IMG/VR virus record: IMGVR_UViG_3300047560_001490 | Coordinates: 1-42,208 of that record | From: a virus | Length of the DNA stretch: 42,208 nt | Direction: 5' to 3' (one strand) | In this document: piece by piece, positions 1 to 42,208 of the stretch | How the letters are laid out: every line of letters starts with the position of its first letter | How positions within the stretch are numbered: position 1 is the stretch's first letter | Notes under the pieces: model-generated | The model's database searches: none | Seen by the model: the letters and a program-made list of their open reading frames with translations, nothing else | Told to the model about the DNA's origin: nothing | Made by a program: the position numbers and the translations under genes

Positions 1-1
1 A

Positions 2-265
2 ACTGCTGCTGGTAAGAAGGCAGAAGCTGCTAGTCTAGTTCGTATGGCAGAGCTTCTAGAAATGGATGCACAGGCAAAGCGTGAGCAGGCTTATCGCATG
101 GACCCAAGCCTACGTAAGCGGGCTATGCCAGCAGAAGCAACTACTGTAACAGTTACAGAAACTGTAGCAGTTAAGGAAAAGCCAGTTGCTAAGAAAACCA
201 CTGCTAAGGCTGCTACTAAGAAGCCAGCTGCAAAGACCACAAAGGCCAAGAAGACAACCGCATGA
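2..265 (+). CDS. Partial protein (C-terminal 87 residues) with Lys/Ala/Thr-rich tail, unknown function
   Basis: The reading frame is open to the left edge, so this is the C-terminus of a longer protein and its true start lies outside the window. I do not recognise it. The visible part begins with an Ala/Lys-rich stretch, then a charged, probably helical segment (around LVRMAELLEMDAQAKREQ), and ends with about 35 residues made almost only of Lys, Ala, Thr and Pro, resembling histone H1-type tails. Such a tail probably binds nucleic acid or is flexible; that is inference. The stop codon overlaps the next gene's ATG (ATGA, 262-265), which suggests translational coupling. Similar tails occur on the proteins at 1797-2300 and 33914-34885. 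Confidence 0.7.
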   Translation, partial: TAAGKKAEAASLVRMAELLEMDAQAKREQAYRMDPSLRKRAMPAEATTVTVTETVAVKEKPVAKKTTAKAATKKPAAKTTKAKKTTA

Positions 266-453
266 ATGACAGAAGGCAACGACTTCTAGATTCAAATGCA
301 AAACATTCCCAAAATGACTGGATCGCAATAAGCACACAGTATCTTGCTCGTGCTGCTAGTAAGAAACATGCAAAAGCGTCACGAGAAGAATTCAACGACA
401 GTTTGATTAAAGCGGCCGCTATTATACTAGCCGCTCTAGAGTATAATAGTTAG
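262..453 (+). CDS. Small hypothetical protein (63 aa), possibly MazG-like helical fragment
   Basis: This short gene begins at an ATG that overlaps the stop of the upstream gene, so the two are probably translated as a unit. The product is predicted to be mostly helical; the C-terminal half (EEFNDSLIKAAAIILAALE) resembles the last helix of small phage proteins related to MazG or dATP/dGTP pyrophosphohydrolases, in which a charged helix is followed by an Ala/Ile-rich helix ending in LE. That resemblance is from memory and weak, and no catalytic ExxE motif is clear. It ends convergently against thyA with a 4-base overlap, leaving no room for a terminator between them. Function unknown. Confidence 0.6.
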   Translation: MNDRRQRLLDSNAKHSQNDWIAISTQYLARAASKKHAKASREEFNDSLIKAAAIILAALEYNS

Positions 454-1313
454 ACCGCCATCTTTGCTGTAATAGCAGGATGATGCTCATAATTTTCTAA
501 ACGAATATCATCCATAGTAAACTTTTCAATATCTTTAATATCAGGATTTAACCAAAGTGTTGGCAATTTCTTTGGCATTCTTTTCATCTGTGTTCTAATT
601 GCATCTATATGATCCGAATAGATATGTGTATCACCTAGTGTCATTATTAATTCATGTGCTTCAAGATCACATACCTGTGCTATCATATGAGTTAGTAGCG
701 CATATGATGCAATGTTAAATGGAAGACCTAAAAATGTATCTACAGAGCGTTGATACATCTGACAACTTAGTTTACCATCTCTTACATAAAATTGGCACAT
801 CATGTGACAGGGAGGTAGTGCCATTTTATCAAGTTCACCTGGATTGTAGGACATTAGTATATGTCGGCGACTATAAGGATCTTTTTTAATATTTTCTATC
901 AATGATTTCAATTGGTCGTGTCTAACAAAACCTCGTTGTTGCTCTTTGCTAGGACTTTGCCAATCTCTCCATTGTACACCATAAACTCTACCAAGATCGC
1001 CTTCAAATTCGGCTTTGGGTTTCCAATAGTCTGCATTAGCGTTTGCAGTCCAGATTGTTGTTTTGGCTAAATCTCTAGTACCATGCAGAATCTCTGCAAG
1101 TCTACGTTCATCATTTGATCCCTCTATAAACCAAAGTAGCTCAGACTTCATAGCATTGAATAAGAGCTTCTTAGTTGTTACAGCCGGAAATCCTCGTGTT
1201 AAGTCAAAGCGTAGCTGAGTAGCAAAAATGCTAATAGTACCAACGCCTGTCCGATCTTTACTTTCAACACCATGTTTTAATATGTCATTTAATAAGCTAA
1301 GATAGTTTTGCAT
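450..1313 (-). CDS. thyA: Thymidylate synthase (ThyA type)
   Basis: This enzyme converts dUMP and methylenetetrahydrofolate to dTMP and dihydrofolate, supplying thymidine for phage DNA replication in the host cytoplasm. The 287-residue length matches the longer ThyA forms (T4 td is similar). Visible hallmarks are the phosphate-binding Arg21 in KDRTG, the paired Arg149-Arg150 in YSRRHI, the catalytic Cys169 in LPPCH, the QRSVD motif around residues 188-192, Asn200 in PFNIASYA, and GDTHIY near residues 227-232. All expected active-site elements seem present, so it should be active. It overlaps the dihydrofolate reductase gene by 17 bases, the usual td/frd-like pairing in T4-like phages. No intron is visible, unlike T4 td. 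The family call is very secure. Confidence 0.97.
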   Translation of the reverse strand: MQNYLSLLNDILKHGVESKDRTGVGTISIFATQLRFDLTRGFPAVTTKKLLFNAMKSELLWFIEGSNDERRLAEILHGTRDLAKTTIWTANANADYWKPKAEFEGDLGRVYGVQWRDWQSPSKEQQRGFVRHDQLKSLIENIKKDPYSRRHILMSYNPGELDKMALPPCHMMCQFYVRDGKLSCQMYQRSVDTFLGLPFNIASYALLTHMIAQVCDLEAHELIMTLGDTHIYSDHIDAIRTQMKRMPKKLPTLWLNPDIKDIEKFTMDDIRLENYEHHPAITAKMAV

Positions 1314-1797
1314 GATATATTTGAAACCTTTTCCCTTCTCCCGGAACTTCGCTTGTTAATTCGAAGTTGTTTAGGTATTCATCTATATCAAGTTTAACAT
1401 CACAATCATATGAATCGTCAAATCTAGTTAGGTAGACTTGGTCGATTAAATGATGTGTTGATTTCAATAATTGAGCACCGCCTATTATCCAAATAGTTCG
1501 TAGCTCAAAATTTTCTTCTAAATCGGCAAGAGCATCTTCTAATTTATGGCCCTTGATAATAGCATTTGTTTTATCAGCCATGTGTAAATTGTCACTAGAT
1601 GTTACAACACAGTTAACTCTATTAGGAAGTGGCTTAGGCATCATAGGATCTTCCCAGGTATTTCTACCCATTATAACTATATGCCCTGTAGTATTTTCTT
1701 TGAACCATGTTAGGTCTTCGCGATCCTTTGGCCATGGAAGAGTACCATTCTTACCAAGTCCGCCTTGACTATCAACTGCAAATATAGCTGCTATCAT
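1297..1797 (-). CDS. folA: Dihydrofolate reductase
   Basis: Reduces dihydrofolate to tetrahydrofolate with NADPH, recycling the folate oxidised by the adjacent thymidylate synthase. The 166-residue protein has the normal single-domain layout: N-terminal MIAAIFAVDSQGGLGKNG, the PWP loop, the acidic active-site residue Asp28 in EDLTWFK (equivalent to Asp27 of E. coli), the cofactor-binding MGRNTWE segment, and the IIGGAQ glycine pair. It starts one base into the stop of the upstream gene (TAATG overlap at 1797) and overlaps thyA downstream by 17 bases, so the three minus-strand genes are very likely one transcript. This corresponds to T4 frd. Nothing looks broken. Confidence 0.96.
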   Translation of the reverse strand: MIAAIFAVDSQGGLGKNGTLPWPKDREDLTWFKENTTGHIVIMGRNTWEDPMMPKPLPNRVNCVVTSSDNLHMADKTNAIIKGHKLEDALADLEENFELRTIWIIGGAQLLKSTHHLIDQVYLTRFDDSYDCDVKLDIDEYLNNFELTSEVPGEGKRFQIYHAKLS

Positions 1798-2300
1798 TAT
1801 GTACTCTTTTTAGAAGTGCCACGCGGTTTACGAGTTGTTGTCTTCTTAGTTGCTGTAGCTTTTGCTTTAGTTGCTTTTGTTTTAGCTGCGGCTTTTGCTT
1901 TAGTTGCTGCGGTTGATTTAGTAGTTTTTGCAGCAGGCTTACGAGTTCTTTTTACAGGAGGCTTTTTCTTGCCATCATGATCATAAAAATAGATGAGTTG
2001 GTCGGCCCACTCATCTACATCTTTTCTCACCTTGTCAAAGTTTATTGCTAGTCTGCAACTTAGTATATCACTCTCTTCGGGATTTATAAAACGCTCCCTT
2101 TCGAGAATTTGTGCAAAATCAAGTGCGCTGACTTTTAACCTTACACCAGTCTTAGTTGTTATGATTACATTCTTAATGTATTCAATCGGCGGTTCAGTAT
2201 CTAACACCAAACTATCAAATATATCATTCCAGACTTGGTCTGTTTTGGGTATACGGGCCATAATTTCAACCCTTGTTGTATTCTTTGTATTATTTACCAT
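1797..2300 (-). CDS. Hypothetical protein with long basic Lys/Ala/Thr C-terminal tail
   Basis: I do not recognise a family. The first roughly 115 residues look like a small folded domain (mixed charged and hydrophobic residues, ending in VDEWADQLIYFYDH). The last roughly 55 residues are nearly all Lys, Ala, Thr, Arg and Pro, a histone H1-like tail that may bind DNA or RNA. Two starts are possible: the ATG at 2300 preceded by AGGCGG, or a later ATG at MARIPKTDQ (about 2258) preceded by AAGGG; I keep the longer form but the shorter is just as plausible. It is first in the apparent operon with DHFR and ThyA. Similar tails occur on the truncated gene at 2-265 and on gp55. Confidence 0.75.
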   Translation of the reverse strand: MVNNTKNTTRVEIMARIPKTDQVWNDIFDSLVLDTEPPIEYIKNVIITTKTGVRLKVSALDFAQILERERFINPEESDILSCRLAINFDKVRKDVDEWADQLIYFYDHDGKKKPPVKRTRKPAAKTTKSTAATKAKAAAKTKATKAKATATKKTTTRKPRGTSKKST

Positions 2301-2368
2301 CTTGCCGCCTATAATATTAGATGTTTCAATGATATATAATTTTTTAAATGTTTACAAATTTAATACCC

Positions 2369-5300
2369 TTATTCTTTTGATATTTGCTGTTTTAGAGATT
2401 CTACTTCAGCCTTAAGGTCTTTAATAGCTTCGATTAAAAGAGGTATAATCTTGTCATACTTAACAGCTTTATACCCATCTTCTCTATCAGTAACAACCTC
2501 AGGGAGAACTTTTTCTACCTCTTGTGCAATAACACCGACATCATGTTTATTAATTAGACTTTCTGCAAAGTCATTCTTCTTTGCAATATAATCGTCAGTC
2601 CAATCAAACTCAACTCCGCGAATTTGTGCAACCTTGTCTAATGCATTATTGATTGGTTTAATATTTTCTTTAAGTCTTTCGTCGGATGATCCGTAGAATG
2701 CAGTAATATCGCCTGTTACGTTTAAATCACCTTTAATTAAACAAGCCCCAGAAACCAAGTTCCATTCTACGATATTTCTTGCGCCACCTGATGTAATGCC
2801 AGAATGTACGAATCCTAGAGTTCCCGATGTTCCGGCTCCTATTCCCATTCTATAAATTGCATCAGAGGTGTTGAATGTAAGATTTGAATCATTTCCCGGG
2901 TTTGTTGGTTGTCTTACAAATTCTCCCTTGATTACTGTACGACAATTTGTATTAACAGTTCCTCTTCCGCCATACCCTAGATTAATAACATCGCCGGCAG
3001 TACTTAACAAGTTACTATTAATGTTAATACTTGTACTTGCAGCTATTGTTTCGGTATTAATTGTTACTGCTCTAAGAGAACCGGCTGTACCATACGGAGT
3101 TAATCCTACACCTAGACTATTAACTTCGAGGTCGTTTCCTAATCCACCAATACCGATCGGCCATTGTGATCCGAAATCGACATCATCGACTTGTAAAAGT
3201 AGACGTGTACCATTCCATCCAATCTTAATATCATTGTTAAGTTGGTTAGTACCTGTTCCTTGTTGAACAGGGGTAAAGCCTAGCCCTTGTACAATTTGTT
3301 CTTTAGTTAAGTCGACATTTAAAGTATTAGCATTTAATGTGTTTGCCCAGACATTATTCCACCTTAGAGAATCAATGCCCATGTCGTAAACATTATTAAG
3401 TTCAGGTGTTACTACAGTTGAAATCTTGGTAAAGTAATTTCTTACAGCATTTTGAGTAGTAAGAGTTGTACTATCCCAAGCAGTATATGCCGAGTGTGTA
3501 AGTGTATCATCGTCACTTATTTCATCTGCATATGTACCAACAATAACACCGTCTCTACGGAACGGCCCAATACCAGATAACCCAGACAAATTAATTGCAT
3601 TAGAGTTAAGCTTCACTGACCCATCAACAAAGTTAACAGCAAAAAGTCTACCGATTTTAAAGTTACCTGTATTGTCAATTGTAACAAAATAAACTCTACC
3701 TGGTTTCATTCTAGGACCAAGCGGCGATGGCGAATCTTGATCAACAACCTGCTTATCTGCAATAGGTACACCGCCGTATCTTGGAAGAGCATTATATGTA
3801 ACACCCGATCCTACATATTCGAGTGCAAGGCCGCCGGTACTGATATTACTTACATCATGGAATGAAACTGTGTCACCTGCTGTTCCAGCTGGTAATCCAG
3901 GATAAATTGCAACATCCCATTGTGTTGTACCACGTGGGTTTGAACTAATAACTGTATAAAATACACCACCAATCTTAACAACTGATGCATTTGTTGGTTG
4001 CACAGGCTCTGCACTTGAGCTGGTAACTCTGATAGAGGTATTAGTCTTTAATTCTACTGTTCCTACAGGTGTTGTAATGCCAGTACCAGTTAACCATATA
4101 GGTGTTGGAGGACTGGTATACCCAGATCCGCCAGCAGTAATTTGAACTCTTGTAACTGCACCGTAAACGTCTACGAATGCTTTACCAGTTGCACCAAATC
4201 CACCGCCGCCACTGAATGTAATAGTAAATGTCGAGCCAGGTGTGTATCCTGCGCCGCCATCACCTACATTGATAAGAACTGCACCGACTCCTGATGTATA
4301 AGTAGCAGCTAAGATCCCTTCCTCGTATGGCAAGTGATAGTATCCTTCTGCTTGTAATCCAACATCACCAAAGTCAACAACTGAGTTTGATATGTTAGCA
4401 AACCCACCACTTCTTGCCCAATAACCTATACTACTAAAAGTAGTAAAGCACGAAACGAATTGTGCGTAACCTTTATTGATGAGTAAGTGACCAATACCAC
4501 CCTGATTAACCTGAGTAAATGCGTCGGCAACAAAACTTCTTAATACAGATGAAGGTGAAAGCAAGTCGCCGTCAACTCGTAATCCGCCGCCTGCCCCTGA
4601 TGGATCAAGCTCTGCAAACGGTGTACCTGGGTCAGTTCTTGTTACCCATCCTGTTGCAGGATCACCCGTAATACCAGGTCGTCTTATAATTAGTCGTCCA
4701 TTTTTATCAAACGGACCAGTAATACTTGAACAGTTCTGTACATACGGCGAACTAGTAATATTTGTTAGTGCCGGCGGTTTAATACTTAAATGAGGTGGAC
4801 GATAATATCCAGATCCGCCACTTACAATAGAGTAACCTCTAATGACACCGTCACCTAGTGTTGCAGTTGCAGCAACTCCTGTCCCTGCTCCGCCACTAAA
4901 TGAGAATGTAACAGGGGCTTGATATCCAGTTCCTGGATCTAAAATATCAATTGCAACGACTTTTTGATAGGTTGAACTATTTTCTTCTAAATCTATTCTA
5001 GCTCTAAATGATGCACCAGTGCCAGTTCCGCCGTTACCTAATGCTGTAACAAGAGGCGGGGATGTATAATTTGCGCCGCCACTTGTTACTTTAACATCTA
5101 CAATGGCACCATCTACTAATGGTCCTGCATTGATTACAGCCGTTGTTCCTCCAAGGGGCGGTGCTTCTACGATAACATCAGGTAAAATAGTATAACCTGT
5201 TTTACTATACATCCACTGTACACTTGTAACAGATCCACTAGTAATAACAGCATTAGCTGTTGAACATGGGAATGAGAATGCATGTGAAGGGAATCTGTGA

Positions 5301-6556
5301 TCCTTAAAGGTCATACCAAAGAAGTATGTGCCGACATCAACATGGAATAAATCTAATTGGTTATGAATAGGTCTTATAATTGTACGACGAAGATTATCAC
5401 CTATGATACTAATATACGGTGGTACATATAGTGGATTTTGTTCCCAAAACTCTCCACTTTCAATAAAGATAGTATCTCCTGCAACCGATGCTGCTAGAGC
5501 ACCTTTAAGAGTCTTTTTAGCAAGTCCCGGAGATAAACCTGATGCTTCATCGCTTCCACTTAAACTTACATATAGTCGTCGACTTAATGACAAGTCTTGA
5601 TTAAACACTGGCACTTGTCTAGTTGGCTGTCCTTGAACCATATTTGTAAAATAGAACGTACTACCATCAAACTCAATAGCACCTAATCTCGGTGTAACAG
5701 CAGGTAAGTTTGTTGTTTTTCCAAAAACAACTGGCTTAGATGTATTAGTACTTGGCCCGAAATAGGTTGTGCCTGTGCTAAACAAGTTTCCTGAAATTTG
5801 AGCTCCATAGGCAAATACGTTACTAATTCTTTTAGTCTTTGATCCTATGTTTATAGTTTTATCAAACTCTGGCAAGTTATTAAGTCTGCCATTCCATACG
5901 TAAGGGTCGCCGGCAAATGTTGTACCATCAAGTGCCGAAACTGTAATACCTGGATAGATTTTTGGAAAACCGTATGCATTATAAGCTGTAGAAGCAGGAG
6001 TAAAAACCGGACTTTTACTTATGATTGCAACTGTTACACCGCCAACTGTAATGCGGAAACATTGATGTTTTACTCCGTGTGTATCGCTAATTCTTACTGC
6101 ATCAACAACACTATGATCAGGAGTTGGCGAATCAATCGGATCAGTGTTAATACTACTACCCAAAGGTCCAACGATAGACCATACCCCGTCGATCATAATC
6201 CTTAGTTGTTTATTAGTAGAGTCAAACCATAGCTGACCTTCAACACCATCTGGGTATGGTTGAGTGTCTGATGCTACAATAATATTACTAGCAGGAACCC
6301 ACCCGGTTCCATTCCAAAGTTTTAATAGTTGAAAATTTTCTCTAGTATCGTACCATAATTGTCCAACAGCAGGGTTCGCTGGTGCAACAGTATTTGCAAA
6401 ATTCTGCATTACCCAGAACAAACTTTGTTCTATAGGTTGTCCCCAACCTCTTACACCTTTACCTATGAATGGTATACTACTTGTATAATCATCAACTGAC
6501 CCGTCTTCAACAACGCTGCGTATAGATCCGTCGGTATTTCTTATTGTATAAGACAT
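2369..6556 (-). CDS. Tail fibre protein with C-terminal S74 intramolecular chaperone (1395 aa)
   Basis: A long fibre or adhesin of the virion tail. The N-terminus (residues 1 to about 130) has the GQLWYDT/GQLWFDS repeats typical of attachment regions in cyanophage-type T4-like fibres. Residues about 325-400 (LYVSLSGSDEASG, then FIESGEFWEQNPLYVPP and GDNLRRTIIRP) look like the start of a pectate-lyase-like beta-helix. The middle holds many Gly-rich GGSGY/GGAGYT repeats. The C-terminus, from SDERLKENI at about residue 1291, is a peptidase S74-type chaperone domain ending in a coiled coil; by family knowledge it drives trimer folding and may self-cleave before that Ser. It is paralogous to the gene at 6659-11431. 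Putative late promoter at 6584-6591. Confidence 0.9.
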   Translation of the reverse strand: MSYTIRNTDGSIRSVVEDGSVDDYTSSIPFIGKGVRGWGQPIEQSLFWVMQNFANTVAPANPAVGQLWYDTRENFQLLKLWNGTGWVPASNIIVASDTQPYPDGVEGQLWFDSTNKQLRIMIDGVWSIVGPLGSSINTDPIDSPTPDHSVVDAVRISDTHGVKHQCFRITVGGVTVAIISKSPVFTPASTAYNAYGFPKIYPGITVSALDGTTFAGDPYVWNGRLNNLPEFDKTINIGSKTKRISNVFAYGAQISGNLFSTGTTYFGPSTNTSKPVVFGKTTNLPAVTPRLGAIEFDGSTFYFTNMVQGQPTRQVPVFNQDLSLSRRLYVSLSGSDEASGLSPGLAKKTLKGALAASVAGDTIFIESGEFWEQNPLYVPPYISIIGDNLRRTIIRPIHNQLDLFHVDVGTYFFGMTFKDHRFPSHAFSFPCSTANAVITSGSVTSVQWMYSKTGYTILPDVIVEAPPLGGTTAVINAGPLVDGAIVDVKVTSGGANYTSPPLVTALGNGGTGTGASFRARIDLEENSSTYQKVVAIDILDPGTGYQAPVTFSFSGGAGTGVAATATLGDGVIRGYSIVSGGSGYYRPPHLSIKPPALTNITSSPYVQNCSSITGPFDKNGRLIIRRPGITGDPATGWVTRTDPGTPFAELDPSGAGGGLRVDGDLLSPSSVLRSFVADAFTQVNQGGIGHLLINKGYAQFVSCFTTFSSIGYWARSGGFANISNSVVDFGDVGLQAEGYYHLPYEEGILAATYTSGVGAVLINVGDGGAGYTPGSTFTITFSGGGGFGATGKAFVDVYGAVTRVQITAGGSGYTSPPTPIWLTGTGITTPVGTVELKTNTSIRVTSSSAEPVQPTNASVVKIGGVFYTVISSNPRGTTQWDVAIYPGLPAGTAGDTVSFHDVSNISTGGLALEYVGSGVTYNALPRYGGVPIADKQVVDQDSPSPLGPRMKPGRVYFVTIDNTGNFKIGRLFAVNFVDGSVKLNSNAINLSGLSGIGPFRRDGVIVGTYADEISDDDTLTHSAYTAWDSTTLTTQNAVRNYFTKISTVVTPELNNVYDMGIDSLRWNNVWANTLNANTLNVDLTKEQIVQGLGFTPVQQGTGTNQLNNDIKIGWNGTRLLLQVDDVDFGSQWPIGIGGLGNDLEVNSLGVGLTPYGTAGSLRAVTINTETIAASTSININSNLLSTAGDVINLGYGGRGTVNTNCRTVIKGEFVRQPTNPGNDSNLTFNTSDAIYRMGIGAGTSGTLGFVHSGITSGGARNIVEWNLVSGACLIKGDLNVTGDITAFYGSSDERLKENIKPINNALDKVAQIRGVEFDWTDDYIAKKNDFAESLINKHDVGVIAQEVEKVLPEVVTDREDGYKAVKYDKIIPLLIEAIKDLKAEVESLKQQISKE

Positions 6557-6583
6557 ATTATCTACCCATTAAATTAGTTAAAG

Positions 6584-6591
6584 TATTTATT
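6584..6591 (-). promoter_or_regulatory. Putative T4-like late promoter (AATAAATA)
   Basis: On the minus strand the octamer AATAAATA lies about 28 bases upstream of the fibre gene start at 6556, just after a terminator. It differs from the T4 late consensus TATAAATA only in the first base. Such AT-rich octamers can arise by chance; its position between a terminator and a virion gene is what supports it. Confidence 0.45.
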
Positions 6592-6603
6592 TCTATAAGA
6601 TAC

Positions 6604-6633
6604 AAACAAAAATGCCCGTATAAAACGGGCATT
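6604..6633 (-). terminator. Rho-independent terminator between the two tail fibre genes
   Basis: Inverted repeat AATGCCCGT / ACGGGCATT (6611-6619 with 6625-6633) around a 5-base loop. Read on the minus strand it is followed by a run rich in T (TTTTTGTTTG). It lies after the stop of the 6659-11431 fibre gene and before the start of the next fibre gene, so it would end transcripts of the upstream virion genes and makes the last fibre gene a separate unit. Confidence 0.85.
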
Positions 6634-6658
6634 AATGTTTTCTCAATTTATGGTTACT

Positions 6659-9600
6659 TTACTGTAACTTTTTTTCTAGTGTTTCTACTTTTACAGTTAA
6701 TTCCTTAATTGCTTGAATTAGCAATGGAACTATCTTTTCGTAGTTAACAGCCTTAAAGCCGTCTTCTCTAGTAGTTACAACCTCAGGAAGAACAGCTTCA
6801 ATTTGTTGAGCAAGTACCCCTGCTTCTCTGCTTTCTCTATGTGTATGGCCTTCTTTAGCAGCATCAGTCCAATCAAATGTTACACCGTCAATGCTATTAA
6901 CTTTCATTAATGCATCATTGATAGCAACTACATTTGTTTTTAGACGTTCGTCTGAGGTATAGAACCCAATAATATCATCCGAACCGTAAATAACACCGGT
7001 TACATACATTGGGCCATCTAGAAGTGTATCGCCTACAACGTGTAGTTTTTTAGTTGGACTTGTCTCGCCTATTCCAACCTTACCGTCTGCAAGGATTGAT
7101 ACTTTTGGTTGATTATTAATCCAGAATCTTATCGGAATGGTTTCCAAGGTTCCTAACTGTACTTCGTTAGCGTCACCGTCAACACCCACCCAACTGATAT
7201 TAGTACCTCTCATATATTCAGTACGAGCTGTACCGCTTGCATTTTCACTCTGGAATCTACCCAACGCAGCAGTAGCCGGTGTCCAAAGATGTAGTTGTGT
7301 ATTTGGTTTAATTGTACCAATACCTACATATCCTCCCTTTGCATTAAGGGATAGTGCTGCATTGTCAGTATTGTATTTGCGAGACTGAATGTATGAAACG
7401 TGGTTTGTTGAGTCTGCACCCATGTACAATACATAATCTGAGTTTGTCTTACCACTGAATATTGCTAAACCGTTCCAATCTCTTTCATTGTTGAAAACAT
7501 TGTTGTAGGTTGTGTGCGGCCATATTTCTAATTGGTTTCTAACACTATTAGTACCAACGCCAACACGACCCCAACCGTCAATACGCATACGTTCTTTAGG
7601 CATATTGCATGAATCATTATCTGATGCATAATATCCAGAATATCCGCCCGAATTAACAGTTGAATTACCAACATTAAATGACAAATATTCGTGTGCCCAC
7701 GCACCTACATCTGATGGTGGATTAACAACACCGGATGCAGTTGTAGCAGTTATTGTTGGACTAAAGCCTGTAACAATGTCAGCTGTACGTCTTGGGTAAT
7801 GATCTCCGGTACCTGGGTTTTGATAGAAAGTACTCCATAGAGTTAAACTTGTGCGTTCATTCCAGTTATTACCCTGCGGCCATATTTCAACGCAAACTCT
7901 GTTAGTACCTATACCAACATTTGCGCCACCAACACTTAATCTTGGACGAGAATAACTTCTTTCATCATGAAATGTAGTTCCAATACCAATCTTTGCCCAC
8001 TGTGTATCAAAATTAATAGAGGTATCATTTACAACTACCATATCAGTGCCAGTGAACACACTAATGTTAGCTTTATGTACCCACAGCTCTTTCCATCTTA
8101 GATTGTGTGTACCTAAAACGTATACGTTATCGCTGTTTCTGTTCGGAGTAATATCACTATTAACCTGTTTGAAATAATCTCTAACAGCATTCTGTGTCGG
8201 AAGTGTAGTTTTATCCCACAACGGAACATTATCGTAATCAAGTGTACTATCAAGATGTGTTAAAGAAGGATCCGAACTGATTTCATCGGCATAGCCAGGA
8301 CCAGGAATCAAACCAACCGGTTGTCCGTTTCTTAGGAACGGTCCAATACTATCTAGGTGAGGTAACTTCATTGTTTTAGCATTGAATTCAACCGAACCAT
8401 CGACAAAGTTAACACGGAAGTAAGGACCAACTCTAAAGTTACCTGTATTATCAATAGTAACGTAATAGATACGTCCTGGATAGCATGGACTTGTCGGATC
8501 TTCGCCGTCGATAATTTGTTTTGTTATATCTGGAACACCATTGTAGTATGGTAATGCATTATAAGTAACACCTGAACCGATATATTCTAATGCCAATCCG
8601 CCAGTACTAATATTACTGATTTCAAAGAACTGGCATTGGTCGCCGTTGTCCATGGCCCATATCGGAGGGTTAGTTACAACTTTATATCTTGAACTAATAC
8701 CTGTTTCGATAACATTACTTACAATATAAAACTCGTTATTTACAAGCATTGCTGTACCGAACTGTGGTTTAAACTGTAAACCATCAATTACCTTTTCATC
8801 GGTATCAACTTTAAGAACAATTTTACAAACAGGAAGATCAGCTTCGGTAATTGTTTCGCCTGTTTTTGCCGGAGCAGTTGACCAATCAATTGTTGGCTCG
8901 CTCCAATAGTCAGACCCTGGATCAGTTACCGCTATTGCAGTTACGAACCCATCTTTATCTGTAAAGATGTTACATTTTGCTGCTGTACCACGGGCTGGAT
9001 TATTTCTGCCGTTTAATAGGTCAGCTTCCCATACCCAAAGTGGCTTAAACTTGCCAGTACCTTCTGTAACAACTGTTATTGACAGAACGGTTGAACTGTA
9101 ATTTCCTAATGAAATACCAGTCGAATATCCAGTTGGATAATAACCTTCTGCCTTAAGACCGATATCACCAAAGTCGATAACTGAGTTTGAAATATTACAG
9201 AAGCCGCCGTTTCTTGCCCAATAACCAATGCTACTAAATGTAGTAAAGCACGAAACGAACTGAGCATAGCCTCTATTAAGCATCAAGTGACCAACGCCGC
9301 CCTGATTGATCTGAGTAAACGCATCGGCAACAAAACTGCGAATTACAGTTTTAGATGGATCTGCATCATTATCAAGAACTTCACCGTCAATACGTATTCC
9401 AGAACCTGCACCTTCTGGATCTAATTCGCCATACCCTGATCCAACTGGGAACCCTGCTCTAGTTTCATATGGTGGTGTAAGTGTAATTAATTTACCGTTA
9501 ACATCAAATGGGCCAGTGATACTCGAACAATTCTGAACATACGGTGATGAAAATACCTGTTCTGGGTTTGGCGGCTTAATAGAAATCCATGGTTCTCTAA

Positions 9601-11431
9601 TGTAACCAGAACCGCCGGATTCTACAGTAAATCCACCGATAACACCGTCTTGTACCACAACCTTACTAACAACAGCACCGCTTCCGGCACCACCTGCAAT
9701 TGTAACAGTAATTGGTTCAAGATACCCTAGTCCAGTTTGTTCAATATCAATTGCAATAACTTGTTTATAAGTTGGACTTTGCGGATTAATATCAATTCTG
9801 GCAACAGCAACGCAGTCAGTACCAGAGTTATCTGAACCTGTAATAGTAACTGCTGGAGCACTTGTATAACCACTACCGCCACTTTTTAAGTAAATGTCTG
9901 TAATAGCACCGTCAACAATATAAGAAGTTGCAGAAGCTCTCGAATTAGTTCCGGTTCCATACGGAGGTGATTCAATGAATACAGCCGGCGGATATGCAGC
10001 CATATAGCTACCCCAACTGAATGTTGGTTTAATTCCTGTTACAACGCCGTCTTCGATTGTTGCAGTTGCAGTAGAACAAGGGAACGCAAAGGCAAATGCA
10101 GGTGCTCTATGATCTTTAAAAGTTAATCCATAGAAATAATTACTACCTGCGGTATGGAAAATATCAAGTTTATTATGAACTGGACGAATACTTACACGAC
10201 GTAAGTTATCACCTACAATTGATGTCTTTGGCGGAACATACATAGGATTATGTTCTAAGTAATCACCACTTTCAACAAAAACAGTATAACCTTCTAAACT
10301 ATTCTCATATAATATTTCAAGCGCTCTTCTAATGGTCTTTAGAGGAGTCATCTTACTACGTCCGCTATTAGAATCACTACCACCAATCGAACTAACGAAC
10401 AAGTTCTTAGTTTGATCTAAGTTTAATAACCATAGCGGAGTTCTTCTTACTGGTTTATCATCTAATAAGCCAGTAAAATAGAAGTTATTTCCGTCAAATT
10501 CTAACGCACCAACTTGTGGCTCTGTAGTTAGAGTTGAACTTGCCGACCAAGCAATTGGTGGATTATCTTTTGTTCCCGGTGCAAGTGTTAACTTACCGTC
10601 AAGTCTAGTTGTTCCGTTTACTTCAAATGTATAAGCACCAGAAACAGTACCGATACCGACTTTGTTAGAAAAGAAACCAGTTTGACTATAAAATGTATTA
10701 AATTCTTTTGTTGCTGAACCTAGGTTCCATGTACGACTGACACTTGGTAGGTTAGTTTTTGTACTTTTAAAAATAGTTTCGTCGCCATTGATACCAATGT
10801 TTGCAATCTTAGTATTAAAATTAATACCCGGATAAATTTTTGGGAACCCGCCATTGGTTAAAATACCGCTTTGAGGAGTAAAGACTTGATCTTTACTAAT
10901 AATACAAAGCATAATACCCGCAATGCTAACTCTCCATAAAGAATGTTCTTTCCCGTCTTCAACACCATAAACTCGCATTGCTTCTACAACACTGTTGACT
11001 TGAACCGTAGGATCAATTGGATCGAGATTTGGTTTACTACCTAACGGCCCAATAATATCCCACGTTTTGCCAGACCATACTTTTAATTGCAAATTAATCG
11101 TATCATACCACAATGCACCAAGTAATGGATTTGGTGGAGGAGTGTCTGCAATAGTTACGCCTCCTGCATTTTGCCACTCATTGCCGTTCCAAACTTTAAG
11201 ACTTCCTGAGCCTGTAGCAGTATCAAACCATAACTGCCCGGTCTGTGGCAATGGCGGTGATTGATTGCCTGCAAAGTTTTCTAAAATCCAAAGCAGGCCT
11301 TCTAGAACCGGCTCGCCGTAATTCTGATACCCTCTGCCAGGTAATTTAATACTAGCATGTGTAATATCAAGGGTTCCGTCTGCAACGGTAGTAAGTAGTC
11401 TTCCATCAAAGTTGAAAATATTGGTGGCCAT
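6659..11431 (-). CDS. Tail fibre protein with VGIGT repeats and C-terminal S74 chaperone (1590 aa)
   Basis: A second long fibre, paralogous to the gene at 2369-6556. Shared blocks include the N-terminal GQLWFDT/GALWYDT repeats, the beta-helix start (LFVSSIGGSDSNSG, FVESGDYLEHNPMYVPP, GDNLRRVSIRP), SSPYVQNCSSITGPFD, ADAFTQINQGG, SCFTTFSSIGYWAR and STGGLALEYIGSGVTYNALP. From about residue 1140 to 1480 it has a region not found in its paralogue, with repeated VGIGT/VGVGT units that resemble fibre shaft turns. The S74 chaperone domain begins with SDERLKTNV at about residue 1493 and ends in a coiled coil. Its role is inferred to be host recognition. The start is supported by AAGGAT upstream of the ATG and a late-type promoter at 11462-11469. 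Confidence 0.9.
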   Translation of the reverse strand: MATNIFNFDGRLLTTVADGTLDITHASIKLPGRGYQNYGEPVLEGLLWILENFAGNQSPPLPQTGQLWFDTATGSGSLKVWNGNEWQNAGGVTIADTPPPNPLLGALWYDTINLQLKVWSGKTWDIIGPLGSKPNLDPIDPTVQVNSVVEAMRVYGVEDGKEHSLWRVSIAGIMLCIISKDQVFTPQSGILTNGGFPKIYPGINFNTKIANIGINGDETIFKSTKTNLPSVSRTWNLGSATKEFNTFYSQTGFFSNKVGIGTVSGAYTFEVNGTTRLDGKLTLAPGTKDNPPIAWSASSTLTTEPQVGALEFDGNNFYFTGLLDDKPVRRTPLWLLNLDQTKNLFVSSIGGSDSNSGRSKMTPLKTIRRALEILYENSLEGYTVFVESGDYLEHNPMYVPPKTSIVGDNLRRVSIRPVHNKLDIFHTAGSNYFYGLTFKDHRAPAFAFAFPCSTATATIEDGVVTGIKPTFSWGSYMAAYPPAVFIESPPYGTGTNSRASATSYIVDGAITDIYLKSGGSGYTSAPAVTITGSDNSGTDCVAVARIDINPQSPTYKQVIAIDIEQTGLGYLEPITVTIAGGAGSGAVVSKVVVQDGVIGGFTVESGGSGYIREPWISIKPPNPEQVFSSPYVQNCSSITGPFDVNGKLITLTPPYETRAGFPVGSGYGELDPEGAGSGIRIDGEVLDNDADPSKTVIRSFVADAFTQINQGGVGHLMLNRGYAQFVSCFTTFSSIGYWARNGGFCNISNSVIDFGDIGLKAEGYYPTGYSTGISLGNYSSTVLSITVVTEGTGKFKPLWVWEADLLNGRNNPARGTAAKCNIFTDKDGFVTAIAVTDPGSDYWSEPTIDWSTAPAKTGETITEADLPVCKIVLKVDTDEKVIDGLQFKPQFGTAMLVNNEFYIVSNVIETGISSRYKVVTNPPIWAMDNGDQCQFFEISNISTGGLALEYIGSGVTYNALPYYNGVPDITKQIIDGEDPTSPCYPGRIYYVTIDNTGNFRVGPYFRVNFVDGSVEFNAKTMKLPHLDSIGPFLRNGQPVGLIPGPGYADEISSDPSLTHLDSTLDYDNVPLWDKTTLPTQNAVRDYFKQVNSDITPNRNSDNVYVLGTHNLRWKELWVHKANISVFTGTDMVVVNDTSINFDTQWAKIGIGTTFHDERSYSRPRLSVGGANVGIGTNRVCVEIWPQGNNWNERTSLTLWSTFYQNPGTGDHYPRRTADIVTGFSPTITATTASGVVNPPSDVGAWAHEYLSFNVGNSTVNSGGYSGYYASDNDSCNMPKERMRIDGWGRVGVGTNSVRNQLEIWPHTTYNNVFNNERDWNGLAIFSGKTNSDYVLYMGADSTNHVSYIQSRKYNTDNAALSLNAKGGYVGIGTIKPNTQLHLWTPATAALGRFQSENASGTARTEYMRGTNISWVGVDGDANEVQLGTLETIPIRFWINNQPKVSILADGKVGIGETSPTKKLHVVGDTLLDGPMYVTGVIYGSDDIIGFYTSDERLKTNVVAINDALMKVNSIDGVTFDWTDAAKEGHTHRESREAGVLAQQIEAVLPEVVTTREDGFKAVNYEKIVPLLIQAIKELTVKVETLEKKLQ

Positions 11432-11461
11432 GGTGTGTATATCCTTAGATAAATGTCCTGT

Positions 11462-11469
11462 TATTTATC
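11462..11469 (-). promoter_or_regulatory. Putative T4-like late promoter (GATAAATA)
   Basis: Minus-strand octamer GATAAATA about 31 bases upstream of the fibre gene start at 11431, in a 64-base gap between genes. It matches seven of eight bases of the T4 late consensus and is identical to the octamers upstream of gp25 (28154) and of the gene starting at 33782. Confidence 0.55.
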
Positions 11470-11495
11470 TGTGGTAGACAACCAACCCATTAAAA

Positions 11496-12086
11496 CTAAA
11501 CTGTTTGGATTCTAATAGTATAAACTACTTCTATTTGACGATTGAGAGACTTTTGAACTGGGCTGAATATAACGTGGGAAAGTAATCTACCAGTGTTAGC
11601 ACCAACCGCATTGTATGCTTTAAGACCTAGCTCGCTAAACACAAAGTCGCCGGTAATAGTAGTCGATGTGTCAAATGCAGACTGCCCTGATGGTTCACCT
11701 AGATCTAAATTACATGTAACTACTACGTCAGTATATGTTGTACCGGAACTATGACTTACTGTTATATAATTTTTAGCCGGATTAACATTTAATGGATTTT
11801 GATCATCTACAACTTTACTGAACGTTTGATTATAAAGGCTAGCAGCTTCTCCTATGACATTAGGCGGAAGATATGTAATAGTACCAGTTTCGCTTACGGT
11901 TGCACCACCGTTGCCAAATACCATTTCTTGTATCCAACCGTCGGCTCTATTTGCAATAGTTCTACCAAGAGATATAGAAAAATTCTCAAAATTAATAGCA
12001 TTATCTTTATCTACTATAATTTCTCCAGTTTCTACATCTTTTATAGTTATATGTCCTGTAACACTATTTTTACTATTGATAATCAT
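11496..12086 (-). CDS. Virion structural protein, unknown exact role (196 aa)
   Basis: It lies between the giant baseplate-region protein and the fibre genes, in the same direction, so it is most likely a virion component such as a fibre connector or baseplate-periphery protein. Sequence character fits: rich in Thr, Ser, Asn, Gly and beta-branched residues, few Lys or Cys, no membrane segment or signal peptide. The N-terminal GHITIKDVETGEIIVDKDNAINFENF segment (residues 11-36 region) is a motif seen near the start of structural proteins in T4-like marine phages, by memory. The 45-residue gene just upstream carries a closely related piece (NIKIRDVDTGEVLVNQ). I cannot assign a T4 counterpart. 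Confidence 0.75.
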   Translation of the reverse strand: MIINSKNSVTGHITIKDVETGEIIVDKDNAINFENFSISLGRTIANRADGWIQEMVFGNGGATVSETGTITYLPPNVIGEAASLYNQTFSKVVDDQNPLNVNPAKNYITVSHSSGTTYTDVVVTCNLDLGEPSGQSAFDTSTTITGDFVFSELGLKAYNAVGANTGRLLSHVIFSPVQKSLNRQIEVVYTIRIQTV

Positions 12087-12098
12087 TCTCTAACCTTA

Positions 12099-12236
12099 TC
12101 AAAATCTTTGATTAACTAGTACTTCACCAGTATCAACGTCTCTAATCTTAATGTTTCCAAATATGAATAAACTCATATTCTCATCGATCATTGAATCATC
12201 GACACTAGATTTATCTTCTTTATTATCATCGTTCAT
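12099..12236 (-). CDS. Small protein (45 aa) resembling the N-terminus of the next gene
   Basis: A 45-residue reading frame fills most of the gap between the giant gene (stop at 12245) and the 196-residue gene (start at 12086). It starts with an acidic stretch (MNDDNKEDKSSVDDSMIDEN) and ends with NIKIRDVDTGEVLVNQRF, clearly similar to HITIKDVETGEIIVDKDN at residues 12-29 of the next protein. This suggests a partial tandem duplication, or a small paralogue that binds the same partner. No strong Shine-Dalgarno is visible, but it begins only eight bases after the giant gene's stop, so translational coupling is possible. It could instead be a decaying fragment. Confidence 0.5.
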   Translation of the reverse strand: MNDDNKEDKSSVDDSMIDENMSLFIFGNIKIRDVDTGEVLVNQRF

Positions 12237-12244
12237 GGTTGTAT

Positions 12245-15200
12245 TTAGTCACGTGCTCCTGGGTGTTCTAACAAGAATTTAACTTGCGGACTATTATTGT
12301 ATTGTAACCCCATTGGTGACGGTTCCCAATTATATCCACCAGGTATTAACATATTAGTTCCAGAATCTTGTACTATAACATTTGAGAAATGGCATATTGA
12401 AGTTGTTGATCCAATCACCTCAACAAACTTAATATTTTTATAGCCAACAGGGGGGATACTATTAGAATCAAAAATAATATAAACACCTGCGTCGATGTTT
12501 AGAATTAAACTAACATCACCTTCTATACTTGTTAAGAAGCAATTTGTCTTAACTCCTGGTAAAGGAGCTATTTTAATTGTTATTATTGTTATAGTTTCGT
12601 AATTGTTAATTAAACGTATAGAATTATTAGACATAAAGTAATAATCAATTCCAAGTGTTAACGGTTCTGAATTTGGGTATGTATCATAAACTGTTAACTG
12701 GGTTGTAGATTGTAATGCATCAACTAATCCAATTTGTACATCCATCCCTTCTACAGCATAATAATACATTTTACCTTGTGCTTGAAATTTGTTATTAACA
12801 TATACTGTTATTCCGTTTGGCGAGTATCCGGACATTGTAGCATATCTATCTGTAGTACCGTTTCCGTCAAAATATTCAATATTAAACGTTGTTTCAATAC
12901 CAGTACTGGTTCCGCCAGCACCTCGTACAATGTTAGTTAAGAATGCTCTATTCGGATGATCTCTTGTCGGTGCAGGTTGTACTTCTAAAAAGTCTATTTT
13001 TTCATTATCAATCCAAACAGACCCGGGAACTGTTAATGTTGGTTGGGTCAATTTAGTATAATCTTCTACTTCGATACTGCTAGAGTTTATCAGGACCTCG
13101 CTTAATAGTCTTGTTCTTGCTTTAAAATCTATAGCATAACTCTGTCTATATAACGACGAATCAATAAACTGTCTGATCGCAATACCGGGACGTTCTGGTG
13201 CTCCTCTCATATATCTAATAGTAATATTATCAGCTGGATCATGTGGTTGATTGAAGAGTATTACATATCTATAAGGACCAGAATCAAATGGTTGTGCATC
13301 ATACCCAAATATATCAAACCCTTCAATTGTTCGTCTTGCAATCGCATAATCCCAAAGCATACGCTGTAGTTGATTATTTTTAAAGACTGTTATAGTACTT
13401 TCTGAAGTTGGGTTGTCTTCGAGGATATATTCTCCATTAGGATTTCCATCAAATTCTTGTAGAACAAATCTATAACTTAAATCTTGAGTAAAACTAAGAA
13501 CATTAATTCTAGCACCTATATCAACATTATTCATAAAGATTTCTTTACCAATGATAGAATAAAACTGGCCCTGAGTAGGATCCATATTTACTATTGTAAG
13601 TGTTGCGCCCTCATTTAGTGTAAAATATAACGTAACGGTTCCATCGAATACATCGTAGCCAGGTGGTCCAATATGAGCACCGTCGATATAAACTTTAAGG
13701 TATGTTTCCGGGTCAGTAGGAACATCTGGGAAGTCGAACTGACGGGTATATCCGTCGCCGATATAAGTTTTCATTGGCGGCGGTGATAGTGGAAGACCAT
13801 CTGCTGTTACAACCACAGTTGAATAGTCAGGTACTGTATTACCTACAGGTCTTTCCATAATATAAGAAAACCCTGTATATGTAAATTCTTCATTTAAGAT
13901 TTTACTAAATTGCGGTGTATTGAATACAGTTACAACTACATACGATCCTAACGGAGGAGTTGCAATACTAACGCTAGTAGATGAATAACCTAATACAGTT
14001 GCAAATACACCATTTACAGTTACCATAAAATTGAAGAAACTTGTCCCACTTTTTCTTAAAGTAAATGTACCGGTCTTCCCAGTTGCAACAAAGGTTTCTT
14101 GATTTATTATACTTGTATAATAAGCGTTAAACGTTGCACCAGTACCGCCGGAAGTAGAACTTGCATATTGTACAAATGGTACCGTTGGTTTAACTGTATA
14201 TAACCCAGGACGGTCAATTTTAGCTGTATTAACACCCCAAACAGGAGACATGTTAAGTCCAGACCCATTGCTGTTAGATGATTTCCAAGTTGCAACATCC
14301 GGTATTGTTTTATATGATCCTGCATTGTATATCTCAACTGAAACAATCGAACCTTTGATTGTAACATTAGTAGTTTTTACTAGTAATGGGGTTTGAACTT
14401 CCCCCGGTTGAGCCAGATCCCAAACAAGTTGTAAAATTTCCCCTGTTTTATATCCAGTTCCGCCATTAGCTATGTGTATATTTCCAGCAGTTACAGTTTC
14501 TACTTGAACCCTTGCTCTATATTTTCCGCCAGCATCGTTGAACTGTGTAGGTTCGCCGCCTTCTAATGTTATGAAATCTCCGGGTTTATAATTTTCTCCT
14601 CTTGAAACTGGATAAACAGCAGAAATAGTTGATCCCGATCCGCCGTCGCCATAAGCAATAATTGTAAGTCTTTTACCTGGGTCGGGTGGGTAAACAAATA
14701 CTAATTCACCAGTTTCAAAGTTAACTACAAAATCTTTGGTTGGACCATATCTTAATAATACTCCATCTAAATACGCTTCGACTCCGCTATCATTTTGCGG
14801 ACGAACACCCATACTATAATGATCTTTAATACCTTCAGTTATATAAGATGTTTGCCATACAATTGGCATACCGCCTACATAATTAGAATAAGTATCAATC
14901 CTTACAGCATCTCTAATTCTATTAGTAAGTAACTCTTCTGCATGATCTGCCTCTACAGTTGGATTGATAAAGTCACTTCCGTCTGTAATGATATCATATT
15001 CGCCTGCAGGTGCAGGTTCGAATGTAGTACCTGCATACAAAACCCAAATATTTGGTTTATCGCTACTGGTTGGAGGTGTTGTAAACTTTAGAGTAGAACC
15101 GCCCCATATCATTCCAACTTTGGCATTTTTTCCAGATCCAACATAATAGGAGTCTATATATTCTATACTATATGCCCCGTCTTGAATTACTTCAAAACTA

Positions 15201-18200
15201 CCGGCATTTAACATGATAACATTTTTAATGCCGCCATTTGAATCAACACCTGTTACTACAAATTCTGTTGGTACAACAATTCCGCCCGGAGCATTTCCTA
15301 CAACTTTTAATTTTTCGCCCGGGCTATATCCTTTACCTCGTTCGATTATCTTTATCGATGTAGCATAAGTTGGTATAGTATAATCTTCTCCATAAACAGC
15401 TAATGATTTGTCTTTCCAAATCTTAGTATCAACTAAGTTTTGTGGAACTCTTGATAATCTAAATAAAGTTCTATGCCCGTTACCATAAAATTGATCATAT
15501 ATCGGAGGCAAGCCGCCTTCTAACATTACTTCTTGTGCATCATTTACTGCTGCATCATCGGGAGAGAATCCTGCAGGCATGTCCCAACCTGCCTCAAATG
15601 GTCCTCCTGAATAAATTATTCCCTTGTAGTCAGTTCCGCTAATTAAGTCTGGGCTGAATGCAGGCGGCATATATTGTGTTGGTGCATAATCTCTCATAAT
15701 TCTATCAGCAGCACCAAATGTTTGATGATAGATAGCACCACCGTATCCAGTACCAATACCGACAGTTCTATTATACTTTCCGAATATTATATCTCCGGAA
15801 ATTGCTGTAATTGTAACATCATTTGATGCAAACGACTGTACCATTGTAGATCTTGCAATAACATTACCAACAGTTACAGTTTCTCCTGCAATAAAGATAT
15901 TTGTAATATTTTCTGCCGTTGTAAATATAACCACGTCACCGCGGCTTTCGACATTAACAACAGATACAAAACTATTATATTGATGGAATATGTTACCGCT
16001 TATACCGTTAGCTATACCAATGTTACTAGTGTAATCTACAGTAACAAGGTTACCAGATGTCTCAAGCACTATTGCATTTGACGTTGTGAATGATGTAAAC
16101 GGAGTTGTATTCGAAACTAGTGTAACATTACCAATAGTTACTTTTTCACCTACTCTAAAGGTATTCTGTTCGTTATTTAAATCTACTGAGAATACAACGG
16201 TATTACCCGAACTCTTTGCATTAGTAATTGATAATGATTTACTGTACTGATGATAAATTTCACCCTTTGTTCCAAAATTAGTATCAAGGTTACGATTATA
16301 CTTAGTAACTATAACATTGTCACTTGCACTTGCAACAACAGCATCAGATGTATTAAAAATTGTGACCTGGTTTGTTAAAGATTGTACGTTTGTTACATAA
16401 ATCTTTTCGCCTACTCTAAATGTACTTACTAATTTACTAGGTTTTATAGTAAATGAAACTGTTGACCCGTTTGCAGATGCGTTAACAACGGTTGCAACTT
16501 GAGGCATACTTGCAACTCTATCAAATACCAATTGCGTTTTTAATCTGCGAATAAGATTAGGATTGGTTTTATAGTTATTAAACCATGGGCTGTAAGTTGA
16601 ACTGCTGATCATTATGTTTTGATCAGTTATATTAAGTTCACTTAATACTCTGTAAGAATTGTCTTCAGTTTCTAGATAAACAGGTTTATCAAAGTCAGTT
16701 GATCCTTTAACACTTACATTGTCAACAGCAGTTCTACTACTTACGAATTCTCTTATTTTAGTTCTATAAGGTTTTGCTTCGTTTAAATAATCTAAAAGCA
16801 GATCAACTGTATTTGGTTTATATAGTTCCGAAGTTGACAATGGTTCCATTGACCCGTTAATAGATATGAAACTAGTCTTGAATACCCAATCAACATAATT
16901 GTGTTCATTGAACACAAAATTAACCATTGCAAAGAAAAGTTCGTTTAATTCAGTTGATCCCGAGCCGTTATATATACCCTTAACAACCCCGTCGAATATT
17001 AAACCTATTTCCATAGTTGGGTTGTAATCAAACGGAACTTTAGTATCAAACCCTATTAAATCAAATCCTGATTGATTTTGAGTTGTGTTCCATAAATTTT
17101 CTGTAATTTGGATAGTACCGTCTTGTAATCCAACTAATATTGATCCAGTGGTTTCTAGACCAAGAAATAATGCCCATCTGCCGTCAAAGTCACGAACTTT
17201 AACTACTACACCAGCTGTAATTATTGCGTCTTTTTCTTTAACCGTATCAACTGTATATGTCGGTATGGTATTTGAATCATATCCGTTACTATACCAATCA
17301 ACATATTTCCAATAGTTATTAACATTGTATGCTTGTTTTCTATAAAGAACAAAGTCATTACTTGCTGCATCCCATTGCCAAATAGTCCACATATTATTAT
17401 TAACGGCTGTTGGCATTACAAAAACTCGTTCGCCGTCAATCGCACTTTGTTTTATAATTGACATTTCACTCATGTCATTTATTTTGTATTCATAATTACC
17501 ATAAGCACTTGGTATTGGTTCGCTTTGTGTAAAGTACAAACTCCAAGTAGATTTAGAACTATCTAATACAAGAGGATCTGATGCGTCAGCTAGTTGAGTA
17601 TTAACTCTGTTAGCCCAAATACTAAGAGCTTCTAATCTATCTGCAAACCAAGACTGTCTTGGACGAATTAAATTTCCATATTTTAGTAATTCGTTTAGTT
17701 GAGGATCTGGTACTTGGTTACCCATTGCATCAAATCCTGTTAAGCTATCTCTTAGTTTGTTCCAATATTCTTGATCTATGTAACTATTAGGATCGTCTTT
17801 TCTAATAAGTGTCCATTCTTTATAATCATTTGCATCATTTGGTTTAGTTGTATAATTAACCTGCATAACGATATCTGTATCAGTTAAGAACTCTCCAATA
17901 TTTGCTACAATTAATGTGCGTTCGCTAACTGCGGCAAACCAAGGAATAGCATTACTTCCTGGATTTTTAATAATTCTTGCAATTTCATTAGTAGAAAGAT
18001 TTCTATTTTCTGCAAGCGGCGGCATATCGCTGCGACCTACCCAGAAATAATACCATGTACGTGCTATACCATTTGAATCATATTCTACTTTTTGTGTCCA
18101 GGCTGGATTTGATGAGTTTCTAACAAAGCCAGATGCAATATACGGAATACCATACTTGGATAGATTTACACCTGTTATTGTATAATTTGTCCAGTCTGCC

Positions 18201-21200
18201 GGTGGGATAGAACTTTTAACCCATTCATATATTTCTATATCTGTACCAGGTGCAAGTTTAGCCCAATTTTTAACTCTATAATCTATAGGTCCTGTTTCAT
18301 AATCAACAAATCTTGTTGTACCGAGGTCCCACCATACTTCACCAACATGCGGTTCGCTCCAGCACTCAGCCTCATTCAAACTGTAAACACTTGTATCCCC
18401 GCTGTTATATTGTGCGGGATCATAAACAGTTTTATAGGTGATTTCTTTATCGGCAATTCCGGGTATCATACCCTTGCCTGGATCATAATATTCTAAAACC
18501 GTAGCATCGGCAAATGTTAATTTGTTATATAATCTACTTGATAAAATTAAATTTGCATCAACCTTAGGCTCGGCATTTCTATAAATTTCCCAAGTACCTA
18601 TGTTCCATCTATAAACAGTCCATTCACCTTCTGCTTCGCCGTTTGTTACATAAACAAGGTCGCCTTGGTGCCAACCTCCTAATAGATCATAAGAAAGTAA
18701 CTCATTCTTATCAAAGAATTTTTTACTTTTAAGAACTCTTACAACACCTTCAAAATCTTCAATAAAGGTACTAATCGGAATACTAATAGTTACATCTGTA
18801 ACAGCTTCAACTATAAATGTTGAATTAAGGCTATTATTATTTTTAAAACCTGTTATTACAATCAAGTCGTCAACCATTATTCCGTGGTTATCGTTGAAAA
18901 TAATTTCTGTAATATTTTCGCTTCCATGAGGAAGTGTGCGACTTACAGTGCTTGCAGGACTAACAACTTTATACACATCCCAAGATGCATTAACTGTTGT
19001 GAATTGCCAAATAGTATCACCTGTTGTTAAAGTCTTACCATTTACCGCAAGGTTTGCATTCAAGTTATAAAGTTCAGTTTGATTGATAACTGTATATGTT
19101 GTTTCACCTAAGTGAACAAATCCACTAGTTGGCAAATCGCCATATAAAGAATTATCTACATTTGCTCTTAGTGGGAATAGTTTACCTTCGTAATTTTCCG
19201 GAGGAACTACGATTCCAGGATCTCTAACAGCAATTTCAATTATGCCATCTCTCGGTTGAGTACTATCATAGTTACTAAACACATCAATACGTTGCGGATT
19301 ATTAACATATTCTACTTGTGGTATAATAAAATCTATATTTGTATTAAGTGCAACAGCACCATATCTAGCTTTTCTAAATGCATATTCTTCGTAGTAGTTT
19401 ACAGTTTGACCAGTTGGTAAAATACTAGTGTTACGGAGTATACCATCAAGAGATTTACGAGAACCTTTTTGTCTTATGAAGCCTTGGAAGAATTCAAATT
19501 GAGTTGTATCATCTAATAGTAGATTTTCTAAATATTCTCTCTTTTGATAGCTAATAGTATGCTTGGCTAATTGTGATAAATCAGTTCTTGTAACCGCATG
19601 ATTTATAGAGGAATTTTCTGTTAATTTACCAGTATTATTATCTATCTTCACTATATTTTTAGGTTGATCTATGTTATAGAGATTTTTGAAATCGGCACTA
19701 GTCTTTTCAAAATTCTCAATCATCTTCCATTGATTTGTTATAGGATCTTGATATAAGAAATACCCAGGTGCATCAAGTCTACCTGACCAATTGTTAGTTC
19801 TATAGCCGTAAACTTTAAGACGCGGTTGATATACATTTAAAAGTGGATCATATATTAAATCATTAAACTGTGTTACGTTACTAACCAACATAACATGTTC
19901 AACGGTAGTAACATATACTCTTAATCCAAAGATAGTTTGCCCATTAGTAGAATTAATAGTAAGTTCGTCATTAAATCTTAAAATTTCTAAATTCTGCGCT
20001 TCTATTGGTTGACCTGATTTATCTAGAACTGGGTATGTCCCACCACTAGTTCCATTAACACATTGTACAGTGCCAAATTCCTTTTTAAACTTAATTAAAT
20101 CTGCACCCGGACTTAATGCAATAAAGTTTCCGTTTGTCCAATTACCTTGACTCCAGTAAACGAAATCTCTAGCACTTTGTCGCCAGTTAACAACTTTGCC
20201 ACTTTCGTCGTTAACGATTTCAAATTTCCACCCTTCGCTTTCTAACCAGCGACCATAGCTTACAATAAAATCATAAACATCTTGTCTATTATCAAAAATA
20301 GTTCCATATGGAACAGTATTCAATCCTGCGCCGTTTTTGTAATCTACAACAGTAGTATTACCTATTACGTTACTCGACTTGGGCCCAGTTACAATACTTG
20401 GGATAACAGTAAATGACGGGTTGATTCCGTCATATCCATATACAGCATAACCATTGCTTTGTTTAACAATGATAACACCACTATAAAAATAGGTACCTAA
20501 ACTTGTTGAACGATATAGATATGTTTGTACATTTTCAGATGGCACTAATTGACTAGTATATCCTAACTGACCAAAGCTGTCGGCCATTACTCTTAAACTA
20601 TTATCAGTGCCTACAAATCCGCCAAATTTATGAGCTAGACTGCTATATGAGCCTCTTATCACATAACCGATATTTTTTGTAACACTTAGATTCTGATTGA
20701 TCAAGTATTCGCTTATCCAGTGTTGAATTCCCCAACTACCAAAGAAACTTAGGGTTGACTCGTTTGGAATTGAATTTGTTATTTTCAAACTTGTTGGTAC
20801 TTCTCTATGAATATAAAATTCAGAATTACCTCTTCTATTATTTGTATTTTTATAAAGCCATTGCTGAGAATCACCCTCGCCTACTTGTTCAGTACGTAGC
20901 GGATCCCAAGTTTGTTCGATAAATCTTGCAGGCTTCATTAGATAACTTGTTAATGCTGTAACAAATCCGTGTTCTAAACTATTGATCCAAACATCTTCAA
21001 CTGGTCCACCGTCTCCAAATTTCCATTCTGCTTGTGCATTGTTTAATGTAGGGAGAATGGCAATTACTCCTGCTAGATTAGGAGGTAAGATCAAACCCTG
21101 ATCGTCAACAGGTATACAATCCATTAACCCAGGTCTAGCCCAGGCTGAATGCACCCCGGCTCTAATTCCATTGCGTATTAATCCTGCTGTTAGATCCTCC

Positions 21201-24200
21201 CAAAGAGTTGTATTACCTCTTGTATAGGGTGCAGGACCATACTCGCTTTCCCACCAAACGGGTTTTTGACTAAATCCAAGCATCTCCCATGGGTGAGTAT
21301 GCGGACGATCTGTATCATAGAACCATCTGTAAATAGCTTTCCAATTTCCTGGTATTGGTTCGTTATCTTTATCTGTACATGAGTTGTAGTTCCAAGAAAA
21401 CTCGTTGTTCTCTTGAAAAGTTGCATTAGCAGAATAATCAAGTTGTGAAGTAATGATCCACTTATCAAAACTTGGTCTTAGAATATTTAAGTATTCTTCT
21501 CTACTATAATTCTCTCCTACACTGTCAGCAAAGTTTAATTGGTTTCTCCATTTACCTGGTTTATAAATTCGTTGATCAAATGCAGGAGCGGAATCAATGT
21601 CTTTATATTCTGCCGGGATTGCATTGTATAAGTTAATTTCTAATTGTAACCATGCTGCGGCAACAGGATGTGATAAATGATTTGGATTAGATGTCTTATC
21701 TTTATTACTTGAAATTGTGCCTAACTGTTCACCATGCAGGTCTTCTAATATTATATTCGCACCATCGTGTGTCTGCAAAGTTAATTTAGGAGGGTAATAA
21801 TCGCTATCTAAATAAACCTCTGGTGCAAAAACTGGAGTTATACCTAGTTTTGCAGCAGTTGGAGGAATGAATGTAGGATTTTGTGTTGATGTAAAATCCT
21901 CAGTTTGTTCATACCCACTGTATGCCCATGCACTTGTTTTACTCTTACCTAAATTGATTTGTTGTAGAGCTGTATCAATCCATCCTTGCGGTGTTACGTT
22001 TTTATCAAAGCCTTGTGCATTATATAAATTAAACAACGCTCTGGTAAATCTACTATAGAATCTTGTATATTCTCTTTGTGCCCATTGTATTGCAAGGCTT
22101 ACGTCTGTTAAACTTGTATTACCTAGTGCACCGGTATTGATATTCGAACTATTCAACATCATTAATTTAAGCATAGGTGATCTGTGCTGAAGAATGTGTA
22201 CACCAAGACCTAATACTTTTGCACTATCACGCCATCCTGTTGCGCCGGCACCGTTAGTAGTTTCTTTATATTGATTAGAAATTAGACTACCAAAATGTTT
22301 AATGGTTTGATCAAATGTTAACGTATTAATTTCTTCATTATTTGGATTAGCAACAAGGTTAACTGGTTGTAGATAATAACCGTTTGATGCAACAGGTGTG
22401 TCTTTACTCCAACTATAAATCTCAATTCTTGCAGCAGTTGATTCGTCTACTGCGGTTGTTAACGTTACAGTTCTGCCATAGACGGTATAATCAACTCCAT
22501 TAACCAGAAGTTTCGAACTATGATTATGAATTTGATAAACCATTATGTTGGGTAAAAATCCTAGAACGTCTTCCGCTGGAGACTGATCTATTAGAAACGT
22601 CGCCGTTGATTCAGTTATATCAAAAGAATTTAAAATATATTGACGGGAACCGCCTCTACATTTGTGCCAACCATTACTTATATTACCATTACTATACCAT
22701 AGATACCCTGTTATATCTACTTCCTGATTATTTTCTATATAAGTGTAACTACTTGTAACAAGAGAGTTATCAAATATAAAATCACCAAACTGATCTCGTT
22801 TAGCTTTGATTTGCAAGTAAGTATCTACTACATAATTACTGTCAGTTTTATAGGTAAAAATTGTATTACCTGAGAAGTTGCTACCAGGATAAACAGCAGG
22901 ATCTATTAAGTTGTTTCCGTATCTATCATATCCAGCAAACAGTGCAGGAACATACTTTTGACGTGTTTGAGCAGCTACCCAAGTAGTACCATTAAACCAC
23001 CAAGTCTTTTTACCGTTGTTTGTACCAAACATTGCATATGTACAATCACCGTATGTAGGTGCACCGGTTGAATTCTGTCCTTTGGTTACTAATGTTAGTG
23101 TTACAACACCGTACTCCTCAATTCCGCCTACCTGATAAACTCTATTATTAACTGAGGAATCTTTATCTGCTGTAAAAAGAATAGTCATTCCATCTATAAG
23201 ATTTACACCGTCAATAATTATATTACTACCATACAACACAACATCGCGGCCGCCTATATTAACAGTCCTTCCGTTAACTGTTGTATTACCTACTGAAACT
23301 TGTCCGATTTGCATACCAGCAATTGTCCCAAATACATCAGTGGTTGTTGTATCAACTATATCAATATCAGGCAGTCCATATGTACCGTGATTAAACAGGT
23401 GCATGTTAGAATCAAATTCTATAATTGGACGTTTAGCTTTGACATCTTCTTTGTCGAAAAGATTAAGACCTGATGTTAATAACACATCCTTATGAAACCA
23501 ACGATTATTAACACTCCATCTATTGTAATTCTGTGCAATACGCCCGAGAGTCATATAATCAGGGATATTGTTGATGTCGTCTCCGTCCCAGCCTCTAACA
23601 TCCCATCGTGGAACATCCCATCCAGGTGCAGGTGACATATAATCAGGTTCGATTTTAATACCTGTTCCGACACCTTCGACAATGAAAATAATACCTTCTA
23701 AGCTATGATCAGCATCATTAGAAACTTGTATTCTCATTCCGCTCGATAATTTTAATTCACCTGTAATAGTTTGATTGTCTGTAACTCTGTAATAGGACCC
23801 AACATATGTGTACTCAGTTTTACCTATAGCATCATTGCGTAAATCAGTATAATTTAATAGCTGAATGTTACCGGGTCCTTGCGGTAACCAATAATACTCA
23901 TAAAAGTTAATAAACTTATCAGGGTCAATCGGCGGTAACCAACTATAGTATTCTGTTTCTAGTAATCTGCTATGACTCTTTATATTTGATCCTTGGAATG
24001 CAAGAAGATTTATAGTATCGTCATAGAACATGATATTCGTAACTGCTGAACTAGTAGGGTCTGTGCTTACAGCCGTTACTGGTAGCTGATAATTTGTTCT
24101 ATTCTGAGTCTTTTCTGTTATATAAAAATCTTTATTTTTATCGTAGTAAGCAGGCTTACTACCTACGTATCCACTTATGAATTCTACATTCTCTGGTTGC

Positions 24201-24370
24201 AACATATGATCTATTGTTGCATTGAAGAACTTTTCTAATGTATCAGTTTGATAAACAGCTGGTAACAAGTGTATAGCAGAACGTTTGCTGTTAACTGTGT
24301 CAGTTTGAGCAAATATGTTAGATGCCATAGGTTTAATAGGTTGAGGTCCATTACTTGTTAAATTAGCCAT
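12245..24370 (-). CDS. Giant virion structural protein of the baseplate region (4041 aa)
   Basis: One uninterrupted frame of 4041 codons directly after gp6, overlapping it by 8 bases. In T4 the genes after gp6 are 7, 8, 9 and 10, so this protein probably does part of the work of the baseplate wedge/periphery; that is inference from position. The N-terminal 150 residues (SAIHLLPAVYQTDTLEKFFNA around residue 31) resemble the large structural protein next to gp6 in cyanophages, by memory. Most of the chain is Asn/Thr/Tyr/Gly-rich beta structure with aromatic patches. Residues about 2620-2885 are three tandem repeats (each ending in YHQY, FHQY or YHQT). Around residues 3010-3310 there are GYSPGE, NYKPGD and GYKTGE motifs. 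No enzyme motif or membrane segment was recognised. Confidence 0.85.
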   Translation of the reverse strand: MANLTSNGPQPIKPMASNIFAQTDTVNSKRSAIHLLPAVYQTDTLEKFFNATIDHMLQPENVEFISGYVGSKPAYYDKNKDFYITEKTQNRTNYQLPVTAVSTDPTSSAVTNIMFYDDTINLLAFQGSNIKSHSRLLETEYYSWLPPIDPDKFINFYEYYWLPQGPGNIQLLNYTDLRNDAIGKTEYTYVGSYYRVTDNQTITGELKLSSGMRIQVSNDADHSLEGIIFIVEGVGTGIKIEPDYMSPAPGWDVPRWDVRGWDGDDINNIPDYMTLGRIAQNYNRWSVNNRWFHKDVLLTSGLNLFDKEDVKAKRPIIEFDSNMHLFNHGTYGLPDIDIVDTTTTDVFGTIAGMQIGQVSVGNTTVNGRTVNIGGRDVVLYGSNIIIDGVNLIDGMTILFTADKDSSVNNRVYQVGGIEEYGVVTLTLVTKGQNSTGAPTYGDCTYAMFGTNNGKKTWWFNGTTWVAAQTRQKYVPALFAGYDRYGNNLIDPAVYPGSNFSGNTIFTYKTDSNYVVDTYLQIKAKRDQFGDFIFDNSLVTSSYTYIENNQEVDITGYLWYSNGNISNGWHKCRGGSRQYILNSFDITESTATFLIDQSPAEDVLGFLPNIMVYQIHNHSSKLLVNGVDYTVYGRTVTLTTAVDESTAARIEIYSWSKDTPVASNGYYLQPVNLVANPNNEEINTLTFDQTIKHFGSLISNQYKETTNGAGATGWRDSAKVLGLGVHILQHRSPMLKLMMLNSSNINTGALGNTSLTDVSLAIQWAQREYTRFYSRFTRALFNLYNAQGFDKNVTPQGWIDTALQQINLGKSKTSAWAYSGYEQTEDFTSTQNPTFIPPTAAKLGITPVFAPEVYLDSDYYPPKLTLQTHDGANIILEDLHGEQLGTISSNKDKTSNPNHLSHPVAAAWLQLEINLYNAIPAEYKDIDSAPAFDQRIYKPGKWRNQLNFADSVGENYSREEYLNILRPSFDKWIITSQLDYSANATFQENNEFSWNYNSCTDKDNEPIPGNWKAIYRWFYDTDRPHTHPWEMLGFSQKPVWWESEYGPAPYTRGNTTLWEDLTAGLIRNGIRAGVHSAWARPGLMDCIPVDDQGLILPPNLAGVIAILPTLNNAQAEWKFGDGGPVEDVWINSLEHGFVTALTSYLMKPARFIEQTWDPLRTEQVGEGDSQQWLYKNTNNRRGNSEFYIHREVPTSLKITNSIPNESTLSFFGSWGIQHWISEYLINQNLSVTKNIGYVIRGSYSSLAHKFGGFVGTDNSLRVMADSFGQLGYTSQLVPSENVQTYLYRSTSLGTYFYSGVIIVKQSNGYAVYGYDGINPSFTVIPSIVTGPKSSNVIGNTTVVDYKNGAGLNTVPYGTIFDNRQDVYDFIVSYGRWLESEGWKFEIVNDESGKVVNWRQSARDFVYWSQGNWTNGNFIALSPGADLIKFKKEFGTVQCVNGTSGGTYPVLDKSGQPIEAQNLEILRFNDELTINSTNGQTIFGLRVYVTTVEHVMLVSNVTQFNDLIYDPLLNVYQPRLKVYGYRTNNWSGRLDAPGYFLYQDPITNQWKMIENFEKTSADFKNLYNIDQPKNIVKIDNNTGKLTENSSINHAVTRTDLSQLAKHTISYQKREYLENLLLDDTTQFEFFQGFIRQKGSRKSLDGILRNTSILPTGQTVNYYEEYAFRKARYGAVALNTNIDFIIPQVEYVNNPQRIDVFSNYDSTQPRDGIIEIAVRDPGIVVPPENYEGKLFPLRANVDNSLYGDLPTSGFVHLGETTYTVINQTELYNLNANLAVNGKTLTTGDTIWQFTTVNASWDVYKVVSPASTVSRTLPHGSENITEIIFNDNHGIMVDDLIVITGFKNNNSLNSTFIVEAVTDVTISIPISTFIEDFEGVVRVLKSKKFFDKNELLSYDLLGGWHQGDLVYVTNGEAEGEWTVYRWNIGTWEIYRNAEPKVDANLILSSRLYNKLTFADATVLEYYDPGKGMIPGIADKEITYKTVYDPAQYNSGDTSVYSLNEAECWSEPHVGEVWWDLGTTRFVDYETGPIDYRVKNWAKLAPGTDIEIYEWVKSSIPPADWTNYTITGVNLSKYGIPYIASGFVRNSSNPAWTQKVEYDSNGIARTWYYFWVGRSDMPPLAENRNLSTNEIARIIKNPGSNAIPWFAAVSERTLIVANIGEFLTDTDIVMQVNYTTKPNDANDYKEWTLIRKDDPNSYIDQEYWNKLRDSLTGFDAMGNQVPDPQLNELLKYGNLIRPRQSWFADRLEALSIWANRVNTQLADASDPLVLDSSKSTWSLYFTQSEPIPSAYGNYEYKINDMSEMSIIKQSAIDGERVFVMPTAVNNNMWTIWQWDAASNDFVLYRKQAYNVNNYWKYVDWYSNGYDSNTIPTYTVDTVKEKDAIITAGVVVKVRDFDGRWALFLGLETTGSILVGLQDGTIQITENLWNTTQNQSGFDLIGFDTKVPFDYNPTMEIGLIFDGVVKGIYNGSGSTELNELFFAMVNFVFNEHNYVDWVFKTSFISINGSMEPLSTSELYKPNTVDLLLDYLNEAKPYRTKIREFVSSRTAVDNVSVKGSTDFDKPVYLETEDNSYRVLSELNITDQNIMISSSTYSPWFNNYKTNPNLIRRLKTQLVFDRVASMPQVATVVNASANGSTVSFTIKPSKLVSTFRVGEKIYVTNVQSLTNQVTIFNTSDAVVASASDNVIVTKYNRNLDTNFGTKGEIYHQYSKSLSITNAKSSGNTVVFSVDLNNEQNTFRVGEKVTIGNVTLVSNTTPFTSFTTSNAIVLETSGNLVTVDYTSNIGIANGISGNIFHQYNSFVSVVNVESRGDVVIFTTAENITNIFIAGETVTVGNVIARSTMVQSFASNDVTITAISGDIIFGKYNRTVGIGTGYGGAIYHQTFGAADRIMRDYAPTQYMPPAFSPDLISGTDYKGIIYSGGPFEAGWDMPAGFSPDDAAVNDAQEVMLEGGLPPIYDQFYGNGHRTLFRLSRVPQNLVDTKIWKDKSLAVYGEDYTIPTYATSIKIIERGKGYSPGEKLKVVGNAPGGIVVPTEFVVTGVDSNGGIKNVIMLNAGSFEVIQDGAYSIEYIDSYYVGSGKNAKVGMIWGGSTLKFTTPPTSSDKPNIWVLYAGTTFEPAPAGEYDIITDGSDFINPTVEADHAEELLTNRIRDAVRIDTYSNYVGGMPIVWQTSYITEGIKDHYSMGVRPQNDSGVEAYLDGVLLRYGPTKDFVVNFETGELVFVYPPDPGKRLTIIAYGDGGSGSTISAVYPVSRGENYKPGDFITLEGGEPTQFNDAGGKYRARVQVETVTAGNIHIANGGTGYKTGEILQLVWDLAQPGEVQTPLLVKTTNVTIKGSIVSVEIYNAGSYKTIPDVATWKSSNSNGSGLNMSPVWGVNTAKIDRPGLYTVKPTVPFVQYASSTSGGTGATFNAYYTSIINQETFVATGKTGTFTLRKSGTSFFNFMVTVNGVFATVLGYSSTSVSIATPPLGSYVVVTVFNTPQFSKILNEEFTYTGFSYIMERPVGNTVPDYSTVVVTADGLPLSPPPMKTYIGDGYTRQFDFPDVPTDPETYLKVYIDGAHIGPPGYDVFDGTVTLYFTLNEGATLTIVNMDPTQGQFYSIIGKEIFMNNVDIGARINVLSFTQDLSYRFVLQEFDGNPNGEYILEDNPTSESTITVFKNNQLQRMLWDYAIARRTIEGFDIFGYDAQPFDSGPYRYVILFNQPHDPADNITIRYMRGAPERPGIAIRQFIDSSLYRQSYAIDFKARTRLLSEVLINSSSIEVEDYTKLTQPTLTVPGSVWIDNEKIDFLEVQPAPTRDHPNRAFLTNIVRGAGGTSTGIETTFNIEYFDGNGTTDRYATMSGYSPNGITVYVNNKFQAQGKMYYYAVEGMDVQIGLVDALQSTTQLTVYDTYPNSEPLTLGIDYYFMSNNSIRLINNYETITIITIKIAPLPGVKTNCFLTSIEGDVSLILNIDAGVYIIFDSNSIPPVGYKNIKFVEVIGSTTSICHFSNVIVQDSGTNMLIPGGYNWEPSPMGLQYNNSPQVKFLLEHPGARD
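15716..16500 (-). repeat. Three tandem protein-coding repeats inside the giant structural gene
   Basis: Within codons about 2620-2885 of the 4041-residue protein, a unit of roughly 85-90 residues occurs three times. Each copy has a segment like SGNTVVFSV, then FRVGEKV or FIAGETV, then a V(T/G)NV segment, and finishes with a Gly-rich turn and YHQY, FHQY or YHQT. The copies are diverged at the protein level, so this is an old duplication, not a recent DNA repeat. Limits are approximate. Confidence 0.7.
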
Positions 24371-27300
24371 TTGTAATTCCTAAACTAGTGTCACTTAATG
24401 CTTGAACAATATCGATATCAGAAACTCTTGCACAACTTATAAAGATTTCATCAGGATCAGCTGATATTTCAAATAAGTCGCCAAACTTTGAACCGCCGGT
24501 TAACGGAACTATAACTACTGATCCCACAATCGTTGCTAATTGAGAATGAATGTATGCTGCTAGTTCTGTAAAGAAAAAGCTTGAACCAAAGTCCCAATTA
24601 GATAATGCAAAATATTGATTAATTATTATAACAACTCTTGATTTAATTTCGGTATCGCTTACCGAAGCACCAGGTACTTTAACAACTTTAAATCGTACTT
24701 GATAAGCCGGATCTGCTTGCTGGCCGAATAAAAGTTTATACTTAACAGGGTGCCAAACAATCATATCAGTCATCATTTTATATGATTCAAATTCTTGGAA
24801 CATTGTTAGTAACTGATCAGTGGTTGGCGGAACTGGTTTTGTTCCTGCTGGACCATTAATACTAATCCAATTTCTTAAATCAGTGTCGTACTGACTAGTT
24901 AATACAAACATGTCAATGATATTACTTACAGCGGGATTAATACGCTGATTGTAGGATGCATAATGTTTCCATAGGTAATTAATATTATTACGTCCTACAC
25001 GAACCTTGTAATCCTCTGTAACATCAACTAAACTTAAATTCTTCCACATCCAGAATTTATTTGAATCTATAACGTATAATACATCACCGTCAGATAATGC
25101 ACTTGTAATTATGTCAGCTGATGTTTGAAAGATTAGATCAGTTGAAATTGTAATTGGTTGATAATAATCGTAACCGTCGCTGCTTGTATATTCTTTCCAG
25201 AATAATAATTTATCTACGCCTACTTCTGGATTTACAACTTCAATAAATTCGTCTGGATTATCAGGAACACCTGTGACCTTTGAATCCCAGAATGTAACAT
25301 TAACACTTCTTGGTTCAAGGTATCCGTCTGGGTATATATATTGTCCTTTTATTTTCCATATATAATCTTTTCCAAACGGATCAATGCTATTTGGTTTAGT
25401 GTTAATACCTAATACATTAATGTAATCTTGTTTTGCATGTCCGGTTGTAACATCAATCACTTTATTTGTATTTGTAAAGTAGAACCGAACATCGTTTACG
25501 CTTTCAAATATATACTTGAAAGAACGTATATAAATTGACCAAGATGTACCAGTGTATACCATTTTAATTAACCAACTGGCATCTTTACTTGCACTCGAAA
25601 TGTCGTTTGCATTATCTAATGAGAATAAACTACTATTACTTAAATTATCATTAGTAATTGTATACCAAGTTGATGATAAATGGTTATAACCAATACCAAA
25701 TGTTTGTTTTCTATTAATTAAGGTAGAGATATTATTAACTTCATCGTTATTAAAATTAGTTCTCCATGCCGAAACTATGGTTTGAACAAGGTCGCCACTT
25801 TTAATTAATCCATTAATATTTACTGCACCAATCCCCGAGCTAACTGTACCTGTTGATTGTTGGCCATCACCGTCACCTGAAATATTAGCAACATATGCCC
25901 AACCACCATTGATAAACTTAACCAAACTACCTTGCTTAATATAAGCCGGGCTTGATCCATCATGAACAGCAGATCCTAATTTTTGAGCTGTAACCCCATA
26001 GAAAAATGCACCGCTTACGCTGTTAGTATCTGTTGAGAATGTGTTCCACACCAACATAGTCGGACTATATCTTGGGAAAAACTCATAAAAGAAATCTCTT
26101 AATTCTAATGCAATTTCATATGAAGTTGTTGTACCAGCTATTAACGGTTGCAAATAGGTTAAAACAATTGCTGTTGCATTTAAACTATTTGATTGAATGT
26201 CTTGACGATTTAAGTTACTTTCTGAATATAAAATTCCATCCTGACTAAACACATTGATATTTTGATAATTACCTGTTGGATCATTTAAATCTAAATATCT
26301 GTTATGTCCCGAATAGGTTCTATTAACAGCTTTAACTTTCAATGCCTGAGAGCTTTGTAACGGATAAAGATTATAATCTTCACCATTAACCATTCTATCT
26401 TGTGTGTAATAAACTTGGCTTGCATTTAGTTTGATTTGATCATTTGATTGTCTTGTTTGACTGTTAGCAACTGTATATTGTAAGCTAACACCAAACAACA
26501 TAGAATATACATTATTAAGTCTATCGTTATAACTAAAACTAAAGTTCAAATTTGCCATATCGGTTGGACGAATTTGATATTGCAATCCGTTACTAGTTCT
26601 ATACCAAACTCTTATAAGTCCTAGCGGAGCATTACCAAAATTACCGTCAGCAAACCTTATGCTGATTTGATCATTTCCTGCTGCATCTCTTGATACAACA
26701 GAATAAATGTTACGTACGCTTTTATCTAGGCTATTATAGATAGCATTAAATCCATTAACACTAGGAACTCTAGTCCATTCTTGTGTTACTAGCCCGTTGA
26801 TATCTATACCCTGAACCCAAATATCAGTTTCATTAATGTTGTTAACAGGGATATCAATAATACGATTGGCGATTTGATAATCAAGTCTATAGTCGTTGTA
26901 ACCAAGCGTACCCTGTTTAAACATGAGGAAAAAGCCAGTATTTGCACTGTTATAACCGTTACCGTCTGAGCGATAAATTAAATTCCAACTGTTAAGTGGA
27001 TTAGGACTTTTCTCATAAAAATACCCATAATTATTTGTAATTCCTGTAACAGCGTTAGTTGTTGAAAAATCTGGGTTACACAATTCAAACGACATGTTAT
27101 TGCCGCCAACAGTGGCAGTAAATGGTATTACACCTGTAGGAATTAATGTGTTATTCATTCTATACAACTGAGTTTCTATATTACCGACAAACCCGCTTGA
27201 ACTTGGACTTCCGTATGGATTATTAGTATCTAATGCAGAATTTAAAACTAAAACAAATTGTTCAAACCAATCTGGGTTATTAAGATCATTCCATGTAATA

Positions 27301-27728
27301 GTAGAACCGTTTAAATTAGTACCGTTTGCATCATAAATGTCTTGGTTACAAGTAACCTGTGTAACTTTTAATAAGCCTTGAGAAGGAATAGCTCTTTTTG
27401 GTTGATAGTTAAGCATTTTAGCCAAGCGGAAAATGCTTTCACGGCGCTGTGCAGTATCTAAAAAGTTTTCACGAGTATTAAGATCCATTCTAAAGGCAAG
27501 ACTTTGCCCTAGATATGCAAGCATATCAATAATAGCAACAAACTCACTTGATTCAATCCAATCGTTAAAATCTTCTGGGTATGTTAGGCGGATATAATTA
27601 ATCATTGCAGCTCTGATTGTATTAAAATCATAGCTACTAAAATTAACTTTACTAAATGCAGTGTATAGAACCTGCCAATCTTCTGCTGCAAATAGTTGTG
27701 ACTGTCTCTGTTGCTGGCTTATAGTCAT
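24363..27728 (-). CDS. 6: Baseplate wedge protein gp6 (enlarged)
   Basis: Homologue of T4 gp6, which forms the ring of wedges joining the inner baseplate. The N-terminus (residues 15-110) has the typical layout of a short helix, then TYPEDFNDWIESSEFVAIIDMLAYLGQ and LNTRENFLDTAQRRESIFRLAKMLNYQPKRA, strongly reminiscent of cyanophage and T4 gp6. The C-terminal 130 residues (VKYKLLFGQQADPAYQVRFKV through FFFTELAAYIHSQL) look like the conserved end. At 1121 residues it is much longer than T4 gp6 (660), with extra Ser/Asn/Tyr-rich sequence in the middle, roughly residues 590-760. It lies 9 bases after gp25 and overlaps the giant gene, so the three are co-transcribed. Confidence 0.9.
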   Translation of the reverse strand: MTISQQQRQSQLFAAEDWQVLYTAFSKVNFSSYDFNTIRAAMINYIRLTYPEDFNDWIESSEFVAIIDMLAYLGQSLAFRMDLNTRENFLDTAQRRESIFRLAKMLNYQPKRAIPSQGLLKVTQVTCNQDIYDANGTNLNGSTITWNDLNNPDWFEQFVLVLNSALDTNNPYGSPSSSGFVGNIETQLYRMNNTLIPTGVIPFTATVGGNNMSFELCNPDFSTTNAVTGITNNYGYFYEKSPNPLNSWNLIYRSDGNGYNSANTGFFLMFKQGTLGYNDYRLDYQIANRIIDIPVNNINETDIWVQGIDINGLVTQEWTRVPSVNGFNAIYNSLDKSVRNIYSVVSRDAAGNDQISIRFADGNFGNAPLGLIRVWYRTSNGLQYQIRPTDMANLNFSFSYNDRLNNVYSMLFGVSLQYTVANSQTRQSNDQIKLNASQVYYTQDRMVNGEDYNLYPLQSSQALKVKAVNRTYSGHNRYLDLNDPTGNYQNINVFSQDGILYSESNLNRQDIQSNSLNATAIVLTYLQPLIAGTTTSYEIALELRDFFYEFFPRYSPTMLVWNTFSTDTNSVSGAFFYGVTAQKLGSAVHDGSSPAYIKQGSLVKFINGGWAYVANISGDGDGQQSTGTVSSGIGAVNINGLIKSGDLVQTIVSAWRTNFNNDEVNNISTLINRKQTFGIGYNHLSSTWYTITNDNLSNSSLFSLDNANDISSASKDASWLIKMVYTGTSWSIYIRSFKYIFESVNDVRFYFTNTNKVIDVTTGHAKQDYINVLGINTKPNSIDPFGKDYIWKIKGQYIYPDGYLEPRSVNVTFWDSKVTGVPDNPDEFIEVVNPEVGVDKLLFWKEYTSSDGYDYYQPITISTDLIFQTSADIITSALSDGDVLYVIDSNKFWMWKNLSLVDVTEDYKVRVGRNNINYLWKHYASYNQRINPAVSNIIDMFVLTSQYDTDLRNWISINGPAGTKPVPPTTDQLLTMFQEFESYKMMTDMIVWHPVKYKLLFGQQADPAYQVRFKVVKVPGASVSDTEIKSRVVIIINQYFALSNWDFGSSFFFTELAAYIHSQLATIVGSVVIVPLTGGSKFGDLFEISADPDEIFISCARVSDIDIVQALSDTSLGITNG

Positions 27729-27737
27729 TTAAATTCC

Positions 27738-28127
27738 TTAGAAGTTTGATATGGTTCTATTATCAAATTGAACTGTGAAAGAGTCTATTACATTATATGG
27801 AACATATAATAAGTCCATCTGCACAACAAACCCCTGGTCTAGTTGGTCAACAAAAATGCTTTGCAACTGTACTCTACTGTCTGCTGTTATAACTTTTGTG
27901 CATTCTTCGGTAATTAAGTCTTTGGTTAGATCATTGAACTGATCAAAAAACATTTCCCAAATACCACACCCATAGGTAGGCATCATAACTCGTTCACCCT
28001 TGCGAGTATAGAAATGATTAAGTAAATCTCGCTTAATTAATTCTATATCAGCAAACTGTTGTTTCTTTGAATTAGTTTCAACAGTGCTGTATCCGTAGAA
28101 TAAACGTTTCTTCTGTACAACTGCCAT
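27738..28127 (-). CDS. 25: Baseplate wedge protein gp25
   Basis: Homologue of T4 gp25, a small conserved wedge and sheath-initiating protein related to the GPW/gp25 family found across contractile injection machines. The 129 residues include the family hallmark near residues 45-60 (HFYTRKGERVMMPTYGCGIWEMFFD): a loop with RKGER, then PxYGCGIWE. The frame is open upstream to a GTG at 28136, but the ATG at 28127 (MAVVQKKR) gives the usual length and follows a GGTGTG element, so I chose it; the longer form would add three residues. A GATAAATA late-type promoter lies about 27 bases upstream. Order gp5, gp25, gp6 keeps a T4-like baseplate cluster. Confidence 0.93.
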   Translation of the reverse strand: MAVVQKKRLFYGYSTVETNSKKQQFADIELIKRDLLNHFYTRKGERVMMPTYGCGIWEMFFDQFNDLTKDLITEECTKVITADSRVQLQSIFVDQLDQGFVVQMDLLYVPYNVIDSFTVQFDNRTISNF

Positions 28128-28153
28128 ATTAAACACACCATTTAGTAACTGGA

Positions 28154-28161
28154 TATTTATC
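28154..28161 (-). promoter_or_regulatory. Putative T4-like late promoter (GATAAATA)
   Basis: Minus-strand GATAAATA in the 57-base gap between gp5 and gp25, about 27 bases upstream of the chosen gp25 start. Seven of eight bases match the T4 late consensus. It would drive gp25, gp6 and the giant gene. Confidence 0.55.
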
Positions 28162-28184
28162 TGCCTATAAAGTGCTAGGTTAAT

Positions 28185-30287
28185 TTATCCTGTTGGCGGT
28201 TTAACACCGGTCATAAACATCTGTGCTTCGGCTCGTCTTCTTGATAATAAACTCGGAACAAATGCCCCGGTATTATCATGAGTATACCTTTCAAATTCTT
28301 TAGGAACTTCTTGCCAGTTACCAGAATTTATCACTTTAGCTAGGTTTATTTTAGGGCCCTGGACATCACCTAAATTATATGCAAAAGATACTAATGCATC
28401 GAATTGTGTTTGAGTTATTTTTACTCTAATTCCTCGTTTAACTCTTTGTTCATATATCTTAAGATCTTCAGCAAACAAGTCAGTTGCTTGTGCTCTGGTA
28501 ATACCTTTGTCAACAATAACTTTTTCTCCCTTGATAGTGACATATCTACCTGCAAGTTCTTCTTTTGATAATTGATGCCCATATCCAACACTAAATGTAA
28601 CTCTCTGATTTTTAGGATCAGGACTAATCGACCATAACATACCTTCCGCCTTACGAGACAAATACGAAACTCCGCTCGGACTTGTGTTATAATATGACGG
28701 ATCATTTAAACTATTATCATTTGAAATTGGTCCAACTTTTTCATAAACAGGTTCGCCATTTTGATAAGTTTTACCTTTATAAATGCCCGGGTCCATTCCT
28801 GCTTTTGGGGTACCAATTATATCAGTTGGTGCCTGTTGACCTGGTACAATTTCACCGTTTCGTACAAGTCTAACATTGGGATCTGGATCAGAAGTTGATG
28901 CTTGAACTTTACCGTTAGTTGACCTAGTATTGACACTACTAGAATGGTCATACGGTTCGTGGTATGGCATGTTATATAAAATAGAGGTTCTTGTTATTGT
29001 TTGTCTCTTACCTTCAACATATTGATTATCCATGATTGAGAATTCTGCTGGTGCAATAGCAGCAGTACCACCTGATGCATCTGTCGGCGCAACGCCATTG
29101 AAATGAATATTAGTAGCAGTTTCGTGTATTTCGCCTTTCGCTTTCATATCAATATCGCCATCGTCGCCTTGAACATGAACAGTTTGACCTGCTTTACTAT
29201 GCAAATCTTTTTTGGCAAAATCATAAATCGATCCGTCGCTAGTTCTGTGCATTTCTCCCATTGAACTTACAAAGAAATCACCAAATGAAGAAAGATGAAC
29301 TGCTGCGTTAGCATTCATTAGTATTTGACCGCCACCGTCTGTTGCTACGTCAGCTTCTGTATCACCTCTGGCTTTTATATATAAATTACGACCAGCTTCG
29401 ATATTAACATCTAAGTCTGCTCTAAGATTAAGGCTTTTTTCTGTTCGTATACTAACGTCATCTGCTGCATAAATTTCTACAACACCTTCGTTTGACATTC
29501 TAAACCAGCTGTTACCTTCCCTGGTTATCATGTATATTTCGCCGGTAGTATCGTGTATTAAAATTTGTGCACCGTTCTGGGTACGCAATCGTATGAACTT
29601 ATTTGTGGGTAAGTCATCAAATACAAGTTGAGAACCCCCTGGTGTTAATATCCCATAAACACCAGAGCTTTCTAATGTTGTAGACGACGGACTAACATTA
29701 CTAGGTCTTCTAGCCCCACTGTCACTGGTACCTCTAATAGTATCGCTTGCCAATCCTTGAAGGTCAAGCGCATCAGCTAAAGGCGAGTAGGTAGGTCTAG
29801 TAGGACTGGCTAGATTGGTATCATCTTTTACTTTATTATATTCACCAACCGGTGTGCTATTGGTTGTATTATTACCGGGTATTCCCGGTACCATGTGATT
29901 CATATTCTGTTGAAAGAGTGATGCAAAATAAACACCCTTTGCTGGATCACCGTTTATAAAACAAACAAGAACTTCGTTTTCTAAATCAGGCACACCAAAC
30001 CACATACCGTAACTTTGCTGACTATCGTTATAATTATTACCAGGGTTATTTCTATAAATGCTAGTTGCACCTGCAAATGGACTTGCATATCGACAAAGGA
30101 TCCAACTGTGTTCTTCTTCTGCGTTTCCGCCTATCTCTGGAATATAAACTCTAATACGTCCCATATTTTGAGGATCTTTTGTATCCTTAACAAATCCTAT
30201 GTAAATTTTGTTAAGTAGAGTTGAACGGCCCAACGGCTGGAATTCAAACTGATCCGGTGTGGTATGAGTTCTGGTTAACGTTGGCAT
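28185..30287 (-). CDS. 5: Baseplate hub/spike protein gp5 with C-terminal lysozyme domain
   Basis: Central spike protein of the contractile tail. Residues about 25-135 form the OB-fold (NKIYIGFVKDTKDPQNMGRI, WILCRYASPFAG, FGVPDLENEVLVCFINGD). Residues about 205-400 are short beta-strand repeats typical of a VgrG/gp5 beta-helix (QILIHDTTGEIYM, EIYAADDVSIRT, QILMNANAAVHL). Residues about 535-695 are a GH24 T4-lysozyme-type domain: catalytic Glu548 in RKAEGML, Asp557, Ser566 or Thr564 before GYGH (His571), and a helical lobe with QFDALVSFAYNLG. In T4 gp5 the lysozyme sits between the OB-fold and the beta-helix; here it is at the C-terminus. By family knowledge it would locally cut peptidoglycan during injection. 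The ATG follows AGGTAG. Confidence 0.92.
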   Translation of the reverse strand: MPTLTRTHTTPDQFEFQPLGRSTLLNKIYIGFVKDTKDPQNMGRIRVYIPEIGGNAEEEHSWILCRYASPFAGATSIYRNNPGNNYNDSQQSYGMWFGVPDLENEVLVCFINGDPAKGVYFASLFQQNMNHMVPGIPGNNTTNSTPVGEYNKVKDDTNLASPTRPTYSPLADALDLQGLASDTIRGTSDSGARRPSNVSPSSTTLESSGVYGILTPGGSQLVFDDLPTNKFIRLRTQNGAQILIHDTTGEIYMITREGNSWFRMSNEGVVEIYAADDVSIRTEKSLNLRADLDVNIEAGRNLYIKARGDTEADVATDGGGQILMNANAAVHLSSFGDFFVSSMGEMHRTSDGSIYDFAKKDLHSKAGQTVHVQGDDGDIDMKAKGEIHETATNIHFNGVAPTDASGGTAAIAPAEFSIMDNQYVEGKRQTITRTSILYNMPYHEPYDHSSSVNTRSTNGKVQASTSDPDPNVRLVRNGEIVPGQQAPTDIIGTPKAGMDPGIYKGKTYQNGEPVYEKVGPISNDNSLNDPSYYNTSPSGVSYLSRKAEGMLWSISPDPKNQRVTFSVGYGHQLSKEELAGRYVTIKGEKVIVDKGITRAQATDLFAEDLKIYEQRVKRGIRVKITQTQFDALVSFAYNLGDVQGPKINLAKVINSGNWQEVPKEFERYTHDNTGAFVPSLLSRRRAEAQMFMTGVKPPTG

Positions 30288-30325
30288 ATTATACTACCTG
30301 TTTAAAACTGTATTTAATGTTAAAA

Positions 30326-32848
30326 TTATCCATTTGATGAAGGAACCGTTGATAATTTTTTATCAACTTCTGTACTAAATGGATCTTTATAGGCTGTTAA
30401 TATTTGAGTAAAACTACCGTTTTCGAAATGATTTTCTACTTCTAAAACTGAATACAACCCATTAAAGGTCGAACTTCCTGACTTTAACTCCATAAAGCCA
30501 GATTCTTCATTGTATTGGGTTCCGGTGTTAAAAGTAAGCAGGAACATATTTTCGCCTAATAAAAAATCAGCATAATCATTAGATGTTGATGTTGTAGTAC
30601 CAGTGTCTGTTTGACTATTAACTAATCCAGCAATGTCTTCTGATATTTCTAAATTAGTTAATCCTATCCAGTAAGGATCGCCTCTAATTTCAAGAGTGAT
30701 ATTTAAGAATTGCGTCTTGTCGTAAATGTTGAATAAAATACTACCAAAAATACTTTGACTTTTTGGATACGCTGCCTTTTGTTTTTCTTTACTATCTGCG
30801 GTCATTCTTCTTTCAATTCCACCAAACGCAGCCTGTTGCATTGTAGGCATATTATCAGTGTAAAAAGTAACTGGAAATACATTTGAGGCATTTACATCTT
30901 CTGGCAAACTATAAAGATCAGCATATTTGGAAACTTGTCCAAGTTGACCAGGTTGTGCCATTAACGGCAACTGTGTAGGACTCGATGGTAAACTACCATT
31001 TAATGGATTTAATGGATTTTGTGCTCCAGCGTCAAATGGCGGAGCAGGTGTAGCTGTGTTTGTCGCAAATGACCCAAAATTAGTAACAGCACTTGATGCT
31101 TGTGATGCATATGATCCTATATCTCCACCTGTTAAATTAGTAATAGAGGTGTTCATACTAGTAGGAATTGTTCCTACCAATGTACTAAGATTATTTAAAA
31201 ATGCACTATAATCGTTAACATTTCCAGATGCTAATTGATTTATTAAATCTAATCCTACTGCGGTTCTTCCAGCAAGCTCGTCTGGTAATTTATATTGTTT
31301 ATAATAATCAAATGCAGAATCTTGATATTGAAAACTCTGTTTTGCAACAACTTCGCCTTGTGTTGTTTGACTGTAGGTGTTAGCGCCAAAATACCCAGGA
31401 ATAATTATTTGCCAAAAGTTCTGAATTGCTATATCAAACTTAATAACTTCGGTATTATGACCGGTATATAAGTACTCATATTTTTTAGCTATTAATTTCT
31501 TTTCTCTTAATTTACTAAATTTATTAATCTGGGTCTGTGATTTCATTTGTATTGTACCACTGTCCGGATCGTGAACAACTCTCGGGGTGTAGTAGGGCTT
31601 TAAATAAAAATTAACAGTTCTTTCATAATCGTTAATACGAGTTAAGTACCTTCCAATTTGAACATCAGGTACTATAATTAAAAATTTACCAATACCATCA
31701 TTATCCACAGAAACATCGCTGTTAGATCCAGACCCACTGTACCACTTGTCTATTTGTTCAGTTTTAGAAATAAGTTGAAGAACAAAGTTTCCGATGTCTT
31801 GTCCTCGGTTAATATTAACAATGACACCGTCTTTCCAATAATTTGTTTTATCTTGTATTTTATCATTTGGCGGTATTAGATCCCACTTTTTCATATAGTC
31901 AGGTAAGAAAATCTTATACTTGGTATATTCTGTTCTGGTTTCAGCATCTTGCGAATCTTTGTTTAGTTCCTCTTCTAATTTTTGAATAGCATCGCCTACT
32001 GTTTTAACATCATGCAAGTTAAGTGTCGAATGAGTCATTGCTATTTGGTTAACATTTGCACTATCGTTATCTGCAATACCCGTAATTTCATAAACAGTAC
32101 CGCCTTGTGTTGTTTGAAGATCCATATTAGTCATCATAACACGCCAGGCTTTATATATATTACCTATTTTCTCTACCGGTTCGCCGTCTTCTGTATAGCC
32201 GTTGAACCATAATTCGATAAAATAATAATATCGTTTTGTATTATCTATTCCCAAGTCTAACCCTGCTTTAACAATAAAATCAGGTAAAGTCATACCAAAA
32301 GGTTCTGTTATTGTCATTTTAAATTGCATAACATTAGTATTTTGGTGCTTAAACCCAGGAGAAACTGTATTAGTAAAACTAAATTTTTGTATTGAATATT
32401 CAGCCGTTTTACCAGACTCGGCTATAACAGTTCTAGGCATGTTTTTAACACCTGACATTTTTACTGTTTTAGCTTCTTCAAATTTACCCATAGAAAATAC
32501 AATATGGTAGGTATAATTAGCAAATTCATTTAATGGGTTAGGTGTTCCTTCAAATTCTATACTACCCGCTGTTCCTGTATACGGAGTGCTAGGATTTTGA
32601 AATACATTAGGGTCAACTGTTTGTGTTAATGCAAGGTTTGGAAGTTGAGTTGTGCTATTAGTAGCACCTTGATTAACTGATTGTGCAGTTGCAGTATTAT
32701 TTTGTATTTGAGCTAGAGTTGTCTGTGTATCAGAAGTTGAAAAAAACGGAACACTACTACTAGTGCCATCAGTTGGAGACTGAGTTGGTGCTATAGATAC
32801 ACCAGCATCAATTGCAGCCGGATTAGCAGGAAGACCTGTGTCTGTCAT
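30326..32848 (-). CDS. Large baseplate hub-like structural protein (840 aa)
   Basis: Immediately upstream of gp5 in the operon, in the slot where a gp27-like hub protein would be expected. The first roughly 100 residues are low-complexity Thr/Gln/Asn/Pro. Then come beta-rich segments (YTYHIVFSMGKFEEAKTVKM, YYYFIELWFNGYTEDGEPV). Residues about 560-700 are Ser/Thr/Gly/Pro-rich and look flexible. The C-terminus (LYSVLEVENHFENGSFTQIL near the end) matches the pattern seen at the end of tail hub proteins of several phages, in which a beta-hairpin carries a VxxVxHxF-like motif. No enzyme motif is seen. Much longer than T4 gp27 (391), so exact equivalence is unproven. It overlaps gp53 by four bases. 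Confidence 0.65.
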   Translation of the reverse strand: MTDTGLPANPAAIDAGVSIAPTQSPTDGTSSSVPFFSTSDTQTTLAQIQNNTATAQSVNQGATNSTTQLPNLALTQTVDPNVFQNPSTPYTGTAGSIEFEGTPNPLNEFANYTYHIVFSMGKFEEAKTVKMSGVKNMPRTVIAESGKTAEYSIQKFSFTNTVSPGFKHQNTNVMQFKMTITEPFGMTLPDFIVKAGLDLGIDNTKRYYYFIELWFNGYTEDGEPVEKIGNIYKAWRVMMTNMDLQTTQGGTVYEITGIADNDSANVNQIAMTHSTLNLHDVKTVGDAIQKLEEELNKDSQDAETRTEYTKYKIFLPDYMKKWDLIPPNDKIQDKTNYWKDGVIVNINRGQDIGNFVLQLISKTEQIDKWYSGSGSNSDVSVDNDGIGKFLIIVPDVQIGRYLTRINDYERTVNFYLKPYYTPRVVHDPDSGTIQMKSQTQINKFSKLREKKLIAKKYEYLYTGHNTEVIKFDIAIQNFWQIIIPGYFGANTYSQTTQGEVVAKQSFQYQDSAFDYYKQYKLPDELAGRTAVGLDLINQLASGNVNDYSAFLNNLSTLVGTIPTSMNTSITNLTGGDIGSYASQASSAVTNFGSFATNTATPAPPFDAGAQNPLNPLNGSLPSSPTQLPLMAQPGQLGQVSKYADLYSLPEDVNASNVFPVTFYTDNMPTMQQAAFGGIERRMTADSKEKQKAAYPKSQSIFGSILFNIYDKTQFLNITLEIRGDPYWIGLTNLEISEDIAGLVNSQTDTGTTTSTSNDYADFLLGENMFLLTFNTGTQYNEESGFMELKSGSSTFNGLYSVLEVENHFENGSFTQILTAYKDPFSTEVDKKLSTVPSSNG

Positions 32849-33156
32849 TTGTTGTATGTTCCTATGTTTAATTTTTTAGGTGCATAGATAGTTATACCTG
32901 CTGTAAAATCATAAATCGGATCTTTAATGACATCTGGATTTCTAATTGCAAATACCCACCAGTACTGTGCAGAACCATACAAATCATAGGCTAATAGATC
33001 TGGACGATTAACATACTTTGTATCTAATGTTAAAATTTGATCATCGGACGCCGATGGGACTGTTAACTGGGTCCACGAGTCCAAATATTGAACATACTTT
33101 GTGGTTTGTTTTGTTTGTGAATATGGACTTCTTTTATCATAATTAACTGCGGTCAT
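32845..33156 (-). CDS. 53: Baseplate wedge protein gp53-like
   Basis: A 103-residue protein resembling the conserved core of gp53, which locks neighbouring wedges together around the hub. The recognisable part is residues 45-95: RPDLLAYDLYGSAQYWWVF followed by IRNPDVIKDPIYDFTAGITI and a final basic tyrosine-containing tail, the pattern seen in gp53 homologues of cyanophages (T4 gp53: PRPEELANAIYGNPQLYWVL). The frame extends upstream to a TTG at 33162, but the ATG at 33156 forms an ATGA overlap with the upstream stop and has AGGTGG nearby, so I chose it. Shorter than T4 gp53 (196), lacking its C-terminal part. Confidence 0.8.
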   Translation of the reverse strand: MTAVNYDKRSPYSQTKQTTKYVQYLDSWTQLTVPSASDDQILTLDTKYVNRPDLLAYDLYGSAQYWWVFAIRNPDVIKDPIYDFTAGITIYAPKKLNIGTYNK

Positions 33157-33782
33157 AACCAACCACCACCTTTCAACTGCTCGCCGGTTCTAAATTTATC
33201 CAAATCAAATTGTTGTAATTTAGCAGGTGTGTTTTGAATTTTCATTGTTACAGAAATATTAAAAATAGCTGGCAACCATTGTGTACCATCATTGGTTTTA
33301 ATTGCAACGTAATCGCCGTCTTTTGTAAGATTAGATGTAAAAGTTGTAACTATAACAGGTAACTTGTTAAAAATGTATGACCCGTATGCATCAAACAAAA
33401 GCACCGGGGGCGGAGTTCCTGGTTTTTGACTAGCACCAAAATACATTTTTGTAACTACTCTTAAAAAATGAATAGCCGCTAACGCATATAAACCTTCTTT
33501 TTGATTTTGAACTGTAAATTCACCCTCAACGGTTAGTTCGGGGGTAGGACTTCTTGTAAAGGCATAAAAATCTTGATTAGTATGAACAAGAGGCACAGTT
33601 TGATAATCAACTGTTTGTGTATAGTTTATTGTTGGTTGATAAGGCCATACCATTCCGTTTGTAGCAAGTAACGGTTTAAGTATAGGACTTCCTTCTAGAA
33701 TGAGTGGTATACCTTTCGGCTTGGGACACAGTCTAGCTCTGCGTTCGTCACTTCCTGAATTAGTAGTTGATAAATCTGCCAT
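33153..33782 (-). CDS. Tail/baseplate structural protein (209 aa), possibly tube-associated
   Basis: First gene of the minus-strand virion module, with a GATAAATA late-type promoter about 24 bases upstream. The protein is beta-rich: after a basic Pro-rich N-terminus (RARLCPKPKGIPLILEGSP) come NGMVWPYQPTINYTQTVDY, VEGEFTVQNQKEGLYALAAI and HFLRVVTKMYFG. This alternation of a strand, a QNxxEGxYALAAIHFLR helix and a further strand resembles tube-fold proteins of contractile tails, so a role near the tail tube or its initiator (T4 gp48/gp54 region) is a reasonable guess. I do not recognise a direct T4 counterpart. It overlaps gp53 by 4 bases (ATGA). Confidence 0.65.
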   Translation of the reverse strand: MADLSTTNSGSDERRARLCPKPKGIPLILEGSPILKPLLATNGMVWPYQPTINYTQTVDYQTVPLVHTNQDFYAFTRSPTPELTVEGEFTVQNQKEGLYALAAIHFLRVVTKMYFGASQKPGTPPPVLLFDAYGSYIFNKLPVIVTTFTSNLTKDGDYVAIKTNDGTQWLPAIFNISVTMKIQNTPAKLQQFDLDKFRTGEQLKGGGWL

Positions 33783-33805
33783 ATAAAATACCTAGATAAG
33801 CCAAT

Positions 33806-33813
33806 TATTTATC
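33806..33813 (-). promoter_or_regulatory. Putative T4-like late promoter (GATAAATA) for the virion module
   Basis: Minus-strand GATAAATA in the divergent region between the virion module and gp55. It lies about 24 bases upstream of the start at 33782, the right distance for a T4-type late promoter, and would drive the first tail genes. Confidence 0.6.
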
Positions 33814-33842
33814 GGGATATAAACTACTGAGTTAATCCAAAC

Positions 33843-33871
33843 TTGACAACCCTGAAGTAAATATCATAAAA
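33843..33871 (+). promoter_or_regulatory. Possible sigma70-type promoter upstream of gp55
   Basis: A perfect TTGACA (33843-33848) is followed 17 bases later by ATAAAA (33866-33871), a weak -10. It lies about 40 bases before gp55, in a divergent gap, so an early host-type promoter is plausible. The -10 is poor, so confidence is modest. Confidence 0.4.
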
Positions 33872-33913
33872 TTCAGTCATTTGCTTCTGTTTTGTTTTTA
33901 ATTAAGGAATATG

Positions 33914-34885
33914 ATGAGTAATGCACCAACGACTAAAATAAAATATCTTACAAACAAGGATTTATTAGAAGAGATACATCGCAGTAAAAAGACTTATTGT
34001 GAATTTATTGCAGAAGAATTTGGTAATTATGATTTTATAGTTACCGACCTGGCAATTGCAACTCCTGAACGTATTCAACAGGCTAGAGAGAAAAGATACA
34101 GCGATACTTTTAGCAAGATGAAAAAGGAAGCAGTATCTAGAGGAGTTAAGAATCCTCAAATACAATTAGATATAGAAACAATTACCCCCGAAAGTATTGT
34201 TATTAGACTAATGACATTTGATCATATTCCAATTAATGAAGAAAAACTACACAAAGCAAAAACAGAAGCAGAACGCCATATTAAATGTAACTTTCCGCCC
34301 TTTCAACATTACATATATAAAGACAACGAATTTATATGTGTAGGTAAGAGTCACTGGGTTGGCGGATTAGAAAACGGTCACTTTAGTAATACACATGGTA
34401 CAATTACAAATAGACTAGCACTTATGTTTATGAAGTTGGTAGAAAGATATAGTCACAGAGGCAATTGGCGAGGTTATACATATAACGACGAGATGCGTAG
34501 CCAAGCATTACTACAGTTAAGTCAAATGGGCTTACAATTTGATGAAAGCAAGAGTGATACACCAAATCCGTTCGCATACTTTACAGCCGCAGTTAACAAC
34601 TCCTTTACAAGAATCCTAAATTTAGAAAAACGTTCCCAAAATATTAGAGATGATTTGCTTATTATGCACGGTGCTATGCCAAGTTATACTAGGCAGACTG
34701 AGCAGGATATAGCCAAGACTGGCGGTGCCGCTGCACCTGCAAGAGGTAGATTTGGTAGAGCTATTAAAAAGGTCGTTCCTGTTGTCGAAGCCGTAGCTGC
34801 TGAGCCAGCTGTTGTTGAAGTAGAAACTACTAAAACAAAAGTTACTAAAACAAAAACTGCTACTAAATCAAAAGCCAAAAAGTAG
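33914..34885 (+). CDS. 55: Late transcription sigma factor gp55, with insertion and basic tail
   Basis: Homologue of T4 gp55, the sigma factor that lets host RNA polymerase recognise TATAAATA-type late promoters. Matching segments are the N-terminal TNKDLLEEIHRSKK (T4: NNKELLQAI) and, at about residues 190-245, GYTYNDEMRSQALLQLSQMG, NPFAYFTAAVNNSFTRIL and a following KR-rich piece. Between them lies an extra segment of roughly 110 residues (from about 45 to 160) with no counterpart in the 185-residue T4 protein. The C-terminus ends in a Lys/Thr-rich tail (KTKVTKTKTATKSKAKK), and the hydrophobic clamp-binding end of T4 gp55 (SLDFLYE) is not visible. An ATG at 33911 is only two bases from the Shine-Dalgarno AAGGA, so I start at 33914. 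Confidence 0.85.
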   Translation: MSNAPTTKIKYLTNKDLLEEIHRSKKTYCEFIAEEFGNYDFIVTDLAIATPERIQQAREKRYSDTFSKMKKEAVSRGVKNPQIQLDIETITPESIVIRLMTFDHIPINEEKLHKAKTEAERHIKCNFPPFQHYIYKDNEFICVGKSHWVGGLENGHFSNTHGTITNRLALMFMKLVERYSHRGNWRGYTYNDEMRSQALLQLSQMGLQFDESKSDTPNPFAYFTAAVNNSFTRILNLEKRSQNIRDDLLIMHGAMPSYTRQTEQDIAKTGGAAAPARGRFGRAIKKVVPVVEAVAAEPAVVEVETTKTKVTKTKTATKSKAKK

Positions 34886-34947
34886 ATACTTCGCAAGGTT
34901 GATTCTATACACAAGTTCTATTAAACTGAGTTGTAAAGGATATAACC

Positions 34948-35979
34948 ATGGCTCAAAAGAAACCAGACTTTAGTAAATGTGTTGCATTCACTGACATTCA
35001 CCTTGGTCTTAAAAATAATAGCCGTGAGCATAATGCTCTGTGCGAATCATTTATTGATTGGATGGCAGAAGAAGCACAAAAGTTCGGTGCTAAAACCTGT
35101 ATATTCTTAGGTGATTGGCACCATATCCGTTCTGCTATTAATATTTCTACATTAAACTACAGTGTTAGTTGTTTACGTAAGCTCAACAATTATTTTGATG
35201 ACACTATATTCATTATTGGTAACCACGACTTGTTCTATCGTGACAAGTATGAAATTCATAGTATTCCTTACATTAATGAATTTCCAAACATTCATCCTAT
35301 TGATAAACTAACAACCATAGGCGATGTTTGTTTTGCCCCTTGGTTAGTTGAGGATGAATGGAAGAAGGTGCAAAAGATCAAAGCACCATATATGTTTGGA
35401 CATTTTGAATTACCAAAGTTTAAAATGAACGCAATGGTTGAAATGCCAGATCACGGACTTCTAAACCGTGAACACTTCGTTCATCAGAAACAAGTATTTT
35501 CTGGACACTTCCACAAGCGTCAGAGTTTTGAAGATCGTATTTGGTATATTGGTAACTGTTTCCCGCACAACTATTCCGATGCTTGGGATGATGAGCGCGG
35601 CATTATGTTATGGGAACCTGGAAAAGAACCAGCGTTTAAGACATTTCCAGATGCTCCAAAATATAGAACGCTGACTTTAAGTCAGGTATTAACAGATCCA
35701 CTGACGTTTATCGATAGCAAAACGTATGCCAAAATCAACATTGACATTGATATAAATTATGAGGAGATTAACTTCCTCAAAGAAACTTTTGAAAACGATA
35801 TCGGTGCCAAAGAAGTGGCAATGCAGGTGGCAAAAATATCTGATATTGACGTTGACTCTGGTGCTGCTATAAACTTTGAGAGTGTTGATACAATTGTGAT
35901 TAGTCATTTGAAAAGTATTGAAAGTAACACTATCGATACTCAAAAATTAATTTCAATTTATCAGTCACTGACTATATAG
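34948..35979 (+). CDS. 47: gp47, Mre11-like recombination exonuclease subunit
   Basis: Catalytic subunit of the gp46/gp47 complex that resects DNA ends for recombination-dependent replication and host DNA breakdown. The 343-residue protein (T4 gp47: 339) has the metallophosphoesterase motifs in order: Asp16 and His18 (TDIHLG), Asp56 (LGDWHH), Asn92-His93 (IGNHD), His152 (GHFELP), and His187/His189 (GHFHKR). All metal ligands are present, so it should be active. It begins after AAAGGATATAACC, 62 bases downstream of gp55. In T4 its partner gene 46 follows almost at once; here pmoC and a cluster of tiny ORFs lie between them. Confidence 0.95.
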   Translation: MAQKKPDFSKCVAFTDIHLGLKNNSREHNALCESFIDWMAEEAQKFGAKTCIFLGDWHHIRSAINISTLNYSVSCLRKLNNYFDDTIFIIGNHDLFYRDKYEIHSIPYINEFPNIHPIDKLTTIGDVCFAPWLVEDEWKKVQKIKAPYMFGHFELPKFKMNAMVEMPDHGLLNREHFVHQKQVFSGHFHKRQSFEDRIWYIGNCFPHNYSDAWDDERGIMLWEPGKEPAFKTFPDAPKYRTLTLSQVLTDPLTFIDSKTYAKINIDIDINYEEINFLKETFENDIGAKEVAMQVAKISDIDVDSGAAINFESVDTIVISHLKSIESNTIDTQKLISIYQSLTI

Positions 35980-36030
35980 AAATATTTTGAACGAGCTATT
36001 GCGTTTAACTATAGAGTTATGTATATTTCG

Positions 36031-36038
36031 TATAAATA
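36031..36038 (+). promoter_or_regulatory. Putative late promoter TATAAATA for pmoC
   Basis: Exact T4 late consensus in the 170-base gap between gp47 and pmoC, about 112 bases upstream of the pmoC ATG. The octamer is followed by TTT, as is the copy at 37075. The leader contains a small inverted repeat (TTAAC/GTTAA, about 36048-36063). Because the phage encodes gp55, pmoC is probably a late gene. Confidence 0.65.
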
Positions 36039-36149
36039 TTTCTGCTGTTAACAACGGCGTTAATATGGAGGCGTTTGTAACTTAAAAATAGTCTTTAAAT
36101 TGTTGAGTTGTGTTAAATTAAATCAATCTAAAAATTTAGGAGATTAGAG

Positions 36150-36923
36150 ATGAGTTCAACAAGTAAGGCGGTTTCCGGCGCAGTTTCCGGTACAGATGCA
36201 AGTGTTGTCGATCTACGTGGTATGTGGATCGGTCTTGGACTATTAAATGTTTTCTATCTAATTGTACGTATCTATGAACAGGTCTTTGGTTGGCGTGCCG
36301 GCCTAGATTCGTTCGCACCCGAGTTCCAGACATATTGGATGTCAATCCTATGGACGGAAATCCCACTAGAACTAGTATCAGGTATGGCCCTCGCTGGTTA
36401 TCTTTGGAAGACCCGCGATCGGGACCTAGCAAATCTTGCTCCTCGTGAGGAAGTACGTCGTATCGTTGTTCTCGTTCAGTGGCTTGTAGTTTATGCTGCT
36501 GCAATTTATTGGGGCGCATCATTCTTCACTGAACAGGACGGTACATGGCACATGACAGTTATTCGTGATACAGACTTTACTCCAAGTCACATCATTGAGT
36601 TCTACATGAGCTATCCAATCTACAGCGTTATTGCTGTTGGTGCTTTCTTCTATGCTCGTACACGTATCCCTTACTTTGCTCAGGGTTACTCACTAGCATT
36701 TTTGATCGTTGCTATTGGACCATTTATGATCATTCCAAACGTTGGTCTAAATGAATGGGGTCACACATTCTGGTTCATGGAAGAGCTCTTTGTTGCTCCG
36801 CTACATTGGGGCTTTGTGTTCTTTGGTTGGATGGCACTAGGTGTATTTGGTGTTGTTCTACAGATTCTAGGACGTATCCACGCCCTAGTCGGTAAGGAAG
36901 GCGTTGCTCTTCTTACTGAATAA
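36150..36923 (+). CDS. pmoC: Particulate methane monooxygenase subunit C (PmoC), alphaproteobacterial type
   Basis: PmoC is a membrane subunit of the copper enzyme that oxidises methane to methanol in the host's intracytoplasmic membranes. The 257-residue protein has the family length and several membrane helices (about 25-43, 104-124, 150-168, 180-197, 220-240). Metal-site residues known from Methylococcus structures are conserved: Asp130, His134 and His147 (DGTWH...PSH), and Asn201, His205 and His219 (NEWGH...LHW). LRGMWIGL, GLDSFAPEFQTYWM and NEWGHTFWFMEELF read like Methylocystis/Methylosinus PmoC, not AmoC. AGGAG lies 7 bases before the ATG. No pmoA or pmoB is present, so the product must join host PmoA and PmoB. 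Single-line hand counts give about 48-50% GC, versus about 32% in a gp46 line. Confidence 0.97.
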   Translation: MSSTSKAVSGAVSGTDASVVDLRGMWIGLGLLNVFYLIVRIYEQVFGWRAGLDSFAPEFQTYWMSILWTEIPLELVSGMALAGYLWKTRDRDLANLAPREEVRRIVVLVQWLVVYAAAIYWGASFFTEQDGTWHMTVIRDTDFTPSHIIEFYMSYPIYSVIAVGAFFYARTRIPYFAQGYSLAFLIVAIGPFMIIPNVGLNEWGHTFWFMEELFVAPLHWGFVFFGWMALGVFGVVLQILGRIHALVGKEGVALLTE

Positions 36924-36956
36924 TAGACTAATAGTTTAAGTTACATAACGCCTCAC

Positions 36957-36984
36957 AAACCGCTCACCTTAAGTGGGCGGTTTT
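36957..36984 (+). terminator. Rho-independent terminator after pmoC
   Basis: Stem AAACCGCTCAC (36957-36967) with GTGGGCGGTTT (36973-36983), one G-T wobble, a 5-base loop and a T tract (TTTTC). It lies 33 bases after the pmoC stop and so closes pmoC as its own transcript. Confidence 0.9.
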
Positions 36985-37074
36985 CTTATATGTGCGCTAT
37001 CGCACACCATGTGTGCCAACGCACATGCCAAACATAACTGACTAGTTAACTCCGGGTTTTTGCGTTATATTAGC

Positions 37075-37082
37075 TATAAATA
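37075..37082 (+). promoter_or_regulatory. Putative late promoter TATAAATA for the tiny-ORF cluster
   Basis: Exact T4 late consensus, followed by TTTTT, 23 bases before the ATG at 37106. It shares the 11-mer TATAAATATTT with the copy upstream of pmoC. A transcript from here would run through four tiny ORFs to the terminator at 37394. Confidence 0.65.
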
Positions 37083-37105
37083 TTTTTACAAAAGGGAGAC
37101 GCAAA

Positions 37106-37213
37106 ATGTTTAACAAGGTCGCAATATTTTCAGTAACAATGTTTATGATTTTTGCTGTATCAGCATATGCACAAAGTTCATTTGCTCAGGCATTTTGCGG
37201 TAACTGTTTCTAA
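37106..37213 (+). CDS. Tiny exported-peptide candidate, 35 aa, ends FAQAFCGNCF
   Basis: A short ORF with a strong Shine-Dalgarno (GGGAG at 37094-37098, 7-base spacing) and a late-type promoter 23 bases upstream. The peptide begins MFNKVAIFSVTMFM, a short basic start followed by a hydrophobic stretch, then AVSAYAQ, the AxA pattern of a signal peptidase I site. Cleavage there leaves a 13-residue peptide ending FAQAFCGNCF; cleavage at AQA would leave only FCGNCF. Export is inference. The two Cys in FCGNC could form a disulfide or bind a metal. It is followed directly by a second peptide of the same design. I know of no matching family. It could be non-functional, but its signals are unusually clean. 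Confidence 0.6.
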   Translation: MFNKVAIFSVTMFMIFAVSAYAQSSFAQAFCGNCF

Positions 37214-37224
37214 GGAGAGATGTA

Positions 37225-37323
37225 ATGAGATATACTCTTACTATAATGTCTTTTCTAGCTCTTTTCTCTATGGCAGGCATTCTGATTACACTGCCTGCTC
37301 ATGCTCATGCTTTTTACTGTTAA
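37225..37323 (+). CDS. Tiny exported-peptide candidate, 32 aa, ends AHAHAFYC
   Basis: Second ORF of the cluster, starting 11 bases after the previous stop with Shine-Dalgarno TAAGGAG (GGAG at 37214-37217, 7-base spacing) overlapping that stop codon. The peptide starts MRYTLTIMSFLALF, has a long hydrophobic core, and ends LPAHAHAFYC. Two signal peptidase-like AxA sites (AHA, AHA) precede a remnant HAFYC or FYC. It shares the A-x-A-F-[C/Y] end with the neighbouring peptide, so the two may be a related pair. His and Cys near the end could bind copper; that is speculation. No known family is recognised. Confidence 0.6.
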   Translation: MRYTLTIMSFLALFSMAGILITLPAHAHAFYC

Positions 37324-37334
37324 GGAGTACGTTA

Positions 37335-37361
37335 ATGGACGAACAACTATGGGGATTTTAA
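37335..37361 (+). CDS. Octapeptide ORF MDEQLWGF
   Basis: An eight-codon ORF with Shine-Dalgarno TAAGGAG (GGAG at 37324-37327, 7-base spacing), which again overlaps the stop of the ORF before it. Its product MDEQLWGF shares an acidic start and a W-x-G-F or W-G-F end with the next ORF. It might be a signalling peptide, a leader peptide or a chance ORF; the repeated Shine-Dalgarno spacing is the main support. Too short for any family comparison. Confidence 0.4.
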   Translation: MDEQLWGF

Positions 37362-37362
37362 A

Positions 37363-37386
37363 ATGAACGAATGGGATGGATTTTAA
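37363..37386 (+). CDS. Heptapeptide ORF MNEWDGF
   Basis: Seven codons starting one base after the previous stop (37359-37361), with GGGGA at 37351-37355 at the same 7-base spacing. The product MNEWDGF resembles MDEQLWGF in its acidic start and aromatic-Gly-Phe end. Its stop is 8 bases before the cluster's terminator hairpin, so it is the last element of the transcript. Confidence 0.35.
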   Translation: MNEWDGF

Positions 37387-37393
37387 AAACAAC

Positions 37394-37418
37394 AAAGCCG
37401 CTATATGCGGCTTTTATT
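37394..37418 (+). terminator. Rho-independent terminator closing the tiny-ORF cluster
   Basis: Stem AAAGCCGC (37394-37401) with GCGGCTTT (37407-37414), 5-base loop TATAT, followed by TATTTT. It lies just after the heptapeptide ORF, making 37075-37418 a self-contained unit with its own promoter and terminator. Confidence 0.9.
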
Positions 37419-37433
37419 TTGACTGCTATCTTG

Positions 37434-37442
37434 TGCTATACT
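37434..37442 (+). promoter_or_regulatory. Possible extended -10 promoter for gp46
   Basis: TGCTATACT (TG at 37434-37435, TATACT at 37437-37442) is an extended -10 element located after the terminator and about 41 bases before the gp46 ATG at 37484. No good -35 is seen, which is normal for extended -10 promoters. It would give gp46 its own transcript after the inserted cassettes cut it off from gp47. Confidence 0.45.
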
Positions 37443-37483
37443 CGTTAGATACTTTATATTTGTATATCAATTGGAAATATGTC

Positions 37484-39262
37484 ATGCTCGCAATAAAATC
37501 CGTTACAATGAAAAACTTTATGAGTGTTGGTGCTGTTACACAATCTGTCGACTTAACTAAAAACGGCGTAACACTTGTATTTGGTGAAAACTTAGATCTA
37601 GGCGGCAATGGTTCTCGTAACGGCGTAGGCAAGAGTACAATCCTACAGGCTATTAGTTATGGACTATTTGGTGTTCCATTAACCAACATTAAAAAAGATA
37701 ATCTTGTAAACAAGATCAATCAAAAGAATATGAGTGTTAGCATTGAATTTGAAAACAATGGACACAAGTATCGCATTGAACGTGGCCGTAAGCCGCAATT
37801 CTTTCGTTACATTGTAGACGATGAGAATGTTAATAGTCAGGATACTGACGAAGCACAGGGCGAAAGCAAAGATACACAACACGAAATTGATCGTATATTA
37901 GGTATGAGTCATACAATGTTTAAGTACATTGTAGGATTGAATACATACACAGAACCATTTCTATCACTAGGTGTTAGTAAGCAACGAGAACTTATTGAAG
38001 AACTACTATGTATCACACAGTTAAGTCAAAAGGCTGAGAAGCTAAAAGAACTTATTAAGACTACTAAAAACGAAATTGAAAAAGAAGAACTGCGACTTCG
38101 TACAGTTAAACTTTCTAATGAACGTATTCAAAATACTATAGAAGATGTTAATCGCAAGGCTGATCAGTGGATTACGGATCATCAACAAGAATTAGAAACA
38201 CTAGATATGGCTATTGCTAATCTAGCTAATCTTGATATTGAAAATGAATTAGAGCAACATAAACAAGTTGAAACTAAAAAAGAACTTGAACAAGTGATTA
38301 ACCAGTTAAAGAGGGATATATCATTAAAGACTCGTCATGCCACTCAACTTGAAACACAGTTAAATGGATTGGTTGCACAGTATAGCACAGTTCTAAACAA
38401 AGAATGTCCAATGTGCGGACAAGGTCTACATGATCACGCCCACGATTCAATCGTAGAAGATCTCGAAGGTAAAATTGCTAACCTAGATGGACAAATTTCT
38501 AGCGAACGCCAAGAGATTGCAAACTTACAAGCAGAAGTTGATACCATTTCTCCTGTATTAGAAGCTATGGGTAAACCAGAAACATTCTATCCAACTCTAC
38601 GTGAGGCACTAGCACATAAGTCTACAATTGATCAACTTATCAAAGACTTAGATAAAGAGAAAACTAGAGAAAATCCTTATGCAGAACAAGCAGTTAGCTT
38701 ACAAGAAACTATGCAACCTATTGATTACGATATACTGAACACAAGCGTAAAAAATAGAGAGCATCAAGAGTTTTTATTGAAGTTACTCACTAGCAAGGAT
38801 AGTTTCATCCGTAAGAAGGTTATCGATCAAAACCTTGCATATCTTAACAGCAGACTAAGCGAGTATATTGATAAACTTGGATTACCGCATCTTGTTAAGT
38901 TTATGAATGATCTAACAACTGAAATTACTATTCTTGGACAGGATCTAGACTTTGATAATCTTAGCCGCGGAGAACGTACAAGATTGATTCTTGGGTTAAG
39001 CTGGGCGTTTAGAGATATCTTTGAGAACACTAATCATGCCGTTAACTTGATATTTGTCGATGAGCTGCTAGATAGTGGACTCGACAGTGCTGGTCTTGAA
39101 GGATCTGTTGATCTTCTTAAGAAGATGGATCGTGAACGCAACAAGAATGTATTTGTTATTAGTCACAGAGAAGAGTTGATTAACCGTGTAACCAATATCC
39201 TAACAGTAATTAAGGAAAACGGATTTACTAACTTCTCATATGATTATGAAACAGTGACGTAA
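37484..39262 (+). CDS. 46: gp46, Rad50-like recombination ATPase subunit
   Basis: ATPase partner of gp47 in the recombination nuclease. The 592-residue protein has the SMC/Rad50 layout: N-terminal strand MKNFMSVG, Walker A GNGSRNGVGKST (Lys50), a long coiled coil interrupted by a zinc hook CPMC near residue 308, the ABC signature LSRGER (about 493-498), and Walker B LIFVDE (Asp526, Glu527), followed by FVISHREE. The frame is open further upstream to 37376, but that would run through the terminator and tiny ORF; the ATG at 37484 (MLAIKSV) aligns with T4 gp46 and has an extended -10 promoter ahead. The zinc hook is kept. It ends convergently with the nuclease gene, overlapping by 19 bases. Confidence 0.95.
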   Translation: MLAIKSVTMKNFMSVGAVTQSVDLTKNGVTLVFGENLDLGGNGSRNGVGKSTILQAISYGLFGVPLTNIKKDNLVNKINQKNMSVSIEFENNGHKYRIERGRKPQFFRYIVDDENVNSQDTDEAQGESKDTQHEIDRILGMSHTMFKYIVGLNTYTEPFLSLGVSKQRELIEELLCITQLSQKAEKLKELIKTTKNEIEKEELRLRTVKLSNERIQNTIEDVNRKADQWITDHQQELETLDMAIANLANLDIENELEQHKQVETKKELEQVINQLKRDISLKTRHATQLETQLNGLVAQYSTVLNKECPMCGQGLHDHAHDSIVEDLEGKIANLDGQISSERQEIANLQAEVDTISPVLEAMGKPETFYPTLREALAHKSTIDQLIKDLDKEKTRENPYAEQAVSLQETMQPIDYDILNTSVKNREHQEFLLKLLTSKDSFIRKKVIDQNLAYLNSRLSEYIDKLGLPHLVKFMNDLTTEITILGQDLDFDNLSRGERTRLILGLSWAFRDIFENTNHAVNLIFVDELLDSGLDSAGLEGSVDLLKKMDRERNKNVFVISHREELINRVTNILTVIKENGFTNFSYDYETVT

Positions 39263-39780
39263 TCTTCTGCACAACAGTTAGCGACTTGATTAGCATTTAG
39301 CTTCCAGAAGTTATCATATTCACAGATGACCCAGTCACCGTACTTCTTGCTTGTGTAAACAATGAATGGTACGCCGTTATATTGAAATATCGGACGTTCA
39401 TCTCTAACTGCTACAAATCGTAATTGACGAGTTATCTTACATATTAAGATGCTGAAGTCGCCATCGTCTGCCGCAGTTACCAATTGATCTAACCATGTTT
39501 CAAGTTGTTTAACTTCTCCTAGAAATAGTTGATGCCAGGGGAACTTACCATAACTCTTACATTCTGCGTTCATACGAGGAAAGCTCTGTCCGGGAATAAT
39601 ATCACCTTTGAAGCTTCTTATTTGTCCTTCGTGCAGGTATTGCTTTCTAACAGTATTAGCACCGCCAGTATATGCACCAGACCCGGGAGCTCTGATAAAA
39701 GTTTCACCGTAGAGCTTGGTCAAATCTGCTGCTACTTCTCTTTCCCAACTATTACCTTTATTCTTACTAGGACTTGGCAT
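39244..39780 (-). CDS. PD-(D/E)XK-like nuclease or resolvase (178 aa)
   Basis: A likely DNA endonuclease. The N-terminus (NKGNSWEREVAADLTKLYG) resembles the start of Holliday-junction-resolvase-like and RecB-like restriction folds: KGNxxEREVA helix with Glu13/Glu15, then Asp60 (FKGDII) and Glu73-Cys-Lys75 (NAECKSYG), giving the D...ExK pattern. The final part has two Cys (NCCAEDY) that may be structural. The frame continues upstream to a TTG at 39804, but the ATG at 39780 with TTAGGTGATT ahead is the better start. It is convergent with gp46, whose recombination role it may complement. Substrate is not determined. It could be an accessory resolvase; a T4 endonuclease VII homologue is less likely. 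Confidence 0.75.
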   Translation of the reverse strand: MPSPSKNKGNSWEREVAADLTKLYGETFIRAPGSGAYTGGANTVRKQYLHEGQIRSFKGDIIPGQSFPRMNAECKSYGKFPWHQLFLGEVKQLETWLDQLVTAADDGDFSILICKITRQLRFVAVRDERPIFQYNGVPFIVYTSKKYGDWVICEYDNFWKLNANQVANCCAEDYVTVS

Positions 39781-39869
39781 ATAATCACCTAACTGTGTTG
39801 ACAACCATTTTTAGATCAATTAAACATAATACAACAACTACAAACCAAAATACAATATAGGGTAATAAC

Positions 39870-40667
39870 ATGTCAGACAAATTCAATTTTAAAAGAACTA
39901 AAGAACGATCATTTCAAATCGAAATTGATAATATTAGTAAAAGGCATTTAATGTTCTTCATGCAGAATGAACTCAGCTATTACAATAATGTTATTAACAA
40001 CGGTACAATGCGTCTAAGAGCATTTCCAGAAGAAATTGTAGCAATGCGCGAAGGATTTGGAAGACTTTGGGCTGCTATTGCATTTACAGGTAAAAATATC
40101 AGAGAGTTCTTAAAGGAAGATATTAAAAAGTGGCCACAGGTTCTTAAAGACGCTGTTCCTCAGATTGCTATTCAAAACGGACGAGTCTCTATTGACGAAA
40201 AAAAGTTGATGTTATTTGATGCCATTTCTGTAACTGGAAACATTCATCCAGCTATGCGTCAGCACATTGCTAGTGAACTTCTAAGCACAATGCTGCCGCA
40301 GGCAGATCAGTTGGTACAGTGTCATAAGAGCACAACCGGGCAGATGAAAGACCCTGTTCATATGCTAGTACCTCGCGAATATCCAGAGCGTAGACATATT
40401 CAGCTTACTAGAGACCTTATTAAGATGTCTTATAACAAGGAAAAAGAGCAGACTGAGATCACAGTTCCTTATACTGATAAACCTCTCATTATTAAAGATC
40501 ATGATCTAACAGCAGAAAAGTTTAATGTAATGCTGATTAGACAGCAGCCTAATGTTAGTGTTAATGCTAACACACCCTGGCAGATTGATCTAATGATTAC
40601 TAGTCACAAGTATCTAATGGATATTGTTGATCAGAATCTATACACTAAAAAGAAGCGAGTTGCTTAA
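39870..40667 (+). CDS. Hypothetical protein (265 aa)
   Basis: I do not recognise a family. The protein is 265 residues, rich in charged residues, with a helical feel in the first 140 residues (KRTKERSFQIEIDN, LMFFMQNELSYY, GFGRLWAAIAFTG) and more strand-like segments later (TEITVPYTDKPLIIKD, NAAVMLIRQQ-like region around 225). No membrane helices, signal peptide or metal-binding motif is visible. It follows a 65-base gap containing TTGACA at 39798 but no convincing -10. The Shine-Dalgarno is weak (AGGGT, eight bases before ATG). It ends 1 base before the next gene, suggesting coupling. Its place next to gp46 and the nuclease hints at DNA metabolism only by position. Confidence 0.85.
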   Translation: MSDKFNFKRTKERSFQIEIDNISKRHLMFFMQNELSYYNNVINNGTMRLRAFPEEIVAMREGFGRLWAAIAFTGKNIREFLKEDIKKWPQVLKDAVPQIAIQNGRVSIDEKKLMLFDAISVTGNIHPAMRQHIASELLSTMLPQADQLVQCHKSTTGQMKDPVHMLVPREYPERRHIQLTRDLIKMSYNKEKEQTEITVPYTDKPLIIKDHDLTAEKFNVMLIRQQPNVSVNANTPWQIDLMITSHKYLMDIVDQNLYTKKKRVA

Positions 40668-40668
40668 T

Positions 40669-41037
40669 ATGGGAAAAAATTTAAATTGGGATAGAAATAA
40701 ATTAAACCAGAGAGTTGCTATAGAATCTGTAATCTCAAACAACGATAAAAGATTTGCAAAAGAAGAGTGGTCCATATTAGCAACTAAGGCTAATCAACTT
40801 ATTAAGAATTCTTCCCCACAAGAATTAATAGACCTGTTCGGTTCTAATTATACTACCCCAATGGGTCCTTATAACCAAGTTGATCAAAAGGTGTATTGTA
40901 CCCATTGTCAAAAAGAATATAATCTTTCAGAAATGGTATTTGAACTTAGATTTGAAATGGATGAACCATTATGGTGGTGCAAATACCATTCTTGCAACGG
41001 TGCTGGATTAGGCTACGATATATGGAAAGTTGATTAA
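40669..41037 (+). CDS. Small protein with putative zinc-binding Cys pairs (122 aa)
   Basis: The product has two Cys clusters in its C-terminal half: Cys77-x2-Cys80 (YCTHCQKEY) and Cys104-x4-Cys109 (WCKYHSCNG), with His107 between the latter. This is the spacing of a small zinc ribbon, possibly for nucleic acid binding. The N-terminal part is helical and basic (NLNWDRNKLNQRV, WSILATKANQLIK). The frame extends upstream to a TTG at 40624 inside the previous gene; I chose the ATG at 40669, which sits one base after the previous stop (TAATATG), so translation is probably coupled. Strong hairpins at 41046-41135 follow. Function unknown. Confidence 0.8.
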   Translation: MGKNLNWDRNKLNQRVAIESVISNNDKRFAKEEWSILATKANQLIKNSSPQELIDLFGSNYTTPMGPYNQVDQKVYCTHCQKEYNLSEMVFELRFEMDEPLWWCKYHSCNGAGLGYDIWKVD

Positions 41038-41045
41038 ACAAAAAA

Positions 41046-41078
41046 GAAGCTGCAACTTGATCCAAAAGTTGCAGCTTC
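41046..41078 (-). terminator. 13-bp perfect hairpin, terminator-like for minus-strand transcripts
   Basis: GAAGCTGCAACTT (41046-41058) pairs perfectly with AAGTTGCAGCTTC (41066-41078), 7-base loop. On the minus strand it is followed by TTTTTTG, a proper U tract; on the plus strand no T run follows. It would stop minus-strand transcription from the right and could slow plus-strand transcription from the gene ending at 41037. Confidence 0.65.
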
Positions 41079-41104
41079 GTTAGGCTCTCTTACACACATA
41101 TTAA

Positions 41105-41135
41105 GTTAAGTTGCATGGCTCAAGTGCAACTTAAC
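41105..41135. repeat. Second hairpin sharing the AAGTTGCA core
   Basis: GTTAAGTTGCA (41105-41115) pairs perfectly with TGCAACTTAAC (41125-41135), 9-base loop. Its core AAGTTGCA is also in the arms of the hairpin at 41046-41078, so four copies of this octamer (two in each orientation) lie within 90 bases. A TATAAT hexamer follows at 41141. It could be an operator, an RNA regulatory element or part of a terminator pair. Confidence 0.5.
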
Positions 41136-41180
41136 AATACTATAATAATGAATTATGCAGGCTAGGTCAAAATAAACAAG

Positions 41181-41468
41181 ATGAAAAAACGTCATTTTCC
41201 AAAAAAATTTAAACTTCCTAGAATGAATAATTTACAACGTAGATCACAAAATTGGTTCTCGTATTCGTCTGGTCAGAAAAAATGTAAAAGTTTACGAGAT
41301 GAATTTGACATCGTTATCAGAGAGAAGCATACACTATTAAGTGACGACCAAATTGATCGTCTCTGGCACATTATAGGCACACAATTATTACAGGCTCCAA
41401 ACAAATCAATAGAAGAACTCATAGACACACTCAAAGACATCTCAGATCGTACTCACACAGGCTCATAA
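41181..41468 (+). CDS. Small basic hypothetical protein (95 aa)
   Basis: A 95-residue protein with a strongly basic N-terminal third (MKKRHFPKKFKLPRMNNLQRR) followed by mostly helical sequence (DEFDIVIREKHTLLSDDQIDRLWHIIGTQLLQ), without membrane helices or Cys pairs. The basic start suggests nucleic-acid contact, but I do not recognise a family. No Shine-Dalgarno is seen just before the ATG, which begins 35 bases after a TATAAT hexamer; the start is therefore less certain. The region after its stop is the structured RNA candidate, so gene and RNA could share a transcript. Confidence 0.7.
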   Translation: MKKRHFPKKFKLPRMNNLQRRSQNWFSYSSGQKKCKSLRDEFDIVIREKHTLLSDDQIDRLWHIIGTQLLQAPNKSIEELIDTLKDISDRTHTGS

Positions 41469-41469
41469 C

Positions 41470-41965
41470 TTTCCCAAAAACACACATACCGGCCCAAATA
41501 TGGTAGTAAGTACTACGCCGTGCAAAGGTTAGCGAACCGGCTATCAAAGATCACGACCGAGGATTATTTTCTGTTAAGCCTCAGCCCGGAAAAACAGACA
41601 AAAGGATTACTACGTAGTCGTTCTGACCACTTTAGTAATGCATATCCTGCTGTATAGTTAAGCAGATATGTAGCGTGGGTAACTCCCATAACCGAGTCTT
41701 GAGATAGTATCTCAGAACCTTGCCATCCTTATGCTGGAATTCGGGACTCCGCCAGCCCAGTGGATGTAACTATATGACTGTAAGGCCTCATCAGAATGAT
41801 GTACCTTCTTTTATATTGGTTCCCTGCAAAGGGAACCTTATGACCAAACCTTTCAGAATAATTAAAGTTAATTGTTTAGAATAAGGTTTTGGGAGTAACT
41901 GACGAAACGTAAGTGAGTCAACTCCCAAAACAGATGAGTTCGCAAAGAACTCATCTCCCAAAAGA
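41470..41965 (+). ncRNA. Candidate large structured non-coding RNA (about 500 nt)
   Basis: This 500-base stretch has no gene but many compact stems. Read on the plus strand: GTAGT/ACTAC (41503-41516); CATAT-C-CTGCT/AGCAGATATG (41641-41670, one bulge); TGGG/CCCA (41676-41688); TGAGA/TCTCA (41700-41714); GCTGG/CCAGC with inner CGG/CCG (41733-41756); GGTTCCCT/AGGGAACC closed by a GCAA tetraloop (41818-41837); an 11-bp stem GTTTTGGGAGT/ACTCCCAAAAC (41886-41931) with an inner TGAC/GTCA; and a 10-bp stem with a GCAAA loop (41932-41956). GNRA-type loops appear only on the plus strand. TCCCAAAA at 41472 could also pair with TTTTGGGA at 41887, closing the whole element. No tRNA or tmRNA features were seen. 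Family unknown; ROOL or GOLLD-type RNAs are possible. Confidence 0.55.
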
Positions 41966-41966
41966 A

Positions 41967-42208
41967 TTAAAACTGTTGTTTCTTACTGGGATTCATAGCT
42001 TCGTAATGTTTTTCAATAACCTTGATCATTTTTTGACGTTGTGGTGCGGTTAACATCCATGCGTCGTTATAATCTAATCCACCTTGCATATAGAAAGTAA
42101 GAGTAGCTATATCAGTTTCAATGATAGACTTGTTCTTATCCATCATTTCTAACATGGAATTGATTAGGTCAGGATCTGAGGTTGCGATCGTTTGCCGAAA
42201 AAACTTAC
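41967..42208 (-). CDS. Partial small protein, baseplate hub assembly-like (gp26/gp51 region)
   Basis: The minus-strand frame is open to the right edge, so the N-terminus lies outside the window; at least 80 residues are visible. The end (MQGGLDYNDAWMLTAPQRQKMIKVIEKHY) resembles small helical baseplate-hub assembly proteins of T4-like phages, in which a helix is followed by a GG-turn and an aromatic DAW(M/A)L(S/T)xxxR motif. This is by memory and I cannot separate gp26- from gp51-like. An internal ATG at 42155 would give a 62-residue form, but upstream codons continue without a stop. Its stop at 41967 sits directly beside the 3' end of the structured RNA candidate. Confidence 0.5.
   Translation of the reverse strand, partial: KFFRQTIATSDPDLINSMLEMMDKNKSIIETDIATLTFYMQGGLDYNDAWMLTAPQRQKMIKVIEKHYEAMNPSKKQQF

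Follow-up and report, generated by a model that had tools for sequence, protein, structure and literature searches.

pmoC, encoding subunit C of particulate methane monooxygenase (pMMO), lies between the recombination genes gp47 and gp46 of a T4-like phage, where it is probably carried as a host-derived, stand-alone and self-contained late unit that would be read by gp55 and would supplement the PmoC of the host. The window analyzed here is the whole 42,208-nt stretch of IMG/VR record IMGVR_UViG_3300047560_001490, a fragment from the genome of a T4-like jumbo-type phage. Its host, judged solely from pmoC, is most likely a Methylocystis-type methanotroph.

Layout of the locus and the PmoC product

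The order given in the earlier note (gp47, pmoC with its terminator, tiny ORFs with their terminator, and gp46, all on the plus strand) was confirmed from the ORFs and the sequence. The T4-type late sigma factor gp55 (33911..34885, plus strand; PHROG "sigma factor for late transcription", E 7e-82) is encoded ahead of gp47 (34948..35979, plus strand), an SbcD/Mre11-like recombination nuclease subunit identified from a PHROG SbcD-like match (E 2e-62) and from relatives. The SbcC/Rad50-like subunit gp46 (37484..39262, plus strand; PHROG SbcC-like, E 6e-106) additionally matched Pfam AAA_23 in the profile search. Alignment with relatives placed the gp46 start at 37484, the mechanical ORF from 37376 being over-extended, and the gap between 47 and 46 is 1504 bp. 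Profile matches for gp55, 47, 46, a resolvase, and baseplate genes define a phage backbone around pmoC.

The pmoC gene (36150..36923, plus strand) is intact. Its product matched Pfam AmoC over residues 11-249 (E 8e-108; 360 bits, the cut-off being 26.7) and aligned end to end with the crystallized Methylocystis PmoC (PDB 3rfr). The metal ligands Asp130, His134, and His147 are kept in the motif QDGTWH...FTPSH, identical to 3rfr; the same ligands are numbered 156, 160, and 173 in Methylococcus, according to the literature on pmoC-phages (PMC7674155). The dN/dS of about 0.06-0.12 reflects purifying selection, and a non-functional pmoC was ruled out by the intact ORF, the dN/dS of about 0.1, and the retained ligands. 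The nearest cellular PmoC, encoded in the pmoCAB operon of a Methylocystis, matches at 95% across residues 19-257, and the third-position GC of the gene is phage-like (0.37 versus 0.78 in the host). No pmoA or pmoB adjoins pmoC within the 42-kb fragment. We interpret the product as an auxiliary PmoC that derives from a Methylocystis-type source, is maintained by purifying selection, and is predicted to be expressed late.

Promoter motifs, terminators, and the tiny ORFs

Exact TATAAATA was matched only twice in 42 kb, once 119 bp upstream of the pmoC start (36031..36038, plus strand) and once 31 bp upstream of tiny ORF 1 (37075..37082, plus strand). The minus-strand form GATAAATA was located 31 bp upstream of a structural gene (33806..33813), serving as a positive control for the late motif, and 25 bp (28154..28161) and 38 bp (11462..11469) upstream of minus-strand gene starts. 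All six ATAAATA sites of the window lie 24-119 bp upstream of a correctly oriented gene, a placement with a chance of about 7e-10 under random site positions, and four of them precede structural or minus-strand late-type genes, fitting T4-type late promoters. The late promoter of cyanophage S-PM2 is NATAAATA (PMC2984593), and TATAAATA or NATAAATA upstream of a late gene, the form expected of a T4-type late promoter, was found in the sequence.

The association extended to other phages, with the motif present upstream of 28 of 41 viral pmoC genes versus 0/93 gp47 and 0/85 gp46 genes; the other 13 pmoC upstreams were without it within 120 bp. The sequence TATAAATA preceded 18/29 alpha-type and 9/12 gamma-type viral pmoC genes (fewer than one expected) and 1/65 cellular pmoC genes. 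The motif is not confined to late genes, because a T4-like feature of the same shape was found upstream of gp55 in 15 of 56 loci. The motif is also short, a caveat on the promoter evidence. Sigma-70-like matches as a class were not above chance in the window (28 versus 27.9 expected from shuffles), and the case for promoters is therefore based on the late-promoter motif instead. These promoter-like signals suggest late activation of both inserts during infection.

An intrinsic terminator follows pmoC (36957..36983, plus strand; an 11-bp stem and then a T-rich tail, fold z -3.6), and another follows the tiny ORFs (37394..37414, plus strand; fold z -4.3), the counterpart of the latter in the related contig L039 lying directly 3' of pmoC. 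In folding against shuffled sequences, which gave these z-scores, both were far better than the shuffles. Each of the two cassettes has its own late-promoter motif and its own terminator, in line with the self-contained cassettes proposed in the earlier note. The gp46 leader (37415..37483, plus strand) contains a weak sigma-70-like element at an aligned position in L039, a candidate gp46 promoter. The upstream late-promoter segment, the terminator, and the gp46 leader are alignable between the window and L039.

The second cassette comprises tiny ORFs and is known from one contig, that of the window's own phage. Tiny ORF 1 (37106..37213, plus strand; 35 aa) and tiny ORF 2 (37225..37323, plus strand; 32 aa) have secretion-signal-like starts and end in QSSFAQAFCGNCF and HAFYC, with the upstream sequences GGGAG (Shine-Dalgarno-like) and AAGGAG, respectively. 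AAGGAG also precedes tiny ORF 3 (37335..37361, plus strand; MDEQLWGF). Tiny ORF 4 (37363..37386, plus strand; MNEWDGF), read from sequence only, has a weak ribosome site and an uncertain coding status, and it is perhaps a copy of ORF 3. Neither ORF 1 nor ORF 2 had a Pfam match at E 0.1, and PqqA and other known small-peptide families were rejected, as no profile matched the tiny ORFs in a search that recognizes PqqA in other phages. Three degenerate patterns for relatives in viral contigs returned a single hit, in contig L257, which was dismissed as a chance match lying out of frame inside a 1150-aa ORF. ORF 2 had no match, nor did ORF 3 in viral contigs. The interval between pmoC and gp46 gave only short, stem-loop-sized DNA similarities against phage records and no match to RNA families. 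The Cys-rich tails raised the thought of a methanobactin-like role, but starts that resemble secretion signals presumably do not fit MbnA. For the tiny secreted peptide of other pmoC-phages, nothing significant was found in seven methanotroph genomes.

The 47/46 junction and the origin of the insert

Comparison of the 46-47 interval across relatives, as the earlier note had suggested, supported an insertion between two genes that normally abut. Sixty-five of 71 distinct relatives in the phage's own family have a gap of 20 bp or less; these cassette-free relatives comprise L081, with about 80% identity and no gap between 47 and 46, and some 64 others. In the tree, the window and L039 were paired, with L081 as their sister. 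L039 and L040, from two other samples, have pmoC at the junction and no tiny ORFs, and because they hold the pmoC unit only, the two cassettes are separable as the note had supposed. Its wider point, that 46 and 47 normally lie close together in T4-like phages, stood for this family, but not for several T4-like and rhizobial jumbo lineages, in which other genes lie between them. Among isolated jumbo phages, Paride has the identical order of gp53, a structural gene, gp55, 47, and 46, but there 47 overlaps 46 by a single base; Atu_ph07 and Phosso share the window's neighbors but have one and two hypothetical genes, respectively, between 47 and 46. Unlike the window, all three are without pmoC.

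The idea that the junction is a recurrent site for cargo was upheld by the ftsH, homing-type ORFs, and small ORFs found there in other phages. ftsH occupies it in five T4-like pmoC-phages and in one 164-kb contig in which pmoC is absent.

The route by which pmoC arrived can be read in different ways. It is possible, though we would not expect it, that the window and L039 gained or swapped pmoC separately, by two arrivals or by allele exchange, instead of inheriting one insertion. The fourfold-site identity is higher for pmoC (0.60) than for the flanking genes (0.33-0.51; P 0.004), the window pmoC is equally close to that of L039 and that of L041, where pmoC is located elsewhere, and the second cassette is present in the window only. 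However, stronger codon constraint on pmoC could yield the same fourfold-site signal, the pairing of the window and L040 pmoC was not rejected (p 0.22), and the alignable segments flanking pmoC in the window and L039 favor common inheritance. A single vertical insertion of pmoC is neither shown nor rejected.

It is quite unlikely that a free-standing homing endonuclease opened the junction and that it brought in pmoC and the tiny ORFs as mere passengers, which persist through drift or linkage and matter little to infection. L093 and L170 have ORFs with homing-nuclease-like ends at this junction, the gp46 of L084 contains an intein with a LAGLIDADG domain, and T4 homing endonucleases insert between co-expressed genes, leaving promoters for the downstream gene (PMC2988022). 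Against this, the L093 and L170 ORFs had no significant Pfam endonuclease hit, no such ORF lies between 35979 and 37484 in the window, and pmoC is intact, under purifying selection, and accompanied by a late promoter of its own even where the phage backbones are unrelated. A phage-host chimera at pmoC deserves almost no credence. Similarity to host copies often causes phage scaffolds to break at pmoC (PMC7674155), but a chimeric assembly was rejected for pmoC, as the same arrangement with diverged sequence was found in L039 and L040 from two further samples and the third-position GC is phage-like.

Proposed role and relation to known systems

In the late-unit model that we favor, pmoC from a Methylocystis-type host would have been placed between gp47 and gp46 as a unit that consists of late promoter TATAAATA, roughly 110 nt of leader, the pmoC gene, and a terminator; the tiny ORFs, as a second late unit, follow it in the window's phage only. 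gp55, whose gene lies close by, would drive late pmoC transcription alongside that of the structural genes, and the terminators would shield gp46, which may have its own promoter, from late transcription. The phage protein would enter the host pMMO, replacing or supplementing its metal-binding membrane subunit, and may thereby sustain methane oxidation and the energy supply while host expression fails, to the benefit of the phage.

This model may be refined, rather than opposed, by a repair cycle in which host or phage FtsH clears damaged PmoC and the phage provides its replacement, on the model put forward for cyanophage psbA and the photosystem II D1 protein; the 47/46 junction would then be used for pmoC by one lineage and for ftsH by another. 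We consider such a repair cycle rather less likely than not. Besides the five phages with ftsH at the junction, another phage group has ftsH 1.3-2.1 kb downstream of pmoC, Methylocystis genomes have ftsH adjoining a monocistronic pmoC (also PMC3794950), and L041 and L004, which bear the pmoC genes closest to that of the window, have ftsH. In contrast, the 164-kb contig has ftsH at the junction without pmoC, the long pmoC contigs G004 and G012 are without ftsH, and phage FtsH does not group specifically with pmoC-linked host copies, so that the tree does not single out that origin. No ftsH was seen in the window or L039, because both contigs are fragments. Somewhat less likely still is a pMMO maintenance kit of separate late units (PmoC, FtsH, PqqA, and tiny secreted peptides), in which, taken jointly, FtsH would clear the damaged subunit, PqqA would serve the next enzyme of the pathway, the tiny peptides, cysteine-ending in this phage, would assist pMMO or copper handling, and 47/46 would be one docking site.

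The pmoC-phages of freshwater lakes (Chen et al. 2020, PMC7674155) are likewise large T4-like myoviruses with a methanotroph-derived pmoC and a conserved metal site, the gene being stand-alone there and apparently so in the window, and transcripts of three of them placed pmoC among structural genes with late-type expression. The window differs from that account in the position of pmoC at the 47/46 junction, the explicit late promoter, and the second, tiny-ORF unit; the main text of that report makes no mention of gp46, gp47, promoters, ftsH, or pqq. psbA in T4-like cyanophages with NATAAATA late promoters (PMC2984593) is similarly a phage-borne version of a membrane subunit that is prone to turnover and belongs to a host energy-converting enzyme, but the enzyme and host differ, and D1-like turnover of PmoC would be an analogy. 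The monocistronic pmoC of Methylocystis (PMC3794950) stands alone, as pmoC apparently does in the window, and stand-alone pmoC lies near ftsH in hosts and several phages, whereas no ftsH is seen within the 42-kb fragment. T4 mobE-type insertions (PMC2988022) likewise separate two co-expressed genes, the downstream gene then using a promoter that lies inside or behind the insert, whereas the insert here has no endonuclease and has its own late promoters.

pmoC-phages were already known (Chen et al. 2020); what appears new is the place of insertion, the evidence on promoters, and the association of pmoC with ftsH and with pqqA. The insertion site identified here is unoccupied in relatives, and phage pmoC is linked to ftsH and pqqA. 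The late motif would explain, at the level of sequence, why phage pmoC is reported to be expressed late, in alpha-type and gamma-type pmoC-phages alike, and the proposed role of phage PmoC leads to testable predictions on its timing, turnover, and partners.

Insertion at the gp47–gp46 junction

The gene order proposed in the earlier note (gp47, pmoC, a terminator, the tiny ORFs, a second terminator, and gp46, all on the plus strand) was borne out by ORF and terminator analysis of this viral genome fragment (42,208 bases). Alignment with relatives placed the gp46 start at 37484, compared with 37376 in the first ORF call, and the folding of both terminators far exceeded that of shuffled sequences. 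Neighbours of the locus are gp55, encoding the late sigma factor (33911–34885), and a RusA-like resolvase gene (39244–39804) on the minus strand, opposite to gp46. While gp55 is uninterrupted in the window, an insertion of up to ~1 kb, perhaps an intron or intein, was observed to break it in relatives (L039:974–2848, L082:3434–5254, L091, L097, L098, L105, and L166). An undivided minus-strand ORF of 4041 aa was located among the structural genes (12245–24370).

Comparison of the 46–47 interval across relatives upheld the claim that pmoC and the tiny ORFs were inserted into a normally adjacent gene pair. Among IMG/VR relatives, gp47 and gp46 were spaced by ≤20 bp in 65 of 71 distinct pairs, with stop and start codons very often overlapping in the close-spaced pairs, and the gap was 0 bp in the cassette-free sister lineage L081, which is about 80% identical to the window. 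The gap was 1504 bp in the window and 1140 bp in the relatives L039 and L040, which carried pmoC and a single terminator without the tiny ORFs, and whose terminator and gp46 leader could be aligned with their window counterparts. In the tree, the window and L039/L040 formed a fully supported pair adjoining L081. By parsimony, the junction would have opened after the divergence from L081, and the tiny-ORF unit would represent a gain in the window's lineage or a loss in that of L039. The insert parts a gene pair that stays touching or overlapping in most relatives, an arrangement that suggests translational coupling.

The junction also served as a cargo site in several other lineages, as the earlier note had supposed. 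Full-length ftsH (M41 peptidase, AAA, and FtsH_ext domains) was located there in T4-like phages (L272–L276 and L283–L320; e.g., L272:1211–2995): in five of them (G001, G003, G005, G008, and G013) pmoC lay elsewhere, dozens of related contigs shared the ftsH position, and one 164-kb contig carried it without pmoC. ORFs with homing-nuclease-like ends occupied the junction in L093 and L170, with no significant match in a Pfam profile search, and small ORFs were found in G012 (three), Sinorhizobium phage Phosso (two), and Agrobacterium phage Atu_ph07 (one). In L084, a LAGLIDADG intein within gp46 (L084:8011–10857) interrupts the Walker A motif (GVGK / TTLL).

Late-promoter motif upstream of pmoC

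The T4-type late motif TATAAATA occurred at two sites in 42 kb (7.75 expected from shuffles), one 5' of pmoC and one 5' of the tiny ORFs. With the first base left free, six sites were found, each 24–119 bp upstream of a same-strand gene; the remaining four were GATAAATA or AATAAATA, 5' of minus-strand genes, and the chance of all six being so placed was ~7e-10, assuming random site positions. GATAAATA was also found 208 bp 5' of pmoC in L039 and 5' of the structural gene of Paride, an isolated relative, and in cyanophage S-PM2 the late promoter was reported as NATAAATA (PMC2984593).

The motif lay ≤120 bp upstream of 28 of 41 viral pmoC genes, compared with 0 of 93 gp47 and 0 of 85 gp46 genes. 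Exact TATAAATA was present ≤200 bp upstream in 18 of 29 alpha-type and 9 of 12 gamma-type distinct viral pmoC upstreams (<1 expected from shuffles), nearly always at −65 to −119, and in 1 of 65 cellular ones. The predicted late-promoter signal extends across the pmoC-phage group. It agrees with transcript data for three Lake Rotsee phages, in which pmoC is reported to be transcribed along with structural genes (PMC7674155). Sigma-70-like matches in the window were overall at chance level, and a weak candidate gp46 promoter 3' of the last terminator is only suggestive.

Ancestry of the phage pmoC

The window PmoC is full-length with its metal ligands retained, and a dN/dS of 0.06–0.12 indicated purifying selection. 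The closest cellular protein was PmoC of Methylocystis (95% across residues 19–257), whose gene is followed next by pmoA; third-position GC was phage-like in the window pmoC (0.37 vs. 0.78 in the host). In the full-DNA tree, the window clustered with L040, L041, and L004 (support 98/97), and its position in the protein tree was not resolved. Fourfold-site divergence was lower in pmoC than in the flanking genes, and the window pmoC was equally close to that of L039 and that of L041, which is located elsewhere than 47/46; thus, pmoC may have been swapped between phages or have arrived at the site more than once, while a single arrival was not rejected by a tree test (p 0.22). A pmoC remnant on G044, the contig of L334 (29621–29757), comprised only residues matching 14–46 and 237–257, side by side, and this contig retains ftsH. 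The Methylosinus-like pmoC on L198, a contig assigned to an Elusimicrobia MAG, is probably a binning error.

Small peptides, ftsH, and pqqA

Three of the four tiny ORFs have good Shine–Dalgarno-like sites, and two resemble secreted peptides with cysteine in their tails. Pattern searches of viral contigs, DNA similarity to phage records, and Pfam retrieved no relatives or profile matches. They most likely form a second late cargo unit with products bound for the periplasm or membrane; a role accessory to pMMO or related to lysis is a guess. In three phages (L001:6789–6920, L008:6826–6954, and L010:3085–3222), the ORF immediately 3' of pmoC encodes a conserved, very short secreted peptide that terminates in GVVYEG(S/A)GG(R/K); it matched no family, and seven methanotroph genomes yielded no clear relative.

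PqqA is the precursor from which the cofactor of methanol dehydrogenase is made. In gamma-type pmoC-phages, pqqA (23–24 aa; Pfam PqqA, E 4e-11 and 3e-9) was located about 100 bp (L055:4312–4380, L063:2726–2797, and L065:6853–6924) or about 2 kb (L056:8841–8909) 3' of pmoC; gene callers easily miss such a short gene. Both pqqA and methanol dehydrogenase have been described in methylotroph phages of Lake Baikal (PMC7678222). In a second pmoC-phage group, ftsH was located 1.3–2.1 kb 3' of pmoC (L013:1549–6112; also L006, L015, L018, L025, L035, and L053). In Methylocystis genomes, ftsH adjoins stand-alone pmoC (L183, L185, L191, and L202), as reported previously (PMC3794950). Neither ftsH nor pqq appears in the main text of the pmoC-phage paper by Chen et al. 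(PMC7674155).

Phage pmoC is already known, and its 47/46 site is newly described here. The leads that go past the earlier note are ftsH, pqqA, and the tiny secreted peptides; the associations of ftsH and pqqA with pmoC hint at a function in pMMO maintenance.

Follow-up and report, generated by a model that had tools for sequence, protein, structure and literature searches.

A host-type pmoC gene carried as a predicted late cassette between genes 47 and 46 of a T4-like phage

The pmoC locus and its phage surroundings

The whole stretch of DNA analysed here, called the window, is a virus record of 42,208 bases and represents a fragment of a genome. The junction between its genes 47 and 46 holds 1.5 kb, in which a TATAAATA motif, a leader, pmoC and a terminator are followed by another TATAAATA motif, a pair of small ORFs and one more terminator. 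The features of this region are as follows.

33911..34885, + strand: gp55-like late-transcription sigma factor, the predicted reader of late promoters (phrog_12791, 'sigma factor for late transcription', E=7e-82)
34948..35979, + strand: gp47, an SbcD-like subunit of a recombination nuclease, bordering the cassette on the left (phrog_100, E=2e-62)
36031..36038, + strand: TATAAATA, putative late promoter of pmoC, one of six copies of NATAAATA; GATAAATA stands at the corresponding place in L040
36045..36149, + strand: 5' leader of pmoC, about 105 nt, its start deduced from the promoter; the ribosome-binding site, AGGAG, lies at 36138-36142
36150..36923, + strand: pmoC, 257 aa, intact, with six metal ligands (translation, alignment, NCBIfam)
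36957..36983, + strand: predicted intrinsic terminator of pmoC, an 11-bp stem with a T-rich tail
37075..37082, + strand: second TATAAATA, putative late promoter, also one of the six motif copies in the window
37106..37213, + strand: sORF1, 35 aa, signal-peptide-like, ending in QAFCGNCF
37225..37323, + strand: sORF2, 32 aa, signal-peptide-like, ending in HAFYC
37394..37414, + strand: predicted terminator before gp46, with a counterpart in L040 found by eye
37484..39262, + strand: gp46, an SbcC-like subunit of a recombination nuclease, bordering the cassette on the right (phrog_77, E=3e-106)

The mechanical ORF call placed the start of gp46 at 37376, and the true start near 37484 was taken from alignment to relatives. 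The immediate neighbours of pmoC (gp55, gp47 and gp46) are T4-type genes with matches in PHROGs, and the gp55 gene lies 1.3 kb upstream of pmoC. Baseplate genes gp25 and gp5 were matched in PHROGs on the opposite strand. The assignment to a T4-like phage, proposed earlier from the letters, is supported by these core genes. Thymidylate synthase and dihydrofolate reductase are also encoded alongside the T4-type genes. Among the structural genes (2369-33782) lies a single ORF of 4041 aa (12245-24370), which had no Pfam match. In L040, the syntenic relative of the window, gp55 (L040:4977-6869) is interrupted in frame by about 320 aa. This insert matches intein splicing weakly (E=5e-4, under the Pfam cut-off), so the late sigma factor may contain an intein; the gp55 of L247 has a gap similar to that in L040.

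The original prediction of a full-length pmoC held on translation, which gave 257 residues followed by a stop codon. The protein scored 335 bits against NCBIfam TIGR03078 (methane/ammonia monooxygenase subunit C; cut-off 280.6) and was above the cut-off of NF041641 as well. Its best matches were solved PmoC chains, namely 3rfr_C (E=1e-154; 229 of 257 residues, or 89%, identical), and also 4phz and 3chx; structure 3rfr is from Methylocystis sp. strain M. The AmoC_BACT model of NCBIfam was also passed and does not discriminate between PmoC and AmoC. An ammonia monooxygenase identity was ruled out by the scores against solved structures, in which AmoC chains were far lower (217-225 bits), and by the tree described below. 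The metal ligands named beforehand were all found at exactly their predicted positions (D130, H134 and H147; N201, H205 and H219), and the six are invariant in 61 alphaproteobacterial PmoC coding sequences, 35 of them distinct phage genes and 26 bacterial. Ligand numbers in the window equal those of M. capsulatus Bath minus 26, the PmoC ligands of the latter being numbered Asp156, His160 and His173 (PMC7674155).

The predicted Shine-Dalgarno sequence and terminator were likewise located, the stem of the terminator being followed by T-rich sequence. As had been claimed, neither pmoA nor pmoB was detected by tblastn in the 42-kb window, and the same search found neither in 80 viral pmoC loci. 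A search of the INPHARED phage record collection gave no match, so isolates were of no help.

A self-contained cassette at the gp47-gp46 junction

The closest relative without pmoC is L243, whose gp47 and gp46 are each about 80% identical to those of the window and whose gp46 starts directly after the stop codon of gp47. Since the two genes abut in so close a relative, the arrival of pmoC was the precise insertion of a cassette. The empty site is also present in many more distant relatives; among the relatives fetched by gp55 and gp46, genes 47 and 46 are mostly adjacent or overlapping, with a minority carrying other inserts of 0.1-1.2 kb. The site is occupied by pmoC in one other phage lineage, seen in the separate contigs L040 and L041 at about 80% identity, where the second late unit is absent. 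These two contigs gave identical match coordinates and are perhaps one population. The insert has its own promoter and terminator and is missing from the same site in close relatives, as expected of a moron. We conclude that pmoC is now a phage gene, inserted as a self-contained, presumably late-transcribed cassette between genes 47 and 46.

Other phages carry pmoC before an HSP20-like gene (by eye), among tRNA genes (L005) or among small ORFs, and the position before the HSP20-like gene has been described in six phages (PMC7674155). These different sites indicate repeated entry or movement of the cassettes. In the T4-like L163, L166, L173, L186, L189, L219 and L225 the gp47-gp46 junction is taken up by different inserts, about 0.8-1.2 kb long, so it looks like a recurrent insertion site.

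Positions 37075-37414, behind pmoC, form a second complete late unit consisting of TATAAATA, two signal-peptide-like ORFs, two ORFs of 7-8 codons (MDEQLWGF and MNEWDGF) and a terminator. No homologue of sORF1 or sORF2 was found in the pmoC viral loci. Because the terminator adjoining gp46 recurs, as judged by eye, in L040, the window lineage may have acquired the second unit afterwards, or L040 may have lost it.

Late-promoter motif, leaders and selection

The established late-promoter motif of T4-like cyanophages is NATAAATA, and that of T4 is TATAAATA (PMC2984593). When ATAAATA cores were counted on both strands, the 42-kb window contained six copies of NATAAATA, against 24.3 expected from dinucleotide shuffles. 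All six are intergenic, though intergenic sequence makes up only 3,139 of the 42,208 bases (7%), and in every case a gene on the same strand begins 18-112 nt further on; these are four genes of the structural region, pmoC and sORF1. In the intergenic sequence alone, six copies compare with a shuffle mean of 2.2, and 11 of 500 shuffles reached six. The motif evidence thus draws its strength from placement and strand.

We then considered 77 upstream regions of pmoC-phages, grouped in 25 clusters, and sought the motif within 250 nt. It was present in 20 of the 25 distinct clusters, mostly 65-119 nt before the start codon, whereas shuffles of these regions had it in 3.0 on average and in 10 at most (200 shuffles). 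None of 75 regions upstream of bacterial pmoC had the motif, a weak comparison given that bacterial DNA is richer in GC. Metatranscriptomes of other pmoC-phages revealed co-expression of pmoC with structural genes (PMC7674155); a late-promoter motif at pmoC agrees with this observation and offers a cause for it. From the motif and its position, we infer that pmoC of the window is transcribed late.

A leader of about 80-100 nt before pmoC is common to many pmoC-phages of alphaproteobacterial type (L011, L013-L036 and L043-L054; alignment A1). Its shared layout is TATAAATA-N5-AAGAGTGGC...GACCACTTGAT...GGAGAAT-ATG. Two hairpins are predicted in it, a long one and one that covers the Shine-Dalgarno sequence, and nearly all loci that carry its 3' arm have the arm a single time, at pmoC. 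This leader is highly conserved and predicted to be stable; compensatory changes were seen in 0 of 15 pairs, so its structure is not proven, and Rfam gave no match to it in the five loci tested. The leader of the window was also considered as a structured RNA and rejected, as its fold was no better than those of shuffles (z -0.6). In and around the cassette of the window, Rfam returned sub-threshold chance matches only.

Selection on the coding sequence was estimated among 35 distinct phage genes of alphaproteobacterial type, for which dN/dS had a median of 0.07 and a maximum of 0.14 (198 pairs with dS of 0.02-1.2). The window compared with pmoC of L040, which shares its site, gave 0.079/0.73 = 0.108. 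Phage pmoC is therefore kept under strong purifying selection. Its GC3 is 0.37 in the window and 0.38 on average in phage genes of alphaproteobacterial type, against 0.81 in bacterial genes.

In the tree, PmoC of the window fell with the Methylocystaceae (type II) pMMO clade with branch support of 98/89, in agreement with the alphaproteobacterial type proposed at the outset. It grouped with Methylocystaceae PmoC and not with AmoC, gammaproteobacterial PmoC or pMMO2, and it was not part of a moderately supported (87/82) cluster of bacterial sequences. By tree path, the bacterial sequence closest to it was an operon copy, that of a Methylocystis MAG (L082). A single clade of all alphaproteobacterial-type phage PmoC was not rejected by the AU test (p 0.51), and neither was a grouping of the window with bacteria (p 0.23). 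Judged by this kinship of PmoC, its place in the tree together with the nearest operon copy, the host is likely to be a type II, Methylocystis-type methanotroph. Methylocystaceae also have stand-alone pmoC copies which, like the phage gene, are extra to the pmoCAB operon, but the phage gene was not inside their clade.

Proposed role of phage PmoC and its alternatives

By analogy with psbA of cyanophages, we consider it probable that pmoC is a host-derived auxiliary metabolic gene, expressed late as a replacement for host PmoC. Late in infection, gp55 would guide the RNA polymerase of the host to the TATAAATA copy at 36031. The phage PmoC would be inserted into the intracytoplasmic membranes, where it would assemble with host PmoA and PmoB already present and replace host PmoC that has been lost or whose synthesis has ceased with the shutdown of host expression. 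Methane oxidation, the main source of reductant and carbon for the cell, could thereby be kept running until lysis, a role parallel to the supposed effect of phage psbA on photosystem II. Both the assembly with the host subunits and the benefit to the phage are what we infer, and the idea of the original prediction that fresh PmoC keeps energy flowing gains support from the late-promoter placement and the purifying selection. PmoC alone is not known to be catalytic, nor is it known to be exchanged into existing pMMO. The activity of pMMO in vitro has been tied to PmoC loaded with copper (PMC6572826), so that this subunit makes sense as the one to supply. Some lineages can dispense with the gene, since in several published phages pmoC is split or partial (PMC7674155).

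Phage PmoC could also modify methane oxidation, a variant N-terminus or metal preference allowing it to displace host PmoC and to alter or damp pMMO to suit the phage, for example with less demand for oxygen or copper. The N-terminal 18 or so residues do differ between phage and bacterial PmoC next to a nearly identical core, and Chen et al. noted divergent termini and speculated on Zn/Cu use (PMC7674155). We regard this modification as unlikely, however, with the six ligands and nearly the whole core conserved and with positions 4, 10, 34, 170 and 241 alone separating most phage from bacterial PmoC in the alignment. A structural or membrane-remodelling role, in which extra PmoC would be placed in the intracytoplasmic membranes late, near assembly or lysis, and not for methane oxidation, is compatible with a late class like that of structural genes and with the carriage of subunit C alone, never A or B. 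Such a role would not need conserved metal-site ligands, yet all are conserved, and we give it little credence.

The possibility that pmoC is a passenger, gained from the host by recombination and without a role in fitness, is already largely refuted by the selection test (dN/dS of about 0.07-0.11 within phages). GC3 has drifted to the phage level while the protein was kept, and the phage promoter motif recurs in most upstream clusters (20/25). The absence of pmoC from close relatives and the fragments and partial copies in published phages (PMC7674155) would suit a passenger, which we nevertheless judge very improbable. Bacterial pmoC was reported to confound the assembly of pmoC-phages (Chen et al., PMC7674155), and a chimeric join of a bacterial pmoC to a phage contig was the danger named with the original prediction. 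It is excluded in practice by the GC3 of 0.37 against 0.81 in bacteria, by the gp47-pmoC-gp46 order shared with L040/L041, which are separate contigs about 80% identical, and by the phage late promoter that precedes pmoC, and its probability is negligible.

The proposed late-expressed replacement of host PmoC can be compared with known systems. Phages with pmoC have been known from freshwater lakes since 2020 (Chen et al. 2020, Nat Microbiol, PMC7674155), as the original prediction had stated. Like the window, they are large T4-related myophages with a stand-alone, host-like pmoC and no pmoA or pmoB; they include an alphaproteobacterial (Methylocystis) type, and their late expression was deduced from RNA (PMC7674155). 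In contrast, the gp47/gp46 site, the late-promoter motif, the moron-like cassette and a selection test did not turn up in a search of its main text. Phage pmoC as such was published in 2020, and what the present analysis adds to it are the cassette, the evidence from several lineages for a late promoter, and the test for selection. The psbA of T4-like cyanophages is similarly a host-derived gene for a membrane subunit of an energy-yielding enzyme, thought to sustain the energy metabolism of the host (PMC2984593), but enzyme and host are different, and turnover is established for D1, not for PmoC during infection. Viruses of ammonia-oxidising Thaumarchaeota carry amoC, again subunit C alone of a copper membrane monooxygenase, as cited in PMC7674155; there, in contrast to the window, the host is archaeal, the viruses are unrelated and ammonia takes the place of methane.

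With the promoter class, the exact empty site and the measured selection, the published suggestion can now be tested through the timing of pmoC and through relatives that differ at the cassette. Much of the biological removal of methane is due to methanotrophs, and phages with part of their key enzyme could change the escape of methane from lakes.

A wider proposal, to which we assign a low probability, is that methanotroph phages in general express pmoC as a late-class gene, controlled by gp55 and preceded by a leader of phage making, that many alphaproteobacterial-type phages have beside pmoC a conserved, probably structured leader not found in host genes, and that the window lineage gained in its second late unit a pair of very small secreted peptides with cysteine-containing ends, whose target may be pMMO, perhaps through the handling of copper. 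Near its C-terminus sORF1, which stands without homologues in the pmoC viral loci, has a CGNC, at most a hint of a methanobactin-like peptide.

Follow-up and report, generated by a model that had tools for sequence, protein, structure and literature searches.

pMMO is a copper enzyme, and methanotrophs use Cys-containing peptides for copper. In the step that follows pMMO, methanol dehydrogenase employs PQQ as its cofactor. Genes for the PmoC subunit have been found in large freshwater methanotroph phages, and in Lake Rotsee phage pmoC was transcribed together with structural genes; an operon of micropeptides adjacent to pmoC is not described in the accessible sections of that report (PMC7674155). 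No viral pmoA or pmoB has been reported to accompany pmoC in phages (PMC10904782). The PqqA peptide was reported earlier from viruses of methylotrophs in Lake Baikal and, in the accessible text, is not placed together with pmoC (PMC7678222). The crystal structure of pMMO from Methylocystis sp. Rockwell contains an unidentified helix for which no sequence was given (4PHZ, PMC8098663), archaeal AMO has the extra subunits AmoX, AmoY, and AmoZ (PMC10030591), and the substrates of MNIO enzymes include Sec-exported copper peptides, the bufferins and oxazolins (PMC12452194).

The locus described here shares with the freshwater phages a pmoC gene with virion-like late expression, which is predicted in the present case. 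It differs in carrying, behind pmoC, a separate and predicted late unit of four very small ORFs. On the evidence of its sequence this cluster is a real, non-random ORFan micro-operon in the pmoC cargo site, probably expressed late, and it is a single occurrence.

Genomic Context

The window, by which we mean the whole 42,208-nt stretch analysed (IMG/VR record IMGVR_UViG_3300047560_001490), is a 42-kb virus contig of a T4-like phage that includes the baseplate genes gp25 and, probably, gp53 (see Table 1 for features). An unusually long single ORF of 4041 aa lies amid the virion-type genes (window 12245-24370, minus strand). The pmoC gene is of the Methylocystis type and keeps the Cu_C and Cu_D copper-ligand patterns: D-x3-H-x12-H at residue 130 and N-x3-H-x13-H at residue 201. 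The phage PmoC has its nearest counterpart in Methylocystis (84-95%), which makes Methylocystis the probable host.

Table 1. Features of the micropeptide cluster and its surroundings (positions in the window).
Feature	Position	Strand	Basis
AATAAATA late promoter site	6591	minus	25-38 nt before virion-type gene
GATAAATA late promoter sites	33813, 28161, 11469	minus	25-38 nt before virion-type genes
gp55-like late-transcription sigma factor	33911-34885	+	phrog_12791, E 7e-82
gp47-like (SbcD) gene, upstream flank of insertion	34948-35979	+	PHROGs match, comparison with relatives
TATAAATA, late promoter upstream of pmoC	36031-36038	+	promoter-motif survey
Phage pmoC (AmoC/PmoC subunit)	36150-36923	+	PF04896, E 7.8e-108; best PDB match 3rfr (PmoC)
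Terminator after pmoC, dividing pmoC from the cluster	36957-36983	+	sequence
TATAAATA, T4-type late promoter serving the four ORFs	37075-37082	+	direct reading; ORF1 ATG 31 nt downstream
ORF1 Shine-Dalgarno GGGAG, 7-nt spacer	37094-37098	+	direct reading
ORF1, 35 codons, MFNKVAIFSVTMFMIFAVSAYAQSSFAQAFCGNCF, signal-peptide-like, tail QSSFAQAFCGNCF (CxxC)	37106-37213	+	ORF list, signal-peptide rule
ORF2 Shine-Dalgarno GGAG, touching ORF1 stop	37214-37217	+	direct reading
ORF2, 32 codons, MRYTLTIMSFLALFSMAGILITLPAHAHAFYC, signal-peptide- or membrane-anchor-like, tail HAHAFYC	37225-37323	+	ORF list, signal-peptide rule
ORF3 Shine-Dalgarno GGAG, touching ORF2 stop	37324-37327	+	direct reading
ORF3, 8 codons, MDEQLWGF	37335-37361	+	direct reading
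GGGGA, weak ORF4 Shine-Dalgarno, within ORF3	37351-37355	+	direct reading
ORF4, 7 codons, MNEWDGF	37363-37386	+	direct reading
Terminator of the micropeptide cluster, stem of 8 pairs, then T-rich run	37394-37414	+	homologous to terminator directly after pmoC of L039
gp46-like (SbcC) gene, downstream flank of insertion	37484-39262	+	start set by homology

Together, pmoC and the cluster fill the interval between gp47 and gp46. In most of the relatives that were fetched these two genes adjoin (gap of about 0-24 bp), and a few have 77-890 bp between them; in close relatives the whole interval is absent rather than frameshifted. An ATG at 37376 (MDFKNN...) was rejected as the start of gp46, since homologues begin at the position of 37484 and the terminator lies in between. 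Two related contigs, L039 and L040, carry pmoC at the same site. In L039, the closest relative with pmoC there, a terminator follows pmoC directly and the cluster is missing. Starting at 37394, the window aligns with the terminator and gp46 leader of L039 at a score of 68 (shuffles reached 39 at most). For the cluster, L039 has no counterpart: the score was 28, and shuffles averaged 29. This comparison makes the cluster an additional module, either acquired by this phage or lost from L039.

Architecture and Late Transcription

Base-by-base re-reading of the cluster (37106-37386) showed four ORFs arranged head to tail, each with its ATG preceded by a Shine-Dalgarno sequence at exactly 7 nt. The starts of ORF2 and ORF3 have the form TAAGGAG-N7-ATG, in which the Shine-Dalgarno sequence abuts the preceding stop. 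The GGGGA of ORF4 consists of the Trp-Gly codons of ORF3, and ORF3 and ORF4 meet in a stop-start junction (TAA-A-ATG); for these two reasons it is the least convincing of the four ribosome-binding sites, and translation of ORF4 more likely depends on coupling to ORF3 than on its own site. The layout of promoter, four spaced ORFs, and terminator had been proposed in an earlier sequence-only reading, and it holds, with the ORF4 site as its weak member. The promoter of that reading can now be specified as T4-type and late. Its description of the cluster as self-contained is apt for the promoter, ribosome-binding sites, and terminator, which support a self-contained transcription unit with convincing translation signals, but the cluster belongs to a larger cargo insertion with pmoC. 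Since pmoC has a terminator of its own, the cluster is a separate unit whose link to pmoC is positional.

Each of the six NATAAATA sites in the window lies ahead of a gene. Four stand before virion-type genes, at 25-38 nt, and the remaining two lie 119 nt before pmoC and 31 nt before ORF1; the chance of five of six sites falling 20-45 nt before genes is about 1e-10. Since every such site precedes a virion-type gene, pmoC, or the cluster, late expression of the cluster during infection is very probable. A TATAAATA-type promoter shortly before the first gene and a phage-encoded gp55 are two marks of a T4-type late transcription unit, and both are present. The exact TATAAATA form occurs in the window only before pmoC and before the cluster, and it stands no more than 170 bp ahead of the gene in 31 of the 45 distinct phage pmoC loci surveyed. 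These late promoters match the co-transcription of pmoC with structural genes described in the accessible part of PMC7674155. In L039 (5790-5838), a GATAAATA late promoter upstream of pmoC is followed by a strong Shine-Dalgarno sequence (AAAGGAGG) and a two-codon ORF, ATG-AAT-TGA.

The sequence-only reading had also judged four well-placed ribosome-binding sites hard to explain by chance, and the counts bear this out. When the 311-nt stretch was shuffled 5000 times with its dinucleotides preserved, 596 shuffles contained one Shine-Dalgarno-ATG-stop ORF, eight contained two, and none contained a chain of three or four. The cluster was the sole chain of at least three such ORFs in 3.57 Mb comprising the window and related phage loci (both strands). 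Signal-peptide features were scored by a simple, home-made rule (a positively charged n-region, then a hydrophobic core and an A-x-A region for cleavage), and two ORFs satisfying it in one stretch were obtained in 3 of 20,000 mononucleotide shuffles. Across the same 3.57 Mb, 86 of 12,729 ATG ORFs of 25-60 codons satisfied the rule, and eight combined it with a Shine-Dalgarno sequence; among the six distinct sequences listed for these eight are ORF1, ORF2, and the exported peptide that follows pmoC in L008 and L010. With counts this low, neither the translation signals nor the signal-peptide character of the cluster is likely to be accidental.

The Four Peptides

ORF1 and ORF2 both begin with a charged segment, followed by a hydrophobic core, Ala-rich A-x-A regions, and a short Cys-containing tail, QSSFAQAFCGNCF in ORF1 and HAFYC or longer in ORF2. 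Both satisfied the signal-peptide rule, in support of the earlier suggestion that they are exported, and they seem to be envelope-targeted, as either exported or membrane-inserted peptides. The hydrophobic stretch of ORF2, about 19 residues, has the length of a helix. ORF1 and ORF2 are poor candidates for full duplicates (140 of 2000 shuffles aligned as well), whereas their tails together with the following Shine-Dalgarno sequence are alike to a degree equalled in 1 of 2000 shuffles, in a comparison chosen after the fact. ORF3 and ORF4 share the pattern M(D/N)E..W.GF, with an alignment score equalled in 14 of 2000 shuffles, and ORF4 is a probable partial duplicate of ORF3. To call these two short aromatic peptides, as had been done, is fair as a description; as products, their case comes down to the Shine-Dalgarno sequences and the start-stop packing. 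A metal-binding or membrane-acting function of the peptides is possible.

Homologues of ORF1-4 were found neither by pattern searches of IMG/VR nor in INPHARED, 39 Methylocystis-genus genomes, Pfam, NCBIfam, PHROGs, or PDB, all of these searches being weak for sequences so short. Selection on the four frames is consequently unproven. A host origin of the peptides was rejected, since the 39 Methylocystis-genus genomes contained no copy. Five matches to a CGNCF pattern in 199 family genomes were judged to be chance, a single weak match to ORF2 (L268) overlaps a transporter gene, and three IMG/VR matches to the ORF3-ORF4 junction pattern all represent one unrelated locus. At the DNA level, the interval gave only short matches to other phages (27-48 nt), the best of them in the terminator region.

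The described peptide families resemble ORF1 and ORF2 in part. Bufferins, oxazolins, and methanobactin likewise come from small Cys-containing precursors. Those of the first two carry Sec signal peptides as well; methanobactin precursors, in contrast to the signal-peptide-like ORF1 and ORF2, do not. Genes for MNIO enzymes (PF05114) are present in 33 of the 39 Methylocystis-genus genomes, but none was found in the 42-kb record, which is possibly a fragment. The EGKCG or 4/6-Cys core patterns are absent, the ORF1 tail having only CGNC and ORF2 one Cys, and neither Pfam nor NCBIfam gave a match. Given the absence of both an MNIO gene and the core patterns, membership in the MNIO-substrate families is not claimed. 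ORF1 and ORF2 were also rejected, by reading, as methanobactin or lipoproteins, as neither leader nor lipobox fits. At a Methylocystis-genus MNIO locus (L272:825-1001), a 58-aa exported peptide ending in RCNANGCPTK lies just before a bufferin-like precursor and is possibly a small companion peptide. The arbitrium peptide AimP is exported as a pre-peptide whose mature part is a very short C-terminal piece, and ORF1 and ORF2 may be analogous to it in both respects; here, however, the phage is a T4-like lytic one, and expression would be late rather than early.

Micropeptides Behind Other Phage pmoC Genes

Two further kinds of micropeptide gene sit just 3' of pmoC in other phages, so that such genes recur at this position, although the three kinds are unrelated. 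One family comprises exported His/Asp peptides of 43-46 aa directly 3' of pmoC (L001:6789-6920, L008:6826-6954, L010:3085-3222), which share a conserved C-terminal VVYEG[AS]GG[RK] and look cotranscribed with pmoC. An alignment-based scan of IMG/VR confirmed relatives of this family only on contigs already carrying pmoC. The family is unrelated to ORF1 or ORF2, both of which lack the VVYEG[AS]GG[RK] C-terminus, so that only the position is analogous. The other kind is a PqqA precursor shortly 3' of pmoC (L055:4312-4380, L056:8841-8909, L063:2726-2797, L065:6853-6924), with the L055 and L063 copies matching PF08042/TIGR02107. Phage PqqA resembles the present case in being a peptide gene, of fewer than 30 codons, that phages of methylotrophs transport as metabolic cargo, but PqqA is cytoplasmic and modified by host enzymes, whereas ORF1 and ORF2 have signal-peptide features and gave no match to PF08042/TIGR02107 in the Pfam and NCBIfam searches. 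The 0-450 nt 3' of pmoC amount to about 1% of the surveyed DNA, yet hold most of the small, Shine-Dalgarno-bearing exported ORFs found; the independent cases are few, the search was prompted by the window, and no formal significance is claimed for this enrichment.

Possible Functions

We tentatively propose, at clearly less than even confidence, that the cluster is a late, envelope-targeted cargo operon tied to the phage PmoC, in support of pMMO or its copper. This proposal draws on the non-random architecture, with a late promoter of the type and spacing used for virion-type genes and a late sigma factor nearby; on the insertion together with pmoC at a gp47/gp46 junction that is otherwise mostly closed; on the signal-peptide features of ORF1 and ORF2 and the CxxC and His/Cys residues of their tails; and on the recurrence of micropeptides 3' of phage pmoC. 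Counting against it are the lack of ORF1-4 homologues, the terminator that sets pmoC apart from the cluster, the presence of pmoC at the same site in L039 without the cluster, and the fact that the exported His/Asp peptides form one family unrelated to ORF1 or ORF2. ORF1 and ORF2 would be made in quantity late in infection and enter the Sec pathway, where cleavage would release into the periplasm very short Cys peptides, approximately QSSFAQAFCGNCF and HAFYC; alternatively, they might stay as single-helix membrane peptides. The peptides would then act with the phage PmoC, most simply in copper handling for, or stabilisation of, a remodelled membrane pMMO. ORF3 and ORF4 would be translated by read-on coupling, as minor products or mainly to carry ribosomes to the terminator. 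A role of copper is suggested by the nature of pMMO as a copper enzyme, the Cys and His of the tails, the Cys peptides of methanotrophs, and the MNIO enzymes of the probable host genus; that the tails bind copper is a guess from three Cys and two His.

ORF1 and ORF2 might instead be small inner-membrane peptides of late infection, acting in lysis, lysis timing, or superinfection exclusion and sharing only a site with PmoC. This alternative, which we consider less likely, would account for the late promoter, the single hydrophobic segments with short tails, the isolation of the unit from pmoC by a separate terminator, and the habit of T4-like phages of keeping many small late or membrane ORFans; however, no lysis or immunity family was matched in Pfam, NCBIfam, or PHROGs, the Ala-x-Ala-rich c-regions resemble cleavable signal peptides more than stable anchors, and a Cys at or near the end of the tail would be needless for such roles. 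It is unlikely that uncleaved ORF1 or ORF2 forms an accessory pMMO helix that packs against PmoC and replaces a host small subunit, as no PDB chain matched in sequence and the peptides were not found in the 39 Methylocystis-genus genomes, even though the cluster adjoins pmoC, the hydrophobic stretch of ORF2 is of helix length, and precedents exist (PMC8098663, PMC10030591).

Regulation without functional peptides was also considered. The tiny ORFs, ORF3 and ORF4 especially, could form a leader or attenuator, translated just to control transcription or RNA stability. Very short ORFs do lie right before the terminator, 37338-37420 resembles the Rfam Phe leader below threshold (23.9 bits where 55 are required, E 0.32), and 37330-37425 folds strongly (z -3.4), although this is largely the terminator itself. 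Yet the folding of the mRNA as a whole is unremarkable (z -0.33), a competing anti-terminator was not observed, the terminator persists in relatives that lack the leader, and two signal peptides would be left unexplained, which makes this reading quite improbable. A structured RNA in place of the ORFs was rejected on the same sub-threshold Rfam match and mRNA folding. Even less probable, and in our view very much so, is that the ORFs arose by chance, in a late transcript that is never translated or in a gene undergoing decay: no homologue was found and ORFs of 7-8 codons arise easily, but the shuffles, the 3.57 Mb of related DNA, and the small-ORF counts given above speak otherwise, the stop-Shine-Dalgarno packing is exact, and in the ORF listing no longer broken frame with its own Shine-Dalgarno sequence crosses the cluster.

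Implications

The cargo operon proposed for this phage could be one instance of something wider, in which methanotroph phages carry, beside pmoC, late operons for exported micropeptides that contain Cys or His. These would serve the pMMO of the envelope, either by supplying or chelating copper, perhaps once host MNIO enzymes have modified them, or as small pMMO subunits. This generalisation is decidedly speculative. If true, it would define a new class of auxiliary metabolic micro-genes overlooked by gene callers, and micro-genes of fewer than 50 codons beside auxiliary metabolic genes merit systematic annotation. Such micropeptides could help to explain how one extra PmoC benefits an infected methanotroph. 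If late micropeptides accompany PmoC in the envelope, they would point to a limiting step, be it the loading of pMMO with copper, its assembly, or its stability, and would offer a small, testable handle on the viral alteration of methane oxidation.
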